From the NCBI RefSeq assembly GCF_001927245.1, contig NZ_MJUX01000007.1:1-64000 (forward strand): DNA of 64,000 nucleotides, written 5' to 3'. This stretch comes from Acuticoccus yangtzensis. GTDB taxonomy: Bacteria > Pseudomonadota > Alphaproteobacteria > Rhizobiales > Amorphaceae. Below, piece after piece: positions 1 through 64,000 of the stretch. Numbering within the stretch: position 1 is the stretch's first letter; the number at the start of each line of letters is the position of its first letter. Made by a program: the position numbers and the translations under genes. Under the pieces are notes generated by a model. That model was not told the origin of the DNA. It did not search any database and saw only the letters and a list, made by a program, of their open reading frames with translations.

Positions 1-111
1 GCTGAGCGAACTGTCACCGCCCTTCGGGATCGCGTCGGCGACGTCCTCCACCTCGTCACCCCCGACGAGGCCCGCGCCTATTTCAGAGCCGCCGGGTATG
101 ACCCGGATTGA
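1..111 (+). CDS. IS630-family transposase, C-terminal end only
   Basis: Frame 1 is open from the window edge to a TGA at 109-111 and gives 36 residues. They end in TPDEARAYFRAAGY, which resembles the extreme C-terminus of IS630-family DDE transposases (a 'TPxExxxYFxxAGY' tail after the catalytic domain). The catalytic DDE residues lie outside the window, so activity cannot be judged. The gene could be intact to the left or a remnant. No inverted repeat could be verified because the left half is missing. The family call rests on this short tail only. Confidence 0.6.
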   Translation, partial: AERTVTALRDRVGDVLHLVTPDEARAYFRAAGYDPD

Positions 112-312
112 GCGCGAAGTGCTCTAGGGCGTTGACCTGCTCATCGTAACGCCTGGGATAAGGGTCGAGGCGGGGCCGCTGGTGGGCAGGGAGCGCGGCG
201 TCCGTCGTTCGGGCGGGAGGCGGGCCCGGCGAAGGCTCGTACCGAAACACGGCAGGTCCCGCACATCGTGGGGTCGGGGCAGGTCGTCGCGCGGCCGAGA
301 CATCCGTCAATG

Positions 313-347
313 AAAAGCCCCGCGCCGGAGGCCGGGGCGGGGCTTTC
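313..347 (-). terminator. Rho-independent terminator of the GPR-like gene
   Basis: An inverted repeat pairs AAAGCCCCGC with GCGGGGCTTT around a GC-rich loop. On the minus strand it is followed by a short T-rich run (ggggctttt). It lies about 50 bases after the stop of the minus-strand giant gene. The rest of 112-397 shows no gene. Confidence 0.65.
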
Positions 348-397
348 GTCGTCGTCGTGGAGGGGCGGCCCCGCCGCAGCGCGGCGGGGGCGCCGGT

Positions 398-3300
398 TCA
401 GCTCAGGCGGCCGGAGGCGTGGGCGAGCAGCGTGTAGAGTTTGCCGTCCTCGCCGAGGAGCACGTCGCGGGTGCGGCGGCCGGACGGGTCCATCTGCGCC
501 GACTCGGTCAGCATCTCCTCGAAATCGTCGACGAACTGGTCGACGGCGCCGCGGAAGTCACGGTCGCGCTGGTAGCGGCGCCGCGCATCCTCGAAGGCCT
601 GCGCGCCCTCGGAGGTGTAGACCTGCCGCGTGAACACCTGCCGGTCACCGCGATTGAAGCGGCTCCAGAGGTCGCGATAGGTGGTGTCGTCGATCGCCCG
701 GCCGGCCACCGCGGTAAAGCGGGAGATGGCGGCGTCGAGTGGCAGGGCTGCGGCGTCCGGCTCGTCCACCGGCGGCTCGCCGCGGCGCATCAGCCCGTTC
801 ATCCAGCCGCCGTTCTCACGCTCGGCCGAGGTGGAGCCGAAGCGGCTGCGCGCACCGGGCTCGGCCCGATCCTCGCGCCGCGGCTCGGCCATGCGGGCCT
901 CCGAGAGGCGCGGCTCGGCCATCCGCGTTTCGGCCATGCGCGTCTCCGAAAGGCGGCTGGTGCGGCGGTAGCCGGCGTCGCGCGCCGCGGGGTCGGCGAG
1001 GGCCGTACCGCCGGAATGGCGCGGCGCGGCCTCGCTCGCCGCGGCGTGGCGGGCGACGATGCTGCCCAGCTCACGCACCGCGTCGAGCTGTTCGGTCACG
1101 GCGCGGCGCAGCGCCTCGGCGTTCTGCATCGTCTCCTCGGGAAGCTCGAAGACCGAGCGCGCCAGGGCGCTGCGGGTCGACTCGAACTCGTCCTGCACCT
1201 CCCGGGCGGACTTGCGCATCTCGGTCGTGGCCGTCTGGAAGCGCTCGGCCACAGCCTGCAGCGCGTCCACCATCTCCGCGGCGATCGCCTCGTGGGAGAT
1301 GCGCATGTTCTCGCGGATCCGCTCGGCATCGCTGGAGGCCGCCTCGTGCAGCGCTTCGAGCTGCGGGGCGACGGCTCGCGACGCCTCGTCCAGCGTGCGC
1401 TCCAGAAGGAGGCGCGCGGCGTGGACCCGCTCCTCGGTCTGGCCGAGCTGCTCGTCGACACGCTGGGTGAAGGTGCGCGTCAACGTGTCGACCTGCTCGG
1501 ACTTGTCGGCCAGAAGCTCGGCGAGCTGCTCCAGCGCACGGGTACGCTCTTCGACGCGCGCGTCGAAGGCCCCCGCATCGTCACCGAAGCGGTTGACGGT
1601 GGTGGCGAGGAACTGGCTGTCCCGCTCGATGCGCTCGGCGATGGACGACAGATCGCCCAGCGCGGAGGCGGCGGCCTCGCGCAGCGCCTCGGCCTGACGG
1701 GTCATCTCGTCGCCGGTGCGCTGGGTGTCGCTGAGGGCGGACTGCACCACGTCGCGCAGCGCCTCGCCGCGGGTGGACAGGTTGTTCTCCATGTCGGCGA
1801 GGGTCATGCCGACGGACGACAGCATGTCGTGCAGCGCCGTGTTGGTCGCCTGGACCTTGCCGAGCGTGCCGCCGAGCTCGTCGATCAGCGCGGTGTGCGT
1901 CTCGCGCAGCTCGGCGATGGCACCGGCGCCGCGCTCGGCGAGCTGGGCCAGGAACTCGTCGCCGTGCTCCTCGATGACGGCGCGCAGCTGGCCGAGCGAC
2001 TCGGACGCGTCGTTGGCCACCTGACGCATCGCGGCGGAGGTGCGATCGCCCTCCTCCGACAAGGCGTCGTGGGCGATCGACATCGTCTCGGTGATCTTCC
2101 GGCGCGTCTCGTCCGAGTGCTCGGTGATCATGGCCAGGAGCTGGTCCATGGTCTCGATCATGGCCTGGCGCATGTGGCTGCCGCCGGAGGCGACCTCGCC
2201 GGACATGTTGGCCATGGTCTCGGACAGCATCCGGTTGACGGAGGTCGTCTCCTCGGAGAGCTGCACCGAGATGTCCTGCATCGGCTCCAGGATGTCGCGG
2301 CGGGCCGATTCCACCACCGCCTTCAGCGCGTCCTGGGCGAGCGCGCCGCCTTCGGACAGGCCGTCGGCCACGGTCTGCGTCGCCTCGCGGGACATGATGG
2401 CGATCTCTTCCAGCCGCGTGGCGAAAGCCTCGTTGATGGCGGCCTGGCCGTCGGACAGCGCCTCGGAGATGGTGCGCGCCCGCTCCAGCAGAGCGTCGGA
2501 CACCCGCTCGACACGGCCGTCCAGCGCCTCGTCCATGGCGTCCATCCGCTCGGTCAGCACGTGGCTGATCTCGCTGGCGTGGGTGGTCAGGGCCGAGACG
2601 ATCTGCACCGAGCGTTCGTTCATCAGCTCGTCGAAGCGGCCGATGGCAGTGGTCAGCTCGGCGGCGATCGGAACCGCGCGCTCGTCGAGGATGCCCGACA
2701 GACGAACGATGTCGCCCGAGATGGTGTCGCGCATCGTGTCCATGCGGGCGGCGAAGGCCTGCGTCTCGGTATCGAAGGCGCCGACGAGCTGGTCGATGCG
2801 GTCGCCCACGGTGCGCTCGGTCTGGTCGGCGGTGTCGAGCACCACCTTCTCCAGCCGGCCCGACTGCTCGACGATCACGCCGCTATAGCGGTCGATGCCG
2901 TCTTCCATCGTGGTGCGCATCTCTTCGATCTGCGCGCCGAGGCGTTCGCGGGTACCGTCGGAGGTTTCCGCCAGCAACTGCTCCAGCCGCTCGATGTTGG
3001 TGGTGATGATGCCGGCGAAGTTCTCGATCCCGTCGGTCATGAAGACGCGGACCTCGTCGATCGGCGCCTGCAGCGAGGACTGGACGTTCTCGGACGTCAT
3101 CGTCAGCAGCGATTCCAGGCGCTCCGACTGGTCGCGCACGATGGAGGCGTAGTTGTCGACTCCGTTGTCGAGGGTGACGCGGATGGTGTCCATCCGATCG
3201 TTGAAGACGCGGGTCTGATCGTCCGACGTCGAGGTCAGCATGTCTTCCAGGCGGCTCGTCGCGTCGGTGAACATCTCGCCGAGGCGGCCGGTGGAGCCGG

Positions 3301-6300
3301 TGATCATGTCGCCCATCTCGCCGGTCGAGGTGCCGAGCAGCGAGACGAGGCGGCCGGCATTTTCCGACAGCGTGGCCTCGAACCGGCCCGCCGAGTCGGC
3401 GATCATCATGTTGAAGCGCTCCATCTCGCCATCGAACGAGATGCGGATGGCGTCGGAGCGGTCGGCGATCAGGTCGGCGACGCGGCTGGCCGAGTCGTTG
3501 ATCTGCTCGGCCGCCTCCTCGCCGCGAAGCGCGACGGCGGCGGCGATCTCGCGCCCGGCCTCGGCCAGCGAGGCGGCGAGCGCCCCGGTCTGCTCACGCA
3601 TGTCGGAGGAGACGCCTTCGACGGCGGCGGTGAGGTCGCCCTTCACCGCGTCGGTGTGGTGGCGCAGCGAGCCTTGGAAGGCGTCGGTCGATTCACGCAG
3701 CGTGTTGTCGAGCGCTGTTCCCTCTTCGATGATCGCCCGCTCGATGCGGCCGGCGACGGTCTCGATCCGGGTGGCGAGCTGGCCGCCCTCGTCGCTGATC
3801 GTGCCGGTCAGCATCGCCTGAACGTCGGTCATGCGGTCGGCGAAGGCCTCGGCACGCAGGCCGAAGTCTTCCACCAGCGAGGTGCCGGAGCCGGCGATGA
3901 TGTCGGCCACGCGGTCCACCTCGGAGGTGATGCGCTCGACGATCTCGTCCGTGCGGGTGGCGAGCGTGTTGCCCGCCTGCTCGGTGCCGGTGGTGAAGGT
4001 GGTCTCAAGCGCCTCGCCGAACTCCGTCAACGTCACGCGGAAGGCGTCCGCATGGCGCATGAAGTTGGCTTCGAGCTCGCTTTGGCGCTCCTTCAGAAGC
4101 TCCTCGGACCGGTCGGCCTGGGCGAGCAGCGTGCCGGAGAGCGAGTTGGAGGTGTTGGTGATGGAGTCGGTCAGGCGGTCGCCCAGCGCGTTGATGGACG
4201 CTTCGATCTGGTCGATCTGCGTGAACACCGAATCGTGCATCTGCGTCGACGCGGCGGAGATGGTCTCCGTCATGCGGTCGCCGAGCTGGCCGAGGCGGCC
4301 CTCCACCTCTTCGATGCGCCCGCCGAAGGTGTCGAGCATCGAGGTCGTCGTCTGCTGAACCGTGCCGGTGAGGGCGTCGGCGAGGGCGGACAGGCGGCTC
4401 TCCATGTCGTCCACCTGCATGGTGATCGCGGAGGTGAAGCCGTTGGAGGCGGTGACGACGACGTCGGTCACACGGTCGCCGAGGCTCCCGAGCGTCGACT
4501 CGAGCTGGTCGGCGTGTGTGACGAGGCTGTCCGTCATCTGGTGCGAGGAGGCGCCGATGATGTCGGTCAGGCGTTCGCCCAGCGCGCCGAGGGTGGACGT
4601 CACCTGGTCGACCTGCATGGCGAGCTGCTGCGTCAGGTCCTCGGAGGCGGTGGAGATGGTGCCGGACGCGACGGTCGATGTCTGGGCGATGGTGGCGTCC
4701 AGCTCGCCGATTTTCAGCTCCAGCGTCTCGACCAGGCGGGCGGCGGTGTCGCCGAGGCGGTCGTCCACGGTCTGGGCCGAGAGGGTGACGTTCTCCACCA
4801 CGCGGTTGGCGGTGGAGTTCACCTCACGCTCCATGACGCCGAGGCGCTCGTTCATGGTGTCGGTGATGTGGCGCGAGGCCCCGTCGACACGCTCGTCGAT
4901 CTCGCTGAGGCGCGTCTCGATCATGCCGGCGATGCGGGTCGCGGCGTCGGTCAGCGTGGTGTCGAGGTGGCTGAGGGAGCCGCCGACGACGCCGGACAGG
5001 CGCTCGCCCGACTCGGCCATGCGGGTGACCACCACGTCGAGCCGGTCGCCGATCTGCGTTTCCAGCGTATGCGAGGCGGTGACGAGGGTGGACTCGATGC
5101 CCGCGAGGCGCTCGTCCACCGTGGTGACGACCTCGTCAGACGCCTTGGACAGCGTCTCGTTGATCGACGAGAGCTGCACCGTGAAGGTGTCGTTCAGCTC
5201 GGCGTTGATGCGCTGCATCGTCTCGGTCACCGCGCCGGCCTTCTCGCCGATATTCTCGGTCAGCGTGGCGGCGGTGCGGGTCAGCATGTCGGACGAGTTG
5301 CCGAGACGGGTCTCCACAGTCTCGATCAGCGCGCGGGAGGCGCGTTCCAGCGTGGAATCCATCCCCTGCATGGAGGAATCGACCAGCGAGGCGAAGGTTT
5401 CCGACGCGCCGGTGACGATGTTGTCGAGCGATTCCATCCGGTCGTCGACCATCCCCGAGAAGCGCTCGGTGGCGTAGGAGACGGACGTGTCGATGGCGTT
5501 GACGCGGTCTTCGACGACGTTGGAGAGACGTTCGGCGGACATCGTGATCGTCGTCTCGAGCGCGCCCATCTTGTCGGCGACGGTCACGTCGAACCCGCCG
5601 GAGGCTTCGGCAAGCGTCGCGTTGATCTCGCTGAGCTTGGAGTCGAGCGTGACCGAGAGCGAGGTGTTGACCTCGCCGATCGCCGTCGACACCTGATCGC
5701 CCGCGCTCATGAGGATCTTCGTCACCTCCTCGGCGCGCTCCAGTACCGTGTCGGCCATGGTGGAGCCGGTGTTGGCGAAGGAATCCGTCATCGCCACGGT
5801 GCGGTCGGCGAGGCTGTCGACCAGCTCCTGGCCGACGCGGCCGAACTCGTCGGTGATCTCTTTCGACTGGCCGGCGATGGAATCGATGAGGATGTCGGCG
5901 GTGGAGCGGATCGTCTCGGTCGCGGACCCGGCCTCGGCCTGCAGCGAGCCGACGAGATATTCGGCGGTGGTGCGGATCGTCTCGACGGTCTGTCCGGTCT
6001 CCGAATGGAGCGAGCCCGTCAGCGCCTCGGTGGCCGATTTCACGGCGGCGACGGTGGCGTCGGACTGGGTCGACAGGACGTCGATGAGGGCGGTGACGTA
6101 GCCTTCGACGGCGGCGGCCTGGGCCTCGGATGCGGTGGCGAGTTGCTCGCCCACCTGGTCGCCCCGCTCGGTCAGCGTGCGGGTCAACGCCTCGGAGCGT
6201 TCCGACAGACGGGTGACGTAGGATTCGCCCGTCGTCGTCAGCGCGCCCAGCAGGTTGTCGCCGGACGCCTTCAGGTCGCCGACGATGCGTTCCGATTCCG

Positions 6301-7315
6301 ACTGGATCGCCTGGCCGATGATGCTGGTGGTGTCGCTGAGCTTGGTGGAGACGACCTCCTGCAGCTCGTTGACGAGGACGGCGAGGCCGGATTTCGCGGT
6401 CTCCAGCTCGTCGCGCATGCGGTCTGAGTTGGCCATCAGCGTCTCGCGCTCGGCCACCAGCTCCTCGAACAAGGCGCGGATCTTCGCTTCGTGGTCGCCG
6501 TAGGAGCGTTCAAGTGCCGCGACCTCGCGGTGAACGAGGACCTCCAGCTCGGAGGCGCGTTCCAGCGCCTGCTCGATCCCGGCCGACATGCCGGCGACCT
6601 CGCGGCGGATCGCCTGGCCGATGTTGGCGACGCCTTCGGAGGCGTTGATCTCAGGCTCGGTGAGGCGCTGGGCGATCGTCGTCATGGCGCTCGACGTGGC
6701 GCGAAGCTCTTCGGACCGGCGGGCGAGGAAGCCGACCATCATGAACAGGAGGACCGGCCCGACTACCGCGCCGAGGATGGCGTAGGCGCCCGGCGAGGAG
6801 AGGAAGGACATCATCCCGTCCGCGGCGATCTCGGCCGCCGCGATCAACCCGCCGATGGCCGCCCAGGCGATGGAGGCGATGACGGAGAAAGACACGGCGG
6901 TCAGACCGCGGCGACGACCGGCACGCTCGGCATCCTCGAAGCGGCGGCGGTCGTCGTTGGCGGCGGCCTGCTGTTTGGCGAGGGCGCGGTTGCGGCGGCG
7001 GCGCGGCCGTGCGGGCCCCTCCTCCGGCGCGTCGTTGGCCGGGGCCAGCGCCTCGGCGTCGGACTCAAGCTCCGGCTCAGGATGGAAGCCGATCATCGGC
7101 ACATCGCCCGCGCCCCGGTCGGCCGCCTCGTCCGGCGTGGTGCCGGAGAGGGAGGATTCCAGCCCGGACGCGAGATCGTCCGATCCGTCCTCCCTGCCGT
7201 CCGTCCTATCGTCCGCCGTGTCGAGATCGAACTTCAGCGCCTCTTCGACCGCGGACAGGGCCGCGTCGGCCGGGTCCGAGTCCGAGGAAGCCTTACGGTG
7301 CGGGTCTATCGCCAT
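398..7315 (-). CDS. Giant coiled-coil membrane protein, GROWTH POLE RING (GPR)-like
   Basis: This is a 2305-residue protein. Residues 1-100 are acidic and disordered, followed by a basic patch (RPRRRRNR, about 103-110). Two hydrophobic segments lie at about 138-163 and 176-198. About 1750 residues of apolipoprotein-like amphipathic helix repeats follow (recurring patterns such as DRxxxLxxxxxxA). After this come a charged stretch of five-residue repeats (MAEPR/LSETR type, coded near 860-960) and a compact C-terminal domain of about 130 residues. Size and layout match GPR of Agrobacterium, a membrane-tethered protein that forms a ring at the growing pole and is needed for polar growth. The start at 7315 is preferred over an ATG at 7321, because AAGG sits 8 bases before the former and only 2 before the latter. 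Very long open antisense frames here come from codon bias. An alternative is a generic kinesin-like or antigen-like coiled-coil annotation. Family assignment is by architecture, not alignment. Confidence 0.8.
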   Translation of the reverse strand: MAIDPHRKASSDSDPADAALSAVEEALKFDLDTADDRTDGREDGSDDLASGLESSLSGTTPDEAADRGAGDVPMIGFHPEPELESDAEALAPANDAPEEGPARPRRRRNRALAKQQAAANDDRRRFEDAERAGRRRGLTAVSFSVIASIAWAAIGGLIAAAEIAADGMMSFLSSPGAYAILGAVVGPVLLFMMVGFLARRSEELRATSSAMTTIAQRLTEPEINASEGVANIGQAIRREVAGMSAGIEQALERASELEVLVHREVAALERSYGDHEAKIRALFEELVAERETLMANSDRMRDELETAKSGLAVLVNELQEVVSTKLSDTTSIIGQAIQSESERIVGDLKASGDNLLGALTTTGESYVTRLSERSEALTRTLTERGDQVGEQLATASEAQAAAVEGYVTALIDVLSTQSDATVAAVKSATEALTGSLHSETGQTVETIRTTAEYLVGSLQAEAGSATETIRSTADILIDSIAGQSKEITDEFGRVGQELVDSLADRTVAMTDSFANTGSTMADTVLERAEEVTKILMSAGDQVSTAIGEVNTSLSVTLDSKLSEINATLAEASGGFDVTVADKMGALETTITMSAERLSNVVEDRVNAIDTSVSYATERFSGMVDDRMESLDNIVTGASETFASLVDSSMQGMDSTLERASRALIETVETRLGNSSDMLTRTAATLTENIGEKAGAVTETMQRINAELNDTFTVQLSSINETLSKASDEVVTTVDERLAGIESTLVTASHTLETQIGDRLDVVVTRMAESGERLSGVVGGSLSHLDTTLTDAATRIAGMIETRLSEIDERVDGASRHITDTMNERLGVMEREVNSTANRVVENVTLSAQTVDDRLGDTAARLVETLELKIGELDATIAQTSTVASGTISTASEDLTQQLAMQVDQVTSTLGALGERLTDIIGASSHQMTDSLVTHADQLESTLGSLGDRVTDVVVTASNGFTSAITMQVDDMESRLSALADALTGTVQQTTTSMLDTFGGRIEEVEGRLGQLGDRMTETISAASTQMHDSVFTQIDQIEASINALGDRLTDSITNTSNSLSGTLLAQADRSEELLKERQSELEANFMRHADAFRVTLTEFGEALETTFTTGTEQAGNTLATRTDEIVERITSEVDRVADIIAGSGTSLVEDFGLRAEAFADRMTDVQAMLTGTISDEGGQLATRIETVAGRIERAIIEEGTALDNTLRESTDAFQGSLRHHTDAVKGDLTAAVEGVSSDMREQTGALAASLAEAGREIAAAVALRGEEAAEQINDSASRVADLIADRSDAIRISFDGEMERFNMMIADSAGRFEATLSENAGRLVSLLGTSTGEMGDMITGSTGRLGEMFTDATSRLEDMLTSTSDDQTRVFNDRMDTIRVTLDNGVDNYASIVRDQSERLESLLTMTSENVQSSLQAPIDEVRVFMTDGIENFAGIITTNIERLEQLLAETSDGTRERLGAQIEEMRTTMEDGIDRYSGVIVEQSGRLEKVVLDTADQTERTVGDRIDQLVGAFDTETQAFAARMDTMRDTISGDIVRLSGILDERAVPIAAELTTAIGRFDELMNERSVQIVSALTTHASEISHVLTERMDAMDEALDGRVERVSDALLERARTISEALSDGQAAINEAFATRLEEIAIMSREATQTVADGLSEGGALAQDALKAVVESARRDILEPMQDISVQLSEETTSVNRMLSETMANMSGEVASGGSHMRQAMIETMDQLLAMITEHSDETRRKITETMSIAHDALSEEGDRTSAAMRQVANDASESLGQLRAVIEEHGDEFLAQLAERGAGAIAELRETHTALIDELGGTLGKVQATNTALHDMLSSVGMTLADMENNLSTRGEALRDVVQSALSDTQRTGDEMTRQAEALREAAASALGDLSSIAERIERDSQFLATTVNRFGDDAGAFDARVEERTRALEQLAELLADKSEQVDTLTRTFTQRVDEQLGQTEERVHAARLLLERTLDEASRAVAPQLEALHEAASSDAERIRENMRISHEAIAAEMVDALQAVAERFQTATTEMRKSAREVQDEFESTRSALARSVFELPEETMQNAEALRRAVTEQLDAVRELGSIVARHAAASEAAPRHSGGTALADPAARDAGYRRTSRLSETRMAETRMAEPRLSEARMAEPRREDRAEPGARSRFGSTSAERENGGWMNGLMRRGEPPVDEPDAAALPLDAAISRFTAVAGRAIDDTTYRDLWSRFNRGDRQVFTRQVYTSEGAQAFEDARRRYQRDRDFRGAVDQFVDDFEEMLTESAQMDPSGRRTRDVLLGEDGKLYTLLAHASGRLS

Positions 7316-7427
7316 GATCATCGCCTTGATCGAACGCTACGCGGGTGGAGGCAGGATCGCCGTCCCTTACGAGTGGCTGAAATGCCACGCTTTGACACAA
7401 ACCGGCCAGCGCGGCCGAGTCAAAACG

Positions 7428-7442
7428 TTAATGCTTTGCTAA
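7428..7442. promoter_or_regulatory. CtrA-like box upstream of the GPR-like gene
   Basis: TTAA-N7-CTAA is one mismatch from the alphaproteobacterial CtrA consensus TTAA-N7-TTAA. It lies in the AT-richer 339-base gap (7322-7660) between the divergent GPR-like and ferredoxin genes, about 115 bases before the GPR-like start. A cell-cycle link would suit a polar growth protein, but a single near-match is weak evidence. No other convincing element was seen in this gap. Confidence 0.3.
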
Positions 7443-7528
7443 TGCCACACCCGCTTGGCGTGTACAAGGAAGTGTGACTTCCGAGCATCACTTTGGTTAA
7501 TTCTGGTATTTGTTGAAAATTGCAGTGA

Positions 7529-7980
<452 letters not shown>

Positions 7981-7981
<1 letters not shown>

Positions 7982-8736
7982 TGCCCACCTTCGTCAGCGA
8001 CGGCGTCACCCTCGCCTACGCCGACGAGGGCGAAGGCGCACCCGTCATCCTGATCCACGGTTTCGCCTCCAACATGAAGGTGAACTGGGCCAACACGACG
8101 TGGGTCTCGACCATCGTGCGGTCCGGCCGCCGCGCCATCCGCATCGACAATCGCGGCCACGGCGAGTCTGAGAAGCTCTACGATCCGGACCAGTACCGCA
8201 CCGACCTCATGGGCGCCGACGCCATCCGCCTGATGGACCACCTCGGCCTCGAGACGGCGACCCTGTTCGGCTACTCCATGGGGGCGCGCATCGCCGCCTT
8301 CGCCACCCTTGGCGCGCCCGAACGGGTCTCCGCGCTCATCCTGTCCGGCATGGCCGCCAGCCTCGTCGACGGGCACGCGGGCTCCGAGAAGATCGTCGGC
8401 GCGCTCGAGGCCCGCTCGCGCGACGACGTCACCGACCCCCAGGCCCTCACCTACCGCGTCTTCGCCGAGCAGACCGGCAGCGACCTTTCCGCCCTCGCCG
8501 CCTGCATCAAGGCCTCTCGCCAGACGCTGAGCGCTGCGGACGTCTCCGCCATCGCCTGCCCCACCCTCGTCGTCGCGGGCGAGAAGGACGACGTTTCGGG
8601 CGCCGTCGAGCCGCTCACGGCGCTGATCCCCGGCGCCGAGGGCGTCACGCTGCCGGGCAAGGACCACATGACCGCCGTCGGCGACCGCGGCCACAAGGCG
8701 GTGGTAACCGACTTCCTGGACCGGCACGGCCTCTGA
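7981..8736 (+). CDS. Alpha/beta-fold hydrolase
   Basis: A 251-residue alpha/beta hydrolase. It shows the oxyanion HG motif (ILIHGFASN), the DNRGHGES turn, the nucleophile elbow GYSMG, the acid region VVAGEKDDVSG and the catalytic His in GKDHM, so the Ser-Asp-His triad appears complete. It resembles 3-oxoadipate enol-lactonase and esterase-like members; the substrate is unknown. Its start overlaps the ferredoxin stop by one base. A longer open frame from 7777 merely overlaps the ferredoxin and is not used. Confidence 0.9.
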
Positions 8737-8853
8737 CCGGTCTCGCCTTTCCGCGGCACCCCGCGACCATCGCCTCACGATCACGCGATTGAATTTGTCT
8801 CCCCGCTGTGCGTGTCTATCTCGTGGGGGCGAAACCAGAGCCAGGAGTTGGCC

Positions 8854-9669
8854 ATGAGCGAGGCACTTGCCGCAAAGCTGGTCGAACACGACCCCGTGTG
8901 GCGCCGGATCTGCATCGAAGGCGAAAAGATCGCCGACCGTGAGCCCGCTCTGGCCGGATTCGTCCGCGCCACGGTGCTGGACCAGGCCTCGCTGGAGGAC
9001 GCGATCGCCGAGCGCGTTGCGACCCGCATTGCCGATCCGGCACTCGGCGCCACCCACATCCGCCACGCCTTCCGCGACGCGCTGGAGGATGATCCGACGC
9101 TCGCCGAGGTCTTCCGCTCTGACCTCGTCGCCGTGCTCGATCGTGACGCGGCGTGTGAACGGCTGATCGAGCCGCTTCTCTACTTCAAAGGCTTCCACGC
9201 CCTCGCCGCCCACCGCGTCGCCCACTCCATGTGGACCCGCGGCCGGCGCGACTTCGCGCTGATGATGCAGTCCGCCATCTCCGCCTGCCTGCAGGTCGAC
9301 ATCCACCCCCAGGTGCCGATGGGGCGCGGCATCTTCATCGACCACGCGACCGCCGTCGTCATCGGCCAGACCGCCACCTTGGGGGACGACGTGTCGATCC
9401 TTCAGGGCGTCACCCTGGGCGGCACCGGCAAAACGGGGGGCGACCGTCACCCGAAGATCGCGTCGGGGGTCCTCATCGGCGCCGGCGCCAAGGTGCTCGG
9501 CAATTTCGAGATCGGCCGTTGCTCGCGCATCGCGGCCGGGTCGGTGGTCCTCTCCGCCGTGCCGCCGAATACCACTGTGGCGGGCGTTCCGGCGCGGGTG
9601 GTCGGCACCGGCAACTGCCCCGATCCATCCCGCTCCATGGACCAGATCCTGGCCGAAGAGCCCCGCTGA
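8854..9669 (+). CDS. cysE: Serine O-acetyltransferase
   Basis: A 271-residue enzyme that makes O-acetylserine from serine and acetyl-CoA, the first step of cysteine synthesis. The N-terminal helical domain (about 1-140, with FKGFHALAAHRVAHSMW) is followed by a left-handed beta-helix of hexapeptide repeats. The repeats contain the catalytic region GIFIDHATAVVIGQTA and the loop GGTGKTGGDRHPKI. Length matches classical CysE. CAGGAG lies 6 bases before the ATG at 8854; an upstream in-frame ATG at 8812 lacks such a site. It appears to be a single-gene unit. Confidence 0.96.
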   Translation: MSEALAAKLVEHDPVWRRICIEGEKIADREPALAGFVRATVLDQASLEDAIAERVATRIADPALGATHIRHAFRDALEDDPTLAEVFRSDLVAVLDRDAACERLIEPLLYFKGFHALAAHRVAHSMWTRGRRDFALMMQSAISACLQVDIHPQVPMGRGIFIDHATAVVIGQTATLGDDVSILQGVTLGGTGKTGGDRHPKIASGVLIGAGAKVLGNFEIGRCSRIAAGSVVLSAVPPNTTVAGVPARVVGTGNCPDPSRSMDQILAEEPR

Positions 9670-9899
9670 CGCGCGCGAGGGGCGCGCCGTGATCGGCACT
9701 GCCCCTCCGCGGTCCCCGCCCGTCCTCCGGCGGCGTCCTCACTCTTCCCGTTGCCCTTCAAGAAACTGCGTGCTTTAGCCTTATCCGTCATAGCGGCGCG
9801 GCCGGCTGGGCGCTCCTGTGCCGGGTGCGCCATCCATGGCCGGCCAGCGCGGACGACAACCGTGTTCCGGGGCCGCCGCCCCGCCCTGAGGAGAGGACT

Positions 9900-10502
9900 A
9901 TGCGCAACCCCACCCACCACGGCGTGCTGACCGACGCCTTCGGCCCCACCTCCGGCACGGCGCTCCGTCTCAAGGAGCTCGCCCTCGTCGCGCTCGGCGT
10001 CGCAGCGCTCGCCATCACCGCCAAGATGCGCGTGCCGATGTGGCCTGTCCCCATCACCATGCAGACGTTCACGGTCTTCGTCATCGGCGCCGCCTACGGC
10101 ACCCGTCTCGGCGTCGGCACGGTGCTCGCCTACCTCGCCATCGGTGCCCTGGGCGCCGACGTCTTCACCAGCTCCAGCGCCACCGCAAACGGCCTTGCCT
10201 ACATGACCGGGCCGACGCTCGGCTACCTCGTCGGTTTCGTCGCCGCGGCCGGCATCGTCGGCACGCTGGCGCAGCGCGGCTGGGACGTGTCGATCGGCAA
10301 GATGGCGCTGGCCGTGGCGCTCGGCACCGCCGCCGTCTATGCGTGCGGGCTGTCGTGGATGGCGGCGCTCTTCGCTGCCGACAAGGGGATGGGCTGGGTG
10401 CTGCAATATGGCATGGTCAACTTCCTCCCCGGCGACGCGCTGAAGCTGGCGCTTGCGGCCACGCTGGTCCCCGCGGTCGCCCGGCTCGCCCGCAAAGGCT
10501 GA
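9900..10502 (+). CDS. bioY: Biotin transporter BioY (ECF S component)
   Basis: A 200-residue integral membrane protein with about six hydrophobic segments. It has the BioY signature region KMRVPMWPVPITMQTFTVF and the G/A-rich helix TRLGVGTVLAYLAIGALG. BioY binds biotin with high affinity, alone or with the ECF module BioMN. No bioM or bioN is adjacent, so it is either a solitary BioY or uses a module coded elsewhere. GAGGAGAGGA just before 9900 fixes the start. No BioR-type box (TTATMKATAA) was found upstream. Confidence 0.95.
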   Translation: MRNPTHHGVLTDAFGPTSGTALRLKELALVALGVAALAITAKMRVPMWPVPITMQTFTVFVIGAAYGTRLGVGTVLAYLAIGALGADVFTSSSATANGLAYMTGPTLGYLVGFVAAAGIVGTLAQRGWDVSIGKMALAVALGTAAVYACGLSWMAALFAADKGMGWVLQYGMVNFLPGDALKLALAATLVPAVARLARKG

Positions 10503-10560
10503 GAGACCACGGCCTGAGAAACTGAGGGCCGGTCCAACGCCGGCCCAAATCCCCGTTCCA

Positions 10561-10595
10561 AGAAGGGCGCGCGAGACATCCTCGCGCGCCCTTCT
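10561..10595. terminator. Strong hairpin between bioY and a convergent gene
   Basis: A perfect 15-bp inverted repeat (AGAAGGGCGCGCGAG and its complement) encloses the 5-base loop ACATC and is followed by TCGTC. A smaller hairpin (GGGCCGG...CCGGCCC) precedes it near 10527-10547. It lies between bioY (+) and the acyl-CoA dehydrogenase (-) and could serve both strands. Confidence 0.75.
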
Positions 10596-10717
10596 TCGTC
10601 AATGCCCGGCCCCTTGCCGCTCCCGATACTCATAGGGGCGGCACCGGGCTCGGTTTGCGAGCGTCTCGCTCGACGTGCCTGCCGCTCAGGCCACGAGCAC
10701 TGCGGCGCGAGGCGTGC

Positions 10718-11992
10718 TCAGGCGGCGGGCGGCAGCGAATGGGAGGTCAGGTAAGGCCCCCAATTGTCGACACCGCCGCGGTTATTCGTCTGCGCCTGCT
10801 TCTTGAACTCGAGCCGCGCGAGCTGGTCGCGGTGCACCTCGTCCGGCCCGTCCACGAGGCGCATGATGCGCGCCGTCGCATAGGCCGAGGCGAGGCCGAA
10901 ATCGTTGCCCGTGCCGCCGCCGCCGAACGCCTGGATCGCCCAGTCGACCACCTGGCAGACCATCTTCGGCACCGCCACCTTGATCATCGCGATCTCGGCT
11001 TTGGCCTCCTTGTTGCCGACCGTGTCCATCTTGTGCGCCGCATGGAGCGTCAGAAGCCGCGCCTGCTCGATCATGATGCGCGCCTCGGCCACACGCTCGC
11101 GCGTCACCGACTGGTCGCTGATCGGCTTGCCGAAGGCCGTCCGCTCGGACGTGCGCTTCACCATCTTGGCGAGGCACCGCTCAGCCAGCCCAATGGAGCG
11201 CATGCAATGGTGGATGCGCCCCGGCCCGAGCCGCCCTTGCGCGATCTCGAAGCCGCGCCCCTCGCCCAGCAGCATGTTCGTCACCGGCACGCGCACGTTC
11301 TCGAAGGTGATCTCCGAGGCCCGGTCCGGCACCGCATAGAAGCCGAACACAGGCAGGGCCCGCTTCACCGTCACCCCCGGCGCATCCTTAGGCACCAGGA
11401 TCATCGACTGCTGCTTGTAGGTCTCGGCCGAAGGATCGGTCTTGCCCATGAAGATCAGGAGCTTGCAGCGCGGGTCCGTGCCGCCCGTGGTGTACCACTT
11501 GTGGCCGTTGATGACGTATTCGTCACCGTCCCGCTCGATCCGGCTTTCGATGTTGCGCGCGTCGGACGAGGCGACGTCAGGCTCGGTCATCGCGAAAGAG
11601 GAGCGGATTTCGCCCGCCAGCAGCGGCTTCAGCCAGGTCTCCTGCTGCTCCGGCGTCGCATAGCGGACCAGGGTTTCCATGTTGCCGGTGTCGGGCGCGG
11701 AGCAGTTGAAGATCTCCGGCGCCAGATGGGACCGGCCCATGATCTCGCAAAGCGGCGCATATTCGACGTTCTTCAGCCCCGCCCCCAGCTCCGAATCGGG
11801 CAGGAACAGGTTCCACAGGCCCGCCGCCTTGGCCTTGGGCTTCAACTCCTCCACGATGGGCTGAACGGCGAACGGCCCCAGCTCCTCGGTCTCGCGGTAG
11901 TAGCGCGCCTCGTTCGGGTAGATATGCTCTTCCATGAAGTCCAAGACTCGGGCTTCCAGTTCGAGCACACGCTGGGACTTGTCGGGGATCAT
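10718..11992 (-). CDS. Acyl-CoA dehydrogenase, ACAD10/11-like
   Basis: A 424-residue FAD flavoenzyme that would oxidise an acyl-CoA to the 2-enoyl-CoA. Visible landmarks are [13 protein letters not shown] (FAD/substrate loop), [14 protein letters not shown]-type helices around [24 protein letters not shown] and the C-terminal [16 protein letters not shown]. These are typical of the ACAD10/11-like subfamily acting on branched or long substrates. GAGGAGG sits 7 bases before the ATG. It is divergent from a GntR regulator, with a likely operator between them. Confidence 0.92.
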
Positions 11993-12054
11993 CGGGCCGC
12001 CTCCTCGTCGGTTCTTCGCCCTCGGTCATACCCGCACCGATTTCGGCTGGCAAT

Positions 12055-12067
12055 ATCGTCAGACGAT
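12055..12067. promoter_or_regulatory. Operator candidate for the GntR/FCD regulator
   Basis: ATCGTC-A-GACGAT is a perfect 6-bp inverted repeat with one central base. It fits the FadR-subfamily consensus TNGTNNNACNA exactly. It lies between the divergent acyl-CoA dehydrogenase and gntR genes, just upstream of a TTGACA (12073-12078) that could be the -35 of the regulator's own promoter. The placement fits control of both genes, probably by repression. Confidence 0.6.
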
Positions 12068-12160
12068 TTCGGTTGACATCGTGACCCCTGTGGCGACACT
12101 CCACGCTGCCACCATCGACGCCACCCGCGCCACCGCCGACACCATCAGGAGCCGCCATCC

Positions 12161-12847
12161 GTGCGCAAACCCGCCGACGCGGCAACCCCGCCCGCCTCCG
12201 CTCCAGCTCCGCCCGCCCCGCAGCGCGGCGACAGCGCCTCCACCCGCGTGGTGCGCGCCATCCTGCGCGGCCTCTATGAAGGCGCCTACGTCCCCGGACA
12301 GCGCCTCGTGGAGCCGGACCTGATGGCGCAGTTCGGCGTCAGCCGCAGCACGGTGCGCGAGAGCCTGAAGCGGCTGGAGGCGGACGGGGTGATCGAGGTG
12401 CTGCCCTATCGCGGCGCGCAGATCCGCAGCCTGTCACCGGGCGAGGCGCGCGATGCGCTGGCCGTTGTGGGGCTGCTGGTAGGCCTCGCCGCGCGCCAGG
12501 CCGCCGAGCGGATCGGCGAAGGTCCGGACCGCGCCGCCTTCGAGGACGCCTGGGCGCAGCTCCAGACCTTCCAGGACGCCCCGGAAAGCTTCGACTTCGT
12601 ACGCGCCCGCAACCGCTTCTACCAGGCGATGACCCGCCTGTCGCAGAACCGCGAGCTGGCGCGCATCGTCCCCAGCCTGCAGGTGCACATGATCCGCCGC
12701 TCCTACAAAGTGGCCGGCCCCGCGCGCTTCTCGTCCTACCAGGCGATGACCGAGGCGATCCTGTCGGGCGACGCCGCCGCCGCCGAGGAGGCCGCCCGCG
12801 TCCACATGCACAACATCGCCGCCCTCATCGACGACGGTGCGGCCTGA
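12161..12847 (+). CDS. GntR-family regulator, FCD type
   Basis: A 228-residue DNA-binding regulator. An N-terminal Ala/Pro-rich tail of about 25 residues is followed by a winged helix (about 28-92), with VPGQRLVEPDLMAQFGVSR and TVRESLKRLEADGVI typical of GntR. The helical C-terminal FCD ligand domain contains RARNRFYQAM and the late His-rich helix. FCD regulators sense small carboxylates or acyl compounds. The start is GTG at 12161, supported by CAGGAG 8 bases upstream. The divergent acyl-CoA dehydrogenase and the downstream MBL hydrolase are plausible targets. Confidence 0.9.
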   Translation: MRKPADAATPPASAPAPPAPQRGDSASTRVVRAILRGLYEGAYVPGQRLVEPDLMAQFGVSRSTVRESLKRLEADGVIEVLPYRGAQIRSLSPGEARDALAVVGLLVGLAARQAAERIGEGPDRAAFEDAWAQLQTFQDAPESFDFVRARNRFYQAMTRLSQNRELARIVPSLQVHMIRRSYKVAGPARFSSYQAMTEAILSGDAAAAEEAARVHMHNIAALIDDGAA

Positions 12848-12884
12848 CCCCTCCCGGCCGCCCCCTAGCGGCAGAAAGACCCCG

Positions 12885-13910
12885 ATGGACCTGACCTTCC
12901 CCTTCGCGGACCCGCCGGCCCCCGGCACCGTGACCACCGTCGCCCCCGGCCTCTTGTGGGCGCGCCTCGCCCTTCCCTTCCGGCTCGACCATGTCAACAT
13001 CTACTTCATCGAGACGGACGACGGCTTCCTCATCGTCGACACCGGCATCTCCGACAAGCCGACCCGCGCGGCGTGGGAGACGCTGTTCGCCGGACCGCTG
13101 AAGGGAGCGCGCTTCGCCGGACTGATCGTCACCCACCACCACCCGGACCATATCGGCCTCGCCGGCTGGCTGACCGAGCGGCTGGACATCCCGCTGCTGA
13201 CGAGCCGCACCGCCTTCTTCGCCTGCCTCACCTTCTTCAATTCGCCGGAGCTTCTGGCCGCGAGCCCGTACAGCCGGTTCTACATCCGCCACGGGATGAG
13301 CGAGGATCTGGCCGCCGTCGTCTCCACCATGGGGCACGACTATATGCGCATGTTGTCCAAGCCCCCCTTCACCTATCAGCGGCTGGCGGCGGGCGACCTT
13401 CTGCCGGCGGGCGGGCGCACGTTCGAGGTGATGAGCGGTGACGGCCACTCGCCCGAACAGCTGATGCTGCACGCCCCGGCGGACAAGCTCTTCCTCGCCG
13501 CCGATCAGGTGATCGAGAAGATCTCGCCGAACGTGTCGGTGACGGCGTTCGAGCCGTGGGGCAATCCGCTCGGCGCCTTCCTCGCCTCGCAGGAGGCGAT
13601 CGCCGCCACGGTGGCCGACGACACGCTGGTCCTGGCCGGTCACCGCCTCCCCTTCTACGGGGCCGCGGCGCGCTGCCGCGCCCTCGTCGCACACCACCGC
13701 GAGAGATGCGACGTGATCGCGAATGCCTGCGCGGCCGCGCCCAAGAGCGCCGCCGACCTCATCCCTGTGCTGTTCGACAAGCGCCCGCTCAGCCCGCACG
13801 AGACGAGCTTCGCCTTCAGCGAAATCCTCGCCCACCTCAACCACATGGCCGCATTGGGCGAGGTGACGTGGGAGGAGGACGGCGGCCGCGCCAGAGTTCG
13901 CCGCGCCTGA
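12885..13910 (+). CDS. MBL-fold metallo-hydrolase
   Basis: A 341-residue metallo-beta-lactamase-fold hydrolase. The metal motif THHHPDHIG is complete, with GDGHSPEQ and LFLAADQV supplying the later His and Asp ligands. A C-terminal winged-helix-like region of about 80 residues follows. This layout is common in hydrolases of acyl or thioester substrates placed beside acyl-CoA enzymes. It is 37 bases after gntR and probably co-transcribed. The ATG at 12885 gives an N-terminus (MDLTFPF) in line with the fold; the extension from 12837 overlaps gntR. Confidence 0.88.
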   Translation: MDLTFPFADPPAPGTVTTVAPGLLWARLALPFRLDHVNIYFIETDDGFLIVDTGISDKPTRAAWETLFAGPLKGARFAGLIVTHHHPDHIGLAGWLTERLDIPLLTSRTAFFACLTFFNSPELLAASPYSRFYIRHGMSEDLAAVVSTMGHDYMRMLSKPPFTYQRLAAGDLLPAGGRTFEVMSGDGHSPEQLMLHAPADKLFLAADQVIEKISPNVSVTAFEPWGNPLGAFLASQEAIAATVADDTLVLAGHRLPFYGAAARCRALVAHHRERCDVIANACAAAPKSAADLIPVLFDKRPLSPHETSFAFSEILAHLNHMAALGEVTWEEDGGRARVRRA

Positions 13911-13937
13911 GGGGGCGCCCCGCCTGAGGCTGGGAGT

Positions 13938-15761
13938 TCAGCCGTCCGCGAAGATGCGCTCCGGCGCCGCGCGCGTGACGGACGAGCCGATGCGCAGCGG
14001 CACCAGCATGCCGCCCACCCGCGGCAGCTCAGTGTCGAAGAAATAGCGGCAGGTCCATTCGGCCGCCTCCGCCAGCGCCTCGTCAGCGGAGGCGCGGGCC
14101 GTCAGCGCCATGTCGAGCCACAGCCAGGCGACGACGAGATGGCCCATCGCCGACAGGAAGGCATCGCCATGGGCGAGCACCGCCGGCCGGTCGTCCCGCG
14201 CGATGGCGAGGCCCACCGTGTCCGACACCGCCAGCAGCGCCGCCGAAAGGTCCGTGCCCATCGTCGCCAGCGCGGCGTCCTTGCCGGCCCGCGCCGCCGT
14301 CGCCTCGATCGCTTCGGCGAGCGCCCGGAAGGCCGACCCGCCGTCGCCCAGCACCTTGCGGCCCAGAAGGTCGATGCCCTGGATGCCGGTGGTGCCCTCG
14401 TGGATCGGGTTGAGGCGGTTGTCGCGGTAGAGCTGCTCCACGTCGAAATCGCGGGTGTAGCCGTAGCCGCCGTGGATCTGGATGGCGAAGTGGTTCGCCA
14501 CCAGCCCCTGCTCCGACGGCCAGGATTTGACGATCGGCGTCAACAGGTCGAGCTGCGCCTGGGCCGCCGCGCGCGCCTCCTCGTCCGGCGATGCCGCGAC
14601 GATGTCGCTTAGATGCGAGGCGTAGAGGCAGAGCGCCAGTGCCCCCTCGCCGATCGCCTTTTGCGCCAGAAGCATGCGCTTCACGTCGGCGTGGCGCACA
14701 ATGGGCACCGGGCGCGGCGCCTTGCGGTCGTCCAGCGGGCGGCCCTGCACCCGCTCCGCCGCATAGCCCGCCGATAGCCGATAGCCGCGATAGGCGCACG
14801 CCGCCGCGCCGAGGCCCACCGCGATGCGCGCCTCGTTCATCATCTGGAACATGATCGAAAGGCCCTCGCCGGGCGCGCCGATCAGCCAGCCGACCGCCCC
14901 CGCCTCGCCGCCCGGCCGCGCCGCGACACCCTCGCCGAAGTTGAGGAGGCAGTTGGGAATGCCGCGATAGCCCATCTTGTGATTGAGGCCCGCCACGGTG
15001 ACGTCGTTGGCGGTACCGTCCTCCAAGAGTTTCGGCACAACGAACAGCGAGATGCCGCGCGTTCCCGCCGGAAGCGACCCGTCCGGCTCGGCGATCTTGG
15101 CGAGCACCAGGTGGATGTTCTGGTCGGTCACGTCGTGCCCGCCGCCCGAGATCCACATCTTGCGGCCGAACAGCCGGTAGCGCGCCCCCGTCGCATCGCC
15201 GCCCCCATCCTCGCCGTCCGGCACCGCGCGGGTGGTGATGTCACCCAGCGACGAGCCGACGTCCGGCTCGGACAGGCACATGGTGCCGAGACTCGTCCCC
15301 TCGTGTTGGGGCGCGGCGAACCGGGCCACCTGCCCGGCCGTGCCGAAGGCCGAGATCACCCGCGCATTGGCGATCGACAGCATCATGAACGCCGAGGCGG
15401 ACACGTTGGCGGCCATGAACTCGGCCAGCGCCGCCGTCGCGACGACGCCCGGAAGCTGCATGCCCCCGTGCGCCGCGTCCACCGCCGCGAGCTGCAGGCC
15501 GGAGCCGAGCCACACCCGCATCGCCGCCGCGAGGTCCGGCTGAACGTGCACTTCCCCGTCCTGGGTCAGCACCGGCTCGTCCCGGTCGGCGATCTTGTTG
15601 CAGGGGAGGAAATCGTTGACGGCGATCTTCGCGGCGAGGTCCAGCACCGCATCCCAGTCCTCGCGCGTCTGTCCCTCGAACCGCGGCAGCGCGGCAAGGT
15701 CACCCGCCTTCAGCCAATCATAGAGCCAGAAGGAAAGGGTGCGGCGGGCGATCATCTCCAC
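13938..15761 (-). CDS. Acyl-CoA dehydrogenase, long DmdC-like form
   Basis: A 607-residue acyl-CoA dehydrogenase with the extended C-terminal domain of the DmdC type (3-methylmercaptopropionyl-CoA dehydrogenase and long-chain relatives). Seen are CLSEPDVGSSLGDI, GRKMWISGGGHD, LPAGTRGISLFVVPK, KMGYRGIPNC and the flavin-side IHGGYGYTRDFDVEQLYRD. The substrate cannot be assigned, since DmdC homologues are common in ordinary fatty acid degradation. The GTG at 15761 has AAGAGG 7 bases upstream; an ATG at 15755 is the alternative. It faces the MBL gene tail to tail. Confidence 0.88.
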   Translation of the reverse strand: MEMIARRTLSFWLYDWLKAGDLAALPRFEGQTREDWDAVLDLAAKIAVNDFLPCNKIADRDEPVLTQDGEVHVQPDLAAAMRVWLGSGLQLAAVDAAHGGMQLPGVVATAALAEFMAANVSASAFMMLSIANARVISAFGTAGQVARFAAPQHEGTSLGTMCLSEPDVGSSLGDITTRAVPDGEDGGGDATGARYRLFGRKMWISGGGHDVTDQNIHLVLAKIAEPDGSLPAGTRGISLFVVPKLLEDGTANDVTVAGLNHKMGYRGIPNCLLNFGEGVAARPGGEAGAVGWLIGAPGEGLSIMFQMMNEARIAVGLGAAACAYRGYRLSAGYAAERVQGRPLDDRKAPRPVPIVRHADVKRMLLAQKAIGEGALALCLYASHLSDIVAASPDEEARAAAQAQLDLLTPIVKSWPSEQGLVANHFAIQIHGGYGYTRDFDVEQLYRDNRLNPIHEGTTGIQGIDLLGRKVLGDGGSAFRALAEAIEATAARAGKDAALATMGTDLSAALLAVSDTVGLAIARDDRPAVLAHGDAFLSAMGHLVVAWLWLDMALTARASADEALAEAAEWTCRYFFDTELPRVGGMLVPLRIGSSVTRAAPERIFADG

Positions 15762-15869
15762 GGGGCGTCCTCTTGGTGCAGCATCAATTGAAGAGCGTTG
15801 TCGCGGACCGGAGCGCCCTTGTCACTCCGCCGAACCGGAGCCACGGAGCCACGCCGCAGCCCCCCGCCA

Positions 15870-16784
15870 TCACGCGGCGGGCGTGGGCACCGCCAGCCGG
15901 CGCAGCGCCACCGTCAGCTCCTCGGCGAACCGCGAGGCGGCCACGGGCAGCGTGCGCCCCAGGAGCTGGCCGAGCAGCAGATGGCCCGGCGCCACGTCCG
16001 ACGCCGGCAGAGGTCGCACGGTCAGCCCCTGCGCCACCGCGCCGGTCAGGCCGATCGGGATCTCGAAGCCGATCGCCCGCTCGTGCGTCACGTAGCGGCG
16101 CATGAACTCGAAGCTGTCCGCCTCCACCACCGGGCGCAGCTTGCGCGACGAACGGCGCAGGCCCAGGTCCAGCAGATGACGCACGCCGAACCGGGCGGAC
16201 GGCACCACGTGCGGCTCGTCCAGACAGTCGCGCAGCCGCAGCGTCGGCCGCGTCGCCAGCGGATGGTCCGACGCCATCACCGCGCAGACCGGTTGCGGCA
16301 CCGCGCACAGGATCTCGAAATCGGCCATGTTCGCCGGCTCGAAGACGATGGCGAGGTCGGCCTTGTAGAGCGTCAACTCCTCCTCCGCCGCCACCCGGTC
16401 ACGCACGTTGACGGTGAAGGACACGCCGGGGAAGCGGGCGCGGAAATCGGCGATGCGGTCGGGCAGATAGAACGGCGTCAGCGCCTGGCTGCAGGCGATC
16501 GCTACGTGACCGCGGCGGATGCCCATCAGATCGTCCACCTGGGTGCGCACCATGGTGAGATCGGCCCGCTGGGCGCGAATGTGCTTCAGGATCAGCTCGC
16601 CCGCCGCGTTGGGCCGCACGCCCTGGGGCAGCCGCTCGAAGATCGGCGTGCCGAACTCTTCTTCAAAAGCCTGCAAACGGCGGTTGAGGGCCGACGACGT
16701 GAGGTTCATCGCCTCCGCTGCCTTGCGGATGGACCCGGCCCGCGCCACCGCCTCGATGAGATCCAACGTCAGCATATGGCGCAT
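15870..16784 (-). CDS. LysR-family regulator (paralogue of the one at 21685)
   Basis: A 304-residue LysR regulator with the N-terminal helix-turn-helix (AGSIRKAAEAMNLTSSALNRR) and a periplasmic-binding-like effector domain (GHVAIACSQALTPFYLPDRI). It is plainly related to the LysR at 21685-22617 across its length, including the unusual 'TSSALNRR' recognition helix and FGVRHLLDL. GGGGGA lies 5 bases before the ATG at 16784; an open frame extending upstream to 16970 has no support. It sits at the left edge of the ureide region and may control it. Confidence 0.88.
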   Translation of the reverse strand: MRHMLTLDLIEAVARAGSIRKAAEAMNLTSSALNRRLQAFEEEFGTPIFERLPQGVRPNAAGELILKHIRAQRADLTMVRTQVDDLMGIRRGHVAIACSQALTPFYLPDRIADFRARFPGVSFTVNVRDRVAAEEELTLYKADLAIVFEPANMADFEILCAVPQPVCAVMASDHPLATRPTLRLRDCLDEPHVVPSARFGVRHLLDLGLRRSSRKLRPVVEADSFEFMRRYVTHERAIGFEIPIGLTGAVAQGLTVRPLPASDVAPGHLLLGQLLGRTLPVAASRFAEELTVALRRLAVPTPAA

Positions 16785-17138
16785 CGCGGTCCCCCATCGC
16801 GCCGCGGGCGGACCGGCGCGCTCCCCTCGCGGCAGCACCCCGGCGGGGCCCGCTGCCCTCACAGCATCACCCTGCACGAAACATAGCAACAGCGTGAAGT
16901 GCCGAGGCGGGGCATCCTCACCCATCGGCGCTGAATTATGTGCGCCGCGAACCCCTTGCCGACTGCGCATCCGCGGCGCCCAGCCCGTTTTTGGACGCCC
17001 AGCCCGGACACCGCCCGCATGAGACGTGCCGAGACACCCGCGCCAACCCCACGCCCCCGCCGTCCGGGCCGCGCCGCATCGGCGGGCGTCCCGGCGCGGG
17101 CGCCCGGCGGGCTTGGCGCGGCCACACGGGCGGGCGGC
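16785..17138. other. Intergenic region with no recognised element
   Basis: These 354 bases separate two minus-strand genes (LysR start at 16784, AtzH-like stop at 17139). They are very GC-rich, with short open frames of atypical low-complexity composition. I see no gene, RNA or strong promoter. The LysR promoter should lie here. Confidence 0.5.
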
Positions 17139-17513
17139 TCAGTTGGTGCTGACGTGCGCCGACACGATGCGCCATCCCTCGGCGCGGCGCTGCCACACCT
17201 GCGTCTGCGATCCCTTCTTGCCGGACACGGTGCGCGTATAATTCGCTGCGGCCACCACCACCTCCGGCGTCACCGCGACGATCTCGACCCGCGTCAACTG
17301 GCGGGCGATGTCGCTCACGTCGCGCCCTTTGCGGAAGGCGATGATCTCGTCGATGCCGTAGAGGCCGCCGTCGGTGGTCAGGCGCATGGTGCGCGGGTCA
17401 TCCGCGAAGGCGCCGATCAGCGCATCCACATCGTTCGTGTTCAGCGCCCGCTCGTAGGCCTCGAAGGCCTCACGCACCTCCGCCTCGACCTCGTTCCGCT
17501 TCGTGTCGTCCAT
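17139..17513 (-). CDS. AtzH/HpxZ-like protein (DUF3225, NTF2-like fold)
   Basis: A 124-residue SnoaL/NTF2-like protein. The pattern EAFEAYERALNTNDVDAL, GIDEIIAFRKGRDV and VWQRRAEGWRIVSAHVS matches the family that includes HpxZ (oxalurate catabolism) and AtzH. AtzH hydrolyses 1,3-dicarboxyurea to allophanate in cyanuric acid degradation. It is 72 bases from, and divergent to, the BiuH-like hydrolase, and near AtzG/AtzE-like genes, which supports a shared pathway. GGAGAG upstream favours the ATG at 17513 over that at 17525. The family is clear; the exact substrate is inferred. Confidence 0.82.
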   Translation of the reverse strand: MDDTKRNEVEAEVREAFEAYERALNTNDVDALIGAFADDPRTMRLTTDGGLYGIDEIIAFRKGRDVSDIARQLTRVEIVAVTPEVVVAAANYTRTVSGKKGSQTQVWQRRAEGWRIVSAHVSTN

Positions 17514-17585
17514 CGCGCTCTCCATCGCAGCGCCCGGCACACTACCGCTATCCGCCTGCACCGCAACGCTGATTGAGGACCCATC

Positions 17586-18269
17586 ATGGCGATGATCACC
17601 GCCGATCCCGCACCGCTCGCCTTCACCCCCGACCGCGCCGCCCTCGTCGTCATCGACATGCAGCGCGATTTCCTGGAGCCCGGCGGCTTCGGCGAGACGC
17701 TGGGCAACGACGTCTCGCTGCTGGCCGCGGCGATCGGCCCCTGTCAGACGGCCCTCGCCGCGGCGCGCGCGGCGGGCATGCTCGTCATCCACACCCGCGA
17801 GGGGCACCGGCCGGACCTGTCCGACGCGCCGCCCGCCAAGCTGGAGCGCGGCGTTCCCTCCGCGCGCATCGGCGATCCGGGGCCGATGGGGCGCATCCTC
17901 ATCCGCGGCGAGCCGGGACACGACATCGTGGATGCGCTCGCCCCCGCTCCCGGCGAGGTGGTGCTGGACAAGCCCGGCAAGGGCGCCTTCCACCAGACCG
18001 ACCTTTCCCAGATTCTCGCCAACCGCGGCATCGACACGCTGTTCGTCGCCGGCGTCACCACCGAGGTGTGCGTCCACACGACGATCCGCGAGGGCAACGA
18101 CCGCGGTTTCCGCTGCGTCGCGCTCGGCGATGCCTGCGCCTCCTACTTTCCCGAGTTCCACCGCGTCGGCCTGGAGATGATCAAGGCGCAGGGCGGCATC
18201 TTCGGCTGGGTCTCGGACGCCGCCTCCTTCGCCGACGCCCTCAAGGGCACCGCCTCCAAAGCCGCCTGA
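17586..18269 (+). CDS. Isochorismatase-like cysteine hydrolase, biuret hydrolase (BiuH)-like
   Basis: A 227-residue cysteine amidohydrolase. The catalytic triad is visible: Asp in VVIDMQRDF, Lys in DKPGKGAF and Cys in [10 protein letters not shown] with the preceding cis-peptide turn. Features shared with BiuH (biuret to allophanate plus ammonia) are [37 protein letters not shown] and [11 protein letters not shown]. Relatives also include N-carbamoylsarcosine and ureidoacrylate hydrolases. GAGGA stands 7 bases before the start. It leads the plus-strand unit hydrolase, NCS2 permease, AtzG-like, AtzE-like. A biuret-type substrate is likely but not proven. Confidence 0.85.
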
Positions 18270-18313
18270 TCCGCCCCTTCACACGTCCGCACCCTCACAT
18301 GGGAGACCCCGTG

Positions 18314-19906
18314 ATGTCCGCGCCTCACTCATCCGCCTCGGCCGCGTCGGCCCCGCGTCTATGGACGCCGGGCGACTGGAACGCCCTCTTCGGGCTCGGC
18401 ACCAACGTCCTCGTCAACCTCCTCGTCATGACGGGGCTCTTGAAGTTCGTCGTCGGCCTGCCGGACGAATTGACCTTCGGGCGCATCCTGCCCGCGGTCG
18501 GCCTCATGCTCTTCGCCGGCAACATGTACTATGCCTGGATGGGCTATAAGCTCGCCCGCAAGGAGGGCCGCGACACGGTCTGCGCGCTCCCGTCCGGCCC
18601 GTCCGTGCCGCACATGTTCATCGTCGTCTTCGTCATCATGATGCCGATCCTCGGCCAGACGGGCGATCCGGTGAAGGCGTGGGAGGCGGGGCTCGCCTGG
18701 GTGTTCATCCAAGGCTTCATCCTCATCGGCGGCGGTTTCGTCGCCCCCTTGATCCGCCGCATCACGCCGCGCGCGGCGCTTCTGGGCACGCTGGCCGGCG
18801 TCTCCATCGCCTTCATCTCCATGAAGCCGGCGACCGAGATCTTCATGACGTCGATCATCGGCCTCACCTGCTTCGGCGTCATCCTGGTGTCCTGGTTCGG
18901 CGGCATCCGCTATCCGAAGAACCTCCCCGCCGGGCTCGTCGCCATCGTGGTGGGCATGGCGATCGCCTGGGGCGCGACGGCGCTCGGCTTCCCCGAGATC
19001 GGCGGCATGTCCGGCTCCGCCCTCGCCGGCGCCTTCGCCAACTTCGGCTTCTCGATCCCGCTGCCCGCGGTGGACCACGTCTTCTCGGGGTTCGAGTTCC
19101 TGGGCTTCATCCTCGTCACCGCGATCCCGTTCGGCGTCTACGACCTCGTGGAGGCGATGGACAACGTGGAGAGCGCGGAGGCGGCGGGCGACGAATATTC
19201 CACCACCGAAGCGCTGGCGGCGGAGGGCACCATCTCGCTCCTCGGCACCTTGATGGGCTCGCCCTTCGCCAACGCGGTCTACATCGGCCATCCGGGATGG
19301 AAGTCGATGGGCGGGCGCATCGGCTACTCCGCCGCGACGGGGCTGTTCGTCCTCGCGATCACCTGGTTCGGCATCCTCGCGGTGTTCCTCAACCTGGTGC
19401 CGGTGGTGGCGATCGCGCCGATCCTCCTCTACATCGGCATGCTGATCGGCGCGCAGGCCTTCCAGACGACGCCGATGGCGCATGCCCCGGCCATCATCCT
19501 CGGCCTCGTCCCGCACCTCGCCGCCTGGGCAAAGACCTTGATCGACGGTGCCTTGGGCGCGGCGGGCACGCCGGTGACGCCGGAGCTCGTCGCCGGGATG
19601 GCGCAGAACGGCGTCCTTTATGAGGGGCTCGCCATCCTCGGCAACGGGGCGATCCTGACAGGGCTGGTGCTGGCGGCCATCGGCGTCTTCATCATCGAGA
19701 AGAAGCTGGAGATCGCGGCGGCCTTTGCCGGGGCGGGTGCGGTTCTGACATTCTTCGGCTTCATGCATGGGGCCGCCGTCGGGGTCGCGGTGTCGCCGAT
19801 GATCGCGCTCGCCTATGCGGTGCTGGCCGGGTTCCTGGTGGGCCTCGCCAAGCTGGAGACGGGCCGCGAGAGCGCGGCCATGGCCGCGCCGGTCGCCGCC
19901 GAATGA
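18314..19906 (+). CDS. NCS2-family (purine/uracil-type) permease
   Basis: A 530-residue polytopic membrane transporter of the nucleobase-cation symporter 2 type, with about 12-14 hydrophobic helices. Seen are MGYKLARKEGRDTVCALPSG early, the signature glutamates in PFGVYDLVEAMDNVESAEAAGD, and the later NAVYIGHPGWK. It would import a nucleobase or a cyclic ureide by cation symport. GGGAGA lies 7 bases before the ATG at 18314. It is 44 bases after the hydrolase and its stop overlaps the AtzG-like start, so all form one operon. No riboswitch fits in the short gap. Confidence 0.87.
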   Translation: MSAPHSSASAASAPRLWTPGDWNALFGLGTNVLVNLLVMTGLLKFVVGLPDELTFGRILPAVGLMLFAGNMYYAWMGYKLARKEGRDTVCALPSGPSVPHMFIVVFVIMMPILGQTGDPVKAWEAGLAWVFIQGFILIGGGFVAPLIRRITPRAALLGTLAGVSIAFISMKPATEIFMTSIIGLTCFGVILVSWFGGIRYPKNLPAGLVAIVVGMAIAWGATALGFPEIGGMSGSALAGAFANFGFSIPLPAVDHVFSGFEFLGFILVTAIPFGVYDLVEAMDNVESAEAAGDEYSTTEALAAEGTISLLGTLMGSPFANAVYIGHPGWKSMGGRIGYSAATGLFVLAITWFGILAVFLNLVPVVAIAPILLYIGMLIGAQAFQTTPMAHAPAIILGLVPHLAAWAKTLIDGALGAAGTPVTPELVAGMAQNGVLYEGLAILGNGAILTGLVLAAIGVFIIEKKLEIAAAFAGAGAVLTFFGFMHGAAVGVAVSPMIALAYAVLAGFLVGLAKLETGRESAAMAAPVAAE

Positions 19907-20256
19907 GCGGCGATCGGTCTCGCATCGGCGCGGCCCATGCCGCGCCGCATGATCGCGCGGCGCGCGCAGCGCCGCAGGGCGGCTCGACGAATGACGGCTC
20001 GGCGCCGGGAGCCTCCGCCGCCGTCCCTCCGGCCTTCGATGCGGCCGGATTCGACGCGGCCGCCTTCGCCGAGCCTGCCGCCTCTGCCGTGGGCCTCACG
20101 CTCGTCCCGGCGCACATGCCGGGCGTGGTGCGCTTCCTCGCCATCGCCGCGGAGATGGCCGCCACAGTGGACGCCGCCCCGCTCGACGAGAGGGCGCTCA
20201 CCCCCGCCCCCGTCTTCCGCCTGCCCGGCCCCTACGACAACGAGCCGTCCCGATGA
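19903..20256 (+). CDS. AtzG/HpxX-like small amidase partner (DUF4089)
   Basis: A 117-residue protein. The first ~45 residues are Ala/Gly-rich and probably disordered. Residues ~48-117 match the AtzG/HpxX pattern: a short helix, then VGLTLVPAHMPGVVRFLAIAA, a second helix with DAAPLDERAL, and an APVFRLP tail. AtzG is the GatC-like subunit that binds and stabilises the amidase AtzE. It overlaps the permease by 4 bases (ATGA) and the amidase by 4 bases, the arrangement expected of a complex made by coupled translation. The long N-terminal tail is unusual for the family. Confidence 0.75.
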   Translation: MSGDRSRIGAAHAAPHDRAARAAPQGGSTNDGSAPGASAAVPPAFDAAGFDAAAFAEPAASAVGLTLVPAHMPGVVRFLAIAAEMAATVDAAPLDERALTPAPVFRLPGPYDNEPSR

Positions 20257-21680
20257 GCCTCTCCCCCTTCGCCTCCGCCGCCGCCATCGCCCGTGCCGTC
20301 AATGCGGGCGAGACCACCGCGCGGGCCGTCACCGAGGCGGCGCTCGGCCACATCGCCGCCACCGATGAAAGCGTGAACGCCTTTTCCGCGGTGACCTCCG
20401 CGCGGGCGCTCGCGGCGGCCGATGCGGTGGACGCGGCGCGCGCGGCCGGGCGGACGGCCCCGCTCGCGGGTGTGCCCTTTGCGGTGAAGAACCTCTTCGA
20501 CCTTGCTGGCCACACCACCGTTGCGGGCGCGAAGATCACCGCGGCCGACGCCCCCGCCCGGCGCGATGCCGACCTCGTCACCGCCATGGAGGCGGCGGGC
20601 GCGGTCTGCGTCGGGGCGCTCCACATGGGCGAGTTCGCCTACGACTTCACCGGCGAGAACGACCATTACGGACCGTGCCGCAACCCGCACGACACCGCGC
20701 GCATGACCGGCGGGTCGTCGTCCGGCTGCGGCGGGGCGACCGCGGCGGGCATGGCACCGATCTCGCTCGGATCCGACACCAACGGGTCGCTGCGCGTCCC
20801 CGCCTCACTGTGCGGCATCTTCAGCCTGAAGCCGACCTATGGGCGCCTATCCCGCGGCGGGACCTACCCTTTCGTGGACAGCCTCGACCATCTCGGCCCC
20901 CTCGCCCGCACGGTGGAGGACCTGGCGCTCGCCTACGATGCGCTGATCACCGCCGACACAGCGCGCGACCACGGCGCGGCGCGGCACCCCGCGGCCCCGG
21001 CCGGCGACCTTTCCGGGCGCGCCCCGCGCGTCGGCATGCTGCGCGGCTGGTTCGAGGCGACCGCGTCCGACGAGGCGAACGAGCGGCGCGACCGCGCGGC
21101 CGCCGCCTTCGGAACACCCGCCGATGTCGAGATCGACGGCGCCGAGGCGGGGCGCGCCGCCGCCTACCTCATCACCAATTCCGAGAGCGCGGCGTTCCAC
21201 CTGCCGCGCCTGCGCACCGAAGCCGCCGCGTTCGACCCCGACACGCGCGACCGTTTCCTGGCCGGGGCGCTGCTGCCCGCGGCCTGGGTCGCACGGGCGC
21301 AGCGGGTGCGCTGGTGGTGGCTCGGCCAGGTGATGGCCGCCTTCGACGCGGCGGACGTCGACGTTCTGATGGTTCCCGCAACGCCCTTCACCGCCCCCGC
21401 CATCGGCCAGAAGACGTTGACGCTGGCGGGCCGCACGGTGCCGCTGCGCCCCAATCTCGGCCTTCTGGCGCAACCCTTCTCGTGCATCGGCCTGCCGGTC
21501 GTCACCGTGCCAGTGTTCGCGCCGGGGGAGATGCCCATCGGCATGCAGATCATCGCCCGGCCCTGGCAGGAGGCCACGGCCTTGCGCGCCGCAGCCCGGC
21601 TGGAGGCGGCGGGCTTTCGCGCTCACGCCCCGGCGCTCGCCGCCGCTACGGCCTCCGCGGCCGTTGCGCCCGCCACCTGA
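20253..21680 (+). CDS. Amidase, AtzE/HpxY-like
   Basis: A 475-residue amidase-signature enzyme. The Ser-cisSer-Lys triad is intact: Lys in GVPFAVKNLFDLAG, and the serines in TGGSSSGCGGATAAG and LGSDTNGSLRVPAS. AtzE deaminates 1-carboxybiuret to 1,3-dicarboxyurea and needs AtzG; HpxY is the analogue in oxalurate use. The AtzG-like gene directly upstream supports this subfamily over GatA or a general amidase. It ends 5 bases before the stop of the convergent LysR gene. Confidence 0.86.
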   Translation: MSLSPFASAAAIARAVNAGETTARAVTEAALGHIAATDESVNAFSAVTSARALAAADAVDAARAAGRTAPLAGVPFAVKNLFDLAGHTTVAGAKITAADAPARRDADLVTAMEAAGAVCVGALHMGEFAYDFTGENDHYGPCRNPHDTARMTGGSSSGCGGATAAGMAPISLGSDTNGSLRVPASLCGIFSLKPTYGRLSRGGTYPFVDSLDHLGPLARTVEDLALAYDALITADTARDHGAARHPAAPAGDLSGRAPRVGMLRGWFEATASDEANERRDRAAAAFGTPADVEIDGAEAGRAAAYLITNSESAAFHLPRLRTEAAAFDPDTRDRFLAGALLPAAWVARAQRVRWWWLGQVMAAFDAADVDVLMVPATPFTAPAIGQKTLTLAGRTVPLRPNLGLLAQPFSCIGLPVVTVPVFAPGEMPIGMQIIARPWQEATALRAAARLEAAGFRAHAPALAAATASAAVAPAT

Positions 21681-21684
21681 GCGA

Positions 21685-22617
21685 TCAACGCGGCGAGGTG
21701 GTGCCTTCGAGAAGGTTCGCCTCCATCGCCGCCAGCGCTGTCGTCAACTGCAGCGCGAACCGCGCGGAGGCGACGGGAAGAACGCGCCGGCGCATCTGGC
21801 CGAGCAGCAGGTGCCCCGCCGCCACGTCGCGCTGGCTGACCGGGCGGATGGCGAGGTCGCCCACATCGTCCGGCTTCAGGCCGATGGGAATCTGGAAGCC
21901 CACCGCCCCTTCCTCGCGCACATAGTGGCGCGCCAGCTCGAAGCTGTCGCACTCCAACACGGGCTTCAGCCCCTCCGACATGCGGTGCGTGGCAAGGTCC
22001 AGAAGATGGCGCACCCCGATCGGCGCCGTCGGCACCACGTGCGGCACGGCGAGGCAATCGCGCAGCCGCACCTCGGGCTTGGCGGCCAGCGGGTGGTCCT
22101 TCGCCATCATCGCGTAGACCGGCTGCGGGATGCTCGCCAGAACCTCGAAATCGACCATGTACATCGGCTCGAAGACCAGGGCGAGGTCGGTGGAGAAGTT
22201 CACCAATTCCCGCTCCGCCGCCGCCCTGTCCCGCACATAGACCGCGAACGACACACCCGGATGCTCCGCCCGGTAGCGGGCGATCTCGCGCGGCAGAAAG
22301 TAGGGTTGCAGCGCCTGGCTGCAGGCGATCGACACGTGGCCGCGCCGGACGCCCGAAAGGTCGGCCACCTGACGCTGCACGCGGTCGAAGTCGGACCGCT
22401 GCATCCGGTAATGCTGCACCAGGAGTTCGCCCGCCGCATTCAGCCTCACCCCGCGCGGAAGCCGCTCGAACACCTGCGCGCCGAACTCGTCCTCGAACCG
22501 CTGGATGCGCCGGTTGAGCGCCGACGAGGTGATGTTGAGGTCGTCCGCCGCTTTGCGGATCGACCCCGCCCGCGCGACGTCCTCGATCAGCTTCAACGTC
22601 TCCAGATGCCGCGCCAT
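21685..22617 (-). CDS. LysR-family regulator (paralogue of the one at 15870)
   Basis: A 310-residue LysR regulator with an N-terminal helix-turn-helix (AGSIRKAADDLNITSSALNRR) and an effector domain (GHVSIACSQALQPYFLPREI). Near-identical blocks (FERLPRGVRLNAAGEL, VPTAPIGVRHLLDL, GHLLLGQ) show recent shared ancestry with 15870-16784. It is divergent from the ABC importer operon, which it probably controls. GGGAGG lies before the ATG at 22617; the open frame beyond to 22683 has no start signal. Confidence 0.88.
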   Translation of the reverse strand: MARHLETLKLIEDVARAGSIRKAADDLNITSSALNRRIQRFEDEFGAQVFERLPRGVRLNAAGELLVQHYRMQRSDFDRVQRQVADLSGVRRGHVSIACSQALQPYFLPREIARYRAEHPGVSFAVYVRDRAAAERELVNFSTDLALVFEPMYMVDFEVLASIPQPVYAMMAKDHPLAAKPEVRLRDCLAVPHVVPTAPIGVRHLLDLATHRMSEGLKPVLECDSFELARHYVREEGAVGFQIPIGLKPDDVGDLAIRPVSQRDVAAGHLLLGQMRRRVLPVASARFALQLTTALAAMEANLLEGTTSPR

Positions 22618-22646
22618 CCCCCGCCTCCCGTGCCACGATCCGACCG

Positions 22647-22699
22647 CTGCATTCAATGAAGCGGAACAGTGAAAAACTAGCAATGGATTGCAGCGGAAC
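22647..22699. promoter_or_regulatory. Likely LysR binding region between lysR and the ABC operon
   Basis: An imperfect inverted repeat, GCTGCATTCAATG ... CAATGGATTGCAGC, encloses two copies of AGCGGAAC (22660-22667 and 22692-22699). It lies in the 153-base divergent gap, which is AT-richer than its surroundings. The placement suits a LysR autoregulatory and activation site; this is inferred from pattern only. Confidence 0.35.
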
Positions 22700-22770
22700 T
22701 TTCAGGCAGCCTCACTTCACACCACCCGACACGTCCGACCCACCGAAACATTCATCCGAGGAGCCGCGCG

Positions 22771-24381
22771 ATGATCTCGAGACGTTCCATCCTGAAAGGC
22801 GCCGGTGCCGGCCTTGCCGTCACGTCGCTTCCGTTCGCTTCGGTCCTGAACGCAAAGGCCGCATCGGGCGACGTGCTGGTCGCCGTGCACGGCGCCACCA
22901 TCAACTCGCTCGACCTGCACCGCACCGGCACCAACCGGCCGAGCTATCAGGTCGCGGTCAACTGCTACGACCGCCTCGTCTCCTTCGGCATCAAGACGCT
23001 GGAGGACGGCTCGCTCTCCTACGACTATGCGACGATCCAGCCCGATATCGCGAAATCCTGGCAGGTGTCCGACGACGGCACGGTCCTGACCTTCACCCTG
23101 CGCGACGACGTGACGTTCCAGGACGGCACCCCCGTGACGGCCGAGGACGTGAAGTGGTCCTTCGATCGCGCGGTGACGGTCGGCGGCTTCCCCACGGTGC
23201 AGATGAAGGCCGGCGGGCTGGAGCGGCCGGACCAGTTCGAGGCGGTGGACGCCACCACCTTCGTCATCACCCTCGACAAGCCGTCCAAGCTGGCGCTGCC
23301 GGACCTTGCGGTGCCGGTGCCGTTCATCCTCAACTCCAAGGTGGCCAAGGCGAACGCCACCGAGGCGGACCCGTGGGCGATGGAGTACGTCCACAAGAAC
23401 ACCATCGGCTCGGGCGCCTTCAAGGTGATCCGCTGGGACCAGGGCCAGCAGCTCGTCTATGAGCGCAATGACAATTGGCACGGTGAGCTTCCGGGCGTGA
23501 AGCGCCTCATCCTGCGCGATGTGCCGAGCCCGGCGACGCGCCGCGCCCTGATCGAGCGCGGCGACGTTCAGCTTTCCTTCGACATCCCCAACAAGGATGC
23601 CAAGGAGCTCGCCGACGCGGGCGTCACCGTCTATTCCACGCCGATCGAGAACGCGATCCAGGTGGTCGGCCTCAACACCAACTTCGAGCCCTTCACCGAC
23701 CCCGACGTGCGCAAGGCGATCGCCTACGCCATCCCCTACGAGGAGATCTTCCAGACCGCCGCCTACGGGCGCGGCAACAAGATGTGGGGCGGCCCCGAGA
23801 CCGCGACGGACCCCGTGTGGCCGCAACCCTCGCCCTACTTCACCGATCTCGACAAGGCACGCGAGCACCTCGCCAAGTCCGCCTACGCTGACGGGTTCGA
23901 CGTGCCCTTCTCCATCGACCTCGACCAGAGCGACTGGATGGAGCCGACCGCGATCCTGATCATCGAGGCGCTCGCCAAGATCGGCATCACCTCCACCCTG
24001 GAGAAGATCCCCGGCGCCAACTGGCGCACCGCCTCGCTGGTGGAAAAGCGCCTGCCGCTGCACCTGGAGAACTTCGGCGGCTGGCTGAACTACCCGGACT
24101 ATTACTTCTTCTGGGCCTACCAGGACGGGCACCTCTTCAACTCGTCCAACTACCGCAACGACGAGATGGAAGCCCTGGTCGACAACGCGCTGCACATGGA
24201 GACCGACAATCCGGAGTGGGCGCCCGCGATCATGCGCATGATCGAGATTGCCTACGAGGATCTGCCGCGCATCCCGCTGTGGCAGCCGGCGCTCAACGTC
24301 GCCTCCAACGGTGCGGACGGTTACGCCTACTGGTTCCACCGCCAGCTCGACGCCCGCACCCTCGGCCCGGCGAGCTCGTGA
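22771..24381 (+). CDS. ABC transporter substrate-binding protein, family 5, Tat-exported
   Basis: A 536-residue periplasmic solute-binding protein of the DppA/OppA/NikA type. The N-terminus carries a twin-arginine signal (SRRSILKG, then a weakly hydrophobic stretch ending near ASVLNAKA). The mature part shows AKSWQVSDDGTVLTFTLRDDV and FQDGTPVTAEDVKWSFDRAV, typical of the family. Members bind peptides, nickel chelates, opines or amide-like solutes. GAGGAG lies 7 bases upstream. It heads the operon 22771-29999, ending in an allophanate hydrolase, so the ligand may be a ureide or N-rich compound. Confidence 0.92.
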   Translation: MISRRSILKGAGAGLAVTSLPFASVLNAKAASGDVLVAVHGATINSLDLHRTGTNRPSYQVAVNCYDRLVSFGIKTLEDGSLSYDYATIQPDIAKSWQVSDDGTVLTFTLRDDVTFQDGTPVTAEDVKWSFDRAVTVGGFPTVQMKAGGLERPDQFEAVDATTFVITLDKPSKLALPDLAVPVPFILNSKVAKANATEADPWAMEYVHKNTIGSGAFKVIRWDQGQQLVYERNDNWHGELPGVKRLILRDVPSPATRRALIERGDVQLSFDIPNKDAKELADAGVTVYSTPIENAIQVVGLNTNFEPFTDPDVRKAIAYAIPYEEIFQTAAYGRGNKMWGGPETATDPVWPQPSPYFTDLDKAREHLAKSAYADGFDVPFSIDLDQSDWMEPTAILIIEALAKIGITSTLEKIPGANWRTASLVEKRLPLHLENFGGWLNYPDYYFFWAYQDGHLFNSSNYRNDEMEALVDNALHMETDNPEWAPAIMRMIEIAYEDLPRIPLWQPALNVASNGADGYAYWFHRQLDARTLGPASS

Positions 24382-24382
24382 G

Positions 24383-25405
24383 ATGGAGCGGCTGAAACCC
24401 ATCCTGACGCGGATCGCCCAGGCGATCCCCGTGGTCGTCGGCGTGGTGGTCATCAGCTTCGTGCTAACCCGCGCTCTGCCGGGCGACCCTGCGGTCTTCT
24501 TCGCCGGGGCCGCCGCGGATGCGGCGTCCATCGAACAGGTGCGCAGCGAGCTGGGTCTCGATCAGCCGCTCCCCGTCCAGTTCCTGTACTATGTGCAGGA
24601 CCTCGCTTCGGGCGATCTCGGCAACTCGGTGTCGACGGGTCAGCCCGTCGCCACCGACCTCGCCCGGCGCCTGCCCGCCTCGCTGGAACTCACGCTGGCG
24701 GCGCTGCTGCTGTCCTGCAGCATCGCCGTGCCGCTCGGCGTCCTGGCGGCGACGCGGCCCGGCTCGTGGGTCGACCACGTCTGCCGCGTGCTGGTGACGA
24801 CAGGTGTGTCGATGCCGACCTTCTTTACCGGCATCCTCCTCATCTACGTCTTCTATTATCTCCTCGGCTGGGCCCCCTCGCCGCTCGGCCGGCTCGACTT
24901 CATGTACATCGAGCCGGACCGCGTGACCGGCTTCTTCCTGATCGACGCCGCCTTGGTGGGCGATTGGGAGACCTGGCTCGCCGCGCTGAAACAGTTGGCG
25001 CTGCCGGCGATCACCCTCGCCCTCTTCACCATGGCCCCCATCGCGCGAATGACGCGTGCGGCAATGCTGGCGGCACTGTCGTCGGACTTCATCCGCACCG
25101 CCCGGGCGGCGGGGCTGACGCGGCGCAAGATCCTCTACGGCTATGCGCTACGTAACGCTCTGCTGCCGGTCGTCACCACGCTCGGCATGGTCTTCTCCTT
25201 CACGCTCGGCGCCAACGTCTTGGTGGAGAAGGTGTTCGCCTGGCCCGGCATCGGCTCCTACGCGGTCGAGGCGCTGGTGGCGTCCGACTATGCCGCCGTG
25301 CAGGGCTTCGTGCTGGCCATGGCGCTGTTGTTCGTCGCCCTCAACCTCGTGATCGACATCGCCTACGCCGCGATCGATCCGCGCATCGGGTTCGAAAGCC
25401 AATGA
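24383..25405 (+). CDS. ABC transporter permease, DppB type
   Basis: A 340-residue inner-membrane permease. It has an N-terminal helix (IPVVVGVVVISFVLTRALPGDPA), then the binding-protein-dependent transport domain with about six helices. The EAA loop for ATPase contact is near FIRTARAAGLTRRKILYGYA. The ATG at 24383 comes one base after the binding-protein stop. The longer frame from 24248 overlaps that gene. It pairs with the DppC-type permease, overlapping it by 4 bases. Confidence 0.93.
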   Translation: MERLKPILTRIAQAIPVVVGVVVISFVLTRALPGDPAVFFAGAAADAASIEQVRSELGLDQPLPVQFLYYVQDLASGDLGNSVSTGQPVATDLARRLPASLELTLAALLLSCSIAVPLGVLAATRPGSWVDHVCRVLVTTGVSMPTFFTGILLIYVFYYLLGWAPSPLGRLDFMYIEPDRVTGFFLIDAALVGDWETWLAALKQLALPAITLALFTMAPIARMTRAAMLAALSSDFIRTARAAGLTRRKILYGYALRNALLPVVTTLGMVFSFTLGANVLVEKVFAWPGIGSYAVEALVASDYAAVQGFVLAMALLFVALNLVIDIAYAAIDPRIGFESQ

Positions 25406-26280
25406 GCACCGCAGCCGCCGCCCCCGCCGCGCCGCGCCAGTCGACGCTCGGCCACATCGCCTACGTCCTGAAGGACAACCCGGTGACGATGCTGGCCTTC
25501 GCGATGTTCGCGGTGATCATCCTCACCGCCTTTATCGGCCCGCTGATCGCGCCTTACGACCCGCTCGCCTCGAACGCCGCGCGCGCACTGGAGGCACCGT
25601 CCTGGGATCACTGGTTCGGCACCGACAATCTCGGCCGCGACGTGTTCAGCCGCGTCCTCGTCGCCACCCGGCTCGACCTTACGATCTCGGTCGCCGCCGT
25701 CGCCCTCTCCTTCATCGCCGGGTCCGTTCTGGGCGCCGCCGCGGGCTACTGGGGCGGATGGCTGGATGCGGCCCTGTCGCGCATCCTCGACACCATCATG
25801 GCCTTCCCGCTCTTCGTCCTCGCCATGGGCATCGTGGCCGCGATGGGCAACACGATCGAGAACATCATCTACGCCACCGCCGTCATCAACCTGCCCTTCT
25901 ATGCGCGGCTGGTGCGGGCCGAGGTGAACATCCGCCGGAATGCCGGCTTTGCGCAGGCGGCCAAGCTGTCCGGCAATTCCGACGTGCGGGTGCTGGCGCT
26001 GCACATCTTCCCCAACGCGCTGCCGCCGATGATGGTGCAGATCTCGCTCAATCTCGGCTGGGCGATCCTCAACGCGGCGGGGCTCTCCTTCATCGGCCTC
26101 GGCGTGCGCCCGCCGACGCCCGAATGGGGCATCATGGTCGCCGAGGGCGCCAACTTCATCGTCTCCGGCGAATGGTGGCTGGCCTTCTTCCCCGGCATGG
26201 CCCTCGTCCTCGCCGTCTTCACCTTCAACCTCCTCGGCGACGGTCTGCGCGACATGGTCGACCCGCGGAGGCGCACGTGA
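25402..26280 (+). CDS. ABC transporter permease, DppC type
   Basis: A 292-residue inner-membrane permease with the characteristic N-terminal segment (PVTMLAFAMFAVIILTAFIGPLIAPYDP). It also has the extracytoplasmic marker WFGTDNLGRDVFSRV and an EAA loop (RNAGFAQAAKLSGNSDVRVL). It starts inside the stop of the previous permease gene (ATGA). The next gene of the same transporter follows only after a 280-base hairpin-rich gap. Confidence 0.94.
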   Translation: MSTAAAAPAAPRQSTLGHIAYVLKDNPVTMLAFAMFAVIILTAFIGPLIAPYDPLASNAARALEAPSWDHWFGTDNLGRDVFSRVLVATRLDLTISVAAVALSFIAGSVLGAAAGYWGGWLDAALSRILDTIMAFPLFVLAMGIVAAMGNTIENIIYATAVINLPFYARLVRAEVNIRRNAGFAQAAKLSGNSDVRVLALHIFPNALPPMMVQISLNLGWAILNAAGLSFIGLGVRPPTPEWGIMVAEGANFIVSGEWWLAFFPGMALVLAVFTFNLLGDGLRDMVDPRRRT

Positions 26281-26560
26281 GAATGCGGTCGGCGCTCTGC
26301 GCCGGCTCTCGTGGCGCTGGTCGCGGCTGGCGCCGCGACGGGCGAGGGTGTTCCCCCTCGCGCTCCCCCGGTTCGCCACCCGGCAGGGGTTGGGGTCAGA
26401 CGACCGCTGCGCGGTCCTCCGCCACCAACCCCGCGATCCAGCCTGTTCCGGGCTCCGACCGCGTCAAGGGTGAAGGCTTCGCCCGCCGCTGCGCGGCGCC
26501 CTTGACCCGGCCGGATCCCTCGAGCGCCCCCCTCCTCACCAGCATCAGGAGCGCGTTTCC
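26281..26560. repeat. Hairpin-rich palindromic element inside the ABC operon
   Basis: The 280 bases between dppC-type and ATPase genes hold several dyads. The first is GCGAGGG/CCCTCGC (26342-26361). The second is an 8-bp outer stem GGGGTTGG/CCAACCCC (26386-26393, 26425-26432) around the inner hairpin GACCGC-TGC-GCGGTC (26402-26416). The third is an 8-bp outer stem GTCAAGGG/CCCTTGAC (26463-26470, 26499-26506) around GAAGGCTTC and CGCCGC-TGC-GCGGCG (26484-26498). The last two modules share the core CCGCTGCGCGG. It looks like a non-coding interspersed palindromic element; it may affect mRNA stability or reduce downstream expression. No gene is evident. Confidence 0.55.
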
Positions 26561-28192
26561 ATGCTGACGATCAAGGACCTCAACGTCGCCTTCCGGACCC
26601 GGCGCGGCATCGTGGATGCCGTGAAGGGCATCTCGCTGGAGCTCGGCACCGGCGAGACGCTCGGCATCGTCGGCGAGTCGGGCTCGGGCAAATCCGTCAC
26701 CTCCTACGCGTTGATGCGGATTTTGGACGCGGGCGGCACCATCAAGGCCGCCGACGTCACCTATTCGGGCATCGACCTCGCCAAGGCGACCGAGCGGCAG
26801 ATGGGCGACATTCGGGGCCGGGAGATCTCGATGATCTTCCAGAACCCGCGCGCCGCGCTGAACCCGATCCGCAAGGTCGGCCACCAGATCGAGGACGTTC
26901 TGCGCCGCCACAACCGCGCCACCCGGTCCGACGCCAAGGCCAAAGCGATCGAGGCCATGGAGGCGGTGAAGATCCGCGACGCCGCCAGCCGCTACGAGGC
27001 CTACCCGTTCGAATTGTCGGGCGGCATGTGCCAGCGCATCGTCATCGCCATCGCCCTCGCCTGCGATCCGCGCCTGTTGATCGCCGACGAGCCCACGACG
27101 GGCCTCGACATCACCACCCAGAAGGCGGTGATGGACCTCGTCGCCGAGCTGATCCGCGACCGCGGCATGAGCGCCATCGTCATCACCCACGACCTCGGCC
27201 TCGCGGCGCAATATTGCGACCGCATCGCGGTGATGAAGGACGGAGTGATCGTCGAGACCGGCCCCTCGGCGGAGGTGTTCGGCGCGCCCAAGCATGCCTA
27301 TACGCAGCGCCTTGTGGACGCGACGCCGCGCCTTGGCGCCACCACCCGCAGCCTGCTGCCGGCCGAGGCGCGCACGCCCGAGCCGCTGCACCGCCCGTCC
27401 GACACGCCGCTTCTGGAGGTGAAGAGCCTGGTGAAGACCTTCGCCGGCAAGTCAGGCCCGGTGCAGGCGGTGAAGGGTATCTCCTTCATGGTGCGCGAGG
27501 GGGAGACGGTCGGCCTCGTCGGCGAATCCGGCTGCGGCAAGTCCACCACGTCATCCATGGTGGTGCGGCTGATGGATCCGACGTCGGGTCAGATCCTGTT
27601 CGCGGGCGAGGACCTCGCCAAGGCGCCCGCCGCCGGGTTCGCCAAGGATCCGCGGCGGTCCAAGATCCAGATGGTATTTCAGGACGCCACCGACAGCCTG
27701 AACCCGCGCCACACCGCCGCCCGCGCAATCGAGGAACCGCTGCGCCAGATGACGCGGGATGGCGGCAAGGCCCGGCGCGAGAGGGTGCGCGACCTCGCCC
27801 ACCTCGTCGGCCTGCCTCAACACCTCCTCGATCGCTTCCCGCACCAGCTTTCCGGCGGGCAGAAGGCGCGCGTCGGCATCGCCCGCGCCATCGCCGTGGA
27901 CCCGCGCTTCCTCATCCTGGACGAACCCACCGCCGCGCTCGACGTGTCGATCCAGGCGGTCGTCCTCAACCTTCTCGTCGACCTCAGAAGCCGCCTCAAC
28001 ATGAGCTATCTCTTCGTCAGCCACGACCTCAACGTCGTGCGCCTGCTGTGCGACCACGTGGTGGTGATGCAGAACGGCGCCATCGTGGAATCGGGTCCCG
28101 TCGCCACGGTGATGGACGCGCCCACCAATCCCTACACCGCCTCCCTGATCGACGCCGCGCCGCAGCCGCCGGTGCGCCAGCTTGCGGCCTGA
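26561..28192 (+). CDS. ABC transporter ATP-binding protein, fused DppD-DppF type
   Basis: A 543-residue protein with two ATPase domains. The first (about 1-260) has Walker A GESGSGKS, signature LSGGM and Walker B LLIADEP. The second (about 285-535) has GESGCGKST, LSGGQK and LILDEP. The oligopeptide-type C-terminal segments are present in both. The fusion replaces the usual separate D and F subunits and powers the two permeases upstream. AGGAG stands 9 bases before the ATG. Confidence 0.94.
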   Translation: MLTIKDLNVAFRTRRGIVDAVKGISLELGTGETLGIVGESGSGKSVTSYALMRILDAGGTIKAADVTYSGIDLAKATERQMGDIRGREISMIFQNPRAALNPIRKVGHQIEDVLRRHNRATRSDAKAKAIEAMEAVKIRDAASRYEAYPFELSGGMCQRIVIAIALACDPRLLIADEPTTGLDITTQKAVMDLVAELIRDRGMSAIVITHDLGLAAQYCDRIAVMKDGVIVETGPSAEVFGAPKHAYTQRLVDATPRLGATTRSLLPAEARTPEPLHRPSDTPLLEVKSLVKTFAGKSGPVQAVKGISFMVREGETVGLVGESGCGKSTTSSMVVRLMDPTSGQILFAGEDLAKAPAAGFAKDPRRSKIQMVFQDATDSLNPRHTAARAIEEPLRQMTRDGGKARRERVRDLAHLVGLPQHLLDRFPHQLSGGQKARVGIARAIAVDPRFLILDEPTAALDVSIQAVVLNLLVDLRSRLNMSYLFVSHDLNVVRLLCDHVVVMQNGAIVESGPVATVMDAPTNPYTASLIDAAPQPPVRQLAA

Positions 28193-28196
28193 CCTC

Positions 28197-29999
28197 ATGA
28201 CGCTTTCCGACATCCCCTTCACGCTGTCCGGCATCCGCGCGGCCTATGCCGCCGGTGCCACCCCCGCGGGCGTGATCGCCGAGGTGTACCGGCGCATCGA
28301 CGCGGTGGGCGATCCCGGCATCTTCCTGCATCTGCCGCCGCTCACCGAGGCGCTGGCCGCCGCCGAGGCGATCGGCCCGGACGACGGCCGCCCGCTCTGG
28401 GGCATCCCCTTCGCCGTCAAGGACAACATCGACGTGGCCGGGATGCCGACCACGTCCGCCTGCCCCGCCGTCAGCCGCATGGCGGAGGCGGACGCCTTCG
28501 TGGTGGCGCGGCTGAAGGCGGCCGGGGCCATAGTCGTCGGCAAGACCAATCTCGACCAGTTCGCCACCGGGCTCGTCGGCGTCAGAACGCCCCACGCGGC
28601 GCCGAAGAACAGCGTCGACCCCGCCATCGTGCCCGGCGGATCCTCCTCCGGCTCGGCCGTGGCGGTGGGGCACGCGATCGTGCCCTTCTCCCTCGGCACC
28701 GATACGGCGGGCTCCGGCCGCGTGCCGGCCGCGCTCAACAACATCGTCGGGCTGAAGCCGTCCTTGGGCGCGCTGTCGGCGGGGGGCATGATGCCGGCCT
28801 GCCGCACCATCGACACCATTTCCATCTTCGCGCTGACGGTGGCGGACGCGCATACCGTTTTCCGCGCCGCCGCCGCCTTCGACCCGGCCGACGCCTATTC
28901 GCGCCCGGTCGCCACGCCGGAGCCCGCCGCGCCTCCCGTCCCGCGCATCGGCATCCCTGATGCTGCGAGCATCGAGTTCTTCGGCGACGACGTGCAGGCA
29001 GAGAATTTTGCCGCCACCGTGGCGAGCCTCGAGGCGGAGGGGGCGGTCCTCGTCCCCTTCGACCTCACGCCGTTCACGCAGATCGCCGAGATGCTGTATT
29101 ATGGCGCGTTCGTGGCCGAGCGGCACACGGTGCTGGAACCGCTCCTGGCCACGCAGCCGGATGCGGTGCATCCCGTCACCCGCAAGGTGGTGGAGAAGGC
29201 GCTCCGCTTCACCGCCACGGACGCTTTCCGCGACATCTACCGCCTCGCCGAGCTGAAGCGGGCGGTCGAGCCCGTGCTGGCGTCCGTCGACGCGCTGTGC
29301 GTGCCGACGATCCCGACCTTCTACACGGTCGCGGACCTCCAGGCCGACCCGATCGGCCCGAATTCGCGGCTCGGCACCTACACCAATTTCGTCAACCTCA
29401 TCGACATGTGCGGCATCGCCGTGCCGTCGCTGCCCCGGACCGACGGGCGGCCGGGTAGCGTCACCTTCCTCGCCCCGCATGGGCGCGACGCTCTGGTGGC
29501 CGGTCTCGCCGCCCTGGTGGAGCAGTTCGGGCGCCGCACTTTGGGGGCCACCGCGCACCCCGTACCGCCGCCGGTGGCCGCAGCGCCCCCCGCCGCCTCC
29601 GCCGGTGAGATCGAGATCGCCGTGTGTGGCGCGCACATGTCGGGCATGGCGCTCAACGGCGAGCTGACGTCGCGCGGCGGGCGGTTCCTGCGTGCGGTCG
29701 AAACTGTGCGCGAATATGCCCTCTTCGCGCTCCCCGGCGGGCCGCCGATGCGACCGGGCATGGTGCGCATCGGGCCGAACGGCGGTGCGATCGCGGTGGA
29801 AGTGTGGGCGCTGCCTCTGGCCGAGGTCGGCTCATTCCTCGACGGCATCCCGGCTCCGCTCGGCCTCGGCACCACCCGCCTTGCCGACGGCACCACACCG
29901 AAGGGCTTCGTGTGCGAGGCGGTCGCCACCGCCAGCGCGCAGGATGTGACGTCCTACGGGAGTTGGCGGGCCTTCACCGCGGCCCGCCTCGCGAGCTGA
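28197..29999 (+). CDS. atzF: Allophanate hydrolase, AtzF-like
   Basis: A 600-residue two-domain enzyme. The amidase-signature half (1-~450) has Lys in IPFAVKDNIDVAG and serines in PGGSSSGSAVAVG and LGTDTAGSGRVPA. The C-terminal half (~465-600) is the allophanate-specific domain, with VCGAHMSGMALNGEL, YALFALPGGPPMRPG and DGTTPKGFVCEA. AtzF deaminates allophanate to N-carboxycarbamate, which decays to ammonia and CO2. Both length and domain order match AtzF rather than a plain amidase. It starts 4 bases after the ATPase stop with no clear ribosome site, so it is probably coupled. It completes the pathway begun by the BiuH- and AtzE-like enzymes. Confidence 0.87.
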   Translation: MTLSDIPFTLSGIRAAYAAGATPAGVIAEVYRRIDAVGDPGIFLHLPPLTEALAAAEAIGPDDGRPLWGIPFAVKDNIDVAGMPTTSACPAVSRMAEADAFVVARLKAAGAIVVGKTNLDQFATGLVGVRTPHAAPKNSVDPAIVPGGSSSGSAVAVGHAIVPFSLGTDTAGSGRVPAALNNIVGLKPSLGALSAGGMMPACRTIDTISIFALTVADAHTVFRAAAAFDPADAYSRPVATPEPAAPPVPRIGIPDAASIEFFGDDVQAENFAATVASLEAEGAVLVPFDLTPFTQIAEMLYYGAFVAERHTVLEPLLATQPDAVHPVTRKVVEKALRFTATDAFRDIYRLAELKRAVEPVLASVDALCVPTIPTFYTVADLQADPIGPNSRLGTYTNFVNLIDMCGIAVPSLPRTDGRPGSVTFLAPHGRDALVAGLAALVEQFGRRTLGATAHPVPPPVAAAPPAASAGEIEIAVCGAHMSGMALNGELTSRGGRFLRAVETVREYALFALPGGPPMRPGMVRIGPNGGAIAVEVWALPLAEVGSFLDGIPAPLGLGTTRLADGTTPKGFVCEAVATASAQDVTSYGSWRAFTAARLAS

Positions 30000-30001
30000 C
30001 C

Positions 30002-30055
30002 GGCCGCGGCGGCGGGTCCGGCCGCCCGCGCCGACACCGGTCCGCCGCCGCGGCC
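30002..30055. terminator. Large GC hairpin between convergent genes
   Basis: A perfect 14-bp repeat, GGCCGCGGCGGCGG with its complement at 30042-30055, encloses 26 bases. It sits just after the allophanate hydrolase stop and before the stop of the convergent GGDEF-EAL gene. There is no T-run, so a classical terminator role is uncertain. Confidence 0.4.
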
Positions 30056-30115
30056 GCGTCTTACGGGGCCGCTTGACCGGCCCACCGCGGCCGCCACCTC
30101 TTGCGGGGCCTCGAT

Positions 30116-33100
30116 TTACCGGGCCGCGCTGCTCTGCGCGCTGCGGACCCGTGTGACGCGGCCTGCCTCCGCCTCCTCCGCCGCAATGTCGGCGAGGCCC
30201 TGTGCGGCGTCGCCGGGCACCCCGGCGCGGGTGGCACCGCTGGTGCGGGCCAGCAACGCCGCCACCTCGCTGCCGACGATCGGCCGGCTGAAGAGGTAGC
30301 CCTGCACCTCCTGGCAGCCCTCCGCCTGCGCCCGGACGAGCTGCTCCTCGGTCTCGATCCCCTCGGCCACCGTGGCGATGCCGAGCGTATTGGCGAGACC
30401 CGCCACCGCCCGTACGATCGCCACCGACTGCGCCGACTCGAAATCGCGCATGAAGGAACGGTCGATCTTGATCTTGTCGAACGGGAAGAGCCGCAGATAG
30501 CCGAGGCTCGAATAGCCCGTGCCGAAGTCGTCCATGGCGATCCTGACGCCGAGGTCGCGCAGGCGCTGCAGGGTGTGGACCGTCGCGCCCGCATCGTCGA
30601 GCAGGATCTGCTCGGTGATCTCGAGCTCCAGGCGCGAGGGGGTGATCTGCGCCTCCTCCAGCGCATCGCGCACGTCGTCCACCAGAAGGCCGCTCTTGAA
30701 CTGAACCGGCGACAGGTTGACCGAGATGGTCAAGTCGGCCGGCCACGTCGCCGCCGCGAGGCACGCCTCGCGCAGGGCCCAGCGCCCGACCTGGCCGATG
30801 ACGCCGATCTCCTCCACCATCGGGATGAAGTCGGCCGGGGCGACGAGACCGCGCTCCGGATGGCGCCAGCGCAGCAGCGCCTCGAACCCGCCGATGCTGC
30901 CGCTCTCCGCCTTCACCAGCGGCTGGTAGAACAGCTCGAACTGCCCCGCCGCCAGCGCCCCGCGCAGGTCCAGCTCCAGCTTGCGGCGCTCCTGCATGCG
31001 GTCGTTCATGTCCGGCTCGAAGAAGCTGTGCGTGCCGCGGCCGCGTTCCTTGGAGCGGTAGAGCGCCATGTCCGCGCAGCGCAGGATCTCGTCCGGATCG
31101 AGCCCGTCGTCGGGCGCGATGGCGATGCCAACGCTCGCGCCGATGACGACCTTGTGGCTGTCGATCTCGTAGGGTCGGCTCACCTCGGCGATCAGCCGCT
31201 CGGCGAGCGACGAGGCGGACTGGGGCTGACCGAGGTCCAACTGCACGATGGCGAACTCGTCACCGCCGAGGCGCGCCAGCATGTCCGTCGGGCGCAGGCA
31301 CGAGCGCACGCGGCCCGCGACGAGTTTCAAGAGCGCGTCGCCGACCGGATGGCCGAGCGTGTCGTTGACGGCCTTGAAGTGATCGAGGTCGAAGCAGATC
31401 ACCGAGATGGAATGGCCGCGCGCCGCCCGAGACAGCGCCTTCTCCAACCCTTCGCGGAAGGCGACACGGTTGGGCAGCTCTGTCAGCATGTCGTGCAGCG
31501 CCATGAAGGCGATGCGCGCCTCCTGTGCCTTGCGCTCCGTCACGTCCTCGTGGACCGAGATGGAACCGCCGTCCGTCGTCGGCTTGTGCGAGATGGAAAT
31601 CACCCGGCCGTTGCTCAAGTCGACGTTGAAATAGGTCGGGTAACGCAGGTCGGCCGATGCCACCATGGAGTTGATGGAGGCCTCCGACGAATCGATCAGC
31701 CCGCGAGCGGCACAGCTTTCCAGGATCGTGCGCAACGACGTGCCCGGCGCGAACAGGCTCTGGTCCGCGCTCCATAGCTCCGCCATCCGCTCGTTGGCGA
31801 TGACGACCTCCTTGTTGTTGTCGAGCATGATGAGGCCGTGGGACATGCTGGACAGCGCCGCCTTCAGCCGGTCGTGCTGAAGCTGAATCTCGGCCTCGGA
31901 CTGTTCCAAGATCGTGCGCCGCGCATAGGCGAGCTCGGCCAGCATGGAATTGAAGGCGCGCGCCAGGGCGCCGATCTCGTCGAGGCGGGTGACGATCGAC
32001 GCATCGTCCATGCGGCTGAGGTCGCCGCTGAGGCTGATGCGTGTAGCGTGCTGCGTGAGGCGGCCGATGGGACCGCTGATGCGACTGGCCACGACATAGC
32101 CGATCACCGCCGCGGCCACGAGGTAGACGACCAGCGTCAGGCCGACGAGGATGAGCGCCTGCGAAATCACCGAATGCGAGGTGCGGCGAGCTTCCTGGTT
32201 GAGGCTGATGACGCCTTCGCGGACCTTTTCCAGGAGGTCGAAATAGTTGAGGCGGATCTGCTCGGCGGCGAGGTCACCCGCGGCCAGCTCCGCGCGGGCA
32301 TTCTCAAGATCCTCCAGCGCCGCGAACAGTCCGCCTTCGGACAGAGCCAGGCGCCCGAACGTGGCGAAATGGCTGTCGAAGGTCGCCGTAGAACCGATTT
32401 CGGGGACCGCACGCAGCTCGGCGCGCATGCTGTTGGCGAGATCACGGGCCTCGAACCAGGCCTCCTGCACCTCGTGCCGCTCCATGTCGATATCGCCGCC
32501 GGAGCGCGCGGCATCGGCGACCGCATCCCCGGCCTCGCCGACGACGTGCTCGAGGTGGCTGATCTTGCTCTGCAGGCTGATGAGCCAAGCGAAGAGCGGG
32601 TGGCTGCGGTCGCGCAGCTCGTCGACTTCCAGCGCCGGGTCGTTCAGCGCATCGACGACGGCGAGCCGCGCCGTGTTCATCTGGAGCTCGATCTGTTCGT
32701 GGAGGACGAAGACGTCGGTCCTGATCTGTTCGACGACGTCCTCGATCTGGCCCCTCAGCTCGCCGATCGCACGCTCCGCCTCGACCTGGCGGAAGTGGGC
32801 CAGCAGCATCTTGCGCAACGCCGTGGCAAAGCCGCGCTCGCTGGCCCGCGTTTCCGCGATCGGCAAACCGAGGTTCGCCTGTTCGCTCAGCCGCTCCAGA
32901 TTGGAGATGCGCTCGTCCGCCTCGCGATGAAGGCGCTCGATGGTATCCGCCGCCGCGACGACGACGACGCCGTCGGCGCCGGCATCGGTCGCCGTCGCGC
33001 GAAGCCGGCGCGAGATTTCGAGGAGCGAGAGCGTATCGCTCAGCATCGGCGTCGTGACGTCGGTGAAGACGGTGACGCTGTTGGCGACACGGCTCACCGA

Positions 33101-33229
33101 GTGAAGGCCGATCGCCCCGCCGGCGATGGCGCCGATCGCCAGGACGACGAAGATGGCCGTCAGCTTGCGCCTGAGGCTGGAGGTGGTGCGTTGCAACGCC
33201 ACGGGAATGGGCGGGGGAGCAGACAGCAT
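30116..33229 (-). CDS. Membrane diguanylate cyclase/phosphodiesterase (HAMP-PAS-GGDEF-EAL)
   Basis: A 1037-residue cyclic-di-GMP enzyme. TM1 is near residues 20-42. A helical periplasmic sensor region of about 300 residues is followed by TM2 (LILVGLTLVVYLVAAAVIGYVVA). Then come a HAMP linker, a PAS-like segment, a GGDEF domain and an EAL domain. The GGDEF motif is intact (RLGGDEFAIV) with an RxxD inhibitory site five residues before it (RPTD). The EAL motif (FEALLRWRHP) and DDFGTGYSSL are also intact, so both activities are possible. The ATG at 33229 is 7 bases after the stop of a small membrane protein gene. The ribosome site is weak, suggesting coupling. Confidence 0.9.
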   Translation of the reverse strand: MLSAPPPIPVALQRTTSSLRRKLTAIFVVLAIGAIAGGAIGLHSVSRVANSVTVFTDVTTPMLSDTLSLLEISRRLRATATDAGADGVVVVAAADTIERLHREADERISNLERLSEQANLGLPIAETRASERGFATALRKMLLAHFRQVEAERAIGELRGQIEDVVEQIRTDVFVLHEQIELQMNTARLAVVDALNDPALEVDELRDRSHPLFAWLISLQSKISHLEHVVGEAGDAVADAARSGGDIDMERHEVQEAWFEARDLANSMRAELRAVPEIGSTATFDSHFATFGRLALSEGGLFAALEDLENARAELAAGDLAAEQIRLNYFDLLEKVREGVISLNQEARRTSHSVISQALILVGLTLVVYLVAAAVIGYVVASRISGPIGRLTQHATRISLSGDLSRMDDASIVTRLDEIGALARAFNSMLAELAYARRTILEQSEAEIQLQHDRLKAALSSMSHGLIMLDNNKEVVIANERMAELWSADQSLFAPGTSLRTILESCAARGLIDSSEASINSMVASADLRYPTYFNVDLSNGRVISISHKPTTDGGSISVHEDVTERKAQEARIAFMALHDMLTELPNRVAFREGLEKALSRAARGHSISVICFDLDHFKAVNDTLGHPVGDALLKLVAGRVRSCLRPTDMLARLGGDEFAIVQLDLGQPQSASSLAERLIAEVSRPYEIDSHKVVIGASVGIAIAPDDGLDPDEILRCADMALYRSKERGRGTHSFFEPDMNDRMQERRKLELDLRGALAAGQFELFYQPLVKAESGSIGGFEALLRWRHPERGLVAPADFIPMVEEIGVIGQVGRWALREACLAAATWPADLTISVNLSPVQFKSGLLVDDVRDALEEAQITPSRLELEITEQILLDDAGATVHTLQRLRDLGVRIAMDDFGTGYSSLGYLRLFPFDKIKIDRSFMRDFESAQSVAIVRAVAGLANTLGIATVAEGIETEEQLVRAQAEGCQEVQGYLFSRPIVGSEVAALLARTSGATRAGVPGDAAQGLADIAAEEAEAGRVTRVRSAQSSAAR

Positions 33230-33236
33230 GGCGCGC

Positions 33237-33458
33237 TCAGTCGATGCGGCGCGACGCGAGGAGCGCGCTGCGCGCGTGAACGGCGCGGCGGGCCGCCTCC
33301 TCCTGACGGCACAGTGCGGCGGCGAGGAGCCACGCCGGCCCCGCTGCTGCGGTTGCGACAAGGCCGGCCAGCTCAGGAATCGCGTGGCCGTCGCCGTAAA
33401 GGACGCTGCCCAAAAGCAGCGCACCAACCACAGACAGGACGATCGACGGAGGTGTCAT
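33237..33458 (-). CDS. Small two-helix membrane protein upstream of the GGDEF-EAL gene
   Basis: A 73-residue frame, beginning MTPPSIVLSVVGALLLG, with two hydrophobic segments (about 5-20 and 30-48) and a basic, Arg-rich C-terminus. It ends 7 bases before the GGDEF-EAL start and has a modest GAGA upstream, so it would be translated first in a two-gene unit. I recognise no family. It could be an accessory or sensor peptide for the cyclase, or a chance frame in GC-rich DNA. The frame continues open upstream to 33692 with non-hydrophobic, unconvincing sequence. Confidence 0.45.
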   Translation of the reverse strand: MTPPSIVLSVVGALLLGSVLYGDGHAIPELAGLVATAAAGPAWLLAAALCRQEEAARRAVHARSALLASRRID

Positions 33459-33762
33459 TGCAGATCTCGCGGCCAAATTGCAAAGCGGCCGAAGATTAAG
33501 TTGGCAACCTGGGCTCAGCCTGCTGCCGTTCCGCCGGGTGGATCCGCGGGGCCGTGCGCCCCGGTTTGGGGCCCCCGATGCGCTGTTGCCGCCATCACGG
33601 CCGCGCCGCAGGTGTGTCGGGGAGACGGGGCATGACCCCGCAGCCTCGATCGTGCGGCGGACGGGGACGGCAATGGGCGCCGAAGAAATCACGCCCGGTG
33701 CGGCACGCCCCCTCCCACACGCGCATCGATTTGCTATAGACGTCCGTCGGCGTTGCCGTCAC
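33459..33762. other. Intergenic region before the tRNA gene
   Basis: These 304 bases separate the minus-strand cyclase unit from the plus-strand tRNA. No gene is convincing. A TATAGA at 33735-33740, about 23 bases before the tRNA, is a possible -10 for it. The promoter of the minus-strand unit should also lie here. Confidence 0.35.
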
Positions 33763-33838
33763 GGGGGTGTAGCTTAACGGTTAAAGCCACCGGCTCATAA
33801 CCGGCCCGATGGGGGTTCGAATCCCTCCGCCCCTACCA
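33763..33838 (+). tRNA. tRNA-Met (anticodon CAT)
   Basis: The 76 bases fold as a cloverleaf. The D arm is GCTT/AAGC, the anticodon loop CTCATAA gives CAT, the T arm is GGGGG-TTCGAAT-CCCTC, the discriminator is A and the CCA end is encoded. It lacks the initiator signature (three G-C pairs flanking the loop), so it is elongator tRNA-Met or, less likely, tRNA-Ile2 with modified C34. The acceptor has G1-U72 and U6-G67 wobbles, and the anticodon stem opens with an A27-C43 mismatch. Confidence 0.92.
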
Positions 33839-34045
33839 CACCGCGTCCTACGCCATCCGCGCGCGCCTCGACCGGCCCCCGCGGCGTCGATCGGCGGCAA
33901 GACGGCAATTGCGCCCCCAACCCTCGCCGCGTGGCCTCAGCTTGGTGCTGCCAGACGCCCGGCGCCGTCGCTGCCCGAGCCTCCCGGCGGTTCTCACGAT
34001 GCCGAGCGGTTTCGCGGGCTCAGTTCACCCGAACGGGCGCTCGGA

Positions 34046-37000
34046 TCAGAAATCCCAGCGCAGGCGCACCATTCCGGCGTGGCTGTCGAAGCCGTCGCCG
34101 AACGCGCCGTCGTACTCGGCCCGCACCCCGAAGCCCTTCAGCCCCGTCACCTCCAACCCGGCGGCGACATGACCGACGATGTCGGCCACCGGCAACGTCG
34201 TGTCGAAGTCGCCGACGCCGGGGCCAGCCGCGGCGAGGTGCGCCGACGTGGTCACACCGTCGAGGCTCGAGAAGCTCACCCCGCCGCGCGCATAGGCCCT
34301 CAGGAAGGCGCTTTCGCCCAGACCCACCCGAGCGCCGAGTTCCAGCGCCGGCGTGGCGCGCACCGCGACCTCGTCGATGCTGTCCACGGAAAGGTTGAGT
34401 ATACCCGCGCCGCTTTCGGTGTAGCCGTCCGCATGGGAATAGATCAGGTCGAGGTCGACCTGGGGTTTGGCGTAGAAGGCCCCGGTGGAGGCAACGTAGG
34501 ATGCCCGCAGCCGGCCGGCGATCGCCGCGGAGTCGAGGTCGCCGCGGGCGGTGCTCGCAAATCCCGGCAGGCCGATGGAGCGGCGGCTGTCGAAGCTGCC
34601 ATATGTGCCTGCGACGGCCGCGGCGAGTTGCCAGGGGCCGATGTCGTGCTTGAGGGACAGCCCGCCGACGACCGAATCGCCGCGGGTCCTCTGCCGCCCG
34701 CCTGAACCGTCGATGGAGGAGTTCTCGTATCCGAGTGAGGCGCCGACGTACCAGTCAGGGCGGACCTGCACCTGCACTCCGGCCGAAAGGGACCACACGT
34801 CAGCATCGTATCCGACACCTCCGCCGCGGTTCGACTGATTGGCTGCGAGCACGCTCGCCCCGCCCCAGATGCAGGAGTCCTCGTCCAAATCCGCCGAGCC
34901 TTCCGCGAAGACCGGGCAGCTCAGCATGGCGCCGAGCCAGCGGTTCGACATCGCGAAGTTGTTCGCCCCTGCAGCCTGCGAGGCACCCGGCGAAAGCTGC
35001 GACAGACCGTCGACATAGTTGGCGGGACTGACGGCCGCGATCGCATCGAGCGCGGCGAAGAGCGTGCCGAAGTCGTCGTTCCGGCTATCGAAAACCGCGT
35101 CGAGATGGTGGGCGACCGCCTCTTCGGACGCGGTCATCCGGCCGGACAGTCCGGCGAAGTCGGAATCCGCGGCATAGACCGCCAGCTCCCTCTCGGACCG
35201 CGTCAGCGCGTAGTCGAAGAGCGGGCTGTCGATCGCCTCGATCCTTCCGGTGAGCGTGCCCCGCGTCCTGAGGACGGTGAGCGGACGGCCGCCCACGATG
35301 CTCGCGGTGTTGAGGGCGATGCGCCCATCGAGGCTCGCATCCCCGGTCACGCGGATGCGGTCGGACCTCCGGGCCGCGAAATCGACGTCGGCGACGAGCA
35401 CGCCCGTGCCCGACTGTGTCACGTCGCCTTCGACCCGCAGCCTGTCGGCGCTCCCCGTCCGGCCGATCCGCATGGTGCCGCGATTGTCGATGTCCGCCTG
35501 GTAGAGCGAAGCGTCGGCCAGGACGCCGAACTGACGGTTGATGATCTCGCCGATGGGGTCGTCACCCGCGGACCGGGCGCGGCTCGTCGCCTCAACCGCG
35601 ACGCGCTCCACATTGCCGCGGATGGTGCCCGCGTTGCGTATGGTGAAGCTCGGGGCCGGTCCCGCCGCGACGCTCTGTGCGACGCCGTTGTCATAGTAGA
35701 CGACCGCTTTTTCGCCGGTGACAGAGGCGCTGGCCCCGGTGTTGACGATCTGCGTGTAGCCGTCGACCACGATGCCGGTGCCCTGTGCGGCGGCGACGCT
35801 GCCGGTGACGGTCACCTCGCTCACGGACGTGGTGGAGCCGGTCGCCCCCTGGCTCTGCGCCATCACGCCCACGCTGCCCTCGCCGTTCACCGTGACGTCA
35901 CCTTCCACCGTCACGGAGGCCAGATCGCCGAAGCCGAAGTCTGCGGCGTTCCCGGTCGTCCCGGCCACGGTGGACGTGGCGTCGCCGCCCAGACCGCCAC
36001 CGCCGCCGATCGACTGGGCGATGATCCCGTAGGCCCCGGTCCCGTCGGTCGTGATGGTCGTTCCCCCGGCCACTTGCACGGTGACGGACCCGCCGTCGCC
36101 GATGGACATTCCGCCGTTGGCGTGGGCGCCGTTGTCGCGAAGGTTCAGGGCACGGCCGTCGTCGGCGCCGCCGATGCCACCGCCCCCGCCAATCGATTGG
36201 GCAATCACGGCGTGCGCACCGGCTCCGCGGGTGATGATCCCGGTGCCGGAGAGCGTGACGTCGACGTTGCCGCCGCTGCCGATCCCGCCGCCGAGGGTGA
36301 CGTCGGTCACTCCCTCGTGCGACCCGGTCGTCGCCACGCCGCCGCCCCCGCCGATCGACTGGGCGACGATGCCGTAGGCCCGGTCCCCGGTCGTCGACCC
36401 GTCGATGCCGGTGTTGATGGTGACGGTGTTGCTGGCGGGCGGCTCGCTGAAGAAGGTCGGGCCGTCGACGGGGCCGACCGCGATCGACATGGCGTGGCTC
36501 GACGGGTTCTGATCGGCCGCCGCACTGCCGGCGCCCGCATACCCGCCGCCACCGGCGACCGCTTGGGCGAGCACCAGATAGGCGTCGGCGCCCTGGGTGG
36601 TGAGGGTCGCTGAGGAGTTGTCGAGCCTCACCGTGCCGGTGCCGGCGGCGACGGCGCTTTCGGTCGCGCCCAGTCGCAGCCATCCGGACGCGCGGTCGGA
36701 CCCGTCGCCGCCCATGCCGCCGCCGCCGGTGATGGACTGCATGACGAGGGCGTGGGCGGCATGGCCGGAGGTGGTGATCGTGCCGCCGTCGATCGTCATG
36801 CCGACATTTCCGCCGGTGCCGATTTCGCCGTTGGACCCGCCGATCGTGATTTTCGCGTCGGCGGTCGCATCGCTGCCCGCGGCGAGGGAGCTCGCGCCGA
36901 CACCGCCGCCGCCGCCGATAGACTGGAGAACGACGCCGTCCGCCCAATCGCCGCTCGTGCGAACCGTGCTGGTCAGCGTGCCGCCGATGGTGCCGCCATT

Positions 37001-40000
37001 CCCGCCCGTGCCACCCGTGCCGCCGAGGTTGACGGTCAAGGTATAGTCGGTGTCGTCGTCACCCCCGCCGAAGCCGTCACCGTCGTTGCTGTCGTCGCCG
37101 GCGTCGTTGCCCCAGGATCCGGCGAGGCCGCCGCCGCCGCCGATCGACTGGGCGAGCACGCCGTCTGCATCGCCGCCGGTCGTGGTGATGTTGCCGCCGA
37201 TCTGCATGCCGGAGATCGTTCCGCCATTGCCGCCGTTGGCGCCGGCGCGGCCGACATCGATGGTGACTTGGGCGGAGAAATCGCTGTCTTCGTCCTCGCC
37301 GTCTTCCGACGTGCCCGAGGCCGACAGACCGATCGTTCCGCCCTGCGAGGTGCCGCCGCCCCCGCCGATCGACTGCAGGACCATGCCGCGCGCACCGGAC
37401 CCGGACGTCTGGATCGTGCTCCCCGCCTCGGTGGATGCGACGATGTTGCCGCCGTTGCCGCCCTCGCCGCCTTGCGCGCTGAGGGCGATGGTGCCGGTGA
37501 AGCTGAAGTCCGACAGGCCGGTGTTGGTGTTGGCCGAGCCGATGCCCGCGTTGCCGCCGCCGCCGCCGATCGACTGGAGGAGGACCGCGTTGGCGTGATC
37601 ACCGTGGGTGACGACGCTGCTGTCCGGGTCGAACGAGAAGGTCACCTCGTCGCCGAAGCCGCCGTTGCCGCCGTCGCCCGGTGCCGACGCGCCGACGGAG
37701 GCCGCCACCGAGGTGTCGCCGGAGATGCTGCCGATCACCGCCGCCATCGAGGAGGCGCTGCCGCCCGTCCCCCCGCCATTTCCGATCGACTGGGCGATGA
37801 CACCCATCGACCCGGCGCCGTAGGTGACGACGTCGGTTCCCGTGAGCGCGACGTCGGTGCTGCCGCCCGCGCCGCCGCCGCCGCCCGCACCGCCGACCGC
37901 GTGGGCGATGGCGGCGCCGACCGCCACGCCGTCGATGGGGACGGCCAGCGTCAAGGCACGCGCGACGGACGAACCGGCCATGCCGCCGCCGCCGCCGATC
38001 GACTGGGCGACGATGCCGTGGGCATCGGTGACGGCGTTGTTGTAGGTGACCCCGGCAAGCACCGGGTTGATCAACGTGTCGACCAGAACGACATTCGTGG
38101 CACCGCCGACGCCGCCGTCGCCGCCGGACCCGCCCGCTGCGGTCGACAGTGAGAACACAAGGTCCGCGTTCGTGGCGATGCCGCTGCCGCCGGTCCCGCC
38201 GCCGCCGCCGATCGACTGGGCGAGGATGCCGGCAGCGTGGGAGCCGGTGGTGGACGTCGTCAGCCCGTTGGCGAGGACGTAGGCGCCGCCGGCCAAGGGG
38301 TCGCCGTTCACCACCGCGCCGCCGCCGTGCCCGCCGGAGCCGCCGGTGCCGCCCGTCGCCTCCGGTCCGTTGCTGCCGCCGACGATGCGATAGGACGACA
38401 TCACCTCGAAAATGCTGCTGCCGGCCGCCAGCACCGTGGAATCGCCGCCCGAACCGCCACCGCCGCCGATCGACTGCACGACGATGGCGTGCGCGTTAGC
38501 GCCGGACGTCTGCACCGTGGTGTCCAGCTCCGGGATGGTGTTGATGGTGCAGTTTTCGGAGAAGCTCATGTTCGCGCATTGGCCGTTGCCGCCGCTGCCG
38601 CCCGCACCGCCGACGCTGGCGCCCGGCAGATCGTCGGACGCGGCGACGGCGGAGAGGTCGAACACGCTCCCACCGTCGCCGCCACCGCCGCCGACCGACT
38701 GGACGAGGGCGCCATATGCATAGTCGCCGCTGGTCTTGATCGTCCCGGCATAGAGCGCGCCGGAGGCCCGACCGCCGCGCCCGCCGCCGCCGCCGGACCC
38801 GCCGACGGTGAGGACGCCGTTGGACGACCCGCCGATCCCGCCACCGCCGCCGATCGACTGGGCGACGAGGCCGTGGGACGCATCGCCCCCGGTGGTGATG
38901 TCGCCGTGGTTCTCGAGGAGGACAGTCCCGCCGCCCGCGCCGTCGCCGCCAGCCCCGCCGAGGACGAGGATGCCGCCCGTCGACCCGGCCGACCCGCCGC
39001 CCCCGCCGATCGACTGAGCCAGCAGGCCAGGCGAGTTGGCGCCGGTCGTCGTGACCGTGCTGCCGCTATAGATCGTCGCAGAGCCTGGCGCGCCGCCGCC
39101 GCCCGCCGCGGTCGGCGACGAAAAGAAGAGGATCGTCCGATCGCTCATGTCGCCGGCCACGCCGCCGATGGACTGGGCGACCATGCCGGCCGAGTTGTCG
39201 CCGTGCGTCGTCACCGAACCGGCACCGCTCGTGTCGCCGGTGTCGACGTTCGCGAGCGTCTGGATGTAGGCGGTACCGCCCGCGCCGCCCGCACCGGTCG
39301 CCGGTGAATTCAAGTCGATGATGCCGCTGGAGGCGTCGATATAGCCGCCGCCGCCGCCGATCGACTGGGCCAGCAACCCGGTCGAGCCGGTGCCGTCGGT
39401 CGTGATGGTCGGGTTGCCACTCACGATGATGTCGACGTCGCCGCCCGCGCCGCCCGCGCCGGCGTCCGCCTTGGCACGCCCTTCGCCGCCGTTGCCGCCG
39501 AGGTTGATGCCCGCCACGCCGAGCAGGTTGTCGCCGGTGGTGGTGATGGTGCCGCCGGTGATCGCGATCACCGGGTTCTGGTTCGTGATGTAGTCGCTCG
39601 CCACGGCGCCGCCGTTGCCGGCGCGCTGGTTGGTCGTGTTCGTCGACGTGTCGCCGGAAATCCCGCCGTCACCGCCCTGCTGAATGACGACGATGCCGCC
39701 GGAGACGTCGACCACGCTGGTCGACGGAGCGACCACCGAAGACGTGACGGTGATGTCGCCGGAGCTCGTCAGACTGACGAGTCCCGTGGTGCCGCCGTCG
39801 CCGCCGTCGACCCCTTCCCGGCTGATGCTGCCCGCGCCACCTTTGCTGATCGCATAGATGCCGCGCGCGCCTTCGGTGATCCCCTCTCCCGGCGCGACGT
39901 CGATCGTCCCCGTATTGCTGATCGTGATGGAGGAGCCGGCGCCGCCGAGCCCGCCGCTCGATCCGCCGTCACCGCCGATGCCCTCGGCTGCAACGCCCCA

Positions 40001-40894
40001 GGCGAACGTTTCCGCGGTTTGCTGGCTGAGGTCGATGCGACCGGTGTTGCTGATCGAGATCGACCCCGCCACGCCGCCGTTGCCGCCCGTCTGCGTCCCC
40101 GCCGTCTGGTTCTCGTCGCCGCCGGAGCCGCCGATGCTGGCGCCGTAGAGCGCCACGGCGCCATAGGGCAGCACGTAAGGGGACATCGTGATCGTCCCCG
40201 AATTGGTGACGGAAATGCCCGTTCCGCCGCTCCCGCCCGCACCGCCGCTCGACCCTCCGACACCGGGGGGCTGCGTTCCTCCGAGGCCGCCGACGCCGAC
40301 TGCCGCGACGCCGAAGACGACACCCGGATCGTCCCATATGCCGGCGATCCCGAGGTCGCTTCCTCCGGCGGGGTTCTGCGCATAGGACGTGACCGCGGAC
40401 GTGTTGACGATGACGGGAGTTCCCCCGTCGCCGCCGGCTCCGGGGTCCGTCGAGCCGGGGCCGCCTTGCAGGAGAAGGTAGAGCCCGTAGGTGTCGTCCG
40501 CCGAAATGGTGGCGTTGTTGGTGATGGCGTAGCGGCCGGCGGACGCGCCGGGAGCGCCGGTCGCGCCGACGAAGCGTGTCAGGACACCATCGGGCGGAGG
40601 CGCGCTGGACTGGATGACGCAGGTGTAGGAACTGGGAACGCTCGGCGTCGGATCCTGGCACGACGGGTAGCCGTTCTGAACGGTCTGTGCGTGGCCGGCG
40701 CCCATACCCGCCGCCAGTGCGCCGATCGCTACACTTGCCATCAACAACAGATGGTCCGCGCGGCAGTAACGGGCGGACAGCGGCCCCCGCGAAGGCGGGA
40801 CAGCAAAGGGTTCGTAATGTTGCAAGCTGGCAAAATATTCGTGAGACGAAAAGCGAATGCTTTGCAAGCGTTCACGTCGGGAAAATTTGGTCAT
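34046..40894 (-). CDS. Giant autotransporter with QSIGGGGG repeats
   Basis: A 2282-residue type V secreted protein. An unusually long N-terminal region (about 50 residues) precedes the signal helix HLLLMASVAIGALAAGMGAGHA, with likely cleavage before QTV. The passenger (about 75-1900) is Gly/Ser/Thr-rich with about 18 recurring blocks centred on QSIGGGGG, each followed by beta-strand-like stretches, suggesting a long beta-helix. The last ~280 residues form the autotransporter beta-barrel (VWSLSAGVQVQVRPDWYVGASLGYENS ... LRWDF, ending in Phe). It would display a fibre at the cell surface for adhesion or aggregation. The ATG at 40894 has GGGGA 6 bases upstream; a TTG at 40900 is less likely. Cargo function is unknown. 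Confidence 0.9.
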   Translation of the reverse strand: MTKFSRRERLQSIRFSSHEYFASLQHYEPFAVPPSRGPLSARYCRADHLLLMASVAIGALAAGMGAGHAQTVQNGYPSCQDPTPSVPSSYTCVIQSSAPPPDGVLTRFVGATGAPGASAGRYAITNNATISADDTYGLYLLLQGGPGSTDPGAGGDGGTPVIVNTSAVTSYAQNPAGGSDLGIAGIWDDPGVVFGVAAVGVGGLGGTQPPGVGGSSGGAGGSGGTGISVTNSGTITMSPYVLPYGAVALYGASIGGSGGDENQTAGTQTGGNGGVAGSISISNTGRIDLSQQTAETFAWGVAAEGIGGDGGSSGGLGGAGSSITISNTGTIDVAPGEGITEGARGIYAISKGGAGSISREGVDGGDGGTTGLVSLTSSGDITVTSSVVAPSTSVVDVSGGIVVIQQGGDGGISGDTSTNTTNQRAGNGGAVASDYITNQNPVIAITGGTITTTGDNLLGVAGINLGGNGGEGRAKADAGAGGAGGDVDIIVSGNPTITTDGTGSTGLLAQSIGGGGGYIDASSGIIDLNSPATGAGGAGGTAYIQTLANVDTGDTSGAGSVTTHGDNSAGMVAQSIGGVAGDMSDRTILFFSSPTAAGGGGAPGSATIYSGSTVTTTGANSPGLLAQSIGGGGGSAGSTGGILVLGGAGGDGAGGGTVLLENHGDITTGGDASHGLVAQSIGGGGGIGGSSNGVLTVGGSGGGGGRGGRASGALYAGTIKTSGDYAYGALVQSVGGGGGDGGSVFDLSAVAASDDLPGASVGGAGGSGGNGQCANMSFSENCTINTIPELDTTVQTSGANAHAIVVQSIGGGGGSGGDSTVLAAGSSIFEVMSSYRIVGGSNGPEATGGTGGSGGHGGGAVVNGDPLAGGAYVLANGLTTSTTGSHAAGILAQSIGGGGGTGGSGIATNADLVFSLSTAAGGSGGDGGVGGATNVVLVDTLINPVLAGVTYNNAVTDAHGIVAQSIGGGGGMAGSSVARALTLAVPIDGVAVGAAIAHAVGGAGGGGGAGGSTDVALTGTDVVTYGAGSMGVIAQSIGNGGGTGGSASSMAAVIGSISGDTSVAASVGASAPGDGGNGGFGDEVTFSFDPDSSVVTHGDHANAVLLQSIGGGGGNAGIGSANTNTGLSDFSFTGTIALSAQGGEGGNGGNIVASTEAGSTIQTSGSGARGMVLQSIGGGGGTSQGGTIGLSASGTSEDGEDEDSDFSAQVTIDVGRAGANGGNGGTISGMQIGGNITTTGGDADGVLAQSIGGGGGLAGSWGNDAGDDSNDGDGFGGGDDDTDYTLTVNLGGTGGTGGNGGTIGGTLTSTVRTSGDWADGVVLQSIGGGGGVGASSLAAGSDATADAKITIGGSNGEIGTGGNVGMTIDGGTITTSGHAAHALVMQSITGGGGMGGDGSDRASGWLRLGATESAVAAGTGTVRLDNSSATLTTQGADAYLVLAQAVAGGGGYAGAGSAAADQNPSSHAMSIAVGPVDGPTFFSEPPASNTVTINTGIDGSTTGDRAYGIVAQSIGGGGGVATTGSHEGVTDVTLGGGIGSGGNVDVTLSGTGIITRGAGAHAVIAQSIGGGGGIGGADDGRALNLRDNGAHANGGMSIGDGGSVTVQVAGGTTITTDGTGAYGIIAQSIGGGGGLGGDATSTVAGTTGNAADFGFGDLASVTVEGDVTVNGEGSVGVMAQSQGATGSTTSVSEVTVTGSVAAAQGTGIVVDGYTQIVNTGASASVTGEKAVVYYDNGVAQSVAAGPAPSFTIRNAGTIRGNVERVAVEATSRARSAGDDPIGEIINRQFGVLADASLYQADIDNRGTMRIGRTGSADRLRVEGDVTQSGTGVLVADVDFAARRSDRIRVTGDASLDGRIALNTASIVGGRPLTVLRTRGTLTGRIEAIDSPLFDYALTRSERELAVYAADSDFAGLSGRMTASEEAVAHHLDAVFDSRNDDFGTLFAALDAIAAVSPANYVDGLSQLSPGASQAAGANNFAMSNRWLGAMLSCPVFAEGSADLDEDSCIWGGASVLAANQSNRGGGVGYDADVWSLSAGVQVQVRPDWYVGASLGYENSSIDGSGGRQRTRGDSVVGGLSLKHDIGPWQLAAAVAGTYGSFDSRRSIGLPGFASTARGDLDSAAIAGRLRASYVASTGAFYAKPQVDLDLIYSHADGYTESGAGILNLSVDSIDEVAVRATPALELGARVGLGESAFLRAYARGGVSFSSLDGVTTSAHLAAAGPGVGDFDTTLPVADIVGHVAAGLEVTGLKGFGVRAEYDGAFGDGFDSHAGMVRLRWDF
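35990..39370. repeat. Coding DNA repeats of the autotransporter passenger
   Basis: The plus strand shows a recurring block, CCGCCGATCGACTGG with a following GCGA, dozens to a few hundred bases apart (for example near 36000, 36180, 36350, 37140, 37980, 38210, 38850, 39005 and 39355). It encodes the QSIGGGGG turns on the minus strand. The codon-level conservation makes unequal recombination and length variation possible. It is not a CRISPR array: spacing is irregular and the frame stays open. Confidence 0.7.
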
Positions 40895-40984
40895 ACTCAA
40901 TCCCCAGGCTCTGCGAGAGTAGCTGCGCAGGGGGCTCGTGGCTGTTGCGGGTCGGCAACAGATCGTATGACTTAACCTTCAAGC

Positions 40985-41012
40985 ATTATGACGCGAGTTG
41001 GATTTGCTTCAA
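40985..41012 (-). promoter_or_regulatory. Sigma-70-like promoter of the autotransporter
   Basis: On the minus strand TTGAAG (41007-41012) and CATAAT (40985-40990) are 16 bases apart. This would start RNA near 40978 and leave a leader of about 85 bases before the ATG at 40894. The surrounding DNA is markedly AT-richer than the genes. The rest of 40895-41225 holds no gene. Confidence 0.5.
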
Positions 41013-41095
41013 TGCACGCAACAACTCACGAAAGCCCGGCGCCGATCTCGCGGTTGCGGATACGAATGCAAGACATTGCGACGCGACATCGCATC

Positions 41096-41135
41096 ATCGT
41101 GATGTGATTTCGGGCGCTCATCCATCGTGACGTGA
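41096..41135. promoter_or_regulatory. Direct repeat ATCGTGAYGTGA upstream of the autotransporter promoter
   Basis: ATCGTGATGTGA (41096-41107) and ATCGTGACGTGA (41124-41135) differ by one base and are 28 bases apart. They lie about 90 bases upstream of the putative -35. They could be sites for an activator or repressor of the autotransporter; no protein is assigned. Confidence 0.3.
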
Positions 41136-41225
41136 AGGCCCACCGCCCGGGCCGGAGGGCGAAGAGCAGCGCGCGCGGGTCAGGGCAGGTCGCGCAGGGA
41201 CGGGCGCGGTGGGCCTGCCGCGGCG

Positions 41226-42170
41226 TCAGGCGGGGTCCGGCTCGGTCGGCGCATTGGCCCCCTGCCAGATGCCTTCGCGGATCATGTCCTGGACGATCTC
41301 GACGATCAGCCGGCGCACCTCGTCACAGGCGCGGGTGCGGCCCCTCAACGCCGACGTCGCCAGGGAGATGGACCGGATCACGTCCGGCTCCAGCAGCCGG
41401 CGGGCACACAGGCGCCCGGCCTGCGCCTCGGCATGGATCGGCCCGGTGGGCAGCATCGTATAAAGCCCTTCCGTCTCGGTGATCGCCTTCATCACGCTGA
41501 GCGAATCCACCTCCACGACGACGTTGGGCGTGATGCCGACCTCGAGCGCCACATGGTCCATCAGGCGGCGCAGCGCATGGGTCGACCCCGGCATGGCGAG
41601 CGGCAGCCGCTCCAACTCCCGGAAGGGCACACCCGCCGGCCAATCCTCGGCCAACTTCGCCGACCCGACCAGGAAGAGCGACTCGGACATGATCGTCTCC
41701 AGCTCGACCGCCGGGGTCGGACGGGGATCATAAAGGAGGCAGATGTCGAGCCGGCCCGCTTCGATCCACTCTTGCAAGTAGCCCGACAGGCTTTCGATCA
41801 CGTGGAGCTTCACCCCCGGCAGCCGGGCCATGACGGTGCGGATGAGGGGTTGCGCCAGCACCGCGTTCGTCGACGTGGGGAGGCCGACGACGACACGCCC
41901 TGTCACCAGCCCGTCCGCGCCGCCGACGATGTCGGGCACCATGTCGAACTGCCGCAGGATCGAGCTCGCCTGGTAGAGAAGGCGCTCGCCGTGCTCGGTG
42001 GGGCGGGCCCCATGGGCATCGCGCCGCAGGAGCGTGACGCCGAGGCCTTCCTCCAACGCGCGCACGTGGCGGCTGAGGGCCGGCTGGGCGACCGCCAGAT
42101 GACGGGCCGCGGCCGAAAAGCTGCCCCGTTCGACCACGGTGACGAAGTAGCGCAACTGACGGATATCCAT
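41226..42170 (-). CDS. LysR-family regulator (nitrogen-assimilation/Cbl-like branch)
   Basis: A 314-residue LysR regulator. The helix-turn-helix is at the N-terminus (LRYFVTVVERGSFSAAARHLAVAQPALSRHVR), and the effector domain includes LPGVKLHVIESLSGYLQEWI and DICLLYDPRP. It is divergent from the importer operon at 42374, its probable target, with an inverted repeat in the shared gap. It is not closely similar to the two LysR proteins of the ureide region. Confidence 0.9.
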   Translation of the reverse strand: MDIRQLRYFVTVVERGSFSAAARHLAVAQPALSRHVRALEEGLGVTLLRRDAHGARPTEHGERLLYQASSILRQFDMVPDIVGGADGLVTGRVVVGLPTSTNAVLAQPLIRTVMARLPGVKLHVIESLSGYLQEWIEAGRLDICLLYDPRPTPAVELETIMSESLFLVGSAKLAEDWPAGVPFRELERLPLAMPGSTHALRRLMDHVALEVGITPNVVVEVDSLSVMKAITETEGLYTMLPTGPIHAEAQAGRLCARRLLEPDVIRSISLATSALRGRTRACDEVRRLIVEIVQDMIREGIWQGANAPTEPDPA

Positions 42171-42219
42171 GGGCCTTCCCCTCGCCGCCCCTGCTTCGGC
42201 GGCGTCCCCATACCGTTTC

Positions 42220-42241
42220 GATATGATGCGTAGATCAAATC
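42220..42241. promoter_or_regulatory. Inverted repeat, probable LysR site
   Basis: GATATGAT-N6-ATCAAATC has 7 of 8 matching positions and lies in the AT-rich divergent gap between the LysR gene (start 42170) and the importer operon (start 42374). Size and position suit a LysR recognition site. Confidence 0.4.
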
Positions 42242-42373
42242 AGTATTTTTGTTCTAGCAGAAACGCGCTCATGCTCGCCAGTGCCCGACCCCGACACCGC
42301 GCGTTGAACGGGAGGCGGGCCAAAGAGAAATCAAGACGCGGCGACCACAATCGCCACAACGGGAGAAACGCCA

Positions 42374-43489
42374 ATGACTATCCGCTCGCGCGCATGGGTG
42401 CGCGTGGCCGCTGGTGCGTGCCTTGTCGTAGGTGCCGCCTTCTCCGCGCAGGCTCAGGACGTGCCTTCCTACTATCCGGAGAGCTACGCCGATATCATCG
42501 AAGCCTCCCGCAGCGAAGGCGCGCTTCTCGTCTATTCCAACATGGCGCAGTACAACTGGGCGCCTGTCATCGAAGGCTTCAACAAGCTTTATCCGTGGAT
42601 CGAGGTCTCGACCCTCGACCTGGAAAGCGACGAGGTCTTCACCCGCTACTATGCCGAGAACAACTCCGGCGCGAAGACGGCCGGTTTGATGGTCAGCGCG
42701 ACGGTCGACGGCTGGCAGACCTTCATGAAGGGCGAGAACGCCCTCGACTATAAGACGGCCGAAGCCGACAAGCTGCCCGACTGGAGCATGCCGGTCCCGA
42801 ACCTCTACACCGTCTCCACCGACCCGATGGTGATCGTGTACAACAAGCTCACCGTGCCCGAGGACCAGCGCCCGAAGGGGATCAGCGATCTGGCCCGCAT
42901 CGTCGAAGAAACCGGCGACGCGATGCGCGGCAAGCTGACGACCTACAACGCGGCCCAGACGTCCTTCGGGTCGGCGATCGATCTCGTCTATCTGCGCGAG
43001 CATGGTGAAGAGGGCTGGTCGTCGTTCGAGACCATCGGCCCGCTGACGCGCGCCGAATCCTCCTCCGGTCCGATGCTGGCCAAGCTCGGCGCCGGCGAAT
43101 ATTCGATCGGCTACTTCATTTCCGGCATCGTCTTCTTCCCGAAGCTCGAAAACGCGACGACGGCTCGGCTTCTCGGCTGGAACTTCATCGCCGACGGGAC
43201 GCCCCTCTTCATGCGACAGATGGCGATCCCGAAGGGCAGCAGCGCCCCGGCGTCGGCCAAGCTCATGCTCGACTATATCCTGTCCCACGACGGGCAGACC
43301 GCGTTCGGCATCGGCGGCCTCACCCCCTACCGGGACGGCGTGAAGAAGGAAGACGTGGCCTTCTACACCTACGACGCCATCCGCGAAGAGGTGGGCGAGG
43401 ATAACATCCTCCTGATCGACTATGACGAGAGCCTGGTCGCGACCGAGTCCTTCCTCGACCAGTGGCGGACGACGTTCGCCCCGAAGTGA
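42374..43489 (+). CDS. ABC transporter substrate-binding protein, ferric/AfuA-like
   Basis: A 371-residue periplasmic protein with a Sec signal (VRVAAGACLVVGAAFSAQAQ). The mature part starts near DVPSYYPESY and reads EGALLVYSNMAQYNWAPVIEGFNKLYPWIEV, as in the family 1 extracellular proteins that bind ferric ions or organic phosphonates and acids. I see no clear tyrosine cluster proving iron. The catabolic genes downstream point instead to an organic ligand. GGGAGA lies upstream. A pair of hairpins follows the gene. Confidence 0.9.
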   Translation: MTIRSRAWVRVAAGACLVVGAAFSAQAQDVPSYYPESYADIIEASRSEGALLVYSNMAQYNWAPVIEGFNKLYPWIEVSTLDLESDEVFTRYYAENNSGAKTAGLMVSATVDGWQTFMKGENALDYKTAEADKLPDWSMPVPNLYTVSTDPMVIVYNKLTVPEDQRPKGISDLARIVEETGDAMRGKLTTYNAAQTSFGSAIDLVYLREHGEEGWSSFETIGPLTRAESSSGPMLAKLGAGEYSIGYFISGIVFFPKLENATTARLLGWNFIADGTPLFMRQMAIPKGSSAPASAKLMLDYILSHDGQTAFGIGGLTPYRDGVKKEDVAFYTYDAIREEVGEDNILLIDYDESLVATESFLDQWRTTFAPK

Positions 43490-43496
43490 GCGATCG

Positions 43497-43590
43497 GCCG
43501 GACCCCGCCAGAGGGTCCGGCCTACGCGTCCCTGCTCCCTGACGGATCAGTTCCCTGCCCCCGGCATCGGCGTAACGCCTGGCCGGGGGC
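43497..43590 (+). terminator. Two hairpins after the binding-protein gene
   Basis: GCCGGACCC/GGGTCCGGC (43497-43521) is a perfect 9-bp stem. GCCCCCGGC/GCCGGGGGC (43557-43590) is another, enclosing a small GGCG-TAA-CGCC stem. Neither has a T-run. Such structures after binding-protein genes usually protect the upstream mRNA or give partial termination, raising the binding protein over the permease. Confidence 0.5.
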
Positions 43591-43625
43591 GAACCTCTCG
43601 CTCGCCAGTCTTTCGAGGTTGAACC

Positions 43626-45350
43626 ATGGCCATCGATGCCCTTCCGGCACCCGCTCCGATGCGGACGCCAAGGGTCGATCGCGGCACCGCCATCCAGGTC
43701 CTCGTGACCCTGACGACCCTGGCCCTGGTGCTCTTTCCGATCCTTCCCGTGCTCTATCAGGCGGTGCTGGACAAGCCGCTCTACGACCCCGCCGCCACCA
43801 TCTCGCTGAGCAACTTCGCCCGGCTGTTCGATACCCCGCGGCTCGGCGATATCGTCTCCAACACAGCCTATTTCGCGATCCTGACCACGATCATCGCCCA
43901 GGTGATCGGTGTCGTCACCGCGGTGCTGGTCGGCCGCACGGACCTGCCCGGCCGCGCCTTCTTCGGCGAAATGCTGCTGTGGCCGCTCTTCCTGTCCCAC
44001 CTCGTCATCGCGTTCGGCTGGTTCACCATGTACGGCCCGTCCGGCTATGTGACGCTGTTCGTGCGCGGCCTCATCGGCGGCGACCCATGGAACCTCTATA
44101 CCGTGACCGGCATGGCCATCGCCGCCGGCGCGGCGCAGGCCCCGCTCGCCTACCTCTACTGCATCGTCGCGACCCGCAACGCCGACCCCAACCTGGAAGA
44201 CGCGGCGCGCACCGTGGGGGCGAGCCCCTTGCGGATCCTCACCACCGTCACGCTTCCCTTGATGCGTCCGGCGATCCTCTTCGGGGTGATCATGAATTTC
44301 GTGATCGCGATCGAGATGCTGTCGATCCCGCTGGTCTTCGGCGGGCCGCTCCAGATCGAAGTGTTCACCACCTACCTCTATCACGAGGTCTTCGGCCAAG
44401 CGACGCCGGACTATGGCCTGGTCGCGGCCGCCTCGGTGGGGATGCTCGTCCTCGTCGTCGGTCTGATGGTCCTGCAGGGCCGGTTGATGCGCAACAACCA
44501 GCGCTTCGTGACCGTCGGCGGCAAGGCCGCCCGGCCGCGCCGCTTCGCCCTCGGCCGCTGGCGCTGGGCCGCCTTCGCGGTGCTGCTCGCCTACGTGGGG
44601 CTGACCATCGTTCTGGTGCTCGGCGGGCTCGTCCTGCGCTCCTTCACGGTCATCCTGTCGCCGCTGATGCCGCTGTGGGACGTCCTCACCTTGGACAACT
44701 ACACGCTCCTCGGCGCCTACCCGGTCTACATGCGGTCGATCTGGAACACGATCATCATCGCCACCGTCGGCGCGGCCATCGGCACGGCTCTGATCGCGCT
44801 CGTCGCCGTCGTCGCCAACCGCTCCCCCTTCCGCTGGCGGCGGCAGCTCGAGCATCTGGCGGTCCTGCCGCGCGCCATTCCGGGCTTCATCGCCGGCATC
44901 GGCATCTTCTACGCCATGGGCCTCTTCCCGCCGCTCGGCTGGCTGCGCAACACCATCGGCCTTCTGATGATCGCCTACATCATGCGCTACCTGCCGACCG
45001 GCTACGGCGCCGTGGCCCCGGCGCTGGCGCAGCTCGGCGGCGACCTCGACCGCAGCGCCCGCACCGTCGGCGCGGACTGGTGGCGCACCTCGCGGTCCAT
45101 CGTCCTGCCGCTCCTCACGCCGGCGCTCTTCTCCTGCTACGCGCTGCTCTTCATCCACTTCCTCAAGGAATACGTCACCGCCGTCTTCCTCTACGCACCG
45201 GGAAGCGAAGTCATCGGCACCACCATGCTGCAGTTCTGGAAGAACGGCGACAACGGCGCCGTCTCCGCCCTCGCCTCCGTGCAAATCCTCATCACCGTCG
45301 TCTTCGTCACAGCGGCGCGCAAAATCCTCGGAGTGAAAATCTATGGCTGA
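43626..45350 (+). CDS. ABC transporter permease, fused double domain (FbpB-like)
   Basis: A 574-residue inner-membrane permease with two binding-protein-dependent transport domains in tandem, each of about six helices. The EAA loops are visible near LEDAARTVGASPLRILTTV and DRSARTVGADWWRTSRSIV. This fused form is typical of ferric and related importers. GAGGTT lies 5 bases before the ATG. It overlaps the ATPase gene by 8 bases. Confidence 0.93.
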   Translation: MAIDALPAPAPMRTPRVDRGTAIQVLVTLTTLALVLFPILPVLYQAVLDKPLYDPAATISLSNFARLFDTPRLGDIVSNTAYFAILTTIIAQVIGVVTAVLVGRTDLPGRAFFGEMLLWPLFLSHLVIAFGWFTMYGPSGYVTLFVRGLIGGDPWNLYTVTGMAIAAGAAQAPLAYLYCIVATRNADPNLEDAARTVGASPLRILTTVTLPLMRPAILFGVIMNFVIAIEMLSIPLVFGGPLQIEVFTTYLYHEVFGQATPDYGLVAAASVGMLVLVVGLMVLQGRLMRNNQRFVTVGGKAARPRRFALGRWRWAAFAVLLAYVGLTIVLVLGGLVLRSFTVILSPLMPLWDVLTLDNYTLLGAYPVYMRSIWNTIIIATVGAAIGTALIALVAVVANRSPFRWRRQLEHLAVLPRAIPGFIAGIGIFYAMGLFPPLGWLRNTIGLLMIAYIMRYLPTGYGAVAPALAQLGGDLDRSARTVGADWWRTSRSIVLPLLTPALFSCYALLFIHFLKEYVTAVFLYAPGSEVIGTTMLQFWKNGDNGAVSALASVQILITVVFVTAARKILGVKIYG

Positions 45351-46428
45351 GCTCATCGTCAGCGGCCTGGTGCGCGCCTTCGGCGATGTGCGCGCCGTCG
45401 ACGGGGTCGACTTCACCGTGGCCGACGGGGAATTCCTCACCCTTCTCGGCCCGTCCGGCTGCGGCAAGTCGACGACGCTCGCCGCCATCGCCGGGCTCGA
45501 CAAGCCGGACGCCGGGCGCATCAGCCTCGGCGGACGCGACTTCTTCAACGCGACCACCGGCACCTTCGTCCCGCCCGAGCGGCGTGAGATCGGCCTCGTC
45601 TTCCAGTCCTATGCCCTGTGGCCGCATCTCACGGTCCGGCAAAACCTGGAATTTCCGCTCAAATTGCGGCGGATCGGCCGGGCCGAACGGGCGCGGCGCA
45701 TCGAGGAATCGCTCGGCCTCGTCGAGATGATCCCCTACGCCGACCGCTATCCGCACGCCCTCTCCGGCGGCCAGCAGCAGCGCGTGGCGCTCGCCCGCAC
45801 CCTCGTCTACCGGCCGGGCCTCCTGCTCCTCGACGAACCCTTGTCCAACCTCGACGCCAAGCTGCGCGAGCGGGCACGGACGTGGCTGCGCCATCTGCAG
45901 AGCCAGGTCGGCGTCACCACCGTCTACGTCACCCACGACCAATCGGAGGCGCTCGCCTTGTCGGACCGGATCGCGGTGATGAACGGCGGGCGCATCGTCC
46001 AGCTCGCCGATCCGCGCACCATCTACGATCGGCCGTCCGACGCCTTCATCGCCGACTTCATCGGCTCCAGCAACTTCCTCTCCGGCACCGTGCTCGCCAG
46101 CGACAACGGAACGGTGCGCGTCGGGCTGGGCGAGCGGCTGGAGCTGTCGGCCCCCTCACCGCGCCCGCTGGCGCCGGGGACCGCGGTGCGCGTCTCGGTC
46201 CGGCCCGAGCAGATCGGGGTGGTCGACCCGTCCGCGGCGAACGGTGCCAACGTGTTCCCGGCCGAAATCCTGGAACGCACCTTCCTCGGCGCCCACAACA
46301 CGCTCGAGGTCCGCGCCGGCGAAAGCCGCTTCCGCGTGGAGTGCCGCAAGGTGCCCGAGAACGATCACATCCACGTCCACATCCCCGAAAGCGCCGGCAT
46401 CGTCTTCCCGCAAGCCGCCGGCCACTGA
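45343..46428 (+). CDS. ABC transporter ATP-binding protein (FbpC/PotA-like)
   Basis: A 361-residue ATPase with Walker A GPSGCGKST, Q-loop VFQSYALWP, signature LSGGQQQRVA, Walker B LLLDEPLSNLDAKLR and switch His in TVYVTHDQ. A C-terminal TOBE domain of about 110 residues follows. It energises the double-domain permease just upstream, with which it overlaps. It is followed 18 bases later by the CoA-transferase gene, linking uptake and catabolism. Confidence 0.94.
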   Translation: MAELIVSGLVRAFGDVRAVDGVDFTVADGEFLTLLGPSGCGKSTTLAAIAGLDKPDAGRISLGGRDFFNATTGTFVPPERREIGLVFQSYALWPHLTVRQNLEFPLKLRRIGRAERARRIEESLGLVEMIPYADRYPHALSGGQQQRVALARTLVYRPGLLLLDEPLSNLDAKLRERARTWLRHLQSQVGVTTVYVTHDQSEALALSDRIAVMNGGRIVQLADPRTIYDRPSDAFIADFIGSSNFLSGTVLASDNGTVRVGLGERLELSAPSPRPLAPGTAVRVSVRPEQIGVVDPSAANGANVFPAEILERTFLGAHNTLEVRAGESRFRVECRKVPENDHIHVHIPESAGIVFPQAAGH

Positions 46429-46446
46429 GCGACCTGAGGTCACATC

Positions 46447-47664
46447 ATGGGCATTCACTCTCTTCCCTTCGAACCCGATGCGCCCTGTCCGCTCGACGGT
46501 GTGAAGGTGCTCGACTTCTCCCGGCTCGTCGCCGGCAACATGCTGTCTCTCCAGCTCGCCGACTTCGGCGCCGAGGTGGTGAAGGTGGAAGTGCCGGGCA
46601 CCGGCGACACGCTGCGCCACTGGCGCAACAACGGCGTGGACCTTCATTGGAAGGTCTATGGCCGCAACAAGAAGAGCATCACGCTGAACCTCAAGGCCGA
46701 GGGCGCGCGGGCGATGATCCTGAAGCTCCTGCCGCACTTCGACGTGATGCTGGAGAGCTTCCGCTTCGGCTTTCTGGAGAAGATCGGGCTGGGGCCGGAC
46801 GTTCTCCTCGAAGCCAACCCCAACCTCGTTCTGGTGCGCGTGTCGGGCTTCGGCCAGACCGGGCCCTACCGCACCCGCCCCGGGTTCGGCACCCTGGTCG
46901 AGGCGATGTCCGGGTTCGCCGCCAACAACGGCTTCGAGGACCGCGAACCGGTGCTGCCCCCGCTCGCCATGGCGGACATGATCGCCGGCCTCTACGGCGC
47001 CATGGCGACGGTGATTGCCGTGCGCAACGTCGAGCAGAATGGCGGCAAGGGCCAGGTGATCGACCTCAGCCTGCTGGAGTCCATCGTCTCCACCCTCGGC
47101 CCCGAGGCGGCGGTGCATACCGTCACCGGGCGCGTGCGCAAGCGCGTCGGCAGCGGGTCGGAGTCCTCCTCCCCCCGCAACGTCTACGCCACCAAGGACG
47201 GCGGATGGGTGGCGATCTCCGCCTCCACCCAGCGCATGACCGAGCGTCTGTTCGAGGCCATCGGACGGCCCGAGCTGGTGAACGAGCCCCGCTTCGCCAC
47301 GAACGCCGACCGCGTTGAGCATCGCGGTGAGGTGGACGCCATCGTCGGCGGCTTCATCGCCGAAATGACGCTCGAGGACGCGATCAGCTTCTTCGAGGCG
47401 AAAGGCGTGACCGCCGCGCCGGTCTACAACGTGGGCCAGTTCCTGGAGGATCCGCACGTTCAGGAGCGCGGCATCGTCGTCAACCTGCCGGACGAGGATC
47501 TGGGCGCCGTGCCGGTCCATGCCATCACCCCGCGCCTCAGCGGCACGCCGGGGCGCTATCGTCGCCCGGCCCCGCGCATCGGCGAGCACAACGAGGAGAT
47601 CTGGCCGCGGGCCGGCTTCAGCGTGGACGAAGTTCGCGACATGGCCGCGCGGGGGACGATATGA
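46447..47664 (+). CDS. Class III CoA-transferase (CaiB/BaiF family)
   Basis: A 405-residue enzyme that would move CoA from a donor such as succinyl-CoA to a carboxylic acid. It begins with VKVLDFSRLVAGNMLSLQLADFGAEVVKVE, contains GRNKKSITLNLK and GFGQTGPYRTRPGFG, and has the catalytic Asp in LAMADMIAGLYGAMA. Relatives include formyl-, succinyl- and itaconate-type transferases. It lies in the importer operon and overlaps the lyase gene by 4 bases, so it probably activates the imported acid. Confidence 0.92.
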   Translation: MGIHSLPFEPDAPCPLDGVKVLDFSRLVAGNMLSLQLADFGAEVVKVEVPGTGDTLRHWRNNGVDLHWKVYGRNKKSITLNLKAEGARAMILKLLPHFDVMLESFRFGFLEKIGLGPDVLLEANPNLVLVRVSGFGQTGPYRTRPGFGTLVEAMSGFAANNGFEDREPVLPPLAMADMIAGLYGAMATVIAVRNVEQNGGKGQVIDLSLLESIVSTLGPEAAVHTVTGRVRKRVGSGSESSSPRNVYATKDGGWVAISASTQRMTERLFEAIGRPELVNEPRFATNADRVEHRGEVDAIVGGFIAEMTLEDAISFFEAKGVTAAPVYNVGQFLEDPHVQERGIVVNLPDEDLGAVPVHAITPRLSGTPGRYRRPAPRIGEHNEEIWPRAGFSVDEVRDMAARGTI

Positions 47665-48575
47665 GCACCGCCTTCGCCGATCGCGCCCCTCTCCCGGCCT
47701 GGCGCTCGCTCCTCTACGTGCCGGTGAACGTGGAATCCTACGTGGCCAAAGCCCACCTTCGCGGGGCGGACGCCATCATCCTCGACCTCGAGGACTCCAT
47801 CGCGGTGGGTGACAAGGCCGCCGCACGAGAGCTCGTCGGGGACGCGGCACGGCGCGCGGGCGCCGGCGGGGCGGACATTCTGGTGCGCATCAACCGGCCG
47901 CTGGAACTCGCCGTGGCCGACATCGCCGCCGCCGTCTGCGCCGAGGTCGCAGGCTTTCTTCTGCCGAAGATCGACAGCGCCTCTCACTTGCGGCTCCTCG
48001 CCGAGGTGACCCTCAACGCCGAGATCGCGCGCGGCCTTCCCCCCGGCCACACCGTTTTCGTGCCCATGGTGGAAACCGCCGAGGCCTTCCCCCGCATGCA
48101 CGAGATCGCCGCCGCGCACCCGCGCAACGTGGCGATGTCGCTGGGCGGAGAGGACTTCGCGCTCGCCACCCACTCCGAGCCCTCGCCGGAGGTCCTGCTC
48201 TATCCCAAGCAGCAGCTCGTCATCGCGGCACGCGCGGCCGGAATCCTGCCGGTCGGCCTCATCGGCACAGTGGCCGACTATCAGGACATCGACGCCGTGC
48301 GCGAGACGGCACGCCGCTCGCGCCGCTTCGGCTTCGCGGCGGGATCGGGCATCCATCCTGCCGTCGTGCCCGCGCTCAACGAAGGGTTCGGACCGTCGCC
48401 GGAAGAGTGCGCCAGCGCCTACCGGGTGATCGAAGCCTTCGCCGCGGCAGAACGCGCCGGGCGCGGCTCGGTCGAGGTCGACGGGCGGATGGTCGACATC
48501 CCTGTGGTGGAGCGCGCCCGCGCCGTCGTCGCCCGTGCCGAGCGGCTGGCCGCACGCCACGCCCCCGCCTCTTAA
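47661..48575 (+). CDS. HpcH/HpaI aldolase-citrate lyase (CitE)-like protein, copy 1
   Basis: A 304-residue TIM-barrel lyase of the CitE/malyl-CoA lyase family. Seen are RSLLYVPVNVESYVAKA, ADAIILDLEDSIAV, the substrate Arg in VRINRP, GFLLPKID, the metal Glu in VPMVETAEAF and the metal Asp in SLGGEDFA. Such enzymes cleave malyl-, methylmalyl- or citramalyl-CoA. It directly follows the CoA-transferase with a 4-base overlap, which suits cleavage of the CoA ester made by it. Confidence 0.88.
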   Translation: MSTAFADRAPLPAWRSLLYVPVNVESYVAKAHLRGADAIILDLEDSIAVGDKAAARELVGDAARRAGAGGADILVRINRPLELAVADIAAAVCAEVAGFLLPKIDSASHLRLLAEVTLNAEIARGLPPGHTVFVPMVETAEAFPRMHEIAAAHPRNVAMSLGGEDFALATHSEPSPEVLLYPKQQLVIAARAAGILPVGLIGTVADYQDIDAVRETARRSRRFGFAAGSGIHPAVVPALNEGFGPSPEECASAYRVIEAFAAAERAGRGSVEVDGRMVDIPVVERARAVVARAERLAARHAPAS

Positions 48576-48633
48576 CACCGCCGGCGCATCCTCCGCGGTC
48601 TCCCCTCATTCGCATTCGCCTCAAGGACACGTC

Positions 48634-49491
48634 ATGACGCCGATCCGCACCTACCTGTTCGTTCCCGGCACCGAAGAGCGCAAAACCGACAAAGCTCTCG
48701 CCAGCGCATCGGACGCGCTGATCCTCGATCTCGAGGACGCGGTGGCGCTGTCCGAAAAGGGCCGCGCGCGCGACATGGTGCGCACCCGCCTCGCCAGCGT
48801 CGACGCGGCGCGCAACGTCTATGTGCGTGTCAACGATATCGAAACCGGGTTGACCGCCGAGGACATCCGCGCCGTGTGCACCGGCGGGCTGGCGGGCATC
48901 ATCCTTCCGAAGGTGGAGGCGGCGGAGACCGTGCGCACCGTCTCCACCATGATCGCCGCCGCCGAGCGGGCCGAGAAGGTGCCCGCCGGGCAGGTGCGCC
49001 TCAACGCGATCATCGAGACCGGACGCGGCATCGCCCACGCGGTGGAGATCGCCAAGGCCGGCGGGCGGCTGCAAGCGATGATGTTCGGCGCCGCGGACTA
49101 TACCGCCGACCTCGGTATCCCGACCGCCAACGTCGGCCCGCACATCACCCACGGCAAGATCACCACCGTGGTCGCCAGCCGCGCCGGCGGCCTCGCCGCG
49201 CCGATCGACACCGTCTTCTTCGACGTGACCGACGCTGACGGTTTCGCCGCCGACTGCGCCGAGGCGAAAGCGCTGGGCTTTGCCGGCAAGGCGGTGATCC
49301 ACCCGAACCAGATCGAGGCCGCCAACGCCGCCTTCACCCCGACCGACGAGGAGGTGGCCGCCGCCCGCCACGTCGTGACCGCGTTCCGTGAGGCCGAATC
49401 GCGCGGCCTCGGCGCCGTCACCGTCAACGGCAAGCTCGTCGACTACGCCATGCTGAAGGTGGCGGAAAAGACGCTGGCCCTGGCGCGCTGA
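48634..49491 (+). CDS. HpcH/HpaI aldolase-citrate lyase (CitE)-like protein, copy 2
   Basis: A 285-residue CitE-like TIM-barrel protein. RTYLFVPGTEERKTDKAL and DALILDLEDAVALSEKG open the barrel; VRVN, GIILPKVEAAE, the Glu of LNAIIETGRG and the Asp of MMFGAADYTAD form the active site. It differs clearly from the copy just upstream, so the two are not a recent duplication and may work on different esters, or one may be a thioesterase. AAGGAC stands before the ATG at 48634. Confidence 0.88.
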   Translation: MTPIRTYLFVPGTEERKTDKALASASDALILDLEDAVALSEKGRARDMVRTRLASVDAARNVYVRVNDIETGLTAEDIRAVCTGGLAGIILPKVEAAETVRTVSTMIAAAERAEKVPAGQVRLNAIIETGRGIAHAVEIAKAGGRLQAMMFGAADYTADLGIPTANVGPHITHGKITTVVASRAGGLAAPIDTVFFDVTDADGFAADCAEAKALGFAGKAVIHPNQIEAANAAFTPTDEEVAAARHVVTAFREAESRGLGAVTVNGKLVDYAMLKVAEKTLALAR

Positions 49492-49507
49492 GGCGAGCGC
49501 ACCATCA

Positions 49508-49536
49508 GCACCACCGCGGAGCGACCGCGGTGGTGC
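49508..49536. terminator. Bidirectional hairpin after the CitE-like genes
   Basis: A perfect 12-bp stem, GCACCACCGCGG with its complement, has the loop AGCGA and is followed by CTTCG. It lies between the plus-strand catabolic operon and the convergent SDR gene. Confidence 0.6.
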
Positions 49537-49590
49537 CTTCGCGCGCCATGCCGTGCGCCAGGCGGCGCGACGCTCCGCCGAGCGGGCGTG

Positions 49591-50388
49591 TCAGAGGGCG
49601 GCCCATCCGCCGTCGACCGGCAGATCGACGCCGGTGATCTGCCGCGACACGTCGCTGGCGAGGAACAGACAGGCGTTGGCGATGTCGACGTCGGTCGAGA
49701 TCCGGTGCAGCGCGTAGTCGCTGGCGTGGATCTCGGCGGCTTCCTCAGGTGAGACGCCCAGCCGCTCGGCCATGTCCCGGCACACCTTGTCGCGGAAGCG
49801 GGGCCCGTCGACCATGCCCGGCGCGACGTAGTTGACGTTGATGTTGTGAGGACCGGCCTCGAGCGCGAAGCTCTTCGTGAGGCCGCGCAGCCCCCATTTG
49901 GAGGCCGAATAGGCCAGCCGGCCCGCCCGGCCGCGCATGCCGAACGTCCCGCCGACGTTGACGATCTTGCCATAGCGCCGCGCCATCATGCCCGGCAGCA
50001 CCGCGCGGATGGTGTGGAAACATCCGTTGGTGTTGAGGCGAACCGTCTGCTCGAACTGTTCCGGGGTCGTCTCCACCCCATGAACGCCGATGGTGCCGGT
50101 GCCACCGGCGACGTTGACGAGGATATCGACGTGGCCGAACGCCGTTTGCGCCGCCTCGGCCGCGGCCTCGCAGTCGGCATATGACGTCACATCGCACGCA
50201 ACCACGATCGCCTCGGTCCCGGCGGCGGCGAGCTCGTCCTTCAACGCCACGATCGGTTCGGCGTCACGGCCGAGAAGCGCCAGGCGGCAACCTTCCGCCG
50301 CGAACCCGCGTGAAATGGCGGCGCCCATGCCCTTCGCCGGCCCCGTTATCACCGCCACCTTGCCCTTGAGTCCGAGATCCACGTTCAC
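49591..50388 (-). CDS. Short-chain dehydrogenase/reductase (SDR)
   Basis: A 265-residue classical SDR. The NAD(P) motif TGPAKGMG, the structural NVAGG (NAG variant), the catalytic YSASK and the C-terminal GVDLPVDGGW are all present. An acidic residue expected for NAD preference at the end of strand 2 is not obvious (LLGRDAE), so NADP is possible. The apparent start is GTG at 50388 with GGAG 4 bases upstream. It could act on a product of the neighbouring CitE-like operon, but it lies on the other strand. Confidence 0.9.
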   Translation of the reverse strand: MNVDLGLKGKVAVITGPAKGMGAAISRGFAAEGCRLALLGRDAEPIVALKDELAAAGTEAIVVACDVTSYADCEAAAEAAQTAFGHVDILVNVAGGTGTIGVHGVETTPEQFEQTVRLNTNGCFHTIRAVLPGMMARRYGKIVNVGGTFGMRGRAGRLAYSASKWGLRGLTKSFALEAGPHNINVNYVAPGMVDGPRFRDKVCRDMAERLGVSPEEAAEIHASDYALHRISTDVDIANACLFLASDVSRQITGVDLPVDGGWAAL

Positions 50389-50526
50389 GCTGCTCCAAAT
50401 CTGTCGATGCGCCGGAGCCTACGCCCGATGACGCCGCGCACCATCACCTTTTTGTTCGAACGCTGGCGATGAGGCGCGGTCCGGGCGCGCGATCGCCTGA
50501 GCGACCGCGCGAAAGGGCGGGCTGCG

Positions 50527-52032
50527 TCAGGCGCCTCGGCGGTGGACGGTTGCGGCGGTGTCGAAGCTCCACGCCACATCGTCCAGCGGGTAGAACGGGC
50601 GGGCACAGGTGAAGGGCAGGTCCTGCGGGCGGAACGCCGTCAACCCCGGCGTGTCCACGGTGATGCAGCGGGCGCAGTCGCGGAACGACAGCTTGTAGTG
50701 GTTCGCCGCACGCGCCACGACGATGTCCTGTTCGGCCACCGCGATCCCCAGCGCGTCATAGAAGGCGGGGTCGTGGATGTTCGGTGCGCGCGTCGTGACG
50801 ACGACGCTCACGTTGCCGCACACCAGCACCGCCGCGGGGCCGAAGTCGGCTTCCACGCCATGCATGTAAGGGCCCTGATTGCGGAACCGCGCGGGCGCCA
50901 GAGACGTCACCGTCCACGTGGCGCGCAGCGGGTCCAGCCCGGTGTTGATCGACGCGCCGACGCCGAGGTCCAGCGTTGCGCCGACCCCGGCGGCGTGGGC
51001 GGCCTTCACCGCCTCGGGATCGAAAATCCCGGTCGCGACCCTCAGGTCCGGTGCAAGCTCCAACGCCTTGGCGGCGATGAAGGGTGAGTCGCCCGGCCCC
51101 GCCCCGATCACCCTGTCGCCCTGATCACCCAGCGCCAGCACCTCCTCGCTGTGCCGTGCGATCTCGAACGCCTCCTCCACGCTGGGGAGTTGCTGCTGAA
51201 ACGCCGTGCGGTCGGCCCAGAGCTGCTCGGCGATCTCGCGGCAGGCGTCCATCGCCGCGCCCGACCCGTCGTCGTAGGCAACGACCACCTGGCCCATCCC
51301 CGGCAGATCCAGGAAGGGCTGCACGTTGAACACCGACACGTCGACAATGGCGGGATGGGCGCGCCAGCGGTCCGCCATGGCGCCGAGGGCGACGAGCGGT
51401 CCCTGGTCCGTCTCGTCGTTGCCGCGGGTGATGAAGGGCAGCCGCGTCGCCACGGCACACGGGGGCGCCTCGCCCACCGCCCGGCCACGCAACACGCCGT
51501 CCAGCAGCCGCATCGCCCTCTCACCGGTCTCGAAAATGTCCTGGTGGGGGTTCGTGCGGTAGCCGGTGACGATGGTCGCCGCGTCCAGCATCGCCGGGGT
51601 GATGTGGCCGTGTAGATCCAGCGCGACGGCGATCGGCATGTCCGGGCCCACCACATCGCGGATGCGCGTCAGCAGCACCCCCTCGGTGTCGCCCGTCTCG
51701 GCCGCCAGCGTCGCGCCGTGAAGGTCAAGGCAGATGGCGTCGTACCCGCCCTTCGCGGCGGCCTCCACCAGCGCATCGGCGATCTCCTGGAATACCGGCT
51801 CCTCGATCGGCCCGCCGGGACGCGCGCGCGCCGCCAAGGTCGGTACGCACGTGTCGCCCAGCGCATCGCACACGGCGACGATACCGCTGAGCGAGGTGCG
51901 GCTCTCCCGTGCGCCACGCAACATCGCCTCGCCCTCGACGATCGAAACGTCCTCGCGAACGGTGGCGACGGGATTGAAGGAGTGGCCTTCATGCCAAAGC
52001 TGGCCGACCAGGATGCGACGGGCGTGCGACAC
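50527..52032 (-). CDS. M81-family metallopeptidase (MlrC-like)
   Basis: A 501-residue protein of the M81 family. The N-terminal catalytic domain has GQLWHEGHSFNP, ICLDLHGATLA and VALDLHGHITPAM supplying zinc ligands, then the MlrC C-terminal domain (from about 300). MlrC hydrolyses linear microcystin peptides; most homologues act on unknown small peptide- or amide-like compounds. The start is GTG at 52032 with GGAAC upstream. It is divergent from the RidA-like gene and close to a TRAP importer. Confidence 0.88.
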   Translation of the reverse strand: MSHARRILVGQLWHEGHSFNPVATVREDVSIVEGEAMLRGARESRTSLSGIVAVCDALGDTCVPTLAARARPGGPIEEPVFQEIADALVEAAAKGGYDAICLDLHGATLAAETGDTEGVLLTRIRDVVGPDMPIAVALDLHGHITPAMLDAATIVTGYRTNPHQDIFETGERAMRLLDGVLRGRAVGEAPPCAVATRLPFITRGNDETDQGPLVALGAMADRWRAHPAIVDVSVFNVQPFLDLPGMGQVVVAYDDGSGAAMDACREIAEQLWADRTAFQQQLPSVEEAFEIARHSEEVLALGDQGDRVIGAGPGDSPFIAAKALELAPDLRVATGIFDPEAVKAAHAAGVGATLDLGVGASINTGLDPLRATWTVTSLAPARFRNQGPYMHGVEADFGPAAVLVCGNVSVVVTTRAPNIHDPAFYDALGIAVAEQDIVVARAANHYKLSFRDCARCITVDTPGLTAFRPQDLPFTCARPFYPLDDVAWSFDTAATVHRRGA

Positions 52033-52205
52033 GATGAAGTTCCGTTGAATGAGTGGCTTAGCGGGAAGGTCCGGATGCGGCGCCGCATCGCCTCAAGCTC
52101 GCGCGATCGCGCCGTCGCCGTCAACGCCGCGGCATCGGCCGGCGCGCTTGTGGGCCTGCGCGAATGGTGAAAAGCTCCGCCCGCCTGGCAACGATGGTGG
52201 ACTGG

Positions 52206-52595
52206 ATGACTCGAAAAATCGTCAAGATCGCGAACGGATTGGGCGAGAAGATCGGCTATTCCAGAGCGGTGCGGGTGGGCAACCTCGCCTTCGTCAGCGG
52301 CACCACCGCGCTCGACGCCGGCAAGGTCGAAGGCGTTGGCGATGCCGGCACGCAGGCCCGCATCAGCATCGAGAAGATCGCCGCCGCGCTCGGCGAATGC
52401 GGGATGTCCTTGGACGACGTCGTGCGCACCCGCGTGACCATGACACGGGCGCAGGACTGGGAGCCGATCGCCGCCGCCCACGCCGCGTTCTTCGCGGACG
52501 TTCTACCGGTCAGCGCCTTCTATACGGGCGTGCAATTCCTCCACCCGGACATCCTCGTCGAGATCGAAGCCGACGCGGTGCTGGACGCGGACTGA
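52206..52595 (+). CDS. RidA-family protein without the catalytic Arg
   Basis: A Rid/YjgF-fold protein of about 129 residues from the ATG at 52206 (MTRKIVKIANG). Family landmarks are KIGYSRAVRVGNLAFVSGTT, QARISIEKIAAALGECG and LVEIEADAVL. The segment before LVEIEA reads QFLHPDI where canonical RidA has ARLPKD. The Arg needed for imine deamination is therefore absent, and it belongs to a non-deaminase Rid subfamily. An earlier in-frame ATG (52194 or 52164) is possible; 52206 has GGTGG 5 bases upstream. Confidence 0.85.
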   Translation: MTRKIVKIANGLGEKIGYSRAVRVGNLAFVSGTTALDAGKVEGVGDAGTQARISIEKIAAALGECGMSLDDVVRTRVTMTRAQDWEPIAAAHAAFFADVLPVSAFYTGVQFLHPDILVEIEADAVLDAD

Positions 52596-52817
52596 TCCGC
52601 CGCACCGGCGGCCGGCGCGGCTTCATAAGCATTCCCGCCCACCCCTTCGCGGCGATTTGCCGCGCTATACTGCCTGGCCCGCGACGCGAGGCCGATCAAC
52701 GCACTGACGCCGCCGCTTTGAGCAGCGTGATGCCGAATAATTCCCCCACTTACGACAAAATATGGACATGACGGCCTCGGGGTGACTCCCTAACATTTTC
52801 TTGAATAAGGAGCCCCC

Positions 52818-53873
52818 ATGCGAACTTTCCTCTCGAGTGCATTGATCGGTCTTGTGGGTTTTGCAGTCGCCGGGGCCGGCGTCGCAAACGCGCAGACGAC
52901 ATGGCGACTGACCACCTTCGCCACCGACACCTCAACCTACTACAACGAGATGACGCTGCCCTTCATCGCGCGCATCGAGCAGCTCACGGGCGGTGACCTG
53001 ACCATCGAGCCTTATGCGGAAGGCATCATCGCCCCCGCCTTCGAGGCCTATGCCGCCGTGCGTGACGGCCTCGCCGACGCAGGCCACCTCACCCCGCTCT
53101 ACGTCGTCAACGAGCATTCGGCCAACGGCATCTTCGCCGGCCATCCGGGCGGTATGACGCCGATCCAGATGCTCGGCTGGCTCTACGAGGGCGGCGGCGA
53201 GGAACTGCTGCAGGAGCTGCGCGCCACCGAGGGCATGTACTCGCTGATCGTCAGCATCGGCCCGGCCGAGATCTGGCATAGCCACGTCCTCATCGAAAAG
53301 CCGGAGGACCTCGCCGGTCTGCGGTTCCGCGCGTCCGGCGCCTGGGCGGAGATCCTGGACCAGTATTTCGACGCCGCGCCGACCACCGTGCCCGGCAGCG
53401 AGGTCTACACGCTGCTGGAGCGCCGCGGCATCGACGTCGCCGAGTGGTCCACGCCCGGCGAGAACGTCAAGGTCGGGCTGCAGAACGCCGCGCCCTACAT
53501 CATCACCCCCGGCGCCCACTCCAACGCCTGGCCGTTCGAGCTGATGGTGTCGCTCGAAACCTGGGACGCGCTCCCCGAGGAGACGCAGGAGCAGGTGAAG
53601 GCCGCCGCCAAGCTCGCCGCGTTCGAGAGCGTGCTGAACTGGATGAGCAACGACATCGCGGCGATGGACGAGCTGACGTCCAGCAGCGTCGAGATCGTCC
53701 CCCTTCCTGACGTGGTGAAGGACGCGATCGCCGACGCGGGCCGCCAGTGGGCCGAGGCGAAGGCGGAGCAGTACGAGGCCGAAGGCAGCGACTTCATGCG
53801 CCGCGTCGTGGACAGCTACTACAGCTACCGCGACGGCTGGGACAGCGTGTCCGCTACCACCGCCGACGAATAA
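52818..53873 (+). CDS. TRAP transporter substrate-binding protein (DctP type)
   Basis: A 351-residue periplasmic protein with a Sec signal (LIGLVGFAVAGAGVANAQ). The mature part starts TTWRLTTFA, and the DctP segment PAEIWHSHVLIEKPEDLAGLRFRASG carries the conserved ligand-binding Arg. It captures an organic acid or related solute for the two membrane subunits that follow. A perfect AAGGAG (52807-52812) precedes the ATG. The 222 bases upstream hold no gene. Confidence 0.93.
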   Translation: MRTFLSSALIGLVGFAVAGAGVANAQTTWRLTTFATDTSTYYNEMTLPFIARIEQLTGGDLTIEPYAEGIIAPAFEAYAAVRDGLADAGHLTPLYVVNEHSANGIFAGHPGGMTPIQMLGWLYEGGGEELLQELRATEGMYSLIVSIGPAEIWHSHVLIEKPEDLAGLRFRASGAWAEILDQYFDAAPTTVPGSEVYTLLERRGIDVAEWSTPGENVKVGLQNAAPYIITPGAHSNAWPFELMVSLETWDALPEETQEQVKAAAKLAAFESVLNWMSNDIAAMDELTSSSVEIVPLPDVVKDAIADAGRQWAEAKAEQYEAEGSDFMRRVVDSYYSYRDGWDSVSATTADE

Positions 53874-53885
53874 GCGGCATCGCGC

Positions 53886-53915
53886 GGCGCGGCGGCGGCC
53901 CCTCGCTGCCGCGCC
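53886..53915 (+). terminator. Hairpin after the TRAP binding-protein gene
   Basis: GGCGCGGC and GCCGCGCC form an 8-bp stem 12 bases after the binding-protein stop, with no T-run. As in the ABC operon at 43497, it may stabilise the upstream mRNA and lower expression of the membrane subunits. Confidence 0.4.
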
Positions 53916-53982
53916 CTCCCCGAACGGCGGCCGCGATCCTCATGCCGCAGCCGCCTTGATCCTGTGAGTGGGCACGGACGAC

Positions 53983-54513
53983 ATGGTGTGGATTGCAACA
54001 ATCGGGCGCATCTCGCGCGCGATCTCTCTGGTGGCGGTCGGCCTCGCCTGCGCGGCGCTTCTGGTGCTGATCGGGATCACCCTTTACGAAGTCATCATGC
54101 GCTACGCCTTCCGCGCGCCGACGCGCTGGGCCTTCGACCTCGCGTGGATGCTGAACGGCGCCAGCTTCCTGCTGGCCGCGGCCTTCGCGCTGCGCCACCG
54201 CCAGCACGTGGTCATCGACGTCTTCTCCAACGCGCTGCCCGCCCGCGTGCGTCACGCCATCACCGGGTTCGCCTTCATCCTCCTGGTGCTGCCCGCGCTC
54301 GGCATCCTCGGCCAGGCGGCGTGGATCCAGACCTATTCGGCTTATATCACCGGCGAGATCGACCGCGTCAGCCCGTGGCAGGCGGTGATCTGGCCGTTCC
54401 GCCTCGCGGTCGCCGCCGCCCTCACGTCCCTTGCGATCGAGGTGCTGTACCAGGGCTTGAACGAGGCCGCTGCCGCGCTGCGCGGCCGCACCGCCCCGGC
54501 CTCCGCGCCTTGA
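53983..54513 (+). CDS. TRAP transporter small permease (DctQ type)
   Basis: A 176-residue protein with four hydrophobic helices (about 10-30, 48-66, 85-105 and 127-150). It has the DctQ-type motif YEVIMRYAFRAPTRWAFDL. It forms the membrane complex with the large subunit. The ATG at 53983 is chosen; a GTG at 53968 would add five residues, and neither has a strong ribosome site. Confidence 0.88.
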   Translation: MVWIATIGRISRAISLVAVGLACAALLVLIGITLYEVIMRYAFRAPTRWAFDLAWMLNGASFLLAAAFALRHRQHVVIDVFSNALPARVRHAITGFAFILLVLPALGILGQAAWIQTYSAYITGEIDRVSPWQAVIWPFRLAVAAALTSLAIEVLYQGLNEAAAALRGRTAPASAP

Positions 54514-54578
54514 CCCGCCGCCCGACCGCCCCGGCCTCCCAGCGGCCGCTCCCCTCTTTAATCCGCGAGCGTTGAACT

Positions 54579-55907
54579 TTGGCCGATCTTCCTCTCGCCG
54601 CCTTCATGGTGCCGGCGCTCTTCCTGCTGATCTTCCTCGGCATCCCGGTCAGCTTCAGCCTGATCGTCGTCTCGGTCGGATTCGCGCTCATGGCGGTCGG
54701 CGATCTCGCCGGACTGCAGCTCTACCGCTTCGTCGGCTCCGTCGCCTCCAACTATGCGCTCGCCGCCGTGCCCCTCTTCATCTTCATGGGGGCGATGCTG
54801 GAGGGGTCCGGCATGGCCGCCCGCCTTTTTGCGCTGATGAAGCGCTGGTTCGGGCGGCTCCCCGGCGGCATGTCCATCGCCACCATCGCCATGTGCACCG
54901 TGTTCGCGGCGGGCACGGGCATCGTCGGCGCGGTGGAGGTGATGGTCGGCCTTCTCGCCATTCCGGCCATGATGCGCGAGGGCTATGACCGGCGCATCAT
55001 CTCCGGCGTCATCTGCGCCGGCGGGTCGCTGGGCACGATGATCCCGCCCTCCATCGTCGTCATCATCTACGCCTCGGCGGCGAACCAGTCCGTCGGCGAC
55101 CTCTTCGCGGCGGTGCTCGCGCCGGGCGCCATCATGGTGGCGCTCTTCATCGCCTGGGTGGTCATCCACGGTTTCTTCCTGCACCACCCCGTACCGGAGG
55201 ACGTGGCGGAGGCGGCCCCCGGCGACGGTCCGGCCGAGCTGACCGATGCCAGCGTCTTCTCGCTCCTGCCGCCGCTCATCCTCGTCTTCATGGTGGTGGG
55301 GTCGATCATGGCCGGCATCGCCGCCGTCACCGAGGCGGCCGCGGTCGGCGCGGTCGGCGCGGTGCTCCTCAACATCCTCTACCGCGACTTCAACTGGCAG
55401 CGCTTCGGACAAGCCACGCTGAAGACCGTCATGGTCACGTCGATGATCCTCCTCATCGTCGTCGGCGGCACGCTGTTCACCTCGGTGTTCAGGCTGACCG
55501 GCGGCGCCGGCCTGGTGCGCGATCTCGTCAACGCCTCCGATCTCAGCTCCATGCAGCTCACGCTGATGTTCCTGGTCGTCGTCTTCATCCTCGGCGCGCT
55601 GCTCGACTGGGTGTCGGTGGTGTTGATCGCGGTGCCGATCTTCCTGCCCTTCCTGGCACCGAACGGCATCGACGCGGTGTGGTTCGCCGTCCTCGTGATC
55701 ATCATGCTGCAGACGTCCTACCTCACGCCGCCGATGGCCCCGTCCATCTTCTACCTGCGCAGCATCGCACCACCGTCATTCAGCTACAGCGACATGTATT
55801 TGGGCGTGCTGCCGTTCGTGGTGTGTCAGCTCATCGTGCTCGTGCTGGTCTTCCTCTTTCCGGGACTTGCGACGGCGATCCCGGACTATCTCATCAGCGT
55901 GCGGTAG
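54579..55907 (+). CDS. TRAP transporter large permease (DctM type)
   Basis: A 442-residue polytopic protein with about 12 hydrophobic segments. DctM signatures are AVPLFIFMGAMLEGSGMAARL, GRLPGGMSIATIAMC, CAGGSLGTMIPPSIVVIIY and LGALLDWVSVVLIAVPIFLP. It carries the ion-coupled transport path. The start seems to be TTG at 54579 (MADLPLAAF), as an ATG at 54606 would cut into the first helix. It follows dctQ by 65 bases. Confidence 0.92.
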   Translation: MADLPLAAFMVPALFLLIFLGIPVSFSLIVVSVGFALMAVGDLAGLQLYRFVGSVASNYALAAVPLFIFMGAMLEGSGMAARLFALMKRWFGRLPGGMSIATIAMCTVFAAGTGIVGAVEVMVGLLAIPAMMREGYDRRIISGVICAGGSLGTMIPPSIVVIIYASAANQSVGDLFAAVLAPGAIMVALFIAWVVIHGFFLHHPVPEDVAEAAPGDGPAELTDASVFSLLPPLILVFMVVGSIMAGIAAVTEAAAVGAVGAVLLNILYRDFNWQRFGQATLKTVMVTSMILLIVVGGTLFTSVFRLTGGAGLVRDLVNASDLSSMQLTLMFLVVVFILGALLDWVSVVLIAVPIFLPFLAPNGIDAVWFAVLVIIMLQTSYLTPPMAPSIFYLRSIAPPSFSYSDMYLGVLPFVVCQLIVLVLVFLFPGLATAIPDYLISVR

Positions 55908-55937
55908 AGGCGGCGGGGGCGCTCTGCGGGCGCGCCG

Positions 55938-57452
55938 TCAGACGGAGGGCATCACGTAGGGCGTTCCGGTCAGCTCCAGCTCCGCGAAAGCCTCCACGTC
56001 CGCCCGCAGCGCGTCGACCGTCTCCAGCGCCAGGTGCTCGACGATGGAGCGCGCCAGCGTGTCACCGCCGATGTTCACACCTGGAACGTCGGTCAAGATC
56101 GCCCCCATGGAGAGATGACCGGCGGGCAAGAAGAGATGGATGCGCGAGAGACCCTCGCCCGCCGCGCCGCCGTCCTCCATGAGCTCGAAGCCCGGTCCGA
56201 GATAGGGTGCGCTCGCCAGTGCCGCATTCGCCTCGTGGGCGGGCGGCGTATAGCGCGCGCCCCAGCGCATGATCCGAGACGCAAGCGGGGCCAGCAACGG
56301 CAGCGCCTCGATGTCTGACGAGAACCCGGTGCCGAGGATGAGGAAGTCCGTCGTGGTCTCGATGCCGCCGCGGAAGCGGAGCCGCACGCCATCGCCGGCC
56401 GCCTCCACCGCCACCGGGTCATGGCCGAAACGCAGGTCGAACGCAGGGTGGGCGATGGTCCGCAGAACCGTCTCGTGAGGCGGCGGTGCGGCGTTCAGCG
56501 CGGCATAGTGCGCCATCGACCAGCGCACCGCGTCGGGCATGCGCGGCCAACCCCGCAACAGGCCCGGCGACGTCGCCGACGGGGCGCGGCTCTTGTTGAT
56601 CTGCGGCAGCGCGTCCCGGCGCACATATTGGGTGACCCGCGCCCCGGCCTCAAGCGCGGTGGCCGCATTGTCCCACGCCGATGCGCCGCCGCCGATCACC
56701 GCAACGTCGCGTCCGGCGAGGGCTGCGAAGTCGATCTCGTCGCAGGTGTGGGCGACGGGGCCGGGGCGCAGTCCGGGTGCCACGAAGGGCGGGATGTAGG
56801 CCGCATCGCGATTGCGTCCCGCGGCGAGCACCACGCGGCGGGCAAAGAGCGGACCGGCCGCCGTGTCGAGACGCACGTGGTCGGCCGCCGGGGTCAGGCC
56901 GGTGACGGCGGTTCCGGTGCGGGTCGGCAGGTCCATCACCCGGCGCACCCAGGTGAGATAGGCCTGCCAGTCGCCATTGCTGGCCTTATAGAGCGTGTCC
57001 CACGCGTCCGTGCCGTAGGCCGCCTCGTACCAGGACCGGAAGGTGAGCGCGGGAAGCCGCGCCGCGGGTCCCGGCAGCGTCTTCGGCGAGCGCAACGTGG
57101 GCATCCGCGCGAAGGTAATCCAAGGCCCTTCCAGCCCGTCCTGCGCACGCTCGATCAGGAGCGTGTCGGCCACTCCTTCCAGGCGCAGCGAGAGGGCGGC
57201 GGCGATCCCGTACATCCCGGCGCCGATGACGATGACGGAACGCATGGGCGCACCGCCGGGGCCGGTCGCGGGCGGCACCCAATCGCGCGGCGGCAGCATC
57301 AGGCTTTGCAGATCGCGTGCGAGACGCTGCTCGAGCTCGGCGAGGCCGGCACCGTCCGGCGTGGCAGGGGCGGTCTTTGCGGCTTCGCCATCACTCTCTG
57401 ACGCGGCCCTGTGCGGCTCCGCAGCGGTACGGGCAGGCGACGTCAAAGACAT
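55938..57452 (-). CDS. Flavin-dependent NAD(P)-binding monooxygenase-like protein
   Basis: A 504-residue two-dinucleotide flavoprotein. FAD would bind at VIVIGAGMYGIAAAL (about residue 70) and NADPH at DVAVIGGGASAWDNAA. It also has VLAAGRNRDAAYIPPF, HTCDEIDF and LILGTGFSSDIEALP, as in SidA/flavin-containing-monooxygenase-like proteins of the 'FAD/NAD(P)-binding' group. The N-terminal helix LEQRLARDLQSLMLPPRDWVPP is typical of these. The substrate is unknown. The start at 57452 is the best guess; it lacks a clear ribosome site and the frame stays open to 57776. Confidence 0.82.
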   Translation of the reverse strand: MSLTSPARTAAEPHRAASESDGEAAKTAPATPDGAGLAELEQRLARDLQSLMLPPRDWVPPATGPGGAPMRSVIVIGAGMYGIAAALSLRLEGVADTLLIERAQDGLEGPWITFARMPTLRSPKTLPGPAARLPALTFRSWYEAAYGTDAWDTLYKASNGDWQAYLTWVRRVMDLPTRTGTAVTGLTPAADHVRLDTAAGPLFARRVVLAAGRNRDAAYIPPFVAPGLRPGPVAHTCDEIDFAALAGRDVAVIGGGASAWDNAATALEAGARVTQYVRRDALPQINKSRAPSATSPGLLRGWPRMPDAVRWSMAHYAALNAAPPPHETVLRTIAHPAFDLRFGHDPVAVEAAGDGVRLRFRGGIETTTDFLILGTGFSSDIEALPLLAPLASRIMRWGARYTPPAHEANAALASAPYLGPGFELMEDGGAAGEGLSRIHLFLPAGHLSMGAILTDVPGVNIGGDTLARSIVEHLALETVDALRADVEAFAELELTGTPYVMPSV

Positions 57453-57739
57453 GGGGCGAACCGTTGGTTGGCGGGGACGGGGCGAAAATATCGCCGTCTT
57501 CTCAAAGCGTAGAAAGAACGGCTCCATGACGTCAAGGACGGGGGCCCCGGCGGGCCCTGCGTGGGTGTCCGCCGGGTGCTCGCCCGCCGAGCGGTTGCTT
57601 ACGGACCGCGCCGCACCCTGCGGACGGACGCGCCGGGCCTGCCAGGACCCAACCGGCGCCCGCCAGTGCGACGCACGCAACGGCCGCTCATTGACGCATG
57701 GGTCAGCTTTATGCAATTTTGAATTGAATCTATTGAAGC

Positions 57740-58771
57740 GTGTCCCTGGATCTCCGCCGCATCGTGACCGCCGCACTGCCGCCCCCTCCGCCGGTCAGCG
57801 TCGTCATCCCCGCCCACAATGCCGCGCGGTGGCTGGGGCGAGCGATCGAAAGCGTGCTGGCCCAGGAACACCCGGTCGACCTCATCGTCGTCGACGACGG
57901 ATCGACCGACGGAACGGCCCTCGCCGCCGCCGCCTACGCACCGCGCCTCAGGCTGCTCTCGGTCCCCAATGGCGGCGCGAGCGAGGCGCGCAATCACGGT
58001 TTGGCGCGGGCGACGGCACCCTTCATCCTCTTCCTCGATGCAGACGACCGCCTGGAACCGGGCTCCCTGCGCGCCTGGTCCGAGGCGCTTCGGACCGCGG
58101 GCGCCGACATCGCCTTCGGCCCGTTCGCGACGGAGCGGGACGGCATCCTGACACCCGGCACGGGCGCCGCGCCCGGCCGCGATCTGTTGGCGGACTGGTT
58201 GCGCGGCCGCGCCACTCCGCCGTGCGCCGTCCTGTGGCGCCGGAGCTTCGTGCAGCAGATCGGCGGGTGGCGCCCTGTGCTGCGCAATCAGGACGGCGAA
58301 CTCTGTATGCGCGCGCTCATCGAAGGGGCGCGGGTGACCTTCGCCGCCAAAGGCCGCGGCGTCTGGGTGCACCACGACGGGCCGCACCGCATTTCCCGCC
58401 GTACCGGACCGGCGGTCATCGCCAGCGAATGTGCCGCGCTCGGAGCGCTCGAGGCGCTGGCCGCAGCGCGCGGCGTCACCGTCAGCGATGCCTTCGGCGC
58501 CGCCTACTACCGTCTCGCCTATCACGGCTTCTTCGCCGGCGCGAAGGACGAGGCGCGGGCGGCCCTCGCCCGCTCCCGCGCCCTCGGGTTCGCGGGACAC
58601 GGCGGGCGACGCATCCACCGCGGCCTCGCGACCGTCCTCGGCCTAGAACGGAAAGTCCGGCTGACCGCTGCCGCCCGCCGCCTGATCGGCGCCGCTGCCG
58701 GGCGGGCCGGCGCCGCCGAGGCCGACCGGCAGGGAACGACGGCATCAACCGCCCCGCCGCTTCGCGACTGA
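57740..58771 (+). CDS. Glycosyltransferase family 2
   Basis: A 343-residue GT-A transferase. PVSVVIPAHNAARWLGRAIESV opens the nucleotide-sugar domain, VVDDGSTDGT and FLDADDRL carry the metal-binding Asp residues, and a long C-terminal part follows. It probably adds a sugar during surface polysaccharide synthesis. The start is GTG at 57740, after an AT-rich stretch with TTGACG (57691-57696) as a possible -35. Its last 27 bases overlap the 3' end of the convergent GT4 gene. Confidence 0.87.
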   Translation: MSLDLRRIVTAALPPPPPVSVVIPAHNAARWLGRAIESVLAQEHPVDLIVVDDGSTDGTALAAAAYAPRLRLLSVPNGGASEARNHGLARATAPFILFLDADDRLEPGSLRAWSEALRTAGADIAFGPFATERDGILTPGTGAAPGRDLLADWLRGRATPPCAVLWRRSFVQQIGGWRPVLRNQDGELCMRALIEGARVTFAAKGRGVWVHHDGPHRISRRTGPAVIASECAALGALEALAAARGVTVSDAFGAAYYRLAYHGFFAGAKDEARAALARSRALGFAGHGGRRIHRGLATVLGLERKVRLTAAARRLIGAAAGRAGAAEADRQGTTASTAPPLRD

Positions 58772-60142
58772 TGGCGCAAGCCGCCTGGTTTGTCGCGTGT
58801 GGCGGCCGTACGCTGCATCCGGCGCCATCTGCTCGAGCACCGGGAGGATCTCCGCGGCCACATCGGCCATCGTGCGGGCGCGCGGCACCAGAGCGCGCCG
58901 GCGCTCCACCTCCGCCCGGTCGGCGAGGAGCGCGCGGATCAGCCGCCCCAGCGCCGCCGCATCGCCCGCCGGAAACAGCCGCGCCGACGGGTCGGGCCCG
59001 CAAATCTCGCCGATCCCGCCGAGGTCCGAGCCGAGCACCGGCAATCCCGCCGCATGAGCCTCGAACACGGTCAGCGGCCCTGTCTCCTGGCAGGTCGAGG
59101 CGATGACGGCGGCGTCAGCCTGCGCAAGCCGCGCGGCAAGCGCCGCCGCCTCCAGCCGCCCGGTGAAGACGATCCGCCCGTCACCCGCGGCAAGACGTGC
59201 GAGATAGCGATGATATGGCTGCGCCGGGTCGAACGGACCGATGATGTCGAGCGTGACATCCCCGCCATCCGGTGCCGCCTCGTTCGCCATACGCACCGCG
59301 CCGATCGCGACCTCGACGCCCTTGATGGACTCGATCCGCCCCCAACAGGCCAGGCGCAGCGCCGGGGCACGCGGCGGGCGCGGCGTCCCGGCGAGTGCGG
59401 TGCCCAGATCGCGCCGCAACCCCGGCCGGACGCGGGTGATCCGTTCCGGCGCGAAACCGTTCGCCGCCAACACCGCCCCGACCCAGTCCGCTCCCACGAA
59501 GACGCGCTCCGTCCTCCCCCGCAGCCCCTCCACCGATCGCGCGAAGGCCGCCGTCAGCGCCCGGCCGCCCGCCGCCCGGCCGAGCCGCCCCGGCAGACGC
59601 GCGGCCGCGAGAGGCAGCGGCAACAGCGCGGCCGCCTCGGCGATCGGCTCCGGTGCACCCGCCGCTGTGAGACGGCACGCGGTGCAGCGCCTCACCGTCA
59701 CCCGCCCGTCGCAAGGGGTCCGATCCTTGTATTGGAGGAAACGCTGCTGACAGGTGACGCTCGCCATATGGTGCCACAGCGCCACGGGCACGCCGCGCTG
59801 CGCCAGAAGGTCGAGCCAGGCGAGGGTGATGCCCGCCGGGCCGAAGCCGACGACCACCGCCACGTCGGGCGCCAGTTCGTCCACCCGCCCCGCGAAGTCC
59901 GGCGGTGGCGCGACGTCGCGGGCGAAATAGTCCACCCGGCGGCGTGGCGGACCCGGCGGCAGCGGCATCACATTCACCCCCCCTGCCGACGACGCCAGCA
60001 GCACCGGCCCGGATTCGACGGGTCCGCACAAGGTCACATCATGCCCCGCCCCCGCCCATTCCAACGCGAGGTCGTGGGCCACGAGTTCGGTGCCGAAGCG
60101 CAGGTGGCCCGCCGTCAGATTGGTGAGGACAAGGATGCGCAT
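58745..60142 (-). CDS. Glycosyltransferase family 4
   Basis: A 465-residue GT-B transferase. The N-terminal domain opens MRILVLTNLTAGHLRFGTELV, and the C-terminal nucleotide-sugar domain ends with the E-x7-E region in TVFEAHAAGLPVLGSDLGG. A Cys-rich insertion (TCQQRFLQ, PCDGR, RRCTAC) lies near residue 150 and may bind a metal. GGAGG is 4 bases before the ATG at 60142. It is divergent from the WcaF-GT4 operon across a 284-base gap with a shared direct repeat. Confidence 0.87.
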   Translation of the reverse strand: MRILVLTNLTAGHLRFGTELVAHDLALEWAGAGHDVTLCGPVESGPVLLASSAGGVNVMPLPPGPPRRRVDYFARDVAPPPDFAGRVDELAPDVAVVVGFGPAGITLAWLDLLAQRGVPVALWHHMASVTCQQRFLQYKDRTPCDGRVTVRRCTACRLTAAGAPEPIAEAAALLPLPLAAARLPGRLGRAAGGRALTAAFARSVEGLRGRTERVFVGADWVGAVLAANGFAPERITRVRPGLRRDLGTALAGTPRPPRAPALRLACWGRIESIKGVEVAIGAVRMANEAAPDGGDVTLDIIGPFDPAQPYHRYLARLAAGDGRIVFTGRLEAAALAARLAQADAAVIASTCQETGPLTVFEAHAAGLPVLGSDLGGIGEICGPDPSARLFPAGDAAALGRLIRALLADRAEVERRRALVPRARTMADVAAEILPVLEQMAPDAAYGRHTRQTRRLAPSVAKRRGG

Positions 60143-60204
60143 CAGGCCTCCGGTCGGATGATCAGGCGACCGCCCACCGCCAGCAGATCCCCGCCTCACG
60201 ATCG

Positions 60205-60367
60205 CGTAAAGGTTGAGAGACTACGACTTTGGTCTGAGGCGACGCGCTGCGCAATGCCGGCGGCCTGACATGGCATGCCGCTCCCGTCGCCGAAGCCGCA
60301 CTTTGCGACATTCCGAGAGATCACCACCGCAGCGCGTCATTGTCCCAGGCAACCCGTAAAGGTTGAG
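60205..60367 (+). promoter_or_regulatory. Two copies of CGTAAAGGTTGAG in the divergent gap
   Basis: An exact 13-base direct repeat occurs at 60205-60217 and 60355-60367, 150 bases apart, between the divergent GT4 and WcaF-like genes. The second copy overlaps the -35 of the promoter at 60363. This is a strong candidate site for a regulator of polysaccharide genes; the protein is not identified. Confidence 0.5.
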
Positions 60368-60391
60368 TGAATGTTTTTGATCAGCTATAAG
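60363..60391 (+). promoter_or_regulatory. Sigma-70-like promoter of the WcaF-GT4 operon
   Basis: TTGAGT (60363-60368) and TATAAG (60386-60391) have a 17-base spacer. RNA would start near 60398, about 30 bases before the WcaF-like ATG. The -35 lies within the second CGTAAAGGTTGAG repeat, suggesting regulation at polymerase binding. Confidence 0.6.
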
Positions 60392-60426
60392 TAGATGAGT
60401 TCAATGACCGCTGTGGGGTCATCACC

Positions 60427-60909
60427 ATGAAAATCATCGCCGAGCTCGATCTTGCCCGGTTCGAGCGTCCCTCGATCCCCGGCAACCCGCCCTTCGCCGT
60501 CAGGGCCGCGTGGTATGTCGTCAACGCCATTCTGTTTCGCTCATCGCTCTTCGGCCTCGCCCCCTCGCGGGCCAAAGCCCACATTTTGCGCCTGTTCGGG
60601 GCGCGGGTCGGCCGCGGCGTCGTCATCAAGCCGCGGGTGGACATCAAGTCGCCCTGGTTCCTCACCCTCGGCGACCATGTGTGGCTCGGCGAGCGGGTCT
60701 GGATCGACAATCACACCGAGGTGACGCTCGGCTCCAACGTGTGCGTCAGCCAGGGCGCCTACATCTTCACCGGCAACCACGATTGGTCGAACCCCGCCTT
60801 CCCCTTCTTCTGCAAGCCGGTCACGGTCGGCGACGGCGCATGGGTGACCGCCTTTCAGAGGCTCGGCCCGGGAACGGCGATCCCCGCCCACATGGCGGTG
60901 GTCGAGTGA
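60427..60909 (+). CDS. WcaF-like acetyltransferase, short C-terminus
   Basis: A 160-residue left-handed beta-helix acetyltransferase of the WcaF/colanic-acid type. Seen are the N-terminal helix region (VRAAWYVVNAILFRSS), hexapeptide turns (VGRGVVIKPRVDIKSPW, HVWLGERVWIDN) and the catalytic His in FTGNHDWSNP. It would acetylate a sugar of a surface polysaccharide. It stops after AIPAHMAVVE, about 20 residues earlier than usual, so the last coil seems lost or shortened. It is the first gene of the operon with two GT4 genes. Confidence 0.85.
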   Translation: MKIIAELDLARFERPSIPGNPPFAVRAAWYVVNAILFRSSLFGLAPSRAKAHILRLFGARVGRGVVIKPRVDIKSPWFLTLGDHVWLGERVWIDNHTEVTLGSNVCVSQGAYIFTGNHDWSNPAFPFFCKPVTVGDGAWVTAFQRLGPGTAIPAHMAVVE

Positions 60910-60940
60910 GCCTTCGCCCCTCCGGATGCCGGACCCTCGC

Positions 60941-62029
60941 ATGACCCCCGCCATCGTTCTGGCCACGCTGCGGGCGGAGGGCGGTCCCGCGCTTGCCGCC
61001 GACCTCTGCGCCGAATGGAGCGCGGACGGTCACGCCCCCGTGGCGCTCGTCCTCTCCGGCCGCGAGACGGCCATGGCCCCCCGCTTCGCCGCGCTCGGCA
61101 TCCCCGTCCGCGTGTTGGGGATCGATCGTGCAGCGCCGCGGGACTGGCCGCGGATCGCCGCCGCCACCGCCCGCGCCTTGCGGGGGGCGGCGGCCGATGC
61201 CCTCGTGTCCATACCGAACGGCGTCCATGGTGCGATTTTGGCGGGCGCCGCGATGGCGGGGATCTCACGCCGCCTCGTCCATGTCGGCAACTATCCGTGG
61301 CACTGGCAGGCGGACTTCTGGAAGTACCGCCTCACCATGCGCGCGTCCGCGCCGCTGACACCGGATCTCGTCAGCGTCACCGCGCATGTGGACCAGGGGG
61401 TGAAGGCGCATTTCGGCCGCGTTGCGCGGCGCCACCATGTGGTGCCGAACGGGATCGACCTCGCCCGCTTCCCCTTCCGCGCCCCCCGGCCGGCCCCGGA
61501 CGGGCGGCTCGCCGTGCTGATGGTCGCCCGGCTCGACAGCGGCAAGAACCACGCGGCGCTGATCCGCGCCATCGCCCTCCTGCGCGGCCGGGGCGTCGAT
61601 GCGACGCTGAGGCTCGCCGGCGACGGCTCCCTCGGCGGCGCGCTCGAAGCGCTCGCGGCGGAATGCGGCGTCGGTGATGCGGTGCGCTTTCTCGGTGCCC
61701 GGCGCGACGTGCCGGACCTCCTCGCCACCGCCGACGTCTTTGCCTTCGCGGTGCGGCCGGAGGAAGGGCTCGGCATCGCCATGGTGGAGGCGATGGCGAC
61801 GGGCGTTCCCATCGCCGCCAGCGACGTCGGCGCCTGCCGCGAGGTGCTGGCGGACGGCGACGCAGGCCACCTCGTCGCCTCGGACACGCCCGAGGCCTGG
61901 GCCGACGCGCTGATGACGGCCGCCCGCGATACCGGCCGCGTCGTCGTGGCGCGGCGCCGGGCCGAGAGCGTCTATAGCCGCCGCGCGATGGCCGACGGCT
62001 ACGCCCGCATCCTGGGACTTTCGCGATGA
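60941..62029 (+). CDS. Glycosyltransferase family 4
   Basis: A 362-residue GT-B transferase. The acceptor domain begins with IVLATLRAEGGPALAADLC; the donor domain has LAVLMVARLDSGKNHAALIRA, LRLAGDGSL and the E-x7-E pair in PEEGLGIAMVEAMATGVPIA. It acts on the cytosolic face during polysaccharide or lipid-linked glycan assembly. The ATG at 60941 is chosen over one at 60926 because a GGA lies at suitable distance. It overlaps the next GT4 gene by 4 bases. Confidence 0.9.
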   Translation: MTPAIVLATLRAEGGPALAADLCAEWSADGHAPVALVLSGRETAMAPRFAALGIPVRVLGIDRAAPRDWPRIAAATARALRGAAADALVSIPNGVHGAILAGAAMAGISRRLVHVGNYPWHWQADFWKYRLTMRASAPLTPDLVSVTAHVDQGVKAHFGRVARRHHVVPNGIDLARFPFRAPRPAPDGRLAVLMVARLDSGKNHAALIRAIALLRGRGVDATLRLAGDGSLGGALEALAAECGVGDAVRFLGARRDVPDLLATADVFAFAVRPEEGLGIAMVEAMATGVPIAASDVGACREVLADGDAGHLVASDTPEAWADALMTAARDTGRVVVARRRAESVYSRRAMADGYARILGLSR

Positions 62030-63171
62030 GACACGCCGCCGCCTTGCCGCTTCCGGCCGCCCGCGCCGCCACCCCTGCCGCGCAGCGCATCCTTCACGTC
62101 ATCGCCCGGCAGGACCGCGGCGGGACCGAGGTTGCGTGCCTCACCCTCTGCGGCGCGCTCCATGCGGGCGGCGCGGAGAACCACATCGTCGCCCTCACCC
62201 GCGGCGGCGGCGCCATCACGGCAGCGGACGCCGCCACCTTGCACCCCGCCCTTCCCGCAGGACGCGCCGCGCGGATGGCCGCCTTCGCCCGGCTCGTCCT
62301 GCGGCTGAAGCCGGACGGCATCGTCTTCCACGTCTTCCATGCCGATCACGTGACGCTCGGCGCCGTGGCGCGGGCGACAGGCATGCGCCGGCTCGCCGCG
62401 GTTCAGGGCAACCCCGTCCCGGCGCACCAACGCGGCGCACGCACCGCCGCGCTCCTCCTCGCCGCGACGCGCCTCCTCGGGATACCGCTGATCTCAGCCT
62501 CGCACACCGTCGCAGCGTCGATGCGCACGGCCGGCCGCCTCCCCGCGGGAAGCGCAGTAGTCCACAACGCCACCGCACTCGCGCCGCTTCCCCGTGCCCG
62601 CCGGTCCGCCGACGCCCCGCTCGTCGCAGGCATGGTCGCCCGGCTCGACCCGATCAAGGACCACGCCACGCTCCTCGCCGCCGTGGCGCGCATGCCGGAC
62701 ACCATCGCCGGCCGGCCCGTCCACCTCCACATCGTCGGCGACGGCTCTTTGCGGGGCCGGCTGGAGGCCGCGGCCCAGCGCCTCGGCATCGCCCACCGCA
62801 CCGTCTTCCGCGGCACCCGCGCCGACATCGCCGCCGAACTCGCCGGGTGGGACGCCTTCGTTCTCTCGACGACGCGCGACGAAGGCTTCGGCGTCGTTCT
62901 CATTGAGGCGCTGGCGGCTGGCGTCCCCGTCCTCGCGTCCGACGTTCCGGCCTGCCGCGAGGTGCTGGACGGCGGCGCCCTCGGCCGCCTCGTCCCCGCC
63001 GCCGACCCCGACGCGCTCGCCGCAGCGCTCGCCGGCACCCTCGCCGCGCCGCCGCCGGTCCCCGCCCGCGCCGCGGTGGCGGAGCGCTACGGCCCGGCGC
63101 GGATGGCGCAAGGCTACCGCGGCGTCCTCTTTCCCGGCCGCTCCCCGGCGCGCGCCGGCGGTGCGGTCTGA
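62026..63171 (+). CDS. Glycosyltransferase family 4
   Basis: A 381-residue GT-B transferase. RILHVIARQDRGGTEVACLTL opens the acceptor domain; LVAGMVARLDPIKDHATLLAAV and HIVGDGSLRG belong to the donor domain. The E-x7-E pair is in RDEGFGVVLIEALAAGVPVL. It starts within the stop of the previous GT4 gene and its own stop overlaps the next start (TGATG), so all three are coupled. Sugar specificity cannot be read from the sequence. Confidence 0.9.
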   Translation: MRHAAALPLPAARAATPAAQRILHVIARQDRGGTEVACLTLCGALHAGGAENHIVALTRGGGAITAADAATLHPALPAGRAARMAAFARLVLRLKPDGIVFHVFHADHVTLGAVARATGMRRLAAVQGNPVPAHQRGARTAALLLAATRLLGIPLISASHTVAASMRTAGRLPAGSAVVHNATALAPLPRARRSADAPLVAGMVARLDPIKDHATLLAAVARMPDTIAGRPVHLHIVGDGSLRGRLEAAAQRLGIAHRTVFRGTRADIAAELAGWDAFVLSTTRDEGFGVVLIEALAAGVPVLASDVPACREVLDGGALGRLVPAADPDALAAALAGTLAAPPPVPARAAVAERYGPARMAQGYRGVLFPGRSPARAGGAV

Positions 63172-64000
63172 TGGGCGCCGCCCTCGCCGTCGTCGGCGAT
63201 GCGACCGATCCCGCGACCTTCGGCGGAACGCCCTGGCACATCCTCGAGGCCGGGCGCGCGGCGGGCGTGGTCGGGCGCGGCCTGGCGCTCGCGACCACCG
63301 CCCCGGCCTGGCGCCGCCGCCGCCTCGCCTTCAGCGCCTGGCGCCTCGCCACCCGGCTGGAACGCGGCGGCTTCCAATATTCGGACGGCTTCCTCTCCCG
63401 GCTCTTCGCCCAGGACCCGCCGCGGCCGGACGAGACGGTGATCAACCTCTTCCAGCTCTATCCGCAGCGACTCGCGGCCACGCACCGCGCCCCGCTCTGG
63501 TTCTATATCGACCAGACGCTGACCCAGCTCTTCGCCGGGTACGACACCTGCAGAGGCGTCGGACCGCGCATCGCCGCCGACGCCATCGCCCGCGAGCGCG
63601 CCCAGTACCACGCCGCCGCCGGAGTGATCGTGCGCAGCGCCTACGCCGCACGCAGCGTGGTCGAGGACTACGGCGTCCCGCACCGGCGCGTTCACATCGT
63701 GCACGGGGCCGCCAACATCACCCGCGAAGCGCTCGCCGCGTTGGACGGCAGCGACCCGCCGCCGCGCGCACCGGGGCCGCTGCGCCTCGTCTTCGTCGGC
63801 AAGGAATGGCAGCGCAAGGGTCTCGACCGGCTGATCCGCGGCCTCGCCCTCGCCCGTGCCGACGGGGCGGCGGCGGACCTCACCGTCGTCGGCGTCGACC
63901 CCGCCCGGCTGCCGCCGGCGCTTGCCGCGGCGCCCGGCGTCACCTTCGCCGGGTTCGTCGACAAGCGCGCCGACCCCGGCCGCTTCGTGCGGCTCCTCGC
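63171..64000 (+). CDS. Glycosyltransferase family 4, cut by window end
   Basis: An open frame from the ATG at 63171 runs past the window end (over 275 residues visible). It starts MGAALAVVGDATDPATFGGTPWHI, has an acceptor-domain segment NLFQLYPQRLAATHRAPLW, and enters the donor domain with LRLVFVGKEWQRKGLDRLIRG. It resembles GT-B enzymes that take a 'KGLDRL' sugar-nucleotide loop. The C-terminal E-x7-E lies outside the window. It is translationally coupled to the GT4 gene upstream. Confidence 0.85.
   Translation, partial: MGAALAVVGDATDPATFGGTPWHILEAGRAAGVVGRGLALATTAPAWRRRRLAFSAWRLATRLERGGFQYSDGFLSRLFAQDPPRPDETVINLFQLYPQRLAATHRAPLWFYIDQTLTQLFAGYDTCRGVGPRIAADAIARERAQYHAAAGVIVRSAYAARSVVEDYGVPHRRVHIVHGAANITREALAALDGSDPPPRAPGPLRLVFVGKEWQRKGLDRLIRGLALARADGAAADLTVVGVDPARLPPALAAAPGVTFAGFVDKRADPGRFVRLL

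Follow-up and report, generated by a model that had tools for sequence, protein, structure and literature searches.

A gene cluster of Acuticoccus yangtzensis that probably serves triuret catabolism through TrtA and AtzGEH

INTRODUCTION

Triuret is a chain-like relative of urea that occurs in fertilizer. The triuret pathway described for Herbaspirillum sp. BH-1 and Rhizobium leguminosarum (PMC7948467) comprises TrtA, TrtB, BiuH, and AtzF. Herbaspirillum TrtA was shown to hydrolyze triuret at a terminal amide, yielding NH3 and 1-carboxybiuret; the latter then loses CO2 to give biuret, which BiuH converts to allophanate. The TrtB of this published pathway is a cupin. The TrtA product, 1-carboxybiuret, is the substrate of AtzEG (PMC7948467, PMC6219798), and the AtzGE, AtzH, and AtzF steps were shown or proposed for the proteins of Pseudomonas sp. 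ADP (PMC6219798). According to PMC6219798, atzG-atzE-atzH clusters are far commoner than cyanuric acid degradation, are probably older, and have no assigned substrate; the word “triuret” has no occurrence in that paper. The abstract of PMC12625717 groups trtA, biuH, and atzH, and its available text passages give trtA, trtB, biuH, and atzF. A pairing of TrtA with AtzGEH was not found in the one open literature collection searched.

RESULTS AND DISCUSSION

Layout of the cluster

The DNA analyzed (the window) is a stretch of 64,000 nucleotides, positions 1 to 64,000 of contig NZ_MJUX01000007.1 of Acuticoccus yangtzensis. The following gene set was confirmed at 17139-29999, with a LysR gene to its left:

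15870..16970, minus strand: LysR regulator 1, given as the open frame (PF00126, PF03466)
17139..17513, minus strand: AtzH-like protein, 124 aa, probable 1,3-dicarboxyurea decarboxylase (PF11533, 111 bits; alignment with 6bjt)
17586..18269, plus strand: TrtA-type triuret hydrolase, 227 aa, of the isochorismatase-like family (PF00857, 152 bits)
18314..19906 (alternative start 18299), plus strand: polytopic permease without a Pfam or NCBIfam model, candidate triuret transporter
19903..20256, plus strand: AtzG-like small subunit, 117 aa (PF13318, 40 bits, domain at residues 59-105)
20253..21680, plus strand: AtzE, probable 1-carboxybiuret amidohydrolase, 475 aa (NF006631, 586 bits; TIGR02715, 564 bits; 6c62, 436 bits)
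21685..22683, minus strand: LysR regulator 2, given as the open frame, divergent from the ABC genes (PF00126, PF03466)
22771..24381, plus strand: solute-binding protein of the ABC importer, family 5 (PF00496, 265 bits)
24383..25405, plus strand: ABC permease 1 (PF00528, 146 bits)
25402..26280, plus strand: ABC permease 2 (PF00528, PF12911)
26561..28192, plus strand: ABC ATPase with two ABC domains (PF00005 in two stretches)
28197..29999 (frame open from 28182), plus strand: AtzF allophanate hydrolase with C-terminal domain (TIGR02713, 719 bits; PF01425; PF21986)

The start of AtzG overlaps the stop of the permease gene by 4 bases, and the start of AtzE overlaps the stop of AtzG. Third-position G+C is 0.86-0.93 in AtzG, AtzE, the four ABC genes, and AtzF, and the right-hand neighbor of the cluster is a GGDEF/EAL gene. 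The grouping of AtzH, AtzG, AtzE, ABC, and AtzF genes in a preliminary description of this DNA is thus borne out by family matches. Its complete peptide-type ABC importer is likewise present, with a binding protein, two permeases, and a double-domain ATPase of the peptide/nickel type, and so are the intact catalytic residues, i.e., Lys/Ser/Ser in the amidase motifs of AtzE and AtzF and an Asp-Lys-Cys triad in the hydrolase. The two LysR genes were said to bracket the set; LysR 1 does lie left of AtzH, but LysR 2 is in midcluster, between AtzE and the ABC importer.

Identity of the first enzyme

The hydrolase at 17586-18269 is 61% identical to the solved Herbaspirillum TrtA (6xix; 278 bits) and 50% identical to BiuH (228 bits). 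All 13 active-site and specificity residues checked are TrtA type, as in 6xix, with the catalytic triad at Asp24, Lys129, and Cys162. F35, N41, A134, E160, Y187, and I205, together with Q202, are all seven in the TrtA state, and BiuH-type residues occur at none of the six discriminating positions. The curated BiuH equivalog model NF050097 gave 261.7 bits, far short of its cutoff of 370. In a quick tree, computed without bootstrap and with guanylurea hydrolase and HpxY left out, as in all our trees, the protein groups with 6xix in a 64-row set (SH-aLRT, 99), outside the BiuH set; two rows placed within the TrtA clade carry altered sites, and the subclade of the window protein contains no assayed member. 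On residues, model score, and tree position, BiuH identity was rejected, and the product is, as judged from its sequence, a TrtA-type triuret hydrolase. The gene had been called BiuH-like and its placement in a tree with characterized members had been proposed as a check; that placement sets it apart from BiuH. The usual first enzyme had also been reported absent. The hydrolase is TrtA type, and therefore no first enzyme is missing.

No BiuH was found in the genome. PF09663, the family of AtzD, TrzD, and barbiturase, had no match in this genome (96% complete), and three control genomes were positive, which agrees with the absence of AtzD and barbiturase noted earlier.

AtzG, AtzE, AtzH, and AtzF

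AtzE passes NF006631 above the cutoff of 461 bits and has the AtzG-like subunit next to it, and the pair is probably a 1-carboxybiuret hydrolase. Its 586 bits are lower than the scores of most AtzE proteins found (mostly 620-750 bits), and it forms a long branch in the tree. NF006631 also takes in AtzE-like proteins from clusters for which other roles have been suggested (PMC6219798). Tyr22 and Arg46, the catalytic residues of AtzH, correspond to Tyr20 and Arg44 of the window protein in the alignment with 6bjt, and the AtzH-like protein is probably a 1,3-dicarboxyurea decarboxylase. AtzF exceeds the TIGR02713 cutoff of 511 bits and combines the amidase domain (PF01425) with the AH_C domain (PF21986); the latter was matched once in the genome, and the AtzF of the cluster is a single copy.

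Transport and regulation

The permease had been described as NCS2, for which the sequence offers no support: it matched no Pfam family (E values up to 10) and no NCBIfam family (E values up to 1), and a PDB profile search with its alignment gave no match. A structure model (pLDDT 74, pTM 0.67) has BicA, SVCT1, SLC26Dg, and UraA as its nearest folds, with TM scores (query) of 0.44-0.52 for a model of moderate confidence. The permease may thus resemble the UraA/SVCT/SLC26 fold, a likeness that comes from this model and not from sequence. In close relatives the permease is downstream of trtA at 63 of 80 loci, and it is a candidate triuret transporter. All solved relatives of the solute-binding protein are distant.

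LysR 1 and LysR 2 are 62% identical over 304 positions (blastp). The true start of LysR 1 is probably further inside the open frame, because its helix-turn-helix begins near residue 69. Comparison of three stretches for a common LysR operator gave no convincing shared word; a single imperfect T-N11-A arm pair lies upstream of LysR 1.

Co-occurrence of TrtA and AtzE

Among 385 genomes of the Alphaproteobacteria, 37 have TrtA, and 20 of these also have AtzE; of the 348 without TrtA, 12 have AtzE. The p values of this comparison are inflated by the relatedness of the sampled genomes. TrtA genomes of the class that lack BiuH have AtzE in 9 of 10 cases, compared with 10 of 26 that have BiuH, and the two genes lie within 10 kb of each other in 9 of the 20 class genomes with both. 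One of the nine BiuH-lacking genomes with AtzE (G151) has a distant AtzE on another contig, and FdrA-type genes adjoin its trtA. Of 49 TrtA genomes, 41 have AtzE and 45 have AtzF. AtzE is present at 13 of 80 TrtA loci, with varied gene order; a Paroceanicella plasmid carries the same gene order as the left-hand part of the cluster. TrtA is lacking from 12 of the 32 AtzE genomes in the class sample and from 14 of the 36 in the phylum sample, and outside the class AtzE often occurs without TrtA. In many relatives AtzGEH-AtzF is far from trtA, so that it may act on a separate substrate.

Proposed pathway and alternatives

We consider it likely that the cluster encodes a triuret catabolism in which biuret is not a required intermediate. 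Uptake of triuret would be via the trtA-adjacent permease, the ABC importer, or both. By analogy with the Herbaspirillum enzyme, TrtA would hydrolyze a terminal amide of the substrate to give NH3 and 1-carboxybiuret. As in the Pseudomonas ADP homologues, AtzG-AtzE would convert 1-carboxybiuret to NH3 and 1,3-dicarboxyurea, AtzH would decarboxylate the latter to allophanate, and AtzF would release the remaining nitrogen as NH3. Each divergent module has its own LysR regulator, and the two paralogues would probably co-induce the set. We infer all of these reactions from homologues, and the support for a TrtA-AtzGEH pathway is comparative. The single pathway to allophanate, ammonia, and CO2 in the preliminary description is supported, but its suggested substrates are not: a TrtA-type enzyme would act on linear triuret rather than on a new cyclic or N-acylated urea, and its known product is the AtzEG substrate, which leaves biuret without support as the entry point.

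The cluster might instead combine two unrelated functions, with TrtA and the permease acting on triuret and the ABC importer, AtzGEH, and AtzF acting on a different ureide, for which the first enzyme would be unknown or encoded elsewhere. Each module has its own LysR gene, the two groups are apart in many relatives, and TrtA is absent from over a third of the AtzE genomes of the class sample (12/32). However, the permease, AtzG, and AtzE genes overlap and run in the same direction as trtA, atzH faces trtA, the LysR genes are paralogous, and TrtA requires a downstream route in a genome without BiuH, which makes this separation unlikely. Biuret catabolism, in which the hydrolase would be a BiuH feeding allophanate straight to AtzF while AtzGEH served a separate purpose, could draw on the shared protein family, the 50% identity to BiuH, and the presence of AtzF, but with all six discriminating positions TrtA type, a subthreshold BiuH score, and a tree that places the protein apart from the BiuH set, we regard it as very improbable. 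An oxalurate (HpxXYZ-like) or cyanuric acid pathway hardly deserves credence: AtzH matches the HpxZ equivalog model NF033625 weakly (108.3 bits) and misses the cutoff of 135, AtzF is not known to have a role in oxalurate use, and AtzGEHF, although they serve cyanuric acid degradation in strain ADP, occur here in a genome in which no AtzD or barbiturase was found.

Wider reading

If the triuret pathway through AtzGEH is correct, triuret users gain a route that has no need of a biuret hydrolase, and the pairing with TrtA offers a concrete substrate for a good part of the atzG-atzE-atzH clusters. It would also single out, as a candidate transporter, a conserved protein whose family has no model. 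More speculatively, and with considerable doubt about the whole, triuret breakdown may split after TrtA into three or more branches, in rough agreement with the TrtA subclades (biuret via BiuH and the cupin; carboxybiuret hydrolysis via AtzGE and AtzH; and FdrA-DUF1116-carbamate kinase genes, which could save energy as ATP), AtzGEH may have served triuret before joining AtzD for cyanuric acid, and the permease adjoining trtA may be the first triuret transporter. The FdrA-linked branch would predict a possible energy-saving variant.

Comparison with known systems

The cluster shares with Herbaspirillum sp. BH-1 and R. leguminosarum a TrtA with the same 13 residues as the first enzyme, AtzF as the last, and the same overall chemistry. 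It differs from them in that AtzGE and AtzH would stand in place of BiuH, and its transport genes, for the permease and the ABC importer, are unlike the BMP-type ABC genes that accompany BiuH in its clusters. This is probably a variant of the known triuret pathway, in which TrtA would feed AtzGEH instead of the biuret/BiuH route. With the atzDGEHF operon of Pseudomonas sp. ADP (PMC6219798), it has AtzG, AtzE, AtzH, AtzF, and the same assumed steps from 1-carboxybiuret in common, but in place of AtzD, TrtA would provide 1-carboxybiuret from a linear substrate. Like the proteobacterial atzG-atzE-atzH clusters of that source, it combines AtzGEH with atzF and ABC transporter genes; unlike those clusters, whose substrate that paper left open, it has a specific first enzyme that can be named.

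Gene cluster and identity of the hydrolase

The cluster, which lies within 17139-29999 of the window, is real and coherent and has the following layout.

Immediately left of AtzH: second LysR gene
Within 17139-29999, minus strand: AtzH
Within 17139-29999, plus strand: hydrolase, permease, AtzG and AtzE, in that order after AtzH
Within 17139-29999, minus strand: LysR gene, after AtzE
Within 17139-29999: peptide/nickel-type ABC importer (binding protein, two permeases, and one ATPase with two ABC domains)
Within 17139-29999: AtzF, at the end of the stretch after the ABC importer

The LysR proteins share 62% identity, and the layout is therefore read as two modules, in which AtzH and one LysR gene face hydrolase-permease-AtzG-AtzE and the other LysR gene faces the ABC importer and AtzF. 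Stop and start codons overlap between the permease and AtzG and between AtzG and AtzE, suggesting that these three genes share a single transcript. A large HAMP-PAS-GGDEF-EAL protein is encoded immediately right of AtzF (30116-33427, minus strand).

Several lines of evidence assign the hydrolase (17586-18269) to the TrtA (triuret hydrolase) type. First, its closest solved structure is Herbaspirillum TrtA (6xix; 278 bits, 61% identity), ahead of the biuret hydrolases (BiuH) of Rhizobium (6azo; 228 bits, 50% identity) and Rhodococcus (6xjm; 218 bits), identities being over the listed alignment parts. Second, PMC7948467 lists the residues that serve catalysis and binding, as well as six sites separating TrtA from BiuH; all 13 TrtA residues (numbering of that paper) are present in the window protein and in 80/80 relatives compared, and of eight BiuH rows, six have the full BiuH set, one differs at one site and one is cut off. 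Third, the curated BiuH model scores 261.7 bits (cutoff, 370). Fourth, a quick tree of 114 rows was built from the class sample together with 24 of the 80 loci; in it, 62 TrtA rows including 6xix and the window form one set with two divergent rows with changed sites (SH-aLRT 99), and 33 BiuH rows form a separate set (SH-aLRT 87). On its residues, model score and tree position, the protein is very unlikely to be a BiuH. The first enzyme, which the preliminary description considered missing, is thus present under another name. The two divergent TrtA-clade proteins (L252 4891 and L254 5304) have 3/6 and 2/6 TrtA-type specificity residues and possibly act on new substrates.

Predicted pathway

TrtA converts triuret to ammonia and 1-carboxybiuret, the latter detected by 13C NMR and decaying to biuret with a half-life of ∼20 minutes (PMC7948467). 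1-Carboxybiuret is the substrate of AtzEG, and AtzH is proposed to decarboxylate the AtzEG product, 1,3-dicarboxyurea, to allophanate, the substrate of AtzF (PMC6219798). The window AtzE and AtzF pass curated NCBIfam cutoffs, AtzG and AtzH pass Pfam cutoffs, the amidase motifs are intact, and both residues that AtzH needs are present. By analogy with these homologues, TrtA would convert triuret to 1-carboxybiuret with release of ammonia, AtzEG would convert this to 1,3-dicarboxyurea, AtzH would decarboxylate the latter to allophanate, and AtzF would then act on allophanate. Because the TrtA product is the AtzEG substrate and the four Atz proteins match their models, the chain from triuret to ammonia would be complete on paper, and no ring-opening step would be required. 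We consider it likely that the cluster encodes a triuret pathway running through carboxybiuret.

Elsewhere in the genome, which comprises 29 contigs and is 96% complete, there is no match to AtzD or barbiturase, three control genomes being positive, in agreement with the absence reported from the window. TrtA is one of seven isochorismatase-family matches, among which there is no second close BiuH-like protein (≤36% identity to BiuH). A single AtzE has an E value of at most 1e-125, and there is one AtzF C-terminal domain, the latter located in the cluster. Since the genome has urease, urea from side decay need not be lost; biuret would be.

Transport

A permease homologue lies ≤1.5 kb downstream of trtA in 63/80 loci and adjoins it on 9/36 class-sample loci, none of the nine having BMP-type ABC genes. 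The permease family has no match in Pfam or NCBIfam; its structural model (21 sequences) resembles the UraA/SVCT/SLC26 fold (TM 0.44-0.52). The permease is the better candidate for triuret transport. The ABC importer associates more with AtzE and AtzF: among 71 AtzE loci, 17 have AtzF and a binding protein with no trtA nearby, and six have trtA and a binding protein.

Elsewhere in the window, LysR, ABC permease and ATPase, CoA-transferase III and HpcH/HpaI lyase genes are grouped at 41226-48575, another uptake and catabolism cluster, and an MlrC/M81 metallopeptidase-family gene lies near TRAP transporter genes (DctP, DctM) at 50527-55907. A 2,307-aa open frame with seven apolipoprotein-like stretches (398-7321, minus strand) is opposed by a 2,002-aa open frame with no Pfam match.

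Co-distribution of TrtA and AtzE

In the evenly drawn class sample of 385 alphaproteobacterial genomes, TrtA (≥5 of 6 discriminating sites, at most seven candidates scored per genome) was called in 36 genomes and the window's own, AtzE (E ≤ 1e-125; 31 exceed the curated cutoff) in 32, and both in 20. AtzE thus occurs in 20/37 genomes with TrtA versus 12/348 without (Fisher p 1e-14, own genome excluded; inflated by kinship). By family code, TrtA occurs in 21 families, 12 of them with AtzE as well; AtzE without TrtA occurs in eight families. Among TrtA genomes, AtzE is present in 9/10 without BiuH and 10/26 with it; G397, with AtzE and a BiuH split over two frames, is in neither group. Excluding the own genome gives 8/9 versus 10/26 (p 0.018, inflated by kinship). 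The sole genome with neither (G236) carries genes for FdrA, DUF1116 and carbamate kinase next to trtA; G151, which belongs to the nine, has these too, and a distant AtzE (45% identity) on a different contig.

In a second set of 49 TrtA genomes, taken from relatives at the 80 loci, AtzE exceeds the cutoff in 41, the AtzF C-domain occurs in 45, and BiuH (≥63% identity, called without residue check) occurs in 16. Of the eight without AtzE over the cutoff, G022, G031 and G043 have whole or partial BiuH (partial in G022, which also has AtzE fragments), FdrA-type genes occur in G046 and G048, and in G012, G015 and G030, all metagenome bins, AtzE over the cutoff, BiuH and FdrA-type genes were not found.

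Across 398 Pseudomonadota genomes, with TrtA called by identity rather than residues (best match ≥55%), AtzE occurs in 22/35 with TrtA versus 14/363 without. Within the window's order, where many genomes are close kin, newly drawn genomes have AtzE in 15/15 with TrtA of ≥66% identity and 0/7 with TrtA of 55-58%, and all 17 AtzE genomes (own genome apart) have TrtA. Beyond the class, the link is weak: TrtA occurs in 3 of 14 AtzE genomes, 11 of them from one family (f200). AtzE there probably has a different use, because Enterobacteriaceae atzGEH clusters without atzF are reported (PMC6219798).

TrtA and AtzE lie ≤10 kb apart in 9 of the 20 class-sample genomes carrying both (about 0.1 expected, by a rough estimate, if the genes were placed at random in 4-5 Mb). 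AtzE is present on 13/80 TrtA loci in differing orders, including TrtA-permease-AtzG-AtzE, TrtA-AtzE-AtzH, AtzF-AtzE-AtzH-TrtA, AtzE-TrtA-AtzH-AtzF and convergent arrangements; a Paroceanicella profunda plasmid repeats the left-hand gene order of the window. Outside the class, AtzE lies <6 kb from a TrtA-like gene adjoined by a second family member (G448, G654). In many relatives the trtA-permease pair is separate from the AtzGEH-AtzF group, which weakens any claim that every AtzGEH acts on the TrtA product.

Two TrtA-permease pairs closely related to the alphaproteobacterial ones come from bins named Fibrobacteria and Cellvibrio (L062, L077), by transfer or misbinning. L171 has a cluster that combines TrtA-AtzH-AtzE-AtzF with BiuH and, beside BiuH, an AtzD read in two frames (14869-15923), a frameshift or sequencing error.

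Phylogeny and downstream branches

Of the trees proposed in the preliminary description, those for the hydrolase and AtzE were run; the BiuH label did not stand, and the window AtzE falls in a mainly trtA-linked set. Within the TrtA clade, 19/20 rows with BiuH nearby join 6xix (SH-aLRT 99), all five rows labeled FdrA-type group together (98), and the window belongs to a third set of 30 rows (95), 18 of them with AtzE nearby. The match of branch to subclade is good, not strict: three third-set loci (L020, L021, L026) have BiuH on the same locus, two in the 6xix set (L230, L240) have AtzE nearby, and L222-L224 lie apart.

In the AtzE tree, the window, on a long branch, belongs to a 14-row set in which 12 other members have trtA nearby (SH-aLRT 100). 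AtzE of Pseudomonas sp. ADP lies elsewhere, beside a set mixing AtzD-linked and TrtA-linked rows, a placement that would allow, and does not demonstrate, recruitment of AtzGEH from triuret clusters.

At L089 (11995-17553), L217, L219, L220, L221, L072 and L078, which cover an E. coli plasmid and several genomes, TrtA has FdrA and DUF1116 genes as neighbors and in most cases carbamate kinase as well, so that the TrtA product may have a third fate. In BiuH-linked clusters, trtA is immediately followed by a small cupin gene (L090 12662-13015 and L091 12659-13006), which probably encodes the TrtB decarboxylase. An Enterobacter cloacae plasmid (L293) carries allophanate hydrolase, ABC and formamidase genes and two TrtA/BiuH-family genes annotated RutB. 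The wider claim, that there are three downstream branches and that the role of AtzGEH in triuret use is the older one, is tentative and on balance doubtful.

Comparison with known systems

A literature search, with partial coverage of the relevant work, found no paper joining the TrtA route with AtzGEH clusters. AtzGEH clusters that also contain AtzF and ABC transporter genes have been described with the substrate left open (PMC6219798), and the published triuret route consists of TrtA, TrtB, BiuH and AtzF (PMC7948467; passages of PMC12625717). The chemistry was foreseeable, since PMC7948467 already notes both the activity of AtzEG on the TrtA product and the use of either a decarboxylase or a deaminase by degraders of cyanuric acid.
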